This document shows, one piece after another, positions 1 through 35,961 of a stretch of 35,961 nt of DNA. This stretch comes from a virus. Position 1 is the stretch's first letter; every line of letters starts with the position of its first letter. The DNA is taken from the IMG/VR virus record IMGVR_UViG_3300031746_000084, positions 1-35,961 of that record; one strand, written 5' to 3'. The translations under genes and the position numbers were made by a program. A model generated the notes under the pieces. The model ran no database searches. It was not told the origin of the DNA and saw only the letters and a list, made by a program, of their open reading frames with translations.

Positions 1-96
1 TGCGTGCGGACGCAGCCGCGGACACGCGTAGTCCTCATGTTTCCGATGCCACTTGCAACCGGGCGCGCTTCTGCACCGCATCATTCTCTTGCGCAT
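1..96 (-). CDS. Partial small Cys/His-rich protein (possible zinc finger), runs off the window
   Basis: The frame opens with ATG at 96, two bases after the TAG of the upstream gene, with GGAG five bases before the start. It stays open to base 1 (32 codons, no stop). The visible product is very basic, and Cys and His residues are spaced as in short zinc-binding knuckles (RCRSAPGCKWH, then H, then YACP). A function cannot be assigned. The coupling to the upstream 86-aa gene and the good ribosome site argue that it is real. The 3' end lies outside the window, so length and domain are unknown. Confidence 0.5.
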   Translation of the reverse strand, partial: MRKRMMRCRSAPGCKWHRKHEDYACPRLRPHA

Positions 97-98
97 GG

Positions 99-359
99 CT
101 ACTCCAGTTTCTTTCTCGTTGCAATAAACAGAAATCCGCCGCCTTCTCTCCACATCGTAATGCCATGGTTCATCCGCGAAGCCAGCATTCCTGAAAGTTC
201 GGGTTTGCCCGCGCGTAAGGCCTCCAGAATCTTCTGTCGTGGCCAATCTGCCCCGAGAAGCGTACCATTGGGATTCAAGAAGGTGTGAATATCCTCTCCG
301 TCGGGCAACAGGGCAACCGCCTCATCGTAGGTCAGATATTGGCGCGAATCTGTTGGCAT
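99..359 (-). CDS. Conserved-looking small phage protein, unknown function (86 aa)
   Basis: The ATG at 359 is chosen over the ATG at 377 because AGGAG lies five bases upstream of it. The product begins MPTDSRQYLTYDEAVALL, is soluble, has no membrane segment, and contains a GADW segment and an HGITMW segment near the C-terminus. From memory it resembles small hypothetical proteins often found in phage accessory regions (a YLTYxEA opening and an LSGxLA core), but I know of no function for them. It sits between the weak 66-aa ORF upstream and a coupled Cys-rich ORF downstream, at the end of the recombination-module transcript. Confidence 0.75.
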   Translation of the reverse strand: MPTDSRQYLTYDEAVALLPDGEDIHTFLNPNGTLLGADWPRQKILEALRAGKPELSGMLASRMNHGITMWREGGGFLFIATRKKLE

Positions 360-402
360 GGCTGCTCCTGTCTTCAAGCAAGGGCGGCGCGTGGCCGGAT
401 TC

Positions 403-603
403 TTACCGGCACTGGTTTAATAATCTAAACCAGCAAAGATACCTCACGCCTCCGGGCTGTTCATTTTCAGCCTTGCCAGGTATCACCGGATAGTTCTTCG
501 TATCCCTATCCAGTGGCGCGTCTTTTTGACCCCATCTCAGGGGGGCAATCTTCATTGCCAGCACGCGCCGCCCAAGATCAGAACGTCTCAGCCAATTCCT
601 CAT
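403..603 (-). CDS. Possible small hypothetical protein (66 aa or shorter)
   Basis: This reading frame overlaps the end of the nuclease gene by 26 bases and ends at 403 inside a perfect inverted repeat. The product is basic and tryptophan/arginine-rich at its start (MRNWLRRSDLGRR). An internal ATG at 555 would give a 50-aa product, MKIAPLRWGQKD onward. None of the starts has a clear Shine-Dalgarno, so I keep it only because the alternative is a 218-base gap between two genes in an otherwise packed genome. It may be non-coding. Confidence 0.3.
   Translation of the reverse strand: MRNWLRRSDLGRRVLAMKIAPLRWGQKDAPLDRDTKNYPVIPGKAENEQPGGVRYLCWFRLLNQCR
412..433. repeat. Perfect 8-bp inverted repeat, 6-bp spacer
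   Basis: CTGGTTTA is followed by six bases and then TAAACCAG, an exact palindrome with an AT-rich centre in GC-rich surroundings. It overlaps the stop of the weak ORF and lies 53 bases upstream of the start of the 86-aa gene. It could be an operator or a small RNA hairpin. No T-tract follows on the minus strand, so it is not a standard intrinsic terminator. Confidence 0.5.
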
Positions 604-1477
604 GCTGTTCACTTTTCGTCCGAAACAGGTTATTGTCTTCAATGCTTGCCCGTCCCGAACAGACGTCCAGGAATGCGCACGTACCGTACCTGCCTACGCA
701 TGAATTGCAGTTGCGCGGGAATCGGGCGTCGGTCTCACAGGCTCGGAACATCTCGACTTGCTGCCATAGGTCCAGGCGGGCGTCCTGAATGTCACTGTCG
801 AGCTTCTGGTGTTCTCGCCACTGAAAGAACTCCGCGGGCGCGGCGTCCATATCGGCTCGCACGCGGATCATGTACGCCTCGCCAGCCGTGATGCCCTTGG
901 CCGCGGCTTCCTTCTGGTCCTTGCCGCAGAGTTTGATTCCGGGCTTGCGGATCACGTCGTAGATGAACTTCGTCGCGCCGCGCGCCAGGCAGTAGTTCTG
1001 CATCTGGCCGTCGATCTGGAGCGCAGACCAGTAGGTTCCGAAGCCTACGATTTCGGATACCGTGGTCTTGTGATCCACGATCACGACCTCGCCTGTCGCC
1101 TTTTCCTTCAGCACCAAATCAATCTTTCCAGCCAATCGGTAGCCGTAGAACGCCCGGCCGGCAGAGGGCGATTCGATCTTGACCTCGAACGGCTCCTCGA
1201 CCGCCAGCACGTCATACAGGTTGCGCGGCGGCGTGTAGCACGCCAGGATTGCCGCGACTTTCGTGGCCGTCTCTTCGTCCATGGTCTCGGCCTTCATGGC
1301 TACTACGGCCGCCTCCAGGCCGCCTGTCCACCAGGCTTCCAAGGCGCGGTGAACCAACTTCCCGAATCCGCGCGCCGTGCCTTCACTGACCGGCAGGCGC
1401 TTCAACTCGAACTCGTAGAAGTATAGACGTGGGCAAGTTCTAAACTTTGATAAACTTGAGGATGTAAGGACTTTCAT
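578..1477 (-). CDS. Cas4/RecB-like PD-(D/E)XK exonuclease with Fe-S cysteines (299 aa)
   Basis: The nuclease core is visible. His43 lies in GKLVHRAL, Asp120 in AGKIDLVL, and Asp135-x-Lys137 in VVIVDHKTT, followed by QMQNY at 158-162, the RecB-family Q/Y motif. Cys15 (FRTCPRLYFYEF) at the N-terminus and Cys257, Cys260, Cys267 and Cys273 at the C-terminus match the split layout that holds a 4Fe-4S cluster in Cas4 and AddB-type nucleases. The ATG at 1477 is chosen because AGGAG is five bases upstream; ATG 1480 is adjacent. The likely role is resecting or trimming DNA ends for phage recombination, working with the Sak4-like and SSB-like proteins encoded just upstream. An intrinsic terminator separates it from the SSB gene, so its expression may depend on readthrough or a local promoter. 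There is no CRISPR context. Confidence 0.85.
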   Translation of the reverse strand: MKVLTSSSLSKFRTCPRLYFYEFELKRLPVSEGTARGFGKLVHRALEAWWTGGLEAAVVAMKAETMDEETATKVAAILACYTPPRNLYDVLAVEEPFEVKIESPSAGRAFYGYRLAGKIDLVLKEKATGEVVIVDHKTTVSEIVGFGTYWSALQIDGQMQNYCLARGATKFIYDVIRKPGIKLCGKDQKEAAAKGITAGEAYMIRVRADMDAAPAEFFQWREHQKLDSDIQDARLDLWQQVEMFRACETDARFPRNCNSCVGRYGTCAFLDVCSGRASIEDNNLFRTKSEQHEELAETF

Positions 1478-1509
1478 CATATCTCCTATGTCCATACGCA
1501 AAGTCAAGG

Positions 1510-1548
1510 AAAAACTTAAAATAGGCCGGTCCCTTTCTTCGACCGGCC
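1510..1548 (-). terminator. Intrinsic terminator after the SSB-like gene
   Basis: On the minus strand, an 8-bp perfect GC stem (GGCCGGTC / GACCGGCC, positions 1548-1524, 9-base loop) is followed at once by the T-rich run TATTTTAAGTTTTT (1523-1510). It begins 11 bases beyond the SSB-like stop codon. Stem strength and U-tract fit a rho-independent terminator acting between the SSB and nuclease genes. Confidence 0.8.
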
Positions 1549-1559
1549 CCTTCCCCCAC

Positions 1560-2075
1560 TTAGAACGGAATGCTGCTGTCGCCTTCCTGCACGCCAGGGG
1601 TCGCCGGAGGAAGGGCGACGGCAACCATGGTTACCTTCTTTGCCGGCGGGCGCTTCTCGCCCTTCTCCACCCTGGCCCGGACGGCGTGCAGAATCGCGTC
1701 GAACTTCTTGGCGTTCGCCGATGCCAATTCGCTACCCTGGAGTTCAGGCGAGTAGTCCTCGCGGTTCACGAACGCGACCTTCGCGCTGAACTTCCCTTCC
1801 CATTCGTCGTGCTGCACCGTGACCGTGACCTTGTTGCCGACCATGCTGTAGGCCGCAAGGTTCACGTCGCTCCAAGAGGGGCCGCGGAAGCCCATGGCCA
1901 TCATCTTCTCGGCCGTGTACTCCACGGATTTCTCACTCAGAGAGAAGTACCCGCGGACCCGGCCGTGTTCGGTCGTGAAGTCCGCGATGATCTGCGGCTT
2001 CCCGGTCTTGGATTCCCCAAGCACTGCGGCCAGCACTTCAGCCTTGTAGACGCCTTCTGGGTGTAAGTCTGCCAT
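1560..2075 (-). CDS. SSB-like single-stranded DNA-binding protein (171 aa, DUF669-like)
   Basis: The protein is predicted to be beta-rich, with an OB-fold-like N-terminal region (EGVYKAEVLAAVLGES, then GRVRGYFSL, then KVTVTVQHDEWEGKFSAKV). It ends in a flexible Pro/Ala stretch and GDSSIPF. A terminal acidic-IPF tail is the hallmark of SSB proteins, where it recruits partner enzymes. The gene lies two bases after the Sak4-like ATPase and before a PD-(D/E)XK nuclease, the classic phage recombination trio, so it most likely coats ssDNA during annealing and replication. The N-terminal fold assignment is by pattern only. A GGGAGG ribosome site lies inside the end of the upstream gene, about ten bases before ATG 2075. 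An intrinsic terminator follows directly. Confidence 0.75.
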   Translation of the reverse strand: MADLHPEGVYKAEVLAAVLGESKTGKPQIIADFTTEHGRVRGYFSLSEKSVEYTAEKMMAMGFRGPSWSDVNLAAYSMVGNKVTVTVQHDEWEGKFSAKVAFVNREDYSPELQGSELASANAKKFDAILHAVRARVEKGEKRPPAKKVTMVAVALPPATPGVQEGDSSIPF

Positions 2076-2077
2076 GG

Positions 2078-3022
2078 CTACTTGCCTCCCGCGGCCACGG
2101 GCGCCGCTGCCTGTTCCGCCGCCGCCTTCTCTGCGTGCTTACGACGCAGAGCATCAAGGAGCTTGCGGGCCTGTGTGATGTTGAGGTCTTCCAGCTTTGC
2201 GACGTTCTGGCTGGCCAGCGTTTTGGCCGCGAGGTCCGCGGTCAAAATCGGCCACAACTCTTTGATCTCGGCAAGCGTCGCGCTGCCCTTGCCGAGTTCT
2301 GCCGCGAAGGCCGCCCAGGAGAGCGGCATCTGGTCCGGGAGTTCATAGCCGACGCGGCACTTCGCGTCCTGCGCGGCGTGCCCCGCCGCACTCATCCACC
2401 GCGTGCTCGTGCCCACGGCGCGGGCCTTCTTCTGGTCCTTGACCACGCTGTACTCATAGTCGGCCCGCAAAATGATGTCTGACCATGCCGAGAGGCGCGC
2501 CCACGGGTACTTGTCGATGTCGGCTGAGAACTTGCCGAAGTCGCCGTCGATGGGGTTCTTGACGTTCACGACTCCCGTGTGGGCCAGGAGCAGAATCGTC
2601 ATGCCCTTTTCGCGGCAGACATCCAGAAGCGCCAGAAGCGCGCGCAACTCTTCACTGACCGACTTCCAGCCTTGCGCGAATGACAGGAAGCTCTCTGTGC
2701 CCTTTTTCGGTGCCCACTGGCCGCCGAACTGCGTCGTGCAGATTTCCTGCGCGCATAGTTCCACCATGGCGTTGATCGTGTCGCCCACGACCGTCTGATG
2801 CTCATGCTTCTCAGTTGAAAGTCTCCGCGCCCATGTGAGCACTTCCTGCCACGTCTTCAGCTTCGGCGTCTGCGCCACAGGGATGTTATCCACTCCGTTC
2901 TCGGCCGCAAGAAACACCGGAGATGGACTGTCCGCTCCGAACGTAGATTTTCCTACGCCCGGCGGTCCGTATAGGATGATTCGCGGGGGATATTTCATCC
3001 CCTTAATGAGTCCCTCCATCAT
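2078..3022 (-). CDS. Sak4-like RecA-fold ATPase, putative single-strand annealing recombinase (314 aa)
   Basis: A Walker A P-loop, GPPGVGKST, sits at residues 19-27 close to the N-terminus. It is followed by a hydrophobic strand ending in Asp (TVVGDTINAM, Walker B position) and a later TILLLAHT strand. This is the short RecA-core architecture of phage Sak4 proteins, which anneal single strands with help from an SSB. The C-terminal third is helical and Ala/Lys-rich. ATG 3022 has AGGAG six bases upstream. The next genes encode the SSB-like protein and a Cas4-like nuclease, supporting a role in recombination. An HNH endonuclease remnant abuts its 5' end. Generic AAA ATPase is the fallback annotation. 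Confidence 0.85.
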   Translation of the reverse strand: MMEGLIKGMKYPPRIILYGPPGVGKSTFGADSPSPVFLAAENGVDNIPVAQTPKLKTWQEVLTWARRLSTEKHEHQTVVGDTINAMVELCAQEICTTQFGGQWAPKKGTESFLSFAQGWKSVSEELRALLALLDVCREKGMTILLLAHTGVVNVKNPIDGDFGKFSADIDKYPWARLSAWSDIILRADYEYSVVKDQKKARAVGTSTRWMSAAGHAAQDAKCRVGYELPDQMPLSWAAFAAELGKGSATLAEIKELWPILTADLAAKTLASQNVAKLEDLNITQARKLLDALRRKHAEKAAAEQAAAPVAAGGK

Positions 3023-3023
3023 A

Positions 3024-3125
3024 TTAAACTCCTTTATTTTTGGGACAATGATACGAACGACGGTTGCTTAACTGTTGGGATTTAGTTGCCCATCGGCAGT
3101 TGTTCGGTTCGTAATTTCCATGCAT
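3024..3125 (-). pseudogene. Remnant of an HNH endonuclease (C-terminal end only)
   Basis: In this frame the sequence reads HGNYEPNNCRWATKSQQ followed by LSNRR. This is the very distinctive end of phage HNH homing-type endonucleases, whose domains close with D-x-x-G-x-Y-x-P-x-NCRW...Q..N+R. Upstream in the same frame nothing resembles the rest of the HNH domain: no zinc-binding or catalytic His segment and no GGRGI segment. Upstream coding in the region is in a different frame, so only about the last 25 residues of the domain survive. The fragment overlaps the 3' end of the 139-aa ORF and ends two bases before the recombinase start. I infer loss of a former homing endonuclease by deletion. Confidence 0.6.
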
Positions 3126-3501
3126 TCCTGTCGTTCCACCGCTGGCACTCTGCGGTCGTCTGAACCGGCTTGCCCCATTCAGCTTCCTCGTATGTTCGTG
3201 CCGCGCGGTCGTATTCATGTCGCACCCTAAGTGCGTCATCACTATACGCACTACCCGGCCCGGGAAACGTGACGCCGCACGGCCCCTTGTCTTCCGGGAT
3301 AACATGGTCATTCCCGCATCTGATCTCATGCACGGCCTCGCTCGATATGAGATAGACCAGTCGCTTGCCTTCGTCGCGCACCACTATCGTTTTCTTGCCC
3401 GCATGGCGCGTTCGTGCGATCTCCTTCGCTTCGTCCAGGTTCTCCTTCACCGCGATCCCGATAGGCCGCGCGCGGTCCGTCTCGTCAGTCACCGTGAACA
3501 T
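3082..3501 (-). CDS. Hypothetical protein, 3' end overlapping an HNH remnant (139 aa)
   Basis: The N-terminal 50 residues look like a small alpha/beta domain (MFTVTDETD, then EAKEIARTRHAGKKTIVVRDEGKR). The middle contains a Cys/His-bearing stretch (EIRCGNDHVIPEDKGPCG). The last 15 to 20 residues share DNA with the HNH remnant in another frame, so the C-terminus may be an artefact of the deletion that destroyed the endonuclease. The start at 3501 overlaps the preceding gene by 17 bases, with only a distant AGGA upstream. No family is recognised. It is not an HNH enzyme in its own frame. Confidence 0.55.
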   Translation of the reverse strand: MFTVTDETDRARPIGIAVKENLDEAKEIARTRHAGKKTIVVRDEGKRLVYLISSEAVHEIRCGNDHVIPEDKGPCGVTFPGPGSAYSDDALRVRHEYDRAARTYEEAEWGKPVQTTAECQRWNDRNAWKLRTEQLPMGN

Positions 3502-3736
3502 GATTCGCCCGTTCCTGCACCGCGTCCAAGAACTCCGCAGTCAACAACCAATCCTCTATCGCGTCATGCGTCGCCAGGCCGTCCACGCGGCGGATCGACG
3601 ACGGCACCGGCAGCCAGTAGCCGCCTTCCTCCGGGCTGTACCTGTCGGCCGGAATCAGCTTCTGCCACTCGACCTCAAGGGTCAGGTCCGGCTCGGTCGG
3701 GTCGATGGAGACCGGGACGGTGAGGGAGAGGTTCAC
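3485..3736 (-). CDS. Hypothetical protein with GTG start coupled to a zinc-ribbon gene (83 aa)
   Basis: The coding part begins at GTG 3736, which shares GTGA with the stop of the upstream zinc-ribbon gene, implying reinitiation. A GAAGAAGG tract lies about ten bases upstream. The frame is open further upstream, but there it only shadows the zinc-ribbon gene. The product (NLSLTVPVSIDPTEPDLTL onward) is acidic, beta-rich in its first half, and ends with an amphipathic helix around EDWLLTAEFLDAVQER. No family was recognised. Confidence 0.6.
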   Translation of the reverse strand: MNLSLTVPVSIDPTEPDLTLEVEWQKLIPADRYSPEEGGYWLPVPSSIRRVDGLATHDAIEDWLLTAEFLDAVQERANHVHGD

Positions 3737-3840
3737 GTTACTTGACCTTCTTCGACTTGGCCAACTTGATCCACATATAGTTGTCTGCCGCACGTTGGGC
3801 AAAACGATGTCTCGAAGATTGCGCCACAACATTTTGCCAT
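3733..3840 (-). CDS. 35-aa zinc-ribbon microprotein
   Basis: This ORF reads MAKCCGAIFETSF, then CPTCG, then RQLYV. A Cys pair near the start and a CPTCG knuckle ten residues later make a compact two-knuckle zinc ribbon. The ATG at 3840 has AGGA with a suitable spacing upstream, lies nine bases after the stop of the membrane-protein gene, and its TGA overlaps the GTG of the next gene. Such tiny ribbons occur in phages and usually have no known role; binding to nucleic acid or a host protein is only a guess. Motif, ribosome site and overlap together make it a convincing gene despite its size. Confidence 0.7.
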   Translation of the reverse strand: MAKCCGAIFETSFCPTCGRQLYVDQVGQVEEGQVT

Positions 3841-3849
3841 GATTGTTTC

Positions 3850-4044
3850 CTACACCACTGCCCACAGGACCGCGATAGCCGCGGTCAGGAGGGCGAAAAG
3901 AATCAGAGTTGATAAAGGAAAGGAATGGTCGCCCCCACGCGACCACTCCAGACCATCGGCGGGTATGCGATCCGCGGTGAACGGAGGCACGTTGATGGGG
4001 CACCCGCCGAGGAGTTTAGACGAATCTGGAATGAAGGTTGGCAT
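3850..4044 (-). CDS. Small C-terminally anchored membrane protein (64 aa)
   Basis: A roughly 40-residue polar, proline-containing N-terminal part is followed by one uninterrupted hydrophobic helix (LSTLILFALLTAAIAVLWAVV) that ends at the C-terminus, a tail-anchor layout. ATG 4044 is chosen because GGGAG lies just upstream; a GTG at 4059 is the longer alternative. It lies between the giant internal virion protein and the zinc-ribbon gene. One TM helix could fit a lysis accessory or a host-membrane modifier, but nothing decides between these. Confidence 0.55.
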   Translation of the reverse strand: MPTFIPDSSKLLGGCPINVPPFTADRIPADGLEWSRGGDHSFPLSTLILFALLTAAIAVLWAVV

Positions 4045-4070
4045 GCCTCTCCCGTTCACCGCTGGACGAC

Positions 4071-4099
4071 ACCCTACACCCGCGGCGAACGGAAGTCAA
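4071..4099 (-). promoter_or_regulatory. Weak promoter candidate upstream of the small-gene/recombination block
   Basis: On the minus strand, TTGACT (4099-4094) is followed after 17 bases by TAGGGT (4076-4071). The -35 matches five of six consensus bases but the -10 only three of six. Its position, just past the stop of the 1820-aa gene and before the membrane-protein gene, is sensible for a new transcript. The poor -10 makes it speculative. Confidence 0.2.
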
Positions 4100-4113
4100 G
4101 AACGAAATCGGAA

Positions 4114-7100
4114 TTATTTTTGCTGAAAGCGTTCCTGTATCGCGGCCTTCTCGGCTTTGCTCTTGCCAAAGCGTTCCGGCACGCGTTGGCGGCGTTCCTC
4201 TTGCTCCTTTAGCTTACTCTTTACGTAGGGTTGGTTGGCTATCAGAAGATCACTTTCCTCTTGGGTAAGAGGTTGATTCGCATTGGCCTTGACCATTGCG
4301 CGGTCCACGGCGCTCAACTCCTTGGCGCGGGCCTCCTGGACGGGTTCAGCCGCTTGCTTGGCCTGTTCGCTCAGGCCGTAGTCGGAAACCTTGATGAACC
4401 GGCCCATGAGGTTGCTGGCCACTGGCGCGCCGAGCACTTGTTCCAGTTCAGTGCGTATCTCCCCCGGCTGATCGCTCTTGAACTCGTAGACGATGGAGCC
4501 GCCGAGGTCGCGCCACAGCGCCTTGGCCATTGCCTTGTGTCGCTCCGGCCAGCCTTCTTCCCATGCCCGCTTGCCGATCTTCTCCTGGCCGCGGAACTCG
4601 TCGTAGGGGTTCCGACCGGCGAAGAACGATACCGCATCGCCGAAGACGCCGAAGATCGGGTTCAGGCTGGGGGCCTGCCCCGCGCCGTAGGCGAGAGACT
4701 GTTCGGCCATTTTGCCCGGACGCTGCGGGGCCTGGAGGCCCTTCCATACCAGCCCGCCAATCAGGCGCGACAATTCATCCTGGGGCGTGCGGAAGAACAA
4801 AGTCTTGCCTTGAGGCGTCATGCCCAGCGGGATCGACGTATAGTTCGTCTTGTTGTACTCGCTGATGCCGTCGTACATCCTCTTCATGCCGGTTGCCCAT
4901 TTCACGGCTTCGTCATCATCCGATAACCCCATCGCCTTCAGGCCGGCGATAACCGCCCCGGAGGCCAGTCCGTACATGAGCACCTTCGGGGCCGTGCCGT
5001 AGGCCGCGCGCTTCAACATGATCTCCTTGCCGTGCGCGCCTCGCATGGCCGCCACGTCTGAAACCGTCGCCTGAATCATGGCGTTGCTGAACAAGAAGAT
5101 GTTGTTCGTGACGGGCGTCGCTGCGCCTTGAGTAAGGAAAGCCGGAGACCCTACCTCTTCCCGCACCATGTTGGCGATTTTGGCATCCGACAGGCCAAGC
5201 CGCGCCTGATTTTCTTTCAGGTACTTATAGCCCGCCACCTTGGGCAAGCGTTCGATGCCCGCGCTAATGGCGAAGAATCTGTCCTTCACGGCCAGCGCGG
5301 CCGACATGAAGGACTGCACGGGCTTCATAACGTTGCTTTCCCATTCTCTCGGCGTCTTGTTCCACTGCGCCAGCTGCCTTTCAAAGTGCAGGTCCGACTG
5401 GTTCATGTTCGCGGTGTCATGCACGCTGATGAGCATGGTGCCCTTCAGCATCTCGCGGACCAGGGGATCGTTGTTGCCTCGCAGAATGTGCGGCAAGGCC
5501 CCAAGATACTGTTTGATGAAGTTCGGCCGGAACGGGCCGGTTCCCGGAAGGTTGATCGCCGCCCGCTGGTAGTCGCGGATCAGGTTGAAGGTCCAGAAGC
5601 CAGGGTTGGCGACGGTGAACACCATGCGCGTCGGGTTCGCAACGGCCCGCAATGCCTTGACGCCCATGTTCAGCACGGGCGAATCCGAAGACCGCTCGAC
5701 CGCCGCGGCGTACTTCGGATGCATGTCCGCACCCTTCAGTACCCCGCCCTCCAGCCACAACACGGTCTTCCATCGCGGGTCCTTCGACTCGACAACGGTC
5801 AGACGCTTGCCGTCCCACTTGCGTTCCGAGTTCCGAATGGCTGATGGGTCTTGTTCCCGAACAAGCTCCACGACCGACTTCTTCGCGTTGTTCCAATAGG
5901 CCGAACGGATCAGCCCGGCGTCCTGTTCGATCATCTCGCCCGCCCCGGCCGCCACGGGCTTCAGCGTGCCGTGCTGCGCCAATATCTTCAGGCCGCTTCC
6001 CGCACCGTGCGCGTCGTTCAGGTACTCGACAACATGAAACGGCGAATAGAACTCGTTGCTTTCGATCTTCTTCATCAGCGCCGGGGAGAAGATGTCGTAT
6101 TCCCTGAGAAGGTCGATCACGCTTTGCCGCGCCTGCCACAACTGCTTGTGCGCCTGCTCCAAGGCGGCGTAGCGTTCCGGCCCGAAGTCCTGCTTCATTT
6201 CGTCAAGGCGGCGCTGCGCGCGTTCCGGCCCGAAGCCCATGGGGTTCAGGATTTCCTTGCGCTCGTTGGCGATACGCTGCATCTCCATGTACTCTGACAA
6301 GTCATGGGCCGACAGTTGCTTGGCATCCAGCGTCTTCTTCGCCTTGCCGACATCCTGCATGTAGTATTCGATCCTGGCCCCACCGAAGACCGCGCTGTTG
6401 ACGGCTTCGGTGGCGTCGATGTCGCGGAGGCCGGTCCGATGCGCCTTGGCCTCCAGCGCCTTGACGACCGCGGCCTTGTCCTGGAAGGCGATGCGAACCA
6501 TGTCCAGCTGGCCAAGGGGGCCGCGTGTGCGGTCTTCGAGTTCCTTGGCTTTCGCCTCTTCGCCTTTCATGTAGCCTTCGCGCCGGCGCTTGGTGATCTC
6601 GGCATCCTGCGTGCCCGACTTGATCTCGTTGGTGATCTCGTCGTAGATGCGCTTAACTTCTGGCTTGCGGTCCAGGAAGCGGAAAAAGCCCTCGCTGAAC
6701 TTAGGCGCTCGCTGCGCCAGGGCTTGCGGGTCGTTGAGCAGCACGCTCAGCGCATCGGCGTACAACTCCTTCCCGGAGAACTTGTACTTCTTGAAGTTCT
6801 TGTCCATCTCGGCTTCCTTGAGGTTGTTCCACCACAAGGTCAAGCCCTTCAGTTCTGCCCTAATCTCCGTGTTGTTCATGCCCTCCAGTTCCTTGCCCAT
6901 GAACCGCGACAGGCTGGCGACGCGGCCCAGGAGGTTGCCGCGCTTCAACGTCCAGTCCGGCAACCAGTCGGCCGCGTGGCCGATCTCGTGCGCCAGGACG
7001 TTGCCGGCGAAGTTCGGATCGCGGCGGTAGAACTGGAGCAACATCTTGTTGCCCTGCGGAATCCATGTCTTCGTGACGATGATGTCCTTCTCGGCGTCGA

Positions 7101-9576
7101 GGTTCGGAAACTCCTCGACGATCTTCCTTTTCAGGCCGTCGATCATTTGATCGGCTTCGGCCGCCTTGACGCGGTACGCCTTGATGATCGGTCCCTTGGA
7201 GATGTCGGCTTGCAGCCCGATACTGCCTTCCGATCCCTCGCCCCAGAACCGCCCGATGGCCTTGCCGCGCAGTTTCCTGAAGACGCTCGGCGCGGTGCCC
7301 AGGGCATCGGTCGCCATGCGGACGAGTTCCGGCAACTCGAAGGCGACGCGCTCGCCAGCAGGGCGCTCGCCGCGGTACTGATACGAGAAGGCCGCGCCGC
7401 CTGGAGCACCTTCGGGTTCCGCCTTCGGCTGCGCCTGCTCGGCCGCGCCTTTGGTGGGAAGACTCTTAACATCATCAGGATGTTTCACTTCTCCCGATGG
7501 CACCGGAAGCGTTCGGCCGTCAGACAATTTGATAATCGTCGATTCACCTTTCCATTCGACAATCTCTGCCTTTTGGCCGCGCCAGATCACCTTCTGTGTC
7601 GATTCCTTCTCGATCTTCTCGGCTTCCGCGTTCAGGGCCGCTTCCCCCTTCCCCGGTTCCGTCGTGAACTTGCCTTTCTTGTCAACCCAGCCCTCGACGG
7701 CCTTGCCCTTGTTGACGAGATCGACGTTCTCAGGCGTGGCAAGTCCCGCGTGCGTGCCAGTCGGGGACGTAATGATCTTGCCGCTGGTGGTGCGCAGAGC
7801 GGCCCGGTACTCGCGTTCAGCCGGAGCCTCTGCGGCAGGCGGCTTGACGGCCTCCACCCCCACCCCCGGCGTGACTTCAGAGGGTTCCGCGGGCGGCTCA
7901 GCCTTCGGGGCCTTGGTGACGATTGCTGTAGTATCCAGGGGCCATGGAGTAGGTTTCCCCTTGCCGGTATCCGGCAGAACGATGACGTTCTCGCCCTCGA
8001 CCCCGATCACCATGGCCTTGACGCCGCGCTTGTTCCGCACGATGTCGCCCTGGGCGAAAGGTTCGGCCGCAGGGGCGGGTTCGGCAGGAGTTGGTGGGGC
8101 CTTGGCTCCAGGAGGAGGGGAGACCGGTCCCCTTTCTGGTGGCTTCGGCCCCGTAGGCGGGGGTTGCTCAGGGGGGACTTCGGGGGGTGGGGCCTCCGGG
8201 GGCTTGCGTACTTTGGGCACTTCCGGTCCAGTCCAGAAACGATCTCGCGCGGGCCAATACTTGTCCTTTGCTCCAATTGAGACTTCGGCCGATTCGGGAG
8301 GCGGTGGAGGTTCCGGCAACCCCTCTTGCGGGAAGGTTCCGCTTTTGAAGTATTCCGCAAGCGATGCGGCTTCTGCGGCGCGGGCTTCTTTCGGCCCATC
8401 GGCTGACGCCAATCCCAGCTTCCGGGCATCCTGCCGTGACGGCTGTTCCTTTGCCGCGTAGGCTTCGGCCCCGGCGCGGTTCTGTTCGACCAGCGCGGCC
8501 AACTCGGCCTTGATCTTGCCAGGAGAGGCGAGGGCTTCGCGGACGTTGCCAATGGCTTCTTGGCCGCCCTTTGCGATAGCCCCTGGGGCCGCCATGAGTC
8601 TGCCGCCCAGCGCCCCGCCCGCGGCGGCAACCCCGGCTTCCTCCAGGAGCTTCTCGAAGTCTACGGCTTCGCCCCTGAACCCGGCGCGCTTCAGGTTCTC
8701 CACGATTGAGAACCCGGCCATGGTCAAGCCTTCGCGTGCTCCGTGGCCTACGAATGCCGTGGCCTGTTGCCGCAACGTCTGCTTGATGATCTCTTGGGCC
8801 TTGGGTTTGAACATCTGCCCAAGTTTCAACCCCTTGGCTGCCCCAATCCCCATCAACAGGGCGCTGATCCCTGCTTCGCCAGTGGCGAGCGCGGAGGCTT
8901 CAGCCTCGGAATGCCCGGCCTCCAGGTGCGCGGCCTTGGCTTCCGGGTAGGCGTCCCCGGCCGCCTTGAGCATGAAAATTTGGATCGGCCTACTAATCAG
9001 AGCGGTTGCCGACCCCTTGCCGAAAATCATAGAGGCCGCCACATCGCCCGCGAGGCCCGCGGCGAAGCCCGTTATCTTCTGTCCCAGCCCCGGCGCAATC
9101 GTTCTCGGCTCCTGGGCCTGTGCCAGTTCGTCCGCACCTTCTTTTAGGTTTCGTCCAAATGTCTCCAGCATGTCATTCTTCGACGGCTCCCCGCCAGTCA
9201 GCATGGCATAGGTCTTGCCGCCAAGGTCTCCGGCCATTTCGATAGCGCCGCCAACACCCGCGGCAAGGCGCGGCAATGCTCCAGTGAACCCGGCAACCGC
9301 CGCGCCGAAAACGTCCGGCTCGTACAGGCGCGGATCGCCGCCAGCGCCCGCGCGGCTGAGTTCGTAATTTTGCCGTTCCAGTTGTTCGGCATACCTGTTC
9401 ATCTCGTCGGTTTCGCGTTGCAACTGAAGAAGCGGATCGCGCCGCCGCTCTTCCTCGATAACGCGAGGCATCGCGTCAAGCCGTCGCTGCATTCCGGCAA
9501 CGGTAGGGGCCTCGCGCGGGTCTTGTTCTTCAAGCCAACCTTGGAGGTCTTCGATTTGAGCAAGCGATTCAGGCAT
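4114..9576 (-). CDS. Giant internal virion/polyvalent protein with zinc metallopeptidase motif and LPD38-like region (1820 aa)
   Basis: Residues 1-400 are helical with glycine/alanine-rich hydrophobic stretches. About 420-505 is a Pro-rich linker (PPPPPE, PPEVPPEQPPP). Two SH3/KOW-like beta segments follow (GDIVRNKRGVKAMVIG; VIWRGQKAEIVEWKG). A zincin-like domain holds HEIGH at 863-867 with a downstream KELYADAL (Glu937/Asp941) as a possible third ligand. Around 1320 onward, VANPGFWTFNLIRDYQRA begins a long helical region resembling the LPD38 domain of phage polyvalent proteins. Such proteins are thought to be packaged and injected with the DNA, and the peptidase may trim virion or host-envelope proteins. 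It is last in a three-gene internal-protein block, eight bases after the preceding gene. It is not a tape measure: the other genes indicate a short tail. Confidence 0.8.
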   Translation of the reverse strand: MPESLAQIEDLQGWLEEQDPREAPTVAGMQRRLDAMPRVIEEERRRDPLLQLQRETDEMNRYAEQLERQNYELSRAGAGGDPRLYEPDVFGAAVAGFTGALPRLAAGVGGAIEMAGDLGGKTYAMLTGGEPSKNDMLETFGRNLKEGADELAQAQEPRTIAPGLGQKITGFAAGLAGDVAASMIFGKGSATALISRPIQIFMLKAAGDAYPEAKAAHLEAGHSEAEASALATGEAGISALLMGIGAAKGLKLGQMFKPKAQEIIKQTLRQQATAFVGHGAREGLTMAGFSIVENLKRAGFRGEAVDFEKLLEEAGVAAAGGALGGRLMAAPGAIAKGGQEAIGNVREALASPGKIKAELAALVEQNRAGAEAYAAKEQPSRQDARKLGLASADGPKEARAAEAASLAEYFKSGTFPQEGLPEPPPPPESAEVSIGAKDKYWPARDRFWTGPEVPKVRKPPEAPPPEVPPEQPPPTGPKPPERGPVSPPPGAKAPPTPAEPAPAAEPFAQGDIVRNKRGVKAMVIGVEGENVIVLPDTGKGKPTPWPLDTTAIVTKAPKAEPPAEPSEVTPGVGVEAVKPPAAEAPAEREYRAALRTTSGKIITSPTGTHAGLATPENVDLVNKGKAVEGWVDKKGKFTTEPGKGEAALNAEAEKIEKESTQKVIWRGQKAEIVEWKGESTIIKLSDGRTLPVPSGEVKHPDDVKSLPTKGAAEQAQPKAEPEGAPGGAAFSYQYRGERPAGERVAFELPELVRMATDALGTAPSVFRKLRGKAIGRFWGEGSEGSIGLQADISKGPIIKAYRVKAAEADQMIDGLKRKIVEEFPNLDAEKDIIVTKTWIPQGNKMLLQFYRRDPNFAGNVLAHEIGHAADWLPDWTLKRGNLLGRVASLSRFMGKELEGMNNTEIRAELKGLTLWWNNLKEAEMDKNFKKYKFSGKELYADALSVLLNDPQALAQRAPKFSEGFFRFLDRKPEVKRIYDEITNEIKSGTQDAEITKRRREGYMKGEEAKAKELEDRTRGPLGQLDMVRIAFQDKAAVVKALEAKAHRTGLRDIDATEAVNSAVFGGARIEYYMQDVGKAKKTLDAKQLSAHDLSEYMEMQRIANERKEILNPMGFGPERAQRRLDEMKQDFGPERYAALEQAHKQLWQARQSVIDLLREYDIFSPALMKKIESNEFYSPFHVVEYLNDAHGAGSGLKILAQHGTLKPVAAGAGEMIEQDAGLIRSAYWNNAKKSVVELVREQDPSAIRNSERKWDGKRLTVVESKDPRWKTVLWLEGGVLKGADMHPKYAAAVERSSDSPVLNMGVKALRAVANPTRMVFTVANPGFWTFNLIRDYQRAAINLPGTGPFRPNFIKQYLGALPHILRGNNDPLVREMLKGTMLISVHDTANMNQSDLHFERQLAQWNKTPREWESNVMKPVQSFMSAALAVKDRFFAISAGIERLPKVAGYKYLKENQARLGLSDAKIANMVREEVGSPAFLTQGAATPVTNNIFLFSNAMIQATVSDVAAMRGAHGKEIMLKRAAYGTAPKVLMYGLASGAVIAGLKAMGLSDDDEAVKWATGMKRMYDGISEYNKTNYTSIPLGMTPQGKTLFFRTPQDELSRLIGGLVWKGLQAPQRPGKMAEQSLAYGAGQAPSLNPIFGVFGDAVSFFAGRNPYDEFRGQEKIGKRAWEEGWPERHKAMAKALWRDLGGSIVYEFKSDQPGEIRTELEQVLGAPVASNLMGRFIKVSDYGLSEQAKQAAEPVQEARAKELSAVDRAMVKANANQPLTQEESDLLIANQPYVKSKLKEQEERRQRVPERFGKSKAEKAAIQERFQQK

Positions 9577-9584
9577 GTGGAGTC

Positions 9585-10871
9585 CTATTGCTTACCTGAT
9601 AATGCCGTGTTGCCTTCAATCGCCTTGGCAAGTCTTTCTCTCGCCTTGGTATTTGCCTCTATCACGTCACGATTTGCCTTGTCGCGGTCATCGGTCGCGG
9701 GCGCTTCCGCCTTCTGCTCCGGCGGCGGGGGGGCGGCAAGATCGGGTTGAGGCTCGGCCTCCATCTCGATGACGTTCTCCATCGTTGCCGGTTTGCCGCC
9801 GCGGCCCACAATCTCTCTCATCTTCGCCTCGACGGTCTCCGCCGGAATCGCCGCTGCCGAATCGGGGTTTGCGTCTCTGAGTTCCACAAGCGCCCTACGA
9901 CGCAATACGGCCTTTGATGGGATGCCCGCCATGATTCTCTGTTTCTGTTCACGGTATTGCCGTATCTGATCTTCAGTAGGTTCCTGGTTTTCTTTTGTCT
10001 GCAACGCCTTATACGCCTTGTCATATTCGTCGCTGTCCTTCTCTTCCCTCTTCTGGTCAGCCGTTTTCGCCGCTGCCGCCGCTTGCTCCCTGGCAAGTTT
10101 ATGGGCTGACGCGATTTTCAGTTGCTCCCGCGCAGTCGGCCCTATTCCGGGTTCTCCCGTGTCTTTGTCCCTGTCCATCGTTACGTTCATGCGCCCACCT
10201 AAGCCATCATCAATCTCCATTGTCGGGTGCCGCTCTTTTGCTTCTTCTCCCGGCGTCTTGGGCTCGGGAACGTTCGGATCATCCTCTCCAAAGGGGATTC
10301 GGCTTTGCTCGAAAAGGCCCTTGATGGCCGCCAGCTTGCCCTTTTCGTCACGGGCATTGTCCAGCGCGACGCTTTGCACGTTCTTCCGCAACTTACCGTA
10401 CTCTTGAAGCAACCCGGCATTCGTCGGGTTCTGCGGGTTCTTCATCAATATGTCCATCGTGCCGTTGAGCTGGTTCACGGCCATATCTATCGCCTTGCGC
10501 TGGGACGCAATGTTGCCTTGCCCGGTCTCAAACGTCTGCTTCATTGTCTCCAGGTCTTTTGTGCGCTCGTCGTTCTGTGCGTCGAAAATGGCTTTCTGCT
10601 TCTCCAGTTCGATCCGATCCAAGTGTTCCTGTCGCTGCGCCGCCACCTTGGCCGCGGCATCGATCCCATGCTGTTCCTTCTGCGCCTTGAGTTGCGCCGC
10701 CAGCGCGTTCTCATGCGCCTCCGCCGCGGCCCCGGTGCCCCAGCGCCCCGGCTGCGCGTTGATGCGGTCCTGCCGCGCCTGCGCGGCCCGGCGCGCGTCT
10801 TCCTGGCCCGCCAGGAGCGCGCCAGACATCAGAAGCGCCGGATCGACGGCGTACTTGCGAACGATGGGCAT
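9585..10871 (-). CDS. Helical internal virion protein candidate (428 aa)
   Basis: The protein is almost wholly predicted coiled coil, rich in Ala, Glu, Lys, Gln and Arg (AARQDRINAQ; KAIFDAQNDERTKDLE; TADQKREEKDSDEYDK). It has a short Pro-rich break near residue 380 and no cysteines. It lies between a 276-aa protein and the 1820-aa polyvalent protein with gaps of eight bases each. In short-tailed phages this position belongs to ejection (internal core) proteins, which are typically long, helical and poorly conserved. The role is inferred from position and composition only. Confidence 0.65.
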   Translation of the reverse strand: MPIVRKYAVDPALLMSGALLAGQEDARRAAQARQDRINAQPGRWGTGAAAEAHENALAAQLKAQKEQHGIDAAAKVAAQRQEHLDRIELEKQKAIFDAQNDERTKDLETMKQTFETGQGNIASQRKAIDMAVNQLNGTMDILMKNPQNPTNAGLLQEYGKLRKNVQSVALDNARDEKGKLAAIKGLFEQSRIPFGEDDPNVPEPKTPGEEAKERHPTMEIDDGLGGRMNVTMDRDKDTGEPGIGPTAREQLKIASAHKLAREQAAAAAKTADQKREEKDSDEYDKAYKALQTKENQEPTEDQIRQYREQKQRIMAGIPSKAVLRRRALVELRDANPDSAAAIPAETVEAKMREIVGRGGKPATMENVIEMEAEPQPDLAAPPPPEQKAEAPATDDRDKANRDVIEANTKARERLAKAIEGNTALSGKQ

Positions 10872-10879
10872 GATGGCTC

Positions 10880-11710
10880 CTACTCAGTCTCGTGCTGGAA
10901 CGTATCTTCGCCGACATATCCAGGTGCCATGGCGTAACGTTTCTTCCTGGTCGTTCCGTAATAATCATCCGCCGGAATGACACTGTACCCCGCCCGCGCC
11001 GTACCGCGTGTCGGGCCTCCGGCCGTCATGGCGGTTATGGGAGCTTGGCTCCTCGCCCCGCCCGCCCCCACGGTGCCGAGCATGGCGTACCGTCCCCCCG
11101 CCCCGGCCGCCCCTGCGCCCTGGCTCTGCCCCAACTGCATCCCCAGCAAGGCCGCTTGGTCCATCTGCGGGTACTCGTCGGTGACGCGCTCGATCATGCC
11201 GAGCTTGCCCTGAGTCACGCCGAGCCGCTGCTGCGTCGTGCGTTCGTTCAGCCGGGCCAGGTCCGCGGTCTTCTCGCGCTCCGTGGCGAGCCGTACCTGG
11301 CTGCCCAGGCTGGTCCGGCCCATGCCCTGTGCGGACAGCCGCTGATGCTCCTTGGCGTAGGCGTTGTCATAGGCCGCCCGGATGTCCGCGCCTTCCTGCT
11401 GGCCCAAGCCCTCCACCATGGATTCCATGCCAGCCCAGCCGGTGCGCAACTCTCCCAACCGGGCCTCGTTCGCCTGCTTGGCTTCCCCCTGCTGCTTCCT
11501 GTAGTCGGACACGGAAGCCGCAAAGATGGCCTCGGGATCCAGCTTGCCGCCCGCGCCGTACCACTCGGCCGGCAAACTGTACTTCCCGGTGCCGCCCTCT
11601 GCCGGCGACTTGTTGCTCGCCGCGTTCAGACCTTGCCGGTTCTTGCCATACAGCAGGTCCAGGTAGGCTTGTTCACCACCATACTGTGCATAAACGTCTC
11701 CGTAAGGCAT
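10880..11710 (-). CDS. Putative internal virion protein, first of the ejection block (276 aa)
   Basis: The N-terminus is Tyr/Gly-rich (MPYGDVYAQYGGEQAYLDLLYG). A central helical region follows (NEARLGELRTGW; LATEREKTADLARLNERTTQQR), then a Gly/Ala-rich low-complexity C-terminal third (GAGAAGAGG) ending in a polar tail. It resembles the smaller internal-core or ejection proteins of podoviruses in size, composition and position ahead of two larger helical proteins. No enzymatic motif is visible; in particular I see no lysozyme or transglycosylase signature. It starts nine bases after the tailspike gene ends. Confidence 0.55.
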   Translation of the reverse strand: MPYGDVYAQYGGEQAYLDLLYGKNRQGLNAASNKSPAEGGTGKYSLPAEWYGAGGKLDPEAIFAASVSDYRKQQGEAKQANEARLGELRTGWAGMESMVEGLGQQEGADIRAAYDNAYAKEHQRLSAQGMGRTSLGSQVRLATEREKTADLARLNERTTQQRLGVTQGKLGMIERVTDEYPQMDQAALLGMQLGQSQGAGAAGAGGRYAMLGTVGAGGARSQAPITAMTAGGPTRGTARAGYSVIPADDYYGTTRKKRYAMAPGYVGEDTFQHETE

Positions 11711-11719
11711 GGCGTTCTC

Positions 11720-12754
11720 CTATTCAAACCGAATCTGGTAGCATCCGAACTGTGGCTCGTAGTCGTAGCCGCCCTGCTTGATCTCGATGACGCCGTCTGC
11801 CGGTACTGTGGCGACCACGGCCTCGGACATCACTTCGTCGATCAGGTCCAGGACGTTCCAGAGGCGGTACTTGCGGCCCGCCCATGTGGGCAGGATCGCG
11901 CGCGCGGGGCCGGGGGTCGCGGTGTACGTCGCCACCATGAAGGCGTTGAGATCCGTCAGGTTCGGCCGGATCAAGTACGTGCGGTCCTGCGGCGCAACCG
12001 GCTGGTCCGGCACCAGGACGAGCGGGGTCTGGCCGCCCCAGAACCCGTTGCCCTCGATCACCATGTGCTTAGCCCGCACGGTGACGCCGTTGGGCGGCTG
12101 GCGCGTGCCCTCGGGATGCACGAACAGATTGTCCGTCAACGCGATGGACTCGGCGTTGAAGCTGCCGCTGACGAAGTTCCCGCGGTACGGCGCGAACGCC
12201 ACGTTGCCGTCGAAGACGTACCGCCCCGGCGGTTCGCCGTCGTTCGTCCAGAGATGGAAGCCGTAGCCGGCGTTCTCGAATGCCACGTTCTGCCGGAAGG
12301 TCTTGGTCCCGGCCCCGGCGATGTAGAAGCCGTGGCACAGCGAGTTGACGCCGTTCTTGTATACTACATTATCCGAGTAGACATGGTTCGTGCCGTCGTC
12401 CATACAGACGATGCCATGGCTCCTGGGGTATTGGCACAGGTGATGGACCCGGCAGTTGGATACCGTGATGTCGTCGCAGGCCCCCACGCGGATGCCCCAG
12501 CGGTTAGGGCCCACCACGGATAGGCCCGCCAGGGCCGTGCCGTTGGCTGTGACGAACACGGAGCCTACAACCACGGGAGACTGGCCCGGAGCGGCCTGCA
12601 CGGTCAAGCCGCGGTTCCTGGGGGCCTGTACGAGGTCGCCCACCCGGTACTCGCCGTCGTACAGGTTGACCACATCGCCGGGCTTGGTAGCCCCGCTGCC
12701 CGAGAACAGGGCCGCGAAGTCGGGTTGTCCGGGCTTGGCGTCGTAGACCGTCAC
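11720..12754 (-). CDS. Right-handed beta-helix tailspike / putative polysaccharide depolymerase (344 aa)
   Basis: The central 200 residues show the alternating short-strand rungs of a parallel beta-helix: LTVQAAPGQSPVVVGS, then GIRVGACDDITVSNCRV, then HGIVCMDDGTNHVYSDNVV, then GFYIAGAGTKTFRQNVAFEN, and VIEGNGFWGG. This is the pectate-lyase-like fold of phage tailspikes that bind or cleave surface polysaccharide. The C-terminus forms a small beta domain. GTG 12754 is preferred: a run of G residues lies five to six bases upstream and it shares GTGA with the stop of the preceding gene; GTG 12760 is an alternative. It closes the appendage block before the internal-protein genes. Substrate and catalytic residues cannot be inferred. 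Confidence 0.8.
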   Translation of the reverse strand: MTVYDAKPGQPDFAALFSGSGATKPGDVVNLYDGEYRVGDLVQAPRNRGLTVQAAPGQSPVVVGSVFVTANGTALAGLSVVGPNRWGIRVGACDDITVSNCRVHHLCQYPRSHGIVCMDDGTNHVYSDNVVYKNGVNSLCHGFYIAGAGTKTFRQNVAFENAGYGFHLWTNDGEPPGRYVFDGNVAFAPYRGNFVSGSFNAESIALTDNLFVHPEGTRQPPNGVTVRAKHMVIEGNGFWGGQTPLVLVPDQPVAPQDRTYLIRPNLTDLNAFMVATYTATPGPARAILPTWAGRKYRLWNVLDLIDEVMSEAVVATVPADGVIEIKQGGYDYEPQFGCYQIRFE

Positions 12755-13488
12755 AGACACCCCCCTGCAACCACTAAAGTATTAGCCGAGCCTTCGGCCT
12801 GGGGGGCCGTGCTCAGGCTTTCTGCGGTCCAGACGATGGTCTTGCCGGCATCGCCAGCCGTCAGGGCCATGGTGACGGCCAAGACGACCTCCAGGATGCC
12901 GTAGTTCACGCCGTCGTACTGCGCCATCAAGTAGCTGTGCGCCACGCCCGGCATGTTGACGCCGCCGAGCAGGGCGGTCAACCGGAGTACTTGGCCGAGC
13001 GCCGCAGCCGCCGGCAGGCCGCCGATCAGCAGCTTGACCTCGATGGTGGCGGGGTCGCCCACATTCAACGTCGCCGGGGCCGTGACAGTCACGGTCAATC
13101 CGGTTGCGGTCTTGGGCCAGCCGGGGGGCCAGGGGCCATTGGCCGCAGCCACGTCGCCGAAATCCCAGCCGAACGGCCAGTCCGTAGGCTCGACATCTGT
13201 CACCACGTCCAGTTGATCCGCCGCGTAGCCCCAGCTTCCCGCCCCGCCCTGGAGCGCCGGGAGGGCCGCGGCATCATAGGCGGTGCGCCAGTCGCCCCCG
13301 GTCATCATCGAGAAGAACCGCGCGGCCTTGAATTGCAACGTATCGGCCACGGGCGTTGCCGTGCTGCTGTACTGCGCCGACGCGAAGGCCCCGCTTCGCG
13401 GCGCTACAGGTGCGGCCGGGTAGGCGGGGTTGAGTTCCCAGAACCCGCCGGTCTGCATCGTTACGTAATCGCCTCGCGTGATCGTCAT
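12751..13488 (-). CDS. Tail appendage/fibre-associated protein (245 aa)
   Basis: The start ATG at 13488 overlaps the stop of the previous gene in TAATG; the longer open frame upstream only shadows that gene. The N-terminal half has aromatic and glycine motifs (TMQTGGFWELNPAYP; GDWRTAYDAAALPALQGG; WPFGWDFGDVAAANGPWPPGW). The C-terminal half reads as an Ig-like beta-sandwich (GLTVTVTAPATLNVGDPATIEVKL in two pieces, ending GKTIVWTAESL). Immunoglobulin-like domains are common on phage fibres and capsids, where they add weak carbohydrate binding. It is coupled to the neighbouring appendage genes; its exact role is unknown. Confidence 0.65.
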   Translation of the reverse strand: MTITRGDYVTMQTGGFWELNPAYPAAPVAPRSGAFASAQYSSTATPVADTLQFKAARFFSMMTGGDWRTAYDAAALPALQGGAGSWGYAADQLDVVTDVEPTDWPFGWDFGDVAAANGPWPPGWPKTATGLTVTVTAPATLNVGDPATIEVKLLIGGLPAAAALGQVLRLTALLGGVNMPGVAHSYLMAQYDGVNYGILEVVLAVTMALTAGDAGKTIVWTAESLSTAPQAEGSANTLVVAGGCL

Positions 13489-14234
13489 TACGCCACCGTG
13501 CGCCCACCGGCGGAAGGCGTGAGCGTGAAGGCGGTGGTCGTCCCATCGGCCTTCTTGAACGCCACTTCCGATCCGGTAATCACCGTGACACCGCGCGCCC
13601 AAGCGCGCAAGGCGAGAAGCGCGTCCGCTACGGTCACGGTCCCGTCAACCACCCCGGCCAAAACAGCCGCCACGATCTCCGTCACGGCATCGGTCTTGAG
13701 CGCCGCGGCCGAAACCGCGTCGTTCGCCAGCGTCATCGCGCTGCCCACCGCCGCGGGGCTTGCAGGCAGGTTGACCGTCTTGGCCTGGATAGCCGCGATG
13801 TCAGCCGAGATGCTGGCCGCCACGGGCGAGCCGATCCTGGTCATTACGGCATCGGTCGCCGCGATGATGAGCGACTCGTCCGCAGGGTCCGTGGGCAGGT
13901 TCGTCGTCTTGGCATTCACGTCTGTCAGGTCCGCGGAGTCGATGCGGTCCTGCCACACGATCCCGCCGCCGGCAACGCCGTCCACCGTGGCCGTGACGCG
14001 AAGCGACACATGATCCGCGGCGGCGAATCCCGCGGCAGTCGTTGGCGTGAACACGGCCTTCCACAGCCCGGTCTCCCCGGCCCCGTTGACGATGGTGCAG
14101 GTCACGGACAGCGCATCGGCCACGCCGTTTTTGAACACGACGCCAACGGGCGTGCCGGTTGCCGCGAAGACCGCGCCGGTGCTGAACTTGCTCAACTGGA
14201 ACAGCCATTCAACGGCTTCGCCCAACTTTATCAT
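13488..14234 (-). CDS. Tail fibre/baseplate-type protein with Ala-rich repeat segments (248 aa)
   Basis: An N-terminal beta domain (GEAVEWLFQLSKF; GVVFKNGVADALSVTCTIVN) is followed by repeats built around VNAKTTNLPTDPADESL and IQAKTVNLPASPAAVGS, spaced about 45 residues apart. A C-terminal domain ends TAFTLTPSAGGRTVA. The KT-x-NLP-x-x-PA repeat is a pattern I associate with fibre proteins in many metagenomic tailed phages. The start overlaps the previous stop in ATGA. Its position inside the appendage block supports a fibre or fibre-connector role. No enzymatic motif is visible. Confidence 0.65.
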   Translation of the reverse strand: MIKLGEAVEWLFQLSKFSTGAVFAATGTPVGVVFKNGVADALSVTCTIVNGAGETGLWKAVFTPTTAAGFAAADHVSLRVTATVDGVAGGGIVWQDRIDSADLTDVNAKTTNLPTDPADESLIIAATDAVMTRIGSPVAASISADIAAIQAKTVNLPASPAAVGSAMTLANDAVSAAALKTDAVTEIVAAVLAGVVDGTVTVADALLALRAWARGVTVITGSEVAFKKADGTTTAFTLTPSAGGRTVA

Positions 14235-15298
14235 GTCCCGATTCCTTTCACGATGGGAGAGCCGACTACGGGTCCGCCGCCGCCGGCTGCGACTGCCGCC
14301 AGCGTCCCCGCGCAGAAGTCATACGCCTCGATGAACTGCGTGCCATCGCCGTTGAATTGAAGATCAAACTCGACGGATGCCGTGGGCGTGAAAGCGGCAA
14401 GTGCCTTGTAGGCTGCCAGCGTGTACCACGCCGACTTTGCGCCGCCGTCCACGCCGTACCTGACTTTGACGTAGGTATCGGTGTCCGCGCCGACCGTCAA
14501 GTTTTCATCCCACCAGTTTGCCCGGTACAGTTGTATCAATTCCGCGTCAGCCGGGTCGATCTCCTGCGTGCAGGCAATCGAGACGGCTGCAGCGGTAGGC
14601 GAGGCGGAGGAATATGGGGCGACGACGTGGCGTATGTACAAAAGAGACCACTCACTCTGAACAGCCGAGCCTTGCAAATAGAAAACCAAATATGGCGCGC
14701 TAAGACTCGCTATCGATTGATCCGTTCCCGTCTGTGTCCAGGCCGTTTGCCCGCGTAACATATACCAGCCGGACATCATGTTGCCAACGCGCTTGATGGC
14801 CAATCGCGGAGGCATGTCCGCGACGTTCGGGGAAATTCCTGTCTGGACACCGCCGTTAGACATAAAGGATAATTGAGGGAAATTAGTCGTGCGGTTGAAC
14901 ATTGAGAGCGCATAAGCCGCGGTTGACCCTGGGAATGCGCCATCATTCACTATGGCCCCGAATCCCATTTCCGACGATGCGGCTTGAGCTCCGCGAACAT
15001 ACTTTTCCACACGTATCTCAACGAAAAAATCTCCTGCTGGTAACGCGGCCTTCCCGACCCAGTAAGCGGCGACCGTTGTGCCGGATTTTATTATTATCTT
15101 CTCCGGCACGGTCACGATGTCGGTTGTTCCGGCACCGGACGTGGACCACCCGGTCAAATCCCACGGGTCGCCGTTGATCTTCGCGGCGGCCAGCACCGAG
15201 GTCTTGACGGTCCGCCCGACAGTTCCGCGCTGCGCGCCCTCCTCCAGTTCCCCGGAGGTCAGCGTTGCGCCGTCAAGAGGTACGTACAGCTTGGCCAC
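14231..15298 (-). CDS. Appendage protein with lectin-like (concanavalin/LamG-type) region (355 aa)
   Basis: Residues about 45-230 have the alternating strands and aromatic positions of a jelly-roll: PWDLTGWSTSGAGTTD, GDFFVEIRVEKYVRG, MGFGAIVNDGAFPG and SGWYMLRGQTAWTQTG. The C-terminal part (TYVKVRYGVDGGAKSAWYTL; SVEFDLQFNGDGTQFIEAYD) looks like a second beta domain. This arrangement suits a surface-binding fibre tip or decoration. It precedes three coupled appendage genes. Fold assignment is by pattern only; a carbohydrate ligand is inference. Confidence 0.6.
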   Translation of the reverse strand: MAKLYVPLDGATLTSGELEEGAQRGTVGRTVKTSVLAAAKINGDPWDLTGWSTSGAGTTDIVTVPEKIIIKSGTTVAAYWVGKAALPAGDFFVEIRVEKYVRGAQAASSEMGFGAIVNDGAFPGSTAAYALSMFNRTTNFPQLSFMSNGGVQTGISPNVADMPPRLAIKRVGNMMSGWYMLRGQTAWTQTGTDQSIASLSAPYLVFYLQGSAVQSEWSLLYIRHVVAPYSSASPTAAAVSIACTQEIDPADAELIQLYRANWWDENLTVGADTDTYVKVRYGVDGGAKSAWYTLAAYKALAAFTPTASVEFDLQFNGDGTQFIEAYDFCAGTLAAVAAGGGGPVVGSPIVKGIGT

Positions 15299-15305
15299 GA
15301 TTCAC

Positions 15306-15608
15306 CTACAGCTTGGCCACTGGAGAGATGTCCAGAACGCCGCTCGCCGCCGTCGCCTCGAGGTCCACACGGTATGCCTCGCATTCCGCGAGGGCCGCGA
15401 CAGCCTCATCAATCCCGCGGTCCGTCAGTGCGGGCAGGGCGGCCATGAGAGCCGCCTTGTCGAGCGCGCCCAGCGCGTTCCGAATCCGCGCCATGGCCGG
15501 ATCGATCTTCGCGTTCTTCGCCTCGTAGATCGCGTCCCTGACGACCTTGAGGTCACGTAGTATTGCGGCCTGAGATTCCAGGGATGCGATTTCATCGGCA
15601 AGTGGCAT
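15306..15608 (-). CDS. Small helical hypothetical protein (100 aa)
   Basis: Almost entirely helical, with heptad-like spacing at the start (ADEIASLESQAAILRDLKVVRDAIYEAK) split by polar positions, and Ala-rich beyond. ATG 15608 is preceded by AAGGAG and five more bases, the same ribosome-site context as the gene starting at 17606. It lies seven bases before the appendage gene. Small coiled-coil proteins next to fibre genes can be fibre chaperones, but nothing here proves that. Confidence 0.6.
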   Translation of the reverse strand: MPLADEIASLESQAAILRDLKVVRDAIYEAKNAKIDPAMARIRNALGALDKAALMAALPALTDRGIDEAVAALAECEAYRVDLEATAASGVLDISPVAKL

Positions 15609-15617
15609 GGCTTCTCC

Positions 15618-15860
15618 TTATGGCGTCGTCCATATCTGCGGGGCCGGCAAAGGCCCAACTGTTGCGTAGGGTCCGCTGTGGCCGTCCTCAATCTCCTTCG
15701 CCTCCAGCGCCGCCTTGGCAATCGCCTGACAGCACCGCGCGCAGTCATCGTCCGCCTGGACCGCCTCGTACCGCGTCATGGCCTGACGGATGCAGTCCCG
15801 GACCACATCGATGGCGCAGTCGCAGTCGTCGGGCAACTGAAGCAGGAGCGTGCGCGGCAT
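15618..15860 (-). CDS. Small Cys-containing hypothetical protein (80 aa)
   Basis: The start ATG at 15860 shares TGATG with the stop of the preceding gene; a GTG one codon upstream is possible. The product is acidic and helical with several cysteines (DDCDCAID; DDDCARCCQAIAKAALEAKE), which suggests metal binding or a small oxidised fold. No family is recognised. It is part of a run of short genes between the second fibre and the appendage block. Confidence 0.6.
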   Translation of the reverse strand: MPRTLLLQLPDDCDCAIDVVRDCIRQAMTRYEAVQADDDCARCCQAIAKAALEAKEIEDGHSGPYATVGPLPAPQIWTTP

Positions 15861-16105
15861 CACTTCCCCGCTGGCCTTTTATCAAGGCCCTTCTCTTTGA
15901 GCATCACGGCCACGTCGTCAACGTGCAAGCAATCGCACATGCAGGCCCCCGTGTTGCCATTCTGGATAACGGCGATATTGCCGTTGCAGTATTCGTTTCC
16001 GGGGACGGCACTATGCAAAAGGCCAAACGCCGTAATTTCTCCGTTGTTGCCAATCTGCACAATCTTGTCCCCGTTCCTCGCTTCGCGTCCGTTTCGATAA
16101 TGCAT
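15860..16105 (-). CDS. Small conserved-type phage protein, unknown function (81 aa)
   Basis: A small beta-rich protein opening MHYRNGREARNGDKIVQIG and continuing with a glycine-turn repeat pattern (GNNGEITAFGLLHS; NGNIAVIQNGNTGACMC), then a short C-terminal helix. AGGAG lies six bases before ATG 16105. I recognise the HYRNGREAxNGDKI opening as recurrent among phage hypothetical proteins, but no function is known to me. It lies directly after the coiled-coil/TM protein that is a holin candidate. Confidence 0.7.
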   Translation of the reverse strand: MHYRNGREARNGDKIVQIGNNGEITAFGLLHSAVPGNEYCNGNIAVIQNGNTGACMCDCLHVDDVAVMLKEKGLDKRPAGK

Positions 16106-16114
16106 GATGATCTC

Positions 16115-16486
16115 CTATTTTCCAATGATTGCCCAGATGCCCAGCGCCCAGCCGATGAACGCGCCGATCACCACGGCCACGACCGCCACGGTCTTCCAGA
16201 CAGACCGCGCGGCCACTCTGATGCCGTCCAGCTTCGCCTTCGTCTCCGTGGCCACGGCGCATGTCCCCGGCGCGTGCGCGATCCGCGCCATGTCCGTGAC
16301 CTGCGCCTGGCAGAGCAACTGAGGCGCGCACGGGATGTCGTGCTGGCCTCCCTGCATGTCGTCCAGGCGGCGGTGCATCGTGGCGAAGTGCGTCCCCATG
16401 GACGCCTCGATCCGCGATACGCCGGTCTCTAGCGAATCCATGCGGCCTTCCAGGCGGCCGATTGCTTTGGAGTCGTCGTCGCCCAT
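16115..16486 (-). CDS. Coiled-coil plus C-terminal TM protein, holin/XhlA-like candidate (123 aa)
   Basis: The first 45 residues form a heptad-patterned helix (IGRLEGRMDSLETGVSRIE, then MHRRLDDMQG). A linker with four cysteines follows, and the end is one strong TM helix (VAVVAVVIGAFIGWALGIWAI) with two trailing polar residues. A coiled coil ending in a TM segment is the layout of haemolysin XhlA-type and related phage lysis proteins. The start at 16486 is set by the stop of the preceding gene one base upstream; the longer open frame only shadows that gene. No endolysin is adjacent, so a lysis role is inferred. Confidence 0.55.
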   Translation of the reverse strand: MGDDDSKAIGRLEGRMDSLETGVSRIEASMGTHFATMHRRLDDMQGGQHDIPCAPQLLCQAQVTDMARIAHAPGTCAVATETKAKLDGIRVAARSVWKTVAVVAVVIGAFIGWALGIWAIIGK

Positions 16487-16487
16487 G

Positions 16488-16754
16488 TCAGACGCCCTTC
16501 CGTCCCGCCAACTGCTCGCGGGCAATGCGCAACAGTCCGGCGTACCCTGGACTGCCGTCCTGCCACGTCTCCAACTTCTGGACCGTGGCCCTGACGCGCT
16601 CGTGGTCGATGCGCCCCTGTTGCCGTTTCTGCATCCTCGCAAATCGTTGCGATGGCATTTTCCCCGCGTTGGCCTTCACGGCATAATCCTGCGCAACCGG
16701 AAATTCGCATTGAACTCCGGCATTCATGTTTTCGTTCAGGTTATTCGCAGCCAT
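16488..16754 (-). CDS. Small basic hypothetical protein (88 aa)
   Basis: GGGAGG upstream of ATG 16754 decides the start, which overlaps the previous gene by 14 bases. The N-terminus is Asn-rich (MAANNLNENMNAGVQ). A basic, Gln/Arg-rich helical stretch follows (QRFARMQKRQQGRIDHERVR) and a short C-terminal helix (GLLRIAREQLAGRKG). It could bind nucleic acid or be a small structural protein. No family is recognised. Confidence 0.6.
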   Translation of the reverse strand: MAANNLNENMNAGVQCEFPVAQDYAVKANAGKMPSQRFARMQKRQQGRIDHERVRATVQKLETWQDGSPGYAGLLRIAREQLAGRKGV

Positions 16755-16977
16755 GATTGTTCCTCCCTGATGGAATGTTTTCCCATTGCGCTAAACAATC
16801 TCGGTGGAGTGCTTCCGATGCCCCCATGCACCACAAAATATCGCCCTTCTTCCCCTGCACTGACAACGCACTATCGGGGTCTCCAATTACAAAGACAAAA
16901 CGTTCGATGTCATGCTTCTGCATGAACTCGTCCACGAGTTTGCCGAGAGAGTCGGCGGTCTTGGTGTCGCTTGGCAT
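16741..16977 (-). CDS. Small soluble hypothetical protein (78 aa)
   Basis: ATG 16977 overlaps the stop of the upstream membrane-protein gene in TGATG; a 479-codon open frame running further upstream is a shadow. The product has a helix (SLGKLVDEFMQKHDIE), a buried-looking strand ending in an acidic turn (RFVFVIGDPDSAL), a second strand and a C-terminal helix. This is a compact alpha/beta pattern. FVFVIGDPD is reminiscent of small phage proteins of unknown role. Function unassigned. Confidence 0.65.
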   Translation of the reverse strand: MPSDTKTADSLGKLVDEFMQKHDIERFVFVIGDPDSALSVQGKKGDILWCMGASEALHRDCLAQWENIPSGRNNHGCE

Positions 16978-17606
16978 CACACGCCCTTCGGCTTCAGCGC
17001 CTTCAAAATCTTCTTCGCGGCCGGCGTCCGGTTCATCGCCAGCGCCGTCGTCAGACTCACCATGGGCGGGTCCGCCTCGTACTTCTCGGCCTCGACCGCC
17101 ACGTCCGAGATCTTCACGGACCCGTAAGCCTTCTTGCCGGCCAGCGCCGCCGCGATCATGGAGATTATCGCAATGGCACCAGATGCCACCTCCCCCCACG
17201 GCGTGTTCTTCTGGCCCGTCACGGTCAACAGTTGGTCTCCGAGCGCGACGTAGCCCGGCTGCGCTGGCACATGCGCCACGCTGGCAATCTTGAGCGCCAG
17301 TGATCCGCTGGCAATCGGGCACGGCCCCTCGAAGGTTGCCACGGTCCCGTCGGGCAAAACGAGTTGGGGGATACCTGGCGTCTGGACCCACAGCACCGCC
17401 TCTGCCGTCTCGCCCAGGCGCGCCGGGCGATACTGCGCGACATCGTGCGCCGGCACGCCGGCGAAGCGGTCCCAGCCTTCGCACCCGCTGAACAGCAGCA
17501 TCACGGCAACGCCTATCGCCGCCAGCGTCAGCACCCAGGTCACGGCCTTGAACAGGTCGCGATTGCGCTCTTCGGACTCGATCTCGCTCGGGAAGGGGAC
17601 GTGCAT
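16977..17606 (-). CDS. Membrane protein with two hydrophobic helices, possible lysis-module member (209 aa)
   Basis: A first hydrophobic segment at about residues 20-42 (AVTWVLTLAAIGVAVMLLFSGC) follows a charged N-terminus. A predominantly beta, soluble middle region (about 45-135) separates it from a second hydrophobic helix near 145-158 (GAIAIISMIAAALAGKKAY). The C-terminal tail is helical and basic. AAGGAG lies five bases before ATG 17606. The LLFSGC end resembles a lipobox, but it follows a long TM-like helix, so lipidation is uncertain. With the downstream coiled-coil/TM gene it could form a lysis cassette; a structural membrane-penetrating role is equally possible. Confidence 0.5.
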   Translation of the reverse strand: MHVPFPSEIESEERNRDLFKAVTWVLTLAAIGVAVMLLFSGCEGWDRFAGVPAHDVAQYRPARLGETAEAVLWVQTPGIPQLVLPDGTVATFEGPCPIASGSLALKIASVAHVPAQPGYVALGDQLLTVTGQKNTPWGEVASGAIAIISMIAAALAGKKAYGSVKISDVAVEAEKYEADPPMVSLTTALAMNRTPAAKKILKALKPKGV

Positions 17607-17615
17607 GGCTTCTCC

Positions 17616-18989
17616 TTATACAGTTGCGTGCAGACCCAGGTTCTCCAGGGTCACCAGAATGACGTTGATCTTCGTGCCCAGGGCGTTCAGCGCGGCCTCG
17701 ACACTTGGGATCGTATTGGTAACGAGGTCGTCCCGAAGCGCATCGGCATCGGCGGGCGCGTCGCCGGGGTCCGTTACGGCCGCCGCAGTCGAGGCGTCCG
17801 TGACATGCGCCGCCTGGTATAACTTGACCAAGGCGTTGTTCTCGGTGCGGAAGTGCGGACAGGCATTGCCGGCTACCTGATCGGCCGAGTACATGAGGAA
17901 TGAATCCACGGCCGGCGCGACATCCGGGGGCGTCCCGGTCTCCATGGCGAGCAACTGCGTCCCGGCCTGAGCCGTGCCCCAGGAGGTCGTGCCGATGGCG
18001 AGACCGGACGCGCCGATGCGGCACATCTCGTTTGCGGCGACGTAGCCGCCGATGAGGAGTTGGATACTCGATGCGGCCTTGGGCGACGCGATGACAAGTG
18101 CATCCGTCACACTGCCGGACGAGAGAATGCCCTTCCCAGCAAGATTCCCAATGGTTGTATAGCTCCGACCAGTTGCCCAAATCGCCAAACTGACGATACC
18201 GCCCGCATCATCCATCGCCACAGTCATAGCCGCAAACGCCGTCACATCTCCGGCATTAGTGTTCCATGCCTTCATATAGATGGATGAAGCCGAAGACGCC
18301 TTAGCCTCAATGCTGGTCATGGTGGCCAGCGTGCCACCCGTGATCGCCACAGCGGAGGCGGCCTGGGTCGCCATGCTGTCCAGTCCCAGCGTCGTGCGGG
18401 CCGCCGCGGCGTTGGCATCGTCCATCAGGGTCTGGGCGAAATCGCTGAACGTCACTTCCTCGACGGCCCCGCTACCCGCAGACACGCGCCCGAGAAGCAC
18501 ATCGGTATTGCTTGCCGTCAGGGCGGTCGCGGCCCGCGTTGCCAAGTCCGCAAGGCTCGATGAAGTCTTCGACACCTTGGCCCAGCCCACTTGGCTGTCG
18601 GCCAGCGTCAGGGTTCCCGAGGAGATGGTGAGCGACTTGCCGGACCCAACCGTGATGTCCACGCCCCCGAGCGTGCCCCCGGTCACGGAAATGGCTGTGG
18701 ACGCCTGCACCGCCATGGAATCCAGCCCCAGGGTCGTGCGCTGCGCCGCCGCGGTGGCGTCGTCCAGGAGGGCCAGTCCGGCCGCCGTGATGTCGGCCGT
18801 CGTGGCGGTCGCCGCGCCGGTGAAGTACAGCATCTTGTTCGCGGCAGGCGTCAGGGCCTTCAGCGCCGTCAGGCTGTTGCCCGCCAGCGTCAGCGCGCCC
18901 GCGGCCCCCAGGGTCGCGTCGCCGCTCATGGCGTAGGACGCGCACGCCTTGGTCCCGGTCGCAATCAACATCTGTCCTGCGGTCGCCAT
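17616..18989 (-). CDS. Tail fibre protein with internal duplication (457 aa)
   Basis: Rich in Ala, Thr, Ser and Gly with short strands, typical of trimeric fibre shafts. Two copies of a segment around AxRTTLGLDSMA-x-QA-x-x-A-x-x-x-TGGTL occur at residues 74-107 and 188-221. The C-terminus (VDSFLMYSADQVAGNACPHFRTE, split by turns, and VEAALNALGTKINVIL) is the conserved fibre end found in many tailed phages. The LGLDSMA unit recurs in phage fibres as a spacer between triple-helix segments. It follows the nozzle and a 62-aa gene, in the usual place for a fibre. Confidence 0.75.
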   Translation of the reverse strand: MATAGQMLIATGTKACASYAMSGDATLGAAGALTLAGNSLTALKALTPAANKMLYFTGAATATTADITAAGLALLDDATAAAQRTTLGLDSMAVQASTAISVTGGTLGGVDITVGSGKSLTISSGTLTLADSQVGWAKVSKTSSSLADLATRAATALTASNTDVLLGRVSAGSGAVEEVTFSDFAQTLMDDANAAAARTTLGLDSMATQAASAVAITGGTLATMTSIEAKASSASSIYMKAWNTNAGDVTAFAAMTVAMDDAGGIVSLAIWATGRSYTTIGNLAGKGILSSGSVTDALVIASPKAASSIQLLIGGYVAANEMCRIGASGLAIGTTSWGTAQAGTQLLAMETGTPPDVAPAVDSFLMYSADQVAGNACPHFRTENNALVKLYQAAHVTDASTAAAVTDPGDAPADADALRDDLVTNTIPSVEAALNALGTKINVILVTLENLGLHATV

Positions 18990-18996
18990 GCTTCAC

Positions 18997-19185
18997 CTAC
19001 GAAACGATGACGGGAAGCCCACCCTCTTGCGTCACGCGGTCGCCGTTCTCGTTCAGAAGAAATTCACCTCCGGCCCGCGCCTCGATCTGCTTCAGAACCT
19101 CCTGCACATGCTGAAACGCCAGGCGGATTTCGTCCGGGTCGTTGCCATGCGGCACTACGAAATCGAGTCGGTCTGTCCAGACCAT
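18997..19185 (-). CDS. Small hypothetical protein coupled to the tail nozzle gene (62 aa)
   Basis: ATG 19185 overlaps the TAA of the nozzle gene (TAATG); the longer open frame upstream is a shadow. The product starts MVWTDRLDFVVPHGNDPDE, has a central helix (AFQHVQEVLKQIEARAGG) and ends with a beta hairpin. It may be a small fibre adaptor or chaperone by position. No family is recognised. Confidence 0.65.
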   Translation of the reverse strand: MVWTDRLDFVVPHGNDPDEIRLAFQHVQEVLKQIEARAGGEFLLNENGDRVTQEGGLPVIVS

Positions 19186-21554
19186 TACCGCCTCGACCTT
19201 CCGGCGTTCAGAACCCGTGCCACCATGTTCTCCACGCCCCAGCGCCGCCCCGTGTCGCCGTTCGCCAGCTTGACAATGAAGCTGCCGCCGCGCGCGCGGG
19301 GATGCGATGTACGCTGCCGGCCGCCCAGGGAATGCGTCGCCCATTCGCCGCTATGCCGCGCCGTCGCGCTGACTGCCGCCTCATGCGACTGTGCCGCCAG
19401 GATGCTCCAGCCAATCGTCCCAGAGCCTTCGCTTATCGCGCCGTCGAGATCCGCAATGATGCCGTCGTTCAACTGGTCCCAGCCTCGGAACGGCCCGTAA
19501 AGCACATAGCTGCTGAACGCCGTGCCGTCGTCCGTCTCGGCCGTGCGGCGGTGCCGCCTGAGATACCCGTCCCGGCATCCCAGGATTACCGCGCTCTCCG
19601 AAGCGTCGTCAGCCACATAGTTGAAGATGCAGGTAGGCTCCTGCACGACCGGGTAGGTCTCGGGCCAGAAGCCCTTGGTCTCCCAGGCGAACCACCAATG
19701 CGTCGTGGCCCGGCTGTCCTTGGGCGTGACGTAGATGTGCACGCCCCGGAACCGGATGTCATACTCAAGCAAAATGATCGAGTTCGTGGGGTCCACGTCC
19801 AGGAGTTCCTGGGGCAGAATCTCGCGGGACGTGCTGATCGGCACTCCTTGTCCCGGCTCGATGATATAGATGCCGTCGCGGGTCAGCATCACGATCTCGC
19901 CGCCCGGACCCCTGGCCCATGCCTTCAGGTCCAGCGCCCCCACGTTCGGCGACAGCGTGTTGAACTGCGCGCCATACGCCGGATCGCCGCGCATCACCCA
20001 GCACTGCGTCTGCCCGAACGCGAAGAAGTAGTCGGCGCTATGGCCGAACATGCACCTGACGGCTTGGCCCACGTTGCCGCCCTCGCTGGCCGGACCATTA
20101 ACCGCGCGCTTCACGTCATCGCTGGTCGTCAGCCAGTCCAGGGGATCGCCCTTGCGGCTGAAGTACCAGACGTGCGGCGCATCCATGCTGCCGGCCAGCC
20201 CGAGGCGGTCCTGATAGACCGTGATGGCCCGACAACCCGCGGGGATCGGCCCTTTATCGGTCGTGTGGAGCCACAGCGCCAGCGTGCCGGCCACGGGATC
20301 GTAGACCTTGGGGCCGCGCTCGATGCGGTAGGCATAGGTGCCGGCGCTCGATGCCGGGGAGATATGGATGTGCGCCGTGGAAATCGTCGTGATCTCGTGG
20401 AGCGTGACGATCCCGCCACTGCTCGTCAGCCGCACCACGTAGTTGTAGGTATCCAGCCCCAGGGCGGTCCAATCCGCTACGGTGCCGACGTGCGAAAGTT
20501 CGTCGGCTGATGCGCCCGCGATGGTGCCGCCCGTGTCGTCCAGGACCGCGGCGTCGTAGTCCGCGATGTAGAGCTTCTGAAGATACTCGGCGCACTGGAC
20601 CTGATGGCCCGTCGCCAGCGTCAGATTGCTGGACACCTGAGCCATGGTGCCTATCGTGGTGCTTTTGTAGAGCAGCCCGTTGGCACTGGCGACCAGAAGG
20701 GTCCGGGTATCCTCAGCCGCCACGGTGCTGTAGTATTCAGTCTTGAAGGTGTCCACCAGGGTCAGGCCGCCGTCCACTGTGCACTGCATCCCGAATCCGA
20801 AGCGCGTCCCGGCCGCCGCACCCACCCCGGTAGAGCCAAGCACGGCCACGCCGCGCCACGTCACCGTCACGTTGGTTCCATTGATGTTCAGCACGAGCCA
20901 GCCCGGCAGGGCAGACCCGATGCTGCCCGGCGTGAATGCCGTGGTTGAAATTAAAACGCCCGCGCTGTAGACCTTCAAGTTCCCTGTGTAGTCTCCGGTA
21001 TCTCCGGTATGGATAAGTTCGGCTGCGATGCCGTCCTGTTCTACGTTGGGACTCGACGCCGCCATGCGGGCGTAGATGCGATACTTGCCGTGGTGCTGAC
21101 CGCTCCACGGCGTGATGAAGATTGCGATGCTGTAGGCTTGCGCCGTGTCGAGATCGGACAGCGCTGTGCGCACGGCCCCGACTTCGGCGTTGTATGTCAG
21201 GGAGGAAGATGCCTTGGGTAACAGCGCCGGAGCGGCCGAGACCCAGCTTGCTGCGGACCAATGCGTCCCCAGGCTCGTGCCCGTAAAGTTGTCGCTCCAG
21301 AAGGTAAGCCCGTCCGAAGCCACGTAGCTCACGCTACCCAGCATTCGGACGGGGTTCCCGCTTCCAAGTTGCGTGTAGAAAGCCTTGTCCTGTCCCGGCC
21401 GACTGCCCCCCGGTGCCCGGCCTTCAAGCGTGCTGTCGGGTCGCACATTCAGGCAGTCCGGGGTACTGAACGGCGGCTGTCCCGAATACGAGAAGCGCAA
21501 GTTCCTGCCCCGGAGGGGGAATTGCAGTTCGATGTTTCTCTGATCGGCCGGCAT
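19185..21554 (-). CDS. Tail nozzle / tail tubular protein B-like (P22 gp10-type), with inserted lectin-like domain (789 aa)
   Basis: The N-terminus (LRFSYSGQPPFSTPDCLNVRP) and the region from about residue 280 onward fit the beta-propeller nozzle family. RLGLAGSMDAPHVWYFSRKG near 450-470 is the characteristic motif, with GLDTYNYVVRLT and GGEIVMLTRDGIYII as propeller strands. This protein plugs and extends the short tail below the adaptor. Residues about 87-275 are unlike the nozzle: they carry a jelly-roll pattern (DNFTGTSLGTHWSAASW; GKYRIYARMA; GWLVLNINGTNVTVTW). I infer a concanavalin/LamG-type domain inserted near the N-terminus. The usual nozzle length without an insert would be about 600 aa. 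Confidence 0.8.
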   Translation of the reverse strand: MPADQRNIELQFPLRGRNLRFSYSGQPPFSTPDCLNVRPDSTLEGRAPGGSRPGQDKAFYTQLGSGNPVRMLGSVSYVASDGLTFWSDNFTGTSLGTHWSAASWVSAAPALLPKASSSLTYNAEVGAVRTALSDLDTAQAYSIAIFITPWSGQHHGKYRIYARMAASSPNVEQDGIAAELIHTGDTGDYTGNLKVYSAGVLISTTAFTPGSIGSALPGWLVLNINGTNVTVTWRGVAVLGSTGVGAAAGTRFGFGMQCTVDGGLTLVDTFKTEYYSTVAAEDTRTLLVASANGLLYKSTTIGTMAQVSSNLTLATGHQVQCAEYLQKLYIADYDAAVLDDTGGTIAGASADELSHVGTVADWTALGLDTYNYVVRLTSSGGIVTLHEITTISTAHIHISPASSAGTYAYRIERGPKVYDPVAGTLALWLHTTDKGPIPAGCRAITVYQDRLGLAGSMDAPHVWYFSRKGDPLDWLTTSDDVKRAVNGPASEGGNVGQAVRCMFGHSADYFFAFGQTQCWVMRGDPAYGAQFNTLSPNVGALDLKAWARGPGGEIVMLTRDGIYIIEPGQGVPISTSREILPQELLDVDPTNSIILLEYDIRFRGVHIYVTPKDSRATTHWWFAWETKGFWPETYPVVQEPTCIFNYVADDASESAVILGCRDGYLRRHRRTAETDDGTAFSSYVLYGPFRGWDQLNDGIIADLDGAISEGSGTIGWSILAAQSHEAAVSATARHSGEWATHSLGGRQRTSHPRARGGSFIVKLANGDTGRRWGVENMVARVLNAGRSRR

Positions 21555-21582
21555 TGTTCCTCGGCCTTTCTTGGCTTGCGCG

Positions 21583-22017
21583 TTACTTCACCTTCGTCAA
21601 CTCCGGCATGGTGTGAACCGTGAACATCCATTTCAGATTCAGGAGAAGCGCGGGCGTCAGTTGCTCGCAGGAAAAGTCCTCCGGCAACTCCACTGGCTTC
21701 GCCGCGACTTCCTCCTTCGCGTCCATCAATTCGCTCAGTTCCTTCTGAAACTCGGCGAACTTTTCAGGAGACACCCGGAATCCGCCGGCCTTCTCGTTGG
21801 GGGTTCCATGCTTCTCTACGAGTTTCCGCCTCTGCTCCTCAACGCGCTTGAAGACGGGTTCCAGCGCCTCGACAACCGAGACGATCCGATACACAACCCT
21901 CGCGGCCAGACCCTTCATGCCGACGACCACCTCCATGAGAGACGGTCCAATTACCTTGCCTTCGTCATCCGTCTGTTTCTGAAACGCATTCCAGATACGC
22001 CCTAAAGTGACTTCCAT
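21583..22017 (-). CDS. Helical hypothetical protein between fibre and nozzle genes (144 aa)
   Basis: Mostly helical with a charged coiled-coil-like centre (VEALEPVFKRVEEQRRKLVEK) and a polar helical second half (EKFAEFQKELSELMDAKEE). GGGGAG lies upstream of ATG 22017. It is the first gene after the intrinsic terminator, so it needs readthrough or a promoter I could not see. It vaguely resembles DUF1617-type phage proteins in size and helicity, but I cannot support that firmly. Confidence 0.6.
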   Translation of the reverse strand: MEVTLGRIWNAFQKQTDDEGKVIGPSLMEVVVGMKGLAARVVYRIVSVVEALEPVFKRVEEQRRKLVEKHGTPNEKAGGFRVSPEKFAEFQKELSELMDAKEEVAAKPVELPEDFSCEQLTPALLLNLKWMFTVHTMPELTKVK

Positions 22018-22030
22018 GGTGGTCTCCCCT

Positions 22031-22070
22031 CATAAAAGAACAGGAGGCGGGCCGGAACACCCGACCCGCC
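22031..22070 (-). terminator. Intrinsic terminator after the 940-aa fibre gene
   Basis: On the minus strand a 10-bp stem (GGCGGGTCGG / CCGGCCCGCC, one G-U wobble, 5-base loop, positions 22070-22046) is followed by TCCTGTTCTTTTATG (22045-22031). It begins 11 bases beyond the fibre gene stop. GC stem plus T-rich tail fit a rho-independent terminator, although the T-tract is interrupted. Confidence 0.7.
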
Positions 22071-22081
22071 CCCGTTGGTTG

Positions 22082-24904
22082 CTACTCGTTCAGGTCCAGC
22101 CAGGACGTGCCGTTGTACAGCACATGCACAACGCCGTTTGCCGAGACCGCGACGGCCTTGTCCACCGTCGGAGCCGAGGACTTGTAGATGCGCACGTTGC
22201 CCGCGGCATTCAGGTTGATGTTGTTCGCACCGGCCTGAAGGGTCGTCGCGCCCATGTCGATGTAGAGTTCCAGGCCTTCGGCCAGCGGTACGGCCACGCC
22301 ATCGCAGTCCAGGAGCGCCACGGTGATGTCGTTCGCCCCGCCGCCGCAGGTGACATGGTTGGGCACGCCAAAGAACCGGTTGCCGGTCGTCAGGCCGGCC
22401 GCCTTGAGCGTCACGGACTCGTCGAACCGGCACATTCCGGCGTCCACGATCAGGGCTTCCAGCCCGGCGGCCGAAGCCGAGATGTAGGTCGCGTAACTCA
22501 CGCCGCCGCCGTTCGTCGCGCCGTCGGCGACAAGGCGGAGGTTCGTACCCATGCCGGCGCTCGCCCCGGTCCCCGTGAACGTGATGTTCGTCAAGCTCGC
22601 GTTCGCATGGGCCAGAGTGGACGTGCTGGCGGAAATGCTGACCAGCGCAATCCCCGTGGCTCCCACAAACCCGGTGCTCGAAATCTGAACCGGGTTCACC
22701 GCGGCATGTGCCACGTTGGAGGAAATGACGAGGGCCTGAGACGTGATCGCCGCGCCGTTCATCACGATCCCGATTGCATCCCCGGTGGACGCCGCATCGT
22801 ATGCGATGTAGAGGGCGTTGTTCGCGCCCGCCCCGTGCTGGAGAATGCTGATGCCGTGCCCGGCCGCATCGGTGCTGCCGTTCGACATATAGAGGGTTGC
22901 CGCCGCCCCGTTGGCGGTCGTCAAGGCGATGGTCGGGTTCGTCGCCGCAACCGCGCTCGTCACGGTGAGGGCCTGTGCCGTCACCGCCGCGTTGGTCATC
23001 AGGATGCCAATGGCATCCCCGGTCGAAGCCGCATCGAAGGCCAAGTTGATCGCGTTGTTGGCCCCAGCCCCATGCTGAAGGATCGAAAGCCCGTGGCCCG
23101 AGGCGTCCGTGCTGCCGTTGCTCATGTAGAGCGTGGCCGCCGCACCGTTCGCCGAGGTCAGCGACACGTTCGGACTGGTGTGCGCCACGGCCGAAACGAA
23201 CACGAAGCCCTGCGCCCCGGCTGCCGCGTTCGTCATCAGGATGTTGATGGCGTCGCCCGTGTGCGCCCCGCCATAGGCCAGGGAGATCAGGTTGTTCGCC
23301 GCGGTGCCCGTCTCGGTGATTGCCAACCCGTGGCCCGTCGCGCTGGCAGACGTGGACGCGATGTTGATGGCATGGCCGCCCGCCCCGCCTACGGTCGTGA
23401 TGCTGACCGTCGGACTGGTGTTCGCCACGGCGGAAGAAACCACGATGGCCTGAACGCCGACCCCGCCGTTGGCGAGGTTGATGTTCAGGAAGTCGCCCGT
23501 GAACGCCCCGGTCGTGGTCAGGTGCAGCACGTCGCAGGAGTGCGTACCGGCCGCAAGGTCGATAGCAACGACGTGGCCGCTGTTGTGCCCGGTCGTGGCC
23601 GAGATGCCGATGGTAGGTGCGCCGTTGTTCGGCACATCCACGATGTCAATGAGCGCGTCCGTCCGCGTGCCGGCCCCCAGGAGCACCAGAGCGCCGCCAG
23701 CCACGTTGCTGGTCATGTTCACGTTGATCGCATCGCCCGTGCCCGCCCCGCCCCAAGCGATGGCGATGCCGTGGCCGCCAACTGCCGCGGACCCCATGGC
23801 AATGTCGATGCCATTGCCGGCCGTCGCGGTATTGCTGCGCGTGATGTCCAGGAGATCATCGGCGCTCGTCCCGGAACTCGTGAGATCGATGCCACCGTTG
23901 GACAACACGAGGTCGCCGGCCGTGAGCGTCAAAGCCCCGGACCCGAAGGCCGTTCCCTTGATGGTGGTTGAGCCGTCCGCGCCGACCTTGAAGCATTCGG
24001 CGATGCCGGTAGCCGTGCCGAGACAACGGATGAAGTACCCGGACAGCGAAGTGTCGGCGTCCAGGTGCAGGATGTCTCCGGTCGTCACGGTGTCGCCGTC
24101 GATGGTCACGCCGGATGTAGTCGTGGCCGAGGGCGTGATGGTCAGGTTGTTGGAGATCGCCGAGATGCCATAGGTGCCGGTGATCGTGCCGGTCACGGCC
24201 AGATCGCCCGCGATGGCCGTGTTGCCCGTCGCCGCCGCCACGGTGAACTTGTTGTACCCCGCGCCGAACCCGATGGCCCCGGCGACTTGCAGACCGGCCG
24301 CAATGAGGGTCGCGCCCGTCGCGCCCGTAACGGTGAACAGGTTGGTGCTGATGGCGATGTCGCCCGTGCCGACCAGCGAGCCGGCCCCGTAGTTGACCCC
24401 CACCGCCACGACCGCGCCGACCGCGCTGACCGTGAAGGCGTTGGCCGTACCGGCCTTGAGCGTACCGGACGCATCGAAGTTGCCCGTGAGGGCCAATTCG
24501 CCGCCAGCCGGAATAACCGTGATGTTCGCGCCGGCCGAAGTCCCGATGCGGATGTCGTTCGCGCCTTCCTGCCAGAACGTGAAGTAGTCCGTCGCGCCGC
24601 CCACCCCAAAGGCGTTGGCCTCCGTGGTCGCGCCGTCGATGGTCTTGCCCACGTCGAACGAGGCGTCCAGAGAACCGGCAGCCGCAACCAGAGAGGACCA
24701 GACCGCCGTGGCCTTGGTGCCGGTGTTGCGGTACTGCGCGCCGCCGGCGGTCGTGATGTCCAGCCAGAGCGCGCCCGGTGCCCAGCCCTCGACGGCCGGG
24801 GCCGCGCCAGTGCCCGCGCCGAACACGATGCCTTCCGTGGTCTTGAAGAACTGCAGGGGCTTTGCGAAAATCCCCGTGCGCTGAAGTACGTTCTGGATTC
24901 CCAT
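22082..24904 (-). CDS. Large fibre/appendage protein with 79-aa tandem repeats (940 aa)
   Basis: The N-terminus (MGIQNVLQRTGIFAKPLQFF, then TTEGIVFGAGTGAAPA) precedes a predicted beta-rich shaft of short Gly/Ala/Thr strands. Residues about 405-720 consist of tandem 79-aa units sharing STGDAIGILMTNAA, then TLYMSNGSTDASGHGLSI, then LQHGAGANNAI. The C-terminus (GGANDITVALLDCDGVAVPL; VVHVLYNGTSWLDLNE) is a compact globular end. The repeat and low charge suggest a long trimeric beta-structured fibre. It sits between the head-tail adaptor and a strong terminator, unusually far upstream of the other fibre genes. No enzymatic motif was seen. Confidence 0.75.
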   Translation of the reverse strand: MGIQNVLQRTGIFAKPLQFFKTTEGIVFGAGTGAAPAVEGWAPGALWLDITTAGGAQYRNTGTKATAVWSSLVAAAGSLDASFDVGKTIDGATTEANAFGVGGATDYFTFWQEGANDIRIGTSAGANITVIPAGGELALTGNFDASGTLKAGTANAFTVSAVGAVVAVGVNYGAGSLVGTGDIAISTNLFTVTGATGATLIAAGLQVAGAIGFGAGYNKFTVAAATGNTAIAGDLAVTGTITGTYGISAISNNLTITPSATTTSGVTIDGDTVTTGDILHLDADTSLSGYFIRCLGTATGIAECFKVGADGSTTIKGTAFGSGALTLTAGDLVLSNGGIDLTSSGTSADDLLDITRSNTATAGNGIDIAMGSAAVGGHGIAIAWGGAGTGDAINVNMTSNVAGGALVLLGAGTRTDALIDIVDVPNNGAPTIGISATTGHNSGHVVAIDLAAGTHSCDVLHLTTTGAFTGDFLNINLANGGVGVQAIVVSSAVANTSPTVSITTVGGAGGHAINIASTSASATGHGLAITETGTAANNLISLAYGGAHTGDAINILMTNAAAGAQGFVFVSAVAHTSPNVSLTSANGAAATLYMSNGSTDASGHGLSILQHGAGANNAINLAFDAASTGDAIGILMTNAAVTAQALTVTSAVAATNPTIALTTANGAAATLYMSNGSTDAAGHGISILQHGAGANNALYIAYDAASTGDAIGIVMNGAAITSQALVISSNVAHAAVNPVQISSTGFVGATGIALVSISASTSTLAHANASLTNITFTGTGASAGMGTNLRLVADGATNGGGVSYATYISASAAGLEALIVDAGMCRFDESVTLKAAGLTTGNRFFGVPNHVTCGGGANDITVALLDCDGVAVPLAEGLELYIDMGATTLQAGANNINLNAAGNVRIYKSSAPTVDKAVAVSANGVVHVLYNGTSWLDLNE
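22743..23690 (-). repeat. Degenerate 237-bp tandem repeats within the fibre gene
   Basis: Unit boundaries fall at about 22743, 22980, 23217 and 23454, each 237 bases (79 codons) apart, with a fourth more diverged unit following. Units share the antisense core of ATCCCCGGT...GCCGCATCG, then GCGTTGTT, then GTGCTGCCGTT. The period is an exact number of codons, and the units have drifted, indicating old duplication under protein selection. Confidence 0.75.
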
Positions 24905-24957
24905 TGTAGCACCCTCCTACCATCCCACGGATTGCCGATCCTACGTCGGGTCCGCTG

Positions 24958-25707
24958 CTACGATGGCAAACTTCCATTGTAAGTGGCGTAATGGTCGTTG
25001 GCTTGAAGTGGATCAAACCTCCCCGTTGCGCCTTGAACCGCCTGCCCGATGTAGGGCGGGCTGTTCGCGGCATCGGCCCGGAGCGCCTGCTCCAGAAACA
25101 TCCGATACCGTTGCTCATGCAGACCTATGCGGTCGAGCTTCGCTTCGGCCGCCGCCAAGCAAGCCTCCAGGATCGCGTTTCTACTGGCCACCCCGCCCGC
25201 CGGATACGGATAACTCGCGGAAAGCGCGTCGCGGTCCAGCCTGTACCGATACGTCATGGTATAGGCCGTACTCGGCGGCGGATACCAGATCACCTGATAG
25301 CGCGTCCCGGTCGCCCCGGTCTGTGTCTTGGCTTCAATCGCAAACCACTGCATCGTCCCGCTGCCGCTTGACTGCGACAGCAACTCGTAGATTCGCTCCG
25401 GGCTTGTCCGTTGCACCGGAGCGTAGCCAATGTTGGCCGCGTACTCGAACGTGTCGCCGATCAATTCCAGAAAGTTGTCCGGCAGGTCCTGGTCGTAGTC
25501 AGCCGCCACCGTCAGGATGGTGGTCTTGACCCGCAGCCAGTTCCAGGTCTTCTCGCCATAGAAACGACTCGTGCCTTCGTTAAGGCAACGGTCGATGATG
25601 TTGCCTTCTTCCACGCTCCAGTTGCCTGCCGTCCGGCTGTAGCCCAACAGGTCCGCAATCTCTATGCGGAGTTCCGTCCTGGTCAGCGCGAGTGTAGAGT
25701 CAGCCAT
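24958..25707 (-). CDS. Head-tail adaptor (T7 gp11 / P22 gp4-like) (249 aa)
   Basis: The protein starts with a helical stretch (LTRTELRIEIADLLGYSR) and continues IIDRCLNEGTSRFYGEKTWNWL. The central beta part carries DLPDNFLELIGDTFEYAANIGY, then RYQVIWYPPPSTAYTMTYRY, and the C-terminus is helical (AILEACLAAAEAKLDRIG; RYRMFLEQALRAD). This helix-sandwich-helix order and size match the ring that joins the portal to the tail in podoviruses. It is encoded after the capsid genes and before fibre and nozzle. ATG 25707 follows a GTAGG site. Family is inferred from pattern and location. Confidence 0.7.
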   Translation of the reverse strand: MADSTLALTRTELRIEIADLLGYSRTAGNWSVEEGNIIDRCLNEGTSRFYGEKTWNWLRVKTTILTVAADYDQDLPDNFLELIGDTFEYAANIGYAPVQRTSPERIYELLSQSSGSGTMQWFAIEAKTQTGATGTRYQVIWYPPPSTAYTMTYRYRLDRDALSASYPYPAGGVASRNAILEACLAAAEAKLDRIGLHEQRYRMFLEQALRADAANSPPYIGQAVQGATGRFDPLQANDHYATYNGSLPS

Positions 25708-25712
25708 GTCGC

Positions 25713-26006
25713 CTACTTCGCCGGTTTCTTCTCAGGTTCCTTCTTCTGCTCCGGGACCACGCGGGGATCGATGTCCGGCGGCATCTTCAGATGATCCCTG
25801 ATCTTCTGCACCTGCTCCGCCTGAAGCACCAGCATGGCGAGTTCCAGCCGCGTGAATATCCCCTGGTTGGAGATGTTCCGCATGAGTTCCTCGGCACGCT
25901 CGACATACTTGACGATGTGCCAGGGTATCCGCTCCTTCAGGGTCCCGTCCGTGCCGTCGCTCATCTTCAGGGCGCGCCGGATCATCCTGTCGTGTTCATG
26001 CTGCAT
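25713..26006 (-). CDS. Small charged hypothetical protein in the head-neck block (97 aa)
   Basis: ATG 26006 has GGGGGAG just upstream, so it is preferred over the longer frame, whose first 32 codons cover an RNA hairpin. The product is basic and helical (MQHEHDRMIRRALKM; HIVKYVERAEELMRNISN; RLELAMLVLQAEQVQKI) with a Lys/Pro/Glu-rich tail ending EKKPAK. It ends five bases before the adaptor gene and may be a small neck or assembly factor. Unassigned. Confidence 0.65.
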   Translation of the reverse strand: MQHEHDRMIRRALKMSDGTDGTLKERIPWHIVKYVERAEELMRNISNQGIFTRLELAMLVLQAEQVQKIRDHLKMPPDIDPRVVPEQKKEPEKKPAK

Positions 26007-26029
26007 GGTCTCCCCCTTCGTCGTTCGCC

Positions 26030-26064
26030 AGGGGAGTGGGGCACAAAATGCCCCCGGCTCCCCT
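26030..26064 (-). promoter_or_regulatory. Compound GC-rich RNA hairpin between decoration gene and next ORF
   Basis: The minus-strand transcript has an outer 7-bp stem, AGGGGAG/CTCCCCT, enclosing an inner 6-bp stem, GGGGCA/TGCCCC with a TTTTG loop. It has 13 paired positions in all and starts 16 bases after the decoration gene stop. There is no T-tract, so it is more likely an mRNA 3'-end stabiliser or processing site than a terminator. Confidence 0.55.
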
Positions 26065-26080
26065 TTGGTTTCCAGCATCT

Positions 26081-26797
26081 CTACTTCGCCCAGGCGTAGC
26101 ACCAGCAGTAGTCGGGCGTCAGAGTCGGCGTCCCGCCGGCGTTGCTGATGCAGAGCGTCGGGGCCATGACCACGTTCGGGATATCCGCCACGGTCGTGGT
26201 CTTGACCTTCTCCACGCCGTTCACGTAGTACGTGATCGACTTCAGTTCATCGATCACGAACGAAAGCTCGACCATGGTGTCGTCCGCGAGGTCCGCGGTC
26301 GTATCGTTGCTCTCGTTCGTCCCCGCCTTGTCGTTGACCGCGAGAATGCTCACGGCCCCGTTGGCATAGAAGCCAACGCGGCTGTTCTGCGGGGTCTGGC
26401 TCGGAGTCGTGGCGCTTGCCGTCAGCCCGAACCAGTACGTCACCTTGTCGGCATCCGAGACCTTGAGTTGCGTACCGAAGGAGATCATGCGGCCGGCAAT
26501 CGGCGTGAAAGCCGCGAACCGCCGCATGTAGCCCTCGTCGTTGTCGTCCGTGTGCGGCGTCAGCGTGACCGCTCCGTCGGCGAGCGCGGCATCCACGATG
26601 GTGCCGTTGCCGCTGGAGAACACCACATTCCAACCCGCCACGAGGTTCGCGCCCGCCGAAGAGCCCACTACGTGCGACGCCTCGAAGTGATCGAAGAAGC
26701 CCATGCCCCGCGCCTGACGCGGAGCCAAAAGTCCGAGTGTGCCAAGGGGAATCGCGTTCCACGCCGGGTCCCCGTAGCTCCCAATGAGATTCGCCAT
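26081..26797 (-). CDS. Lectin-like (jelly-roll) capsid decoration or structural protein (238 aa)
   Basis: The sequence has the strand pattern of concanavalin-like domains in phage structural proteins: FFDHFEASHV, AGWNVVFSSGNGTIVD, RMISFGTQLKVSD, TYWFGLTASATTP, FYANGAVSILAVNDKAG and VELSFVIDELKSITYYVNG. AAGGAGA precedes ATG 26797. It directly follows the major capsid protein gene, so a head decoration or vertex protein is the best guess. Ligand unknown. Confidence 0.65.
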   Translation of the reverse strand: MANLIGSYGDPAWNAIPLGTLGLLAPRQARGMGFFDHFEASHVVGSSAGANLVAGWNVVFSSGNGTIVDAALADGAVTLTPHTDDNDEGYMRRFAAFTPIAGRMISFGTQLKVSDADKVTYWFGLTASATTPSQTPQNSRVGFYANGAVSILAVNDKAGTNESNDTTADLADDTMVELSFVIDELKSITYYVNGVEKVKTTTVADIPNVVMAPTLCISNAGGTPTLTPDYCWCYAWAK

Positions 26798-26857
26798 GTC
26801 CGTTCTCCTTTCCTTGTCGTTCAGTTCATGCCCCAGGACGCCCTATCCCCTAAAGCC

Positions 26858-27943
26858 CTAGTCAGACATCGGGTCCGACTTGGCGATAAGGGTCTGACGC
26901 CGCCGGTTGTGCATGACGATGTTGGCGCTGCGTTCCTTGTACCGCTCGAACACGCCGGGCTGCGCCTGAATCTCCCGGTAGGTCTGGTCCACGTCCGCGC
27001 CGGAAAGCCCGACAACGGCAATGTCGCTCCAGTCCAGTATCATCACCGGATCGCTGGTGCTGTGGTTGGCCGTGAGGTACGGCACTTCGATCACCGGCAG
27101 GTTCCAGAACATCACCTGCCCGTTGTTCAGAACCAGGTCCTTGCGGACCACGCCGTCGCTCTTGGCTTCCAGGAGCCGGTACAGAGCGCTCCACGTGTCG
27201 TAGGTCGTATCGATCTCCAGGTTCCGGTTGTCCGAAGCATCGCCCTTGATCGGCTTGTTGGGAATGCCCATGAAGCCCGTCAGGTTGATCGCGTCGAACA
27301 TCTTGGCCACGAGGTCAGCATCGTCCACCGTGGTGTACTGCGCGGTGTAGTGCTTCAGCCGCGTATACGTGGTAGCGGACAGCCCGGCCGGGCCGCTCGT
27401 GAAGCTGGCATGGTTCCCGCCGTAGAAGCCCGTGGTGGCGTTGTAGGCCAGCCAATACTTCAGGAATCCGAACGGCGTCTTGTCGTCCGTCGAACCGCTG
27501 GGGCCGTCCCAGACGTTCGCTTCCACGAGGTTCACGAACCCGATCTCCATCTGGTACTCCTTGGTGCCGATGAAGTCGAATATCGCGTTCTCATCGCTGT
27601 TCACCAGGGCTTGCTTGCGGTCATAGACCGCGCCGGTGCGCAGGAACCGCCAGCCGACCTGGCCCGCAATCGTGCCGTCGGTCTGGTTGAAGTTCCCCGG
27701 CTCGAAGAAGCCGATGTTCCGGGCGTTGTCGTCCCCGGCCGTGATGTAGTTGACCGGGTAGTACAGCCCGCCGCGAATCTTGCGGTTGCGCCATTCGGGG
27801 CCGTCGCCGCCCATCTTCAGGAGCTTCTGCGCCGCGTGATAGCGCCGCAGGTCCGTTGCGATGTCGTTCAGCTTGTCCTTGCGAATCGCGGGCAAGGTGC
27901 TGTTCACCAGGTCTGTGAAACTCTGTGCAGTCCAGGTCGCCAT
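26858..27943 (-). CDS. Major capsid protein (361 aa)
   Basis: Position after the acidic scaffold gene, size, and content fit a HK97-fold major capsid protein of the short-tailed-phage type. It has an N-terminal helix (SFTDLVNSTLPAIRKDKLND), then YYPVNYITAGDDNARNIGFF, a central P-domain-like region (VNLVEANVWDGPSG; GFYGGNHASFTSGP) and a C-terminal segment (VMILDWSDIAVVGLSG; QAQPGVFERYKERSANIVM). It follows the scaffold stop by 18 bases with AAAGGA upstream of ATG 27943. No delta-domain protease motif is present. The exact family is not determined here. Confidence 0.8.
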   Translation of the reverse strand: MATWTAQSFTDLVNSTLPAIRKDKLNDIATDLRRYHAAQKLLKMGGDGPEWRNRKIRGGLYYPVNYITAGDDNARNIGFFEPGNFNQTDGTIAGQVGWRFLRTGAVYDRKQALVNSDENAIFDFIGTKEYQMEIGFVNLVEANVWDGPSGSTDDKTPFGFLKYWLAYNATTGFYGGNHASFTSGPAGLSATTYTRLKHYTAQYTTVDDADLVAKMFDAINLTGFMGIPNKPIKGDASDNRNLEIDTTYDTWSALYRLLEAKSDGVVRKDLVLNNGQVMFWNLPVIEVPYLTANHSTSDPVMILDWSDIAVVGLSGADVDQTYREIQAQPGVFERYKERSANIVMHNRRRQTLIAKSDPMSD

Positions 27944-27961
27944 GACGAGTCCTTTCTAGCT

Positions 27962-28918
27962 TCAGGAACCGCCGCCTATCGCTTCTCTCATGCGAGACAG
28001 GCCCGCCCGAATCTTGCCCAGGGCCGTTTCCTTATCGGTGATGGGTTCACCGCCCTGCGGGTTTCCGGGTTGCCTGACCTTGCTTCGCGCATCGGCCGCC
28101 GCTCCCTTGCGTGCGTTTGAAATGGTCTTGAACTTGTCCGGGAACGTGATCCCGGCGGATTCCTTGAGGCTGGAAAAGACCGCTTGGGCCAAATCCTGCC
28201 CGTTCCGCCTGGACTGTTTCCCGTACACCATAGCGGTTGTGTGCAACCGCTGCCTGTTCTTCTCCTGCTCCGGCGTCATGTTCTCCGCCGCTCCGAACAC
28301 GTCCTTCCAGTCGTCTCCGAGGCCGTCCACCGCCTTGTCGAAACGCGCTTCGTAGTCGCGCTCGATCATGGCGTTCAACCGGCTTTCCAGCCCGCCTACC
28401 CTGGTCTGTTCGATCTCGGAAAGTCTCGCCTGGAGGGCTTCGATCTGCCCCCTGGCTGCCTTGCCGAACTCGACCATCTCGGCCCCGTAGCTGTCCGCCG
28501 AGATTTCCGGCCACTTTACGGCCTCCTGCTGCTTCCCCTGTTCGGCGCGTTGCTGCTCAGTCGCCGGAACTTCTCGGCGCTGTCCGTTCCCGTCGCGTTG
28601 CGCGGCAAAATCTTCGCGCATCCTATCGACGAGGGCAATGTGCCGCCCCAGGGCCGCATCGGAACCGAACGCGAGGGCGTCTTCTTCACTGACGCCCGCC
28701 GCTCCGGCGGCAATCAGTAACCTGTACGAGATCGTCGGGGCCGCCGCCGGCTGCCCCGCCTCGCCGCCTTCCTGACCTCCGGCGGAATCTTCATCGCCGG
28801 ATTCTGATACTTTTGGTTGCGCTTCTGGCGACCCCGCGCCGGCCGCTTCTCCCGCAGCCGCGCCAGCCGCCTCCTCGTTCCCGCCCCCGCCGCCTTCTTC
28901 TACCTGTTCATCCGGCAT
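27962..28918 (-). CDS. Scaffolding protein (318 aa)
   Basis: Strongly acidic, low-complexity N-terminus (MPDEQVEEGGGGGNEEA; DEDSAGGQEGGEAG), a Gln/Glu-rich centre (TEQQRAEQGKQQEAVKW), a coiled-coil helix (ARGQIEALQARLSEIEQTR) and a Lys/Arg-rich helical C-terminus (KIRAGLSRMREAIGG). This polarity and basic C-terminus are typical of phage scaffolds that bind the capsid shell, and it lies immediately before the major capsid gene. It lacks a protease signature. AGGGAG precedes ATG 28918. Confidence 0.75.
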   Translation of the reverse strand: MPDEQVEEGGGGGNEEAAGAAAGEAAGAGSPEAQPKVSESGDEDSAGGQEGGEAGQPAAAPTISYRLLIAAGAAGVSEEDALAFGSDAALGRHIALVDRMREDFAAQRDGNGQRREVPATEQQRAEQGKQQEAVKWPEISADSYGAEMVEFGKAARGQIEALQARLSEIEQTRVGGLESRLNAMIERDYEARFDKAVDGLGDDWKDVFGAAENMTPEQEKNRQRLHTTAMVYGKQSRRNGQDLAQAVFSSLKESAGITFPDKFKTISNARKGAAADARSKVRQPGNPQGGEPITDKETALGKIRAGLSRMREAIGGGS

Positions 28919-28928
28919 GTTGGTCTCC

Positions 28929-29186
28929 CTACATGTAGTCCTTGGTGTTCTCTAGTCCACTGCCGCGCTCCATGCGCCGGCGGCGTTTCAGCGCGGACCC
29001 CAGGTCTCCGCGCCAGACCAATTCGCCGCCGAACGCCCGGCTGCCGTCTCTCAATTGCTCCCCACGCTGCGCGATATGATCCGGGGCATTGCCGCCGTGC
29101 TGATGCCGCAGCGTCTTCATGGCTTCCTGCGCTCTGCGCGGATCAACCCCCATGGCCCGGCTTACGACTTCTCCGTCCCCGGACAT
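28929..29186 (-). CDS. Small basic hypothetical protein in the head block (85 aa)
   Basis: AGGAG five bases before ATG 29186 fixes the start; the 74 codons further upstream in the frame only shadow the lectin-like gene. The product (MSGDGEVVSRAMGVDPRRA; RHQHGGNAPDHIAQR; LGSALKRRRRMERGSG) is basic with an RRRR patch. It may contact DNA or the portal, but no family is recognised. It is tightly packed between the lectin-like protein and the scaffold. Confidence 0.65.
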   Translation of the reverse strand: MSGDGEVVSRAMGVDPRRAQEAMKTLRHQHGGNAPDHIAQRGEQLRDGSRAFGGELVWRGDLGSALKRRRRMERGSGLENTKDYM

Positions 29187-29194
29187 CGACACTC

Positions 29195-29716
29195 CTACGA
29201 AATCGTCGGCGTGTTGAAGACGCCGAACAAATGATCGATGCGGATGTCGGCGAGCGCATTGGTCTCGCCGTCGAACGCCACGCCGACGCACATGTAAAGC
29301 AGGCCGGACCCCAGGTTCCAGCCGTTCCCCGTGATGTAGTTGTCCGCGAAGTTGGCGCTCTCGACGTTCCAGCCGGTCGTGGCCAGGCCGGTGTCGGCGA
29401 ACCGCCATTCCAGCAGATGGCTCGCGCTCGTGCCAAGCCGCAGGAAGGCATAGGCGATGTTCGTCACGCTCGACACATTGATGACCATGCCGATGCGGTC
29501 GAGCACGCCGAAGTCATGCAGCCGGTAGAGCGAAGCCGGCTCCACGGTCCAGGTGCGCGTCACCGCCCCGAAGATCGTGTTGGCGTCGCCATTCACCTTG
29601 TCAAACTCCATGCTCCGCGGCGACATGAAGGTCACGGAGGTCTCAAGCTCGACCCCCGTGGTGTCGGTGTTGAGGGCCGCGAAATCCGAATCCCAGGCGT
29701 CGAATTTCCAGTGCAT
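29195..29716 (-). CDS. Lectin-like structural protein next to the portal (173 aa)
   Basis: Beta-rich with aromatic positions spaced as in a jelly-roll: MHWKFDAWDSDFAAL, ETSVTFMSPRSMEF, RIGMVINVSSVTNIAY, HLLEWRFADTGLATTGW and LLYMCVGVAFDGETN. GGGGGAA precedes ATG 29716, eight bases after the portal stop. A small virion decoration protein is the likely role. It is shorter than, but similar in pattern to, the 238-aa protein after the capsid gene; common ancestry is possible but not proven by eye. Confidence 0.6.
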   Translation of the reverse strand: MHWKFDAWDSDFAALNTDTTGVELETSVTFMSPRSMEFDKVNGDANTIFGAVTRTWTVEPASLYRLHDFGVLDRIGMVINVSSVTNIAYAFLRLGTSASHLLEWRFADTGLATTGWNVESANFADNYITGNGWNLGSGLLYMCVGVAFDGETNALADIRIDHLFGVFNTPTIS

Positions 29717-29724
29717 GATTCCCC

Positions 29725-31473
29725 CTACTCGGCGTTACTCGCCGCGAGCCTCGAATTACTGTCCATCATGGACTTCATGTTCCCGGCCTGAGTCGCGCCG
29801 GGCTTGGATATGCGCGTGTTGACCGTCTCGAACCGGCGGAACTGTGAAGGCGGCTGGACCATGCCTTGCTGTTCCTGCCCGCCCTGCATCCCCGGCTGGA
29901 TCGGCACGAAGAAGTCGCCGATGTCGAGGTTCTGCAATTCGGCCAGCCGTTCCGTGAATGCCTGGGCATCCGGCATGACGCCCTGGGCCTGATAGAGCGC
30001 CATGTTCGCCATGACGAGTTGCCAGAACTGGATCATGGCGGCGGCCTTGTCCGCTGGGGTTTCCTCCTGGAGACTGTACGGACTGATGACGAAATTGTAG
30101 TCCAGGAAGTCGCCCTCCCGTACTTCCGGCTCCATGGCAACGGGTATCCCGGCCTTCAGGCCGGGCACGGGCCTCGTGGCCGTGTAGGTGCGGATCGGAT
30201 CGGTCCAGATGTACCAAGCGTGCTTCTTGACGACCACGGAGATTACACGCCGCACCTGGCGCTGCATCTCGGCTATGAGCGTGTTGGCCGTCTGGTGCAG
30301 CAAGATTTCCTGTTTCGCGGTCTCAGCCATGGGCTGCGTGCCGGAAAGCACCTGAAGGCCGCCGGCCTGTTCGTCGAACTGCCCTATACCCCACATGGTC
30401 ATATTGTGATTGAGCGGGTCCGGGCCATCCAGTTTCTTGACCTCTACGGCCTTGGGGTCGTAGAAGCCATAGGCTCCGCCGTCTTGGCTGGTGCGCAGGG
30501 TCTCGGCATCGGCGTCGTCGGCTCCGCGCTTGAACGCGATGATCTGGCGTTGCCGGCGGGTCTGTTGCTCCAGCTTCCGCGCCATGCAGTTGATCCAGGA
30601 GTGCAGCGGCACGAGCGCGGGCACCGGCGCGCTGGGCAGGACTTCTCCGGGAAGCCAGTCGAACCCGATGAGGTCGTATGGCCCGCGCTCCGGGCCGTTG
30701 TACTCGTAGACCTGAATGGGGTCGTCGTCGCCCTCGACGTACAGGCAGACGATGTTCTGCTTCGGCAGGTAGATGTCCCAGCACCAGACCTCTTTGTAGA
30801 GTCGCTTGCTCTGGTCTTCCGAGATTCCGCTCACCCGGTCTTCGGGCTTCATGCGCGAGGCTTCCAGGGTTTCGCCCGAACGCCCGAAGTTGCCGTTCGT
30901 ACCGTCCCTGATCTTCTGGATCCATGACTTCGGCCGGCGGTATCGGTCGCCGATGAAGTCGATGTCGTCCAGGTCTGACTTCTGCGTATCGATGACGAAG
31001 TGATCCGGCTCGATGCTGCGCGTGAAGCTCTTGCCGGCGTCGTGCAGAACGCCGTCGATCTCAACGCCTTCGTCGCTTTCAGCCAGCCCGGTCTTCAACA
31101 CTCCAAAGCTGAACATCGCGTTCAGCACGGCGCGGTATATGGCGTCCTCAAGATTGAGTTCCGAGAGATGCCGGTTGAGCACCAGCGCGAGCGTCGCGGC
31201 GAAAGGCTTGCGCGCTCCGTACTGCGTGTCCACGAAGGCGCGCGGCGACCCCGAAGCCATCAGCCGCATGTAGATGCGCACAAGCTGCCGCACCTTGTTG
31301 ATCGGCACTTCCTCCGGCGATCCGAAGTTCTGAGACATCCGGCCGGTGAACTCGCCCTTGGCTTCCTTGGCGCGCTCCCGATGGGGCTTCATGTCCTCGT
31401 ATGCCTGATGCACCGAGACCATGAGCCGCTTCGGGACTCGCGTTTTTATGTCGGGTTCAGTTGATGTTACCAA
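29725..31473 (-). CDS. Portal protein (582 aa)
   Basis: Order and features fit a podovirus portal. N-terminal helices (HQAYEDMKPHRERAKEA) precede the wing region (NGPERGPYDLIGFDWLPGEV; LVPLHSWINCMARKLEQQTRRQRQ in two parts), the stem/crown helices (QILLHQTANTLIAEMQRQVR-like) and a disordered C-terminus ending in Gln/Gly/Pro-rich sequence. Adjacent TerL upstream and scaffold/capsid downstream support it. The annotated start is TTG at 31473 with only GGGG about eight bases before it; ATG 31422 (17 residues in) is a real alternative. The transcript appears to start at the promoter just upstream. It forms the dodecameric ring through which DNA enters and leaves. Confidence 0.85.
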   Translation of the reverse strand: MVTSTEPDIKTRVPKRLMVSVHQAYEDMKPHRERAKEAKGEFTGRMSQNFGSPEEVPINKVRQLVRIYMRLMASGSPRAFVDTQYGARKPFAATLALVLNRHLSELNLEDAIYRAVLNAMFSFGVLKTGLAESDEGVEIDGVLHDAGKSFTRSIEPDHFVIDTQKSDLDDIDFIGDRYRRPKSWIQKIRDGTNGNFGRSGETLEASRMKPEDRVSGISEDQSKRLYKEVWCWDIYLPKQNIVCLYVEGDDDPIQVYEYNGPERGPYDLIGFDWLPGEVLPSAPVPALVPLHSWINCMARKLEQQTRRQRQIIAFKRGADDADAETLRTSQDGGAYGFYDPKAVEVKKLDGPDPLNHNMTMWGIGQFDEQAGGLQVLSGTQPMAETAKQEILLHQTANTLIAEMQRQVRRVISVVVKKHAWYIWTDPIRTYTATRPVPGLKAGIPVAMEPEVREGDFLDYNFVISPYSLQEETPADKAAAMIQFWQLVMANMALYQAQGVMPDAQAFTERLAELQNLDIGDFFVPIQPGMQGGQEQQGMVQPPSQFRRFETVNTRISKPGATQAGNMKSMMDSNSRLAASNAE

Positions 31474-31481
31474 AATTGTCG

Positions 31482-31514
31482 CCCCAATGTGACGTAGATT
31501 GTCACCTGTTGGGG
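31482..31514 (-). promoter_or_regulatory. Imperfect inverted repeat in the portal leader, possible operator/RNA hairpin
   Basis: On the plus strand, CCCCAA-TGTGAC at the left mirrors GTCACC-TGTTGGGG at the right, with GTGAC/GTCAC and CCCCAA/TTGGGG pairing around a 7-base centre and a small bulge. It begins about five bases downstream of the predicted -10 and ends nine bases before the TTG start. It could be a repressor site at +1 or a 5' leader hairpin covering the ribosome-binding region. Confidence 0.45.
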
Positions 31515-31518
31515 TCGA

Positions 31519-31547
31519 ATGGTAACACGACCGACAAAAAATGTCAA
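31519..31547 (-). promoter_or_regulatory. Sigma70-type promoter with extended -10 for the portal-capsid operon
   Basis: Minus strand TTGACA (31547-31542), exact consensus, 17-base spacer, TACCAT (31524-31519), preceded by TG one base upstream (extended -10, TGT). It lies in the 118-base gap between TerL and the portal and points at the portal. A matched promoter lies at 35445-35472. No sequence motif suggests a phage RNA polymerase promoter instead. Confidence 0.65.
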
Positions 31548-31591
31548 CTGTTTTCTAAAAAAGTCACGTTGTGGCGGCGGAAAAGTACGGG

Positions 31592-33499
31592 TTACCGTAT
31601 GTAAACAATGGACTTGGCGTTACCGGGGCGGAACATGGATTTATTGGCATCGGCCTGTTGTTGCTGCTGCATCCTCCAGGCGATTGAGCCATAGGGGATG
31701 ATTTTCTTTTCCGGGATCGGCATGGGTCTGACGGCCATGGCGGCCCATAGCACGACCTCGGAGGTCACGATGTCGCCGTGTTGATCGCCGCGGTCGGCGT
31801 CGTCTTCGGTCGCCTTGCTGGCCTGATGCGCGATGCCTGGCGTCGCGCCGGTGCTGCCGTCGTACACGAACTCGCTCAACTGGCGATACGTCTCCTGGCT
31901 GTGCGTCACGAACACGTTTTCATAGAAAGCAGCGCGGTACGCCATGAAGACCGCGTACTTGGTCTGCTTGGCGCTGGGAATGCCGGGATGCTTCGCTGGT
32001 TCGCCATCCACGTTGACGTGGTGGTGCATCAGCACGGCATGGGACTGTATCTCGGTTCCGAACGCAATGCCGTGGCCGCCCTGATCCCAGGAAAGGTACG
32101 GCTTTCCCAGCGGCGTAGTGAAGTATTCGCACAGCTTCGCTACCAACTTGGCGAAGCTCTCAGGCGCAATGCCGTTCGTCATAAACTCCAGCACCTTGAC
32201 CTTGCTGCGGTCATCGCCGACACTCACGGTGCTGTCGGACGCGCCGCTCCCGGCCGATATGTCGGCCCCAATCGTATAGGTCGTGTCCTGGGGCGGCAAC
32301 TTGGTGGCGAGCGTGGGGGCGAACCAGATTCGGCACCTGTTGTGCCGGATGTCGCGGTCCTCGATCTTGGCGGCCCCGACGACCAGTTCGCCGACATTGC
32401 CGCTCCACACGGGTTCACGACAGTTCTTGACTCTCAATATTTCTACGCGCTCGGCCTCGAAGAACGGCGACCCCGATCCCAAATAGCTGATCTGCTGGTT
32501 CTCCGCCACGTCCCGGTGGCTGTCCGCGCTCTCCTGCTTGTTGTCAAAGTACGGCGACCGCAGAAACTCCCATGGCACGCCCGGGTCGGCATCCGTCGGG
32601 GCCACGACGAACCGATGCCCCGGATTCTCTTCGTGCCATTTCGCGTCCAGCACCTTCACTTGCCCGCCCTTGATGCTGTATAGTCCCAGGGCCTTGCGCG
32701 GATCGCGGCTCCAATGCAGGCTGATGTGTTCGATGCTCTTCTTGAGCTTGCCCGCATAGAAGCTGCCGTTCGATCCCTTGGGTGTGCTCAACCTGATCTG
32801 CATTCGCGTCGTGTCGGCCAACGACCCCGAAATGGCCGCGCCGTTCTCGCACGCCGCTTCTTCGTCCCGCAGCGCCACCAAGTACCGGCCGCTGCGACCC
32901 GCGTTGTTGCTGCTGGCCTCTCCGGTAATCACGCTTCCGGTTTTATGGTTGATGATCTTAAGCATGGCGCGGCCATTCACGTTGGAATGGTTCCGGCCCC
33001 GGAGCGCCATGGCGTTCGGCAGCCGTTCCTCGTAGTAGTCGAGTTTGGGAAACAGGGCGCTGGGGTCTTCCTTGCTGTCAACTTTCTCGGCCTTGGCGCT
33101 GATGCAATGAATGCGCGTGGACAGGTTGAACCGCCACAGCCAGTCCAGGAAGGCCAGCACGATGATGGTGCCGCCGACTTCCCGGCTCTTGTCGATATGC
33201 ACGTCGAAGCGTTCGTGGTAATGCCGGGGGTCGCGGGCCATCAGGACGTTGCGGTGCAGAATCCTGACGAGGCGCTCCTGGTCCTCCCAGGTGATGACAG
33301 GGCTGCACGGCGGCCAGCCAATCGCGTTATCCACCCACAGGAAGCTGTTGATGTAGAACAGCGGGTCAGCCTTGCACGCCCGGATTATCGCCTGTCGGGC
33401 CGGTCCCGGCCGGTGCAGCAGCACCCCCAGATACCGCCGCCACAGCAAGTTCCCCCGATAATCCTTCGGCACGTTTGACAAACTTAGCAACATCGCCAT
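31592..33499 (-). CDS. Terminase large subunit (635 aa)
   Basis: An N-terminal ATPase has a deviant Walker A, KSREVGGT (104-111). YLVALRDEE supplies the Walker B Asp212 and catalytic Glu213, and STPKG (238-242) is the coupling motif. A C-terminal RNase H-like nuclease carries GADISAG (Asp413), SWDQGGHG (Asp472) and an acidic cluster near the end. ATG 33499 is chosen; a 99-codon in-frame extension upstream only shadows the preceding gene. With this start it overlaps the terS-like gene by 134 bases. Family membership is clear. The ring motor packages DNA and cuts it. DNA-end type cannot be deduced. Confidence 0.9.
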   Translation of the reverse strand: MAMLLSLSNVPKDYRGNLLWRRYLGVLLHRPGPARQAIIRACKADPLFYINSFLWVDNAIGWPPCSPVITWEDQERLVRILHRNVLMARDPRHYHERFDVHIDKSREVGGTIIVLAFLDWLWRFNLSTRIHCISAKAEKVDSKEDPSALFPKLDYYEERLPNAMALRGRNHSNVNGRAMLKIINHKTGSVITGEASSNNAGRSGRYLVALRDEEAACENGAAISGSLADTTRMQIRLSTPKGSNGSFYAGKLKKSIEHISLHWSRDPRKALGLYSIKGGQVKVLDAKWHEENPGHRFVVAPTDADPGVPWEFLRSPYFDNKQESADSHRDVAENQQISYLGSGSPFFEAERVEILRVKNCREPVWSGNVGELVVGAAKIEDRDIRHNRCRIWFAPTLATKLPPQDTTYTIGADISAGSGASDSTVSVGDDRSKVKVLEFMTNGIAPESFAKLVAKLCEYFTTPLGKPYLSWDQGGHGIAFGTEIQSHAVLMHHHVNVDGEPAKHPGIPSAKQTKYAVFMAYRAAFYENVFVTHSQETYRQLSEFVYDGSTGATPGIAHQASKATEDDADRGDQHGDIVTSEVVLWAAMAVRPMPIPEKKIIPYGSIAWRMQQQQQADANKSMFRPGNAKSIVYIR

Positions 33500-34142
33500 C
33501 CTTCTCCACGTCAGCCTTGAACTCGGCGAACGACTCGATGATCCTGTCGTCGATCCCGGTAAGATGCAACCATTCCTCGTCCGCGTCGGTGTCGTCCCGC
33601 TTGATGTAGGTTTCCTGCATACACCGCTTGGCGACCTCGCGGCCCGTGGACGGGTCCGAGCGCATGAGCACGAGCAGGCCATAGGCGGCCGGCGACGGGG
33701 CCTCGCGGCGCTCGACCTTTTCGTCCGCCTCCTCTGCCCCGAACCGCTCGAAGCACCATCGAATGTGCTCAAGAGGAAAGCCGGAGAAGCCGTCACGCGA
33801 TACCCGATGCCGGGGCGACGCCTTGGCCTCGGCGGCTTCCTCGGCCGCGCCCTCTACCAACTTGGCGTAACCCTGCGTCGTCACGTTAGTCGATCCCGGC
33901 TGAATGGGCGGCAGCACCGTGCCCTCCGGCGCGTTGTCATACAACTCGATCTGCAAGGCCGTCATGTTCTCGTACAGCCAGGCGCGCATCTGCGCCTTTA
34001 TGTCCTCCGGCACGACGCTCTGGCCCTTCAGGCGAAACCGAATGGCGCACCACTGCTTCCACAGCCCCGCCCGCTTCACCACCCTGGTAAGTTGATTCCA
34101 GGTTCGCCGCGGGACGGTCTCGGTGTCAGGCTTGATGGTCAT
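33366..34142 (-). CDS. Putative terminase small subunit (258 aa)
   Basis: The gene is immediately upstream of and overlapping TerL, the usual position of terS. The N-terminus is basic and helical (RRTWNQLTRVVKRAGLWKQW), then IKAQMRAWLYENMTALQIEL; the middle is Glu/Ala-rich; the C-terminal 40 residues are low-complexity Gly/Ala/Pro because they share DNA with TerL in another frame. I cannot see a firm helix-turn-helix, and the length is larger than typical terS, so the assignment rests on position. The ribosome site before ATG 34142 is poor. Confidence 0.5.
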   Translation of the reverse strand: MTIKPDTETVPRRTWNQLTRVVKRAGLWKQWCAIRFRLKGQSVVPEDIKAQMRAWLYENMTALQIELYDNAPEGTVLPPIQPGSTNVTTQGYAKLVEGAAEEAAEAKASPRHRVSRDGFSGFPLEHIRWCFERFGAEEADEKVERREAPSPAAYGLLVLMRSDPSTGREVAKRCMQETYIKRDDTDADEEWLHLTGIDDRIIESFAEFKADVEKDGDVAKFVKRAEGLSGELAVAAVSGGAAAPAGTGPTGDNPGVQG

Positions 34143-34217
34143 AAATCACCAGGGTGTCGGGCTTGAGTACCGACTATGCCGGTCCGGGTCTCTCGCCTTA
34201 GTTGAGACTTCGTGCAC

Positions 34218-34520
34218 CTACCGAGAGAGGCACTCCCGGCCGGAGGCATACCACATGGCTGTACGTGTCCATCCACGTTGACCCTGGCTGGCTAAATCTT
34301 CATGTTTCATCCAATAGCTGATAAGTCCGACGGGTTTCCGCCTGTGCGGTTTCCCCCAAAAGTGCTTTTCGACCAACGCAACAAACGGCGCGTAGATCAT
34401 CTTCTCGGCAAGGCGGTCACCAGTGTCTCGGATACACTGCATCAGCCAGATTTGCGGCGTGTTCTCGATCTTCCAATAGAGACCGGCGGAATATTCAATA
34501 TCGAAGGAATGAATCTTCAT
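34218..34520 (-). CDS. Small hypothetical protein coupled by ATGA (100 aa)
   Basis: The start overlaps the previous stop by ATGA. The product has a distinctive aromatic, Trp-rich pattern (AGLYWKIENTPQIWLMQ; VEKHFWGKPHRRKPVG; RGWTRTAMWYASGRE) and is mixed alpha/beta by eye. Not recognised. It lies just before the terS-like gene with a 75-base gap that holds no recognisable signal. Confidence 0.65.
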   Translation of the reverse strand: MKIHSFDIEYSAGLYWKIENTPQIWLMQCIRDTGDRLAEKMIYAPFVALVEKHFWGKPHRRKPVGLISYWMKHEDLASQGQRGWTRTAMWYASGRECLSR

Positions 34521-34837
34521 GCCCCGTTGATTCTGTTCTTCGGCACCAGGATGCGCCGCTGTTCCGCCTTCTTCCTCTCGATGAAGTCATTGACGGCCTG
34601 ATCGAACGCCGCAAACGCGACCTCGATGTCAGATGCCGGAATCTGGATTTCCACCGGCTGCTGCGCCTGCATCACCTGGCCCTGCGGCCCCCGGCCCTGC
34701 GCCGTCAGAATCACGCAGGCCAGGAACGTTGTCGGCCGCATCAGCGCCGGCTCCACGTCCTTCCCCGCCAGCGGTTGCAGCACCTTGATCGTCCTTTCCC
34801 GGTCGTCCCGGTACTCGGCTACGCGGCTTATCGGCAT
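34517..34837 (-). CDS. Hypothetical protein, heavily overlapping the HTH gene (106 aa)
   Basis: The product (MPISRVAEYRDDRERTIKVLQP; ACVILTAQGRGPQGQVMQAQQP; VAFAAFDQAVNDFIERKKAEQRR) has normal amino-acid composition and ends in a basic helix. AAGGGG lies upstream of ATG 34837. It overlaps the HTH reading frame over 209 bases. This frame looks more protein-like there, so it is probably the real coding frame, and its start may lie at the end of a shorter HTH gene. Function unknown. Confidence 0.6.
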   Translation of the reverse strand: MPISRVAEYRDDRERTIKVLQPLAGKDVEPALMRPTTFLACVILTAQGRGPQGQVMQAQQPVEIQIPASDIEVAFAAFDQAVNDFIERKKAEQRRILVPKNRINGA

Positions 34838-35024
34838 GAATGTACCCCTTCTCCCGCGCCAGGGCCGCCACGGTCAACGCGCTGATGTCGTCGCTGTAGC
34901 GAACCAGGTTCCTCTTCAACGTGACGTGCGGCAACAGCCCAGCCCGCGCCCATCGCCGTGCCGTCTTGGCGCAAATGCGCAGCCTGTAGCAGACCTCCGC
35001 GATGTTCAGCGTGAAGCCGGGCAT
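34629..35024 (-). CDS. Helix-turn-helix DNA-binding protein (MerR/excisionase-type), C-terminus doubtful (131 aa)
   Basis: The first 60 residues read as a winged-HTH of the MerR/HTH_17 kind (LNIAEVCYRLRICAKTARRW, then ARAGLLPHV), where a helix pair precedes the R-x-x-GLLP turn. From about residue 66 the sequence is Gly/Ala/Asp-rich low complexity, coinciding with the start of the 106-aa gene in another frame. That tail could therefore be an accident of overprinting, or a base error could hide a stop or frameshift. The ATG at 35024 has AGGAG 13 bases upstream. A regulator or terminase-associated role is possible. Confidence 0.6.
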   Translation of the reverse strand: MPGFTLNIAEVCYRLRICAKTARRWARAGLLPHVTLKRNLVRYSDDISALTVAALAREKGYIHADKPRSRVPGRPGKDDQGAATAGGEGRGAGADAADNVPGLRDSDGAGPGAAGPGDAGAAAGGNPDSGI

Positions 35025-35075
35025 GGCGTCGGCTTCTCCTTGTCCAACTCCGCGATGAGGAAGTCCGCGGCGCAG

Positions 35076-35354
35076 CTACGGTGCCGTCTCGATCAGCGTG
35101 CACTCGGCTTTCGTCACCCACCAGTTCGTACTAAGGCCACGAATCAACATGGATAACCGATTCGGTTTTTCGTCCATCACCTCGGCATACAGCTTCGTGA
35201 TCTTTGTCTCCCGTTCTCCGTCGTCGTTCCAGTCAACTCCAGGAAACTCGAAACTGACAAGTGCACCCGCCATCATCGCGGTCTCAAGGTTCGCGCGCGT
35301 GGCTGGCTTCCAGTCCGCGAGGTTGCTGATAGTCGGGTCAGGACGGAGCATCAT
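35076..35354 (-). CDS. Hypothetical protein following a leader ORF (92 aa)
   Basis: ATG 35354 or 35351 is preferred over the more distant TTG 35369. The start lies within the end of the 22-codon ORF, so translation may be coupled. The product (MMLRPDPTISNLADWKP; ATRANLETAMMAGALVSFEF; ETKITKLYAEVMDEKPNRL) is acidic and mixed alpha/beta. No family was recognised. It is the second product of the promoter at 35445-35472. Confidence 0.6.
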   Translation of the reverse strand: MMLRPDPTISNLADWKPATRANLETAMMAGALVSFEFPGVDWNDDGERETKITKLYAEVMDEKPNRLSMLIRGLSTNWWVTKAECTLIETAP

Positions 35355-35406
35355 GGAGCGTCGCCTCAATGTACCCCGCCCTCTGCCTCATGTCCTTGAT
35401 CGTCAT
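35338..35406 (-). CDS. 22-codon leader ORF
   Basis: ATG 35406 follows a run of seven G residues with spacing of two to eight bases (strong ribosome site), and about 30 bases separate it from the predicted start of transcription. The product MTIKDMRQRAGYIEATLHDAP and a final Ser ends in TGA, overlapping the start of the 92-aa gene. It is either a real small protein or a leader peptide coupling translation. Confidence 0.4.
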   Translation of the reverse strand: MTIKDMRQRAGYIEATLHDAPS

Positions 35407-35444
35407 TGCCCCCCCTATTCATCCAAAATCTCACTTTCCGCCCC

Positions 35445-35472
35445 ATCTTATCACTTTTTCACACCCTGTCAA
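35445..35472 (-). promoter_or_regulatory. Sigma70-type promoter with extended -10 for the terminase-side operon
   Basis: Minus-strand TTGACA (35472-35467), exact consensus, 16-base spacer, TAAGAT (35450-35445), with TG one base upstream of the -10 (TGA). Transcription would start near 35437 and run into the 22-codon ORF and onward. It overlaps the 3' end of the radical-SAM-like ORF. It shares the same -35 and TGn arrangement as the promoter at 31519-31547. Confidence 0.65.
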
Positions 35473-35961
35473 TAGTGGACTTTTGAGAATCCATTCCAAT
35501 AGGAGGAGGGAGGTAGATCGAGGGCAGAGGGACCCGAAGGGGGGGCGGAGGGGTTCGGGTTTCCAGGGCCTGGATGGGACCCACAAGCTCAACTCCCCTA
35601 TCCTCATAGACAACATACCGGACAGTCAGTAGCGCAGGGTGCCAGGGATGAGGTGCATAGTCCTCGTCCTGCTCCGGGGCAGGCTCCGGGGCAGGGAGCG
35701 GGCCGCAACGTGCAGCAGTGACGTGCCAACTTCTTGGCACTTGCGTTACCTTCTGCGCACATCTTGTCACGTTCTGTGCACAGTTACGTGTCATTCTGAC
35801 CGGCGGCTTGGTCACGACCAGGACCTCGTTGCCGGCCCGGAGCAGCTCGCCCAGGACCTTGGCGCAGGAGCCGAACGTCTCCGGGGTGATGTCATGCGTG
35901 GTCGGGAACATCACGCGGCCGTCGAGCTTGCGCCGGCGCTTATCGATCTCGTGCGCGCGCG
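35459..35961 (-). CDS. 3' part of a radical-SAM (SPL-like) gene with an unrelated tail, partial
   Basis: The frame is open to the window edge. The segment KLDGRVMFPTTHDITPETF, continuing CAKVLGELLRAGNEVLVVTKP, matches from memory the mid-region of spore-photoproduct-lyase-like radical SAM proteins (FPTTHDI-x-P...LL-x-AGNEVLIVSKP). Family members continue after SKP with a conserved Cys/Leu stretch and an LFRFTIGS segment; here the sequence switches to VRMTRNCAQNVTRCAQKVTQ, a 7-residue repeat, and a Pro-rich end. No other frame continues the homology. The gene is probably truncated or altered at its 3' end; the N-terminal Cys cluster would be outside the window. Whether it is phage or host DNA is open. 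Confidence 0.5.
   Translation of the reverse strand, partial: RAHEIDKRRRKLDGRVMFPTTHDITPETFGSCAKVLGELLRAGNEVLVVTKPPVRMTRNCAQNVTRCAQKVTQVPRSWHVTAARCGPLPAPEPAPEQDEDYAPHPWHPALLTVRYVVYEDRGVELVGPIQALETRTPPPPLRVPLPSIYLPPPIGMDSQKSTIDRV
35723..35782 (-). repeat. 21-base direct repeat pair plus hairpin in the radical-SAM-like tail
   Basis: On the plus strand, GTTACCTTCTGCGCACA (35745-35761) and GTCACGTTCTGTGCACA (35766-35782) are 17-base near-copies spaced 21 bases apart, with a further looser copy beside them. A perfect hairpin, GTGCCAA-CTTC-TTGGCAC, adjoins at 35723-35740. The pattern could be iterons, binding sites, or simply a repeated peptide. Confidence 0.5.

What the first reader, a model, noticed from the sequence alone, without database searches (positions are those of the whole stretch)
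4114..9576. 1820-aa virion protein with HEIGH metallopeptidase and LPD38-like region
One polypeptide appears to hold helical membrane-active segments, a Pro-rich linker, SH3/KOW-like strands, a zincin-type protease (HEIGH at 863-867, Glu937/Asp941 as possible third ligand) and an LPD38-like C-terminal half. A protease built into a giant internal protein could process itself, other ejection proteins or host envelope proteins during DNA entry.
Basis: partly seen in the sequence, partly recalled or inferred. Interest (0 to 1): 0.6.

Follow-up and report, generated by a model that had tools for sequence, protein, structure and literature searches.

The report
Phage-ejected giant protein with zinc protease
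This 1820-residue phage protein is very probably packed in the virus head and squirted into the host with the DNA; it carries a real, strictly conserved zinc-protease domain fused to a large helical domain typical of phage 'polyvalent' ejection proteins, so it is a divergent member of a known kind of infection protein whose protease has never been tested.

Summary
The ORF is real (9576-4114, minus strand, 1820 aa). No Pfam, PHROGs or NCBIfam model hits the full-length protein, but the zincin reading holds. Relatives found without using the zincin motif (C-terminal half only) keep HExxH in 43/43 untruncated cases; among 39 distinct ones H863, E864, H867, E937 and D941 never vary. AlphaFold gives the zincin core; best solved matches are M34 peptidases (lethal factor, Certhrax, PPEP; Z 6-8). 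The C-terminal ~830 aa share profile (hhalign E 1.7e-31) and whole fold (BFVD, TM 0.5-0.7) with phage LPD38 'polyvalent' proteins, although the window itself fails the Pfam LPD38 model. The gene ends a head-tail module, directly after a 428-aa gene, like T7 gene 16. It has no cysteine, nor do its 428- and 276-aa neighbours; the same holds for P22 gp7/16/20, T7 gp15/16 and N4 gp50/51/52, a signature already proposed for N4 vRNAP as an adaptation to ejection. Relatives carry variable N-terminal cargo (ART, GGDEF, methylase-helicase, SLT); the window's has none recognised, so the protease is kept without cargo to release. Most likely an ejected protein whose protease acts after ejection on itself, partners or host. 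Substrate and timing are untested.

The parts
4114..9576 (-). giant ejection-type protein, 1820 aa, cysteine-free
8332..9576 (-). N-terminal part (aa 1-415), Gly/Ala-rich predicted helices, no recognised family and no detectable similarity to the N-termini of relatives
8047..8325 (-). proline-rich linker (aa 418-510, 34% Pro)
7477..8058 (-). possible small beta (SH3-like) segments (aa ~507-700); tentative
   Evidence: only sub-threshold Pfam hit at aa 669-694; sequence inspection
6607..7359 (-). zincin (gluzincin) metallopeptidase domain, aa 740-990
   Evidence: model m5f0e9e2da5e7, VIA matches, hhalign to DarB-like phage zincins E 3.7e-8
6976..6990 (-). HEIGH motif, aa 863-867 (His zinc ligands, Glu general base by analogy)
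6754..6768 (-). E937-L-Y-A-D941: likely third zinc ligand Glu937 and invariant Asp941
   Evidence: 39/39 in motif-independent relatives
4117..6609 (-). helical LPD38-type C-terminal half, aa 990-1820
   Evidence: model mcdb9f8e7b93e, BFVD whole-length matches, hhalign to LPD38 proteins E 1.7e-31
9585..10871 (-). 428-aa cysteine-free helical protein, putative partner ejection protein (T7 gp15 position)
10880..11710 (-). 276-aa cysteine-free protein, putative partner ejection protein (T7 gp14 position); relatives in L022 and L012 also lie upstream of their giant genes
19185..21554 (-). 789-aa putative tail nozzle protein of the same late module
   Evidence: phmmer matches to L022 and L012 proteins upstream of their giant genes; other relatives have phrog_376 tail protein there

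Best explanation
The protein is an ejected internal virion protein in the position of T7 gp16. It has a variable N-terminal part and a constant C-terminal module made of a gluzincin metallopeptidase followed by an ~830-aa helical LPD38-type domain. It is packaged in the head, probably uncleaved, with the two cysteine-free proteins encoded just upstream; on infection it passes largely unfolded through the tail and across the envelope and refolds; the refolded zincin then cuts, most likely the ejectosome itself (own linkers or partners), possibly a host protein. Shown here: zincin core and invariant ligands, LPD38-type homology, constant/variable architecture, gene position, cysteine-free composition. 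Inferred: ejection, refolding, activity. Unknown: substrate and timing; self/partner cleavage is preferred only because the protease is retained where no cargo is recognised.
For: Zincin. C-half: hhalign E 1.7e-31 over 574 columns to proteins with a bona fide LPD38 and 83 BFVD matches at E<=1e-3. HExxH-to-end length 1092 +/- 108 aa against N-terminal 451-2957 aa. N-termini of relatives carry ART-PolyVal, GGDEF, SNF2/ResIII, Eco57I, SLT, RadC, radical SAM; the window's first 640 aa none. Order nozzle - small gene - 260-700 aa gene - giant gene in nearly all relatives with upstream DNA. Cysteine: 0.25 per 1000 aa in the constant module, 0 in 52/52 immediate upstream genes, 9.46 in other ORFs; zero in P22 gp7/20/16, T7 gp15/16 and N4 gp50/51/52. 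JC1 gp69 (LPD38, 4515 aa) is in CsCl-purified virions with 51 unique peptides, and N4 vRNAP, also zincin-bearing, is packaged unprocessed (PMC9144972, PMC5512222).
Against: No protease activity has been shown for this family. The window fails Pfam LPD38. No virion proteomics for this phage. Two LPD38-type proteins (Pelagibacter phage Lederberg, Bacillus phage Pony) show no HExxH in the part examined, so the C-half can do without the protease. T7 gp14 has one cysteine and scaffold and some capsid proteins are cysteine-free too, so that sign is not exclusive to ejection proteins. Fold matches to M34 are at Z about 8, the level that needs the motif evidence to be convincing.
Confidence: 0.62

Rival explanations
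1. The zincin acts before or during head assembly: it trims the giant protein or partners so that they fit in the core, and the mature virion holds fragments (as proposed for P1 DdrB).
For: P1 DdrB is processed before packaging and has a C-terminal zincin (PMC5512222). An internal protease would be well placed in the head.
Against: N4 vRNAP, with the same zincin-plus-helical layout, is packaged unprocessed (PMC5512222). Many virions have a separate prohead protease; none was sought systematically here.
Confidence: 0.25
2. The zincin is an anti-host effector that cleaves a bacterial protein (defence or envelope) after injection.
For: The fold resembles secreted M34 peptidases, and relatives carry host-directed cargo such as ART. 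Strict conservation without cargo fits a function of its own.
Against: An effector aimed at a fast-evolving defence should be swapped often, yet the zincin is retained in 43/43 relatives and always coupled to the same C-half.
Confidence: 0.25
3. The domain keeps a zincin fold and metal site only as a structural element or DNA/membrane-binding platform; it is not a protease in vivo.
For: No proteolysis known for the N4 C1 domain although its structure is solved (PMC12633501 reports only the motif).
Against: The general-base Glu864 is invariant (39/39), which a purely structural zinc site would not need.
Confidence: 0.12
4. HEIGH is a chance motif in a structural protein.
For: No profile library recognises the full-length protein.
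Confidence: 0.02

Closest known systems
Phage polyvalent proteins with zincin-like MPTase and LPD38 (Iyer et al. 2017, PMC5512222), e.g. Escherichia phage PTXU04 2197-aa protein and DarB-like protein of Vibrio phage VvAW1
   Same: Zincin followed by the ~800-aa LPD38-type C-terminal half; Asp three residues after HExxH as in VvAW1/BA3 and as described by Iyer et al.; cysteine-free
   Different: Below detection by the Pfam LPD38 model; no recognised enzymatic cargo; the conserved strand-2 histidine described for one phage MPTase clade is not evident; PTXU04 has HExxxH instead of HExxH
Pelagibacter phage EXVC032P Baldr gp20 (2329 aa)
   Same: Only INPHARED relative by tblastn (E 2e-22); zincin HELGH and C-half conserved; sits after nozzle and a 606-aa gene
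   Different: Longer N-terminus; large insert between the zincin helices
Bacteriophage N4 virion RNA polymerase gp50 (C1 zincin + helical C2)
   Same: Same order zincin then large helical domain at the C-terminus; cysteine-free; ejected with two partners (PMC12633501, PMC5512222)
   Different: No significant profile similarity to the window family; only a marginal 98-column match between LPD38 proteins and C2 (E 0.007, probability 5.5); window lacks an RNA polymerase
Bacteriophage T7 gp16
   Same: Gene position after nozzle, gp14, gp15; large, helical, cysteine-free
   Different: T7 gp16 has an N-terminal transglycosylase and no HExxH zincin known; no sequence similarity tested or found
Peptidase family M34 (lethal factor, Certhrax, PPEP-1/3)
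   Same: Zincin core, best solved structural matches (Z 8.1 to 6.1, 124-152 residues)
   Different: No significant sequence similarity to any solved structure; large insert between HExxH and Glu helices; phage virion context

Membership tests
zincin-like (gluzincin) metallopeptidase | HExxH helix with two His ligands and catalytic Glu | tested here: met
   863-867; invariant in 39/39 motif-independent relatives
zincin-like (gluzincin) metallopeptidase | third ligand Glu on the next core helix | tested here: met
   E937 invariant 39/39 and in helix 201-214 of the model; metal binding itself not shown
zincin-like (gluzincin) metallopeptidase | core of N-terminal helix, three-stranded sheet, two C-terminal helices | tested here: met
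   model elements H14-25, E30-32, E41-46, E49-55, H122-137, H201-214
zincin-like (gluzincin) metallopeptidase | zinc-dependent proteolysis | not testable with these tools
   needs protein
peptidase family M34 | sequence homology to the M34 family | tested here: inconclusive
   structure matches only; no significant profile hit to solved chains and no Pfam M34 hit
Pfam LPD38 (PF18857) | score over the curated cut-off of the model | tested here: not met
   no match in the window; 4 of 29 relatives and Baldr match below cut-off
LPD38-type C-terminal half (superfamily) | profile homology and whole-fold match to proteins with bona fide LPD38 | tested here: met
   hhalign E 1.7e-31, 574 columns (LPD38 in PTXU04 E 1.6e-38); BFVD
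phage polyvalent protein (Iyer et al. 2017) | two or more disparate domains in one polypeptide of an invasive element | tested here: inconclusive
   zincin plus LPD38-type half present; no second enzymatic domain recognised in the window, though relatives have several
podophage ejection (internal virion) protein | present in virion and ejected with DNA | not testable with these tools
   only indirect: gene order, cysteine-free signature, relative JC1 gp69 in virions (PMC9144972)
N4-type vRNAP C1-C2 module | sequence-profile homology | tested here: inconclusive
   none for the window family; marginal for LPD38 proteins; no structural comparison possible

The most novel reading that the evidence does not exclude
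The zincin plus ~830-aa helical half is one ancient, interchangeable delivery-and-processing module shared by giant ejection proteins across podophages, including LPD38/DarB-like proteins and N4 vRNAP C1-C2; its protease is kept even without cargo because cleavage of the ejectosome after passage is part of DNA entry itself.
Probability: 0.2. Interest if true: 0.75.

Novelty: new member of a known kind. Interest (0 to 1): 0.45.

Why it matters
Zincins are the commonest enzymes in polyvalent phage proteins, but what they cut and when is unknown. A family in which the protease is strictly conserved, even in members with no recognised cargo, is a clean system to test whether the protease serves ejection itself rather than cargo release. 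It also shows that 'LPD38' (189 positions in Pfam) is part of a C-terminal fold of about 800 residues, and that cysteine depletion, noted before for N4 vRNAP, marks LPD38-type proteins and their upstream partners and may help to spot ejected proteins in unannotated phages.

Tried and rejected
Library scans of the full-length protein (Pfam, PHROGs, NCBIfam) found nothing above threshold; the C-half alone matched phrog_14770 (unknown function, E 6.9e-7). Single-protein scan of viral contigs found no relative; first genome scan none. Foldseek of the zincin model against PDB gave only long-helix chance matches; VIA gave the M34 matches. C-half against PDB: best Z 3.2, nothing interpretable, and the N4 vRNAP structures were not listed, which is not evidence of a new fold. 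Direct homology of the family to the N4 C-terminal domain: no support by hhalign. LPD3 family: no match in the window. First relative set (L003-L031) was selected partly by the HExxH pattern, so its conservation was set aside in favour of the C-half set. L007's split gene looks like one frameshift inside the zincin insert and was not used as evidence of natural splitting. SH3/KOW domains and TM helices in the N-terminal half: no adequate support. Strand-2 histidine clade of Iyer et al.: not evident in the alignment.

Full report
Observation. The window is an IMG/VR virus record of 35,961 bases with no end repeats, 62% G+C. The finding is the minus-strand ORF 9576..4114, 1820 aa, ATG start 8 bases after the stop of the 428-aa gene upstream. 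HEIGH occurs once, at 863-867. Full-length scans of Pfam, PHROGs and NCBIfam find nothing above threshold.

Relatives. The only INPHARED record with a match is Pelagibacter phage EXVC032P Baldr, gp20 (2329 aa), E 2e-22 over aa 937-1732; the zincin region also matches and HELGH and the Glu helix align. An alignment of the two found 29 loci in viral contigs, with ORFs mostly of 1580-4142 aa, but one of the patterns used was the HExxH motif. To remove that bias the C-terminal half alone was used; its patterns ([RSK]EM..., NN...F.N) do not touch the zincin. That gave 53 loci, 46 on new contigs. Of 43 that are not truncated, all have HExxH 128-306 aa before the half. In the 39 distinct ones G775, H863, E864, H867, E908, E937, D941 and P950 are invariant and D870 is Asp in 38. 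This is strong evidence for a functional metal site and general base.

Zincin structure. A 24-sequence AlphaFold model of aa 735-1015 (mean pLDDT 77, 92-95 in the blocks with the Glu helix; the HEIGH helix 84-91) shows helix, three strands, an insert, the HEIGH helix and the E937 helix. VIA-align ranks M34 peptidases first: lethal factor Z 8.1 (4.0 A, 137 residues), Certhrax 7.4, PPEP-1 6.8, PPEP-3 6.2, with an unrelated row between at Z 6.6. Z near 8 alone would be modest; with the invariant motif it is convincing for the zincin core, not for membership of M34. The zincin profile also matches that of DarB-like proteins of Vibrio phages VvAW1 and 41E34.2 and Thalassomonas phage BA3 (hhalign 95%, E 3.7e-8), aligning HEIGH-AAD with HEMAH-YLD and ELYAD with EGFAEF.

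C-terminal half. AlphaFold of aa 990-1820 gives a mostly helical model (pLDDT 78.5, pTM 0.76). In BFVD it matches, over about 800-1000 columns, many phage proteins named 'Large polyvalent protein associated domain (38)', with E down to 2.6e-34 and query TM-scores mostly 0.5-0.7. Escherichia phage PTXU04's 2197-aa protein, which scores E 1.6e-38 for Pfam LPD38, and seven relatives were aligned; hhalign of that alignment with the window family gives 99.9%, E 1.7e-31, 574 columns. The window itself fails PF18857, and four contigs and Baldr match it below cut-off. So 'LPD38-like' is right in the sense of homology, not of Pfam membership. Six of the eight LPD38 proteins have HExxH or HExxxH upstream in the part examined; Lederberg and Pony do not.

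Architecture. From HExxH to the end the family measures 1092 +/- 108 aa, whereas the part before it ranges from 451 to 2957 aa. The N-terminal parts of relatives contain ART-PolyVal, GGDEF, SNF2/ResIII helicase, Eco57I methylase, SLT, RadC, radical SAM and DNA polymerase clamp matches: variable cargo on a constant module, as Iyer et al. described for polyvalent proteins (PMC5512222). The window's N-terminal 640 aa match nothing and resemble no relative's N-terminus. Its zincin is the only enzyme recognised in it.

Gene context. The window's late module runs, on the minus strand, from a putative terminase through scaffold, capsid, a 249-aa tail protein (phrog_6013, E 0.003), a 789-aa putative nozzle, fibres, then 276, 428 and 1820 aa, then a Sak4-type gene (roles without a cited match are by sequence inspection). 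In nearly all relatives with upstream DNA a 260-700 aa gene directly precedes the giant gene, usually after a small gene and a 700-820 aa nozzle; two of these nozzles match phrog_376 at E about 1e-190 and the window's 789-aa protein matches the corresponding proteins of L022 and L012. This is the order of T7 genes 12, 13, 14, 15, 16.

Cysteine. The giant protein and its two upstream neighbours have no cysteine. Over the family the constant module has 18 cysteines in 72,347 aa (0.25 per 1000), the N-terminal parts 0.48, the immediate upstream gene none in 52 of 52 (23,223 aa), other ORFs of the same loci 9.46; a Poisson comparison gives P about 1e-262, though sequences are related and not independent. 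Known ejection proteins behave alike: P22 gp7, gp20, gp16 none; T7 gp15, gp16 none (gp14 one); N4 gp50, gp51, gp52 none. Cysteine-free vRNAPs have been reported and explained by passage through tail and oxidising periplasm (PMC3715699, PMC2784036, the latter citing Kazmierczak 2002). Here the sign extends to LPD38-type proteins and their partners and supports ejection independently of gene order. It is not exclusive: scaffold proteins are cysteine-free too.

Experimental anchors from papers. JC1 gp69 (4515 aa, LPD38 at 4195-4401) is in purified virions with 51 unique peptides, as are gp68 and gp67 directly upstream (PMC9144972). N4 vRNAP, with a zincin C1 and helical C2, is packaged unprocessed and ejected (PMC5512222, PMC12633501).

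Mechanism. Shown: zincin fold prediction with invariant ligands, LPD38-type half, constant/variable architecture, position and composition. Inferred: packaging in the head, ejection, refolding, then cleavage. The obligate pairing of protease and C-half, even without recognised cargo, argues that cargo release is not its only job; cleavage of the ejectosome (own linker or partners) is preferred, a host target next. The proline-rich linker just before the zincin and the resemblance to Pro-Pro endopeptidases suggest one candidate site; this is speculation. Substrate and timing remain open.

Verdict. It is a new, very divergent member of a described kind.

Noticed in passing
window 4114-11710 and relatives: Strong cysteine depletion in giant proteins and in the gene just upstream (0 of 23,223 aa in 52 genes), shared with known ejection proteins of N4, T7 and P22; could serve as a sequence-only marker of ejected proteins.
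   Followed up: partly
L034 (N4 gp50) against LPD38 alignment A9: Marginal co-linear 98-column profile match between LPD38 proteins and the end of N4 C2 (E 0.007, probability 5.5); possible remote homology.
   Followed up: partly
window 578-3022: Downstream of the giant gene: Sak4-like AAA protein (phrog_124, E 8.6e-30), then a 171-aa SSB-like and a PD-(D/E)XK-like nuclease by sequence inspection, a recombination module.
   Followed up: no
window 22082-24904: 940-aa protein with many degenerate repeats (GDAI.I.M.N.A), probably a tail or surface fibre; no family.
   Followed up: no
L007 7238-13479: Giant gene split by what looks like a single frameshift within the zincin insert, between HEIGH and the Glu helix; sequencing error or broken gene.
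   Followed up: partly
L023, L031: Giant proteins with three HExxH motifs each; multiple zincins possible.
   Followed up: no
L106-L110: Relatives in metagenome-assembled genomes named Planctomycetes, Parcubacteria, Kiritimatiellia and Chitinispirillales; may be prophages or mis-binned phage contigs, so only weak host hints.
   Followed up: no
L104, L105: LPD38-type proteins without any HExxH in the part read (Pelagibacter phage Lederberg, Bacillus phage Pony).
   Followed up: no
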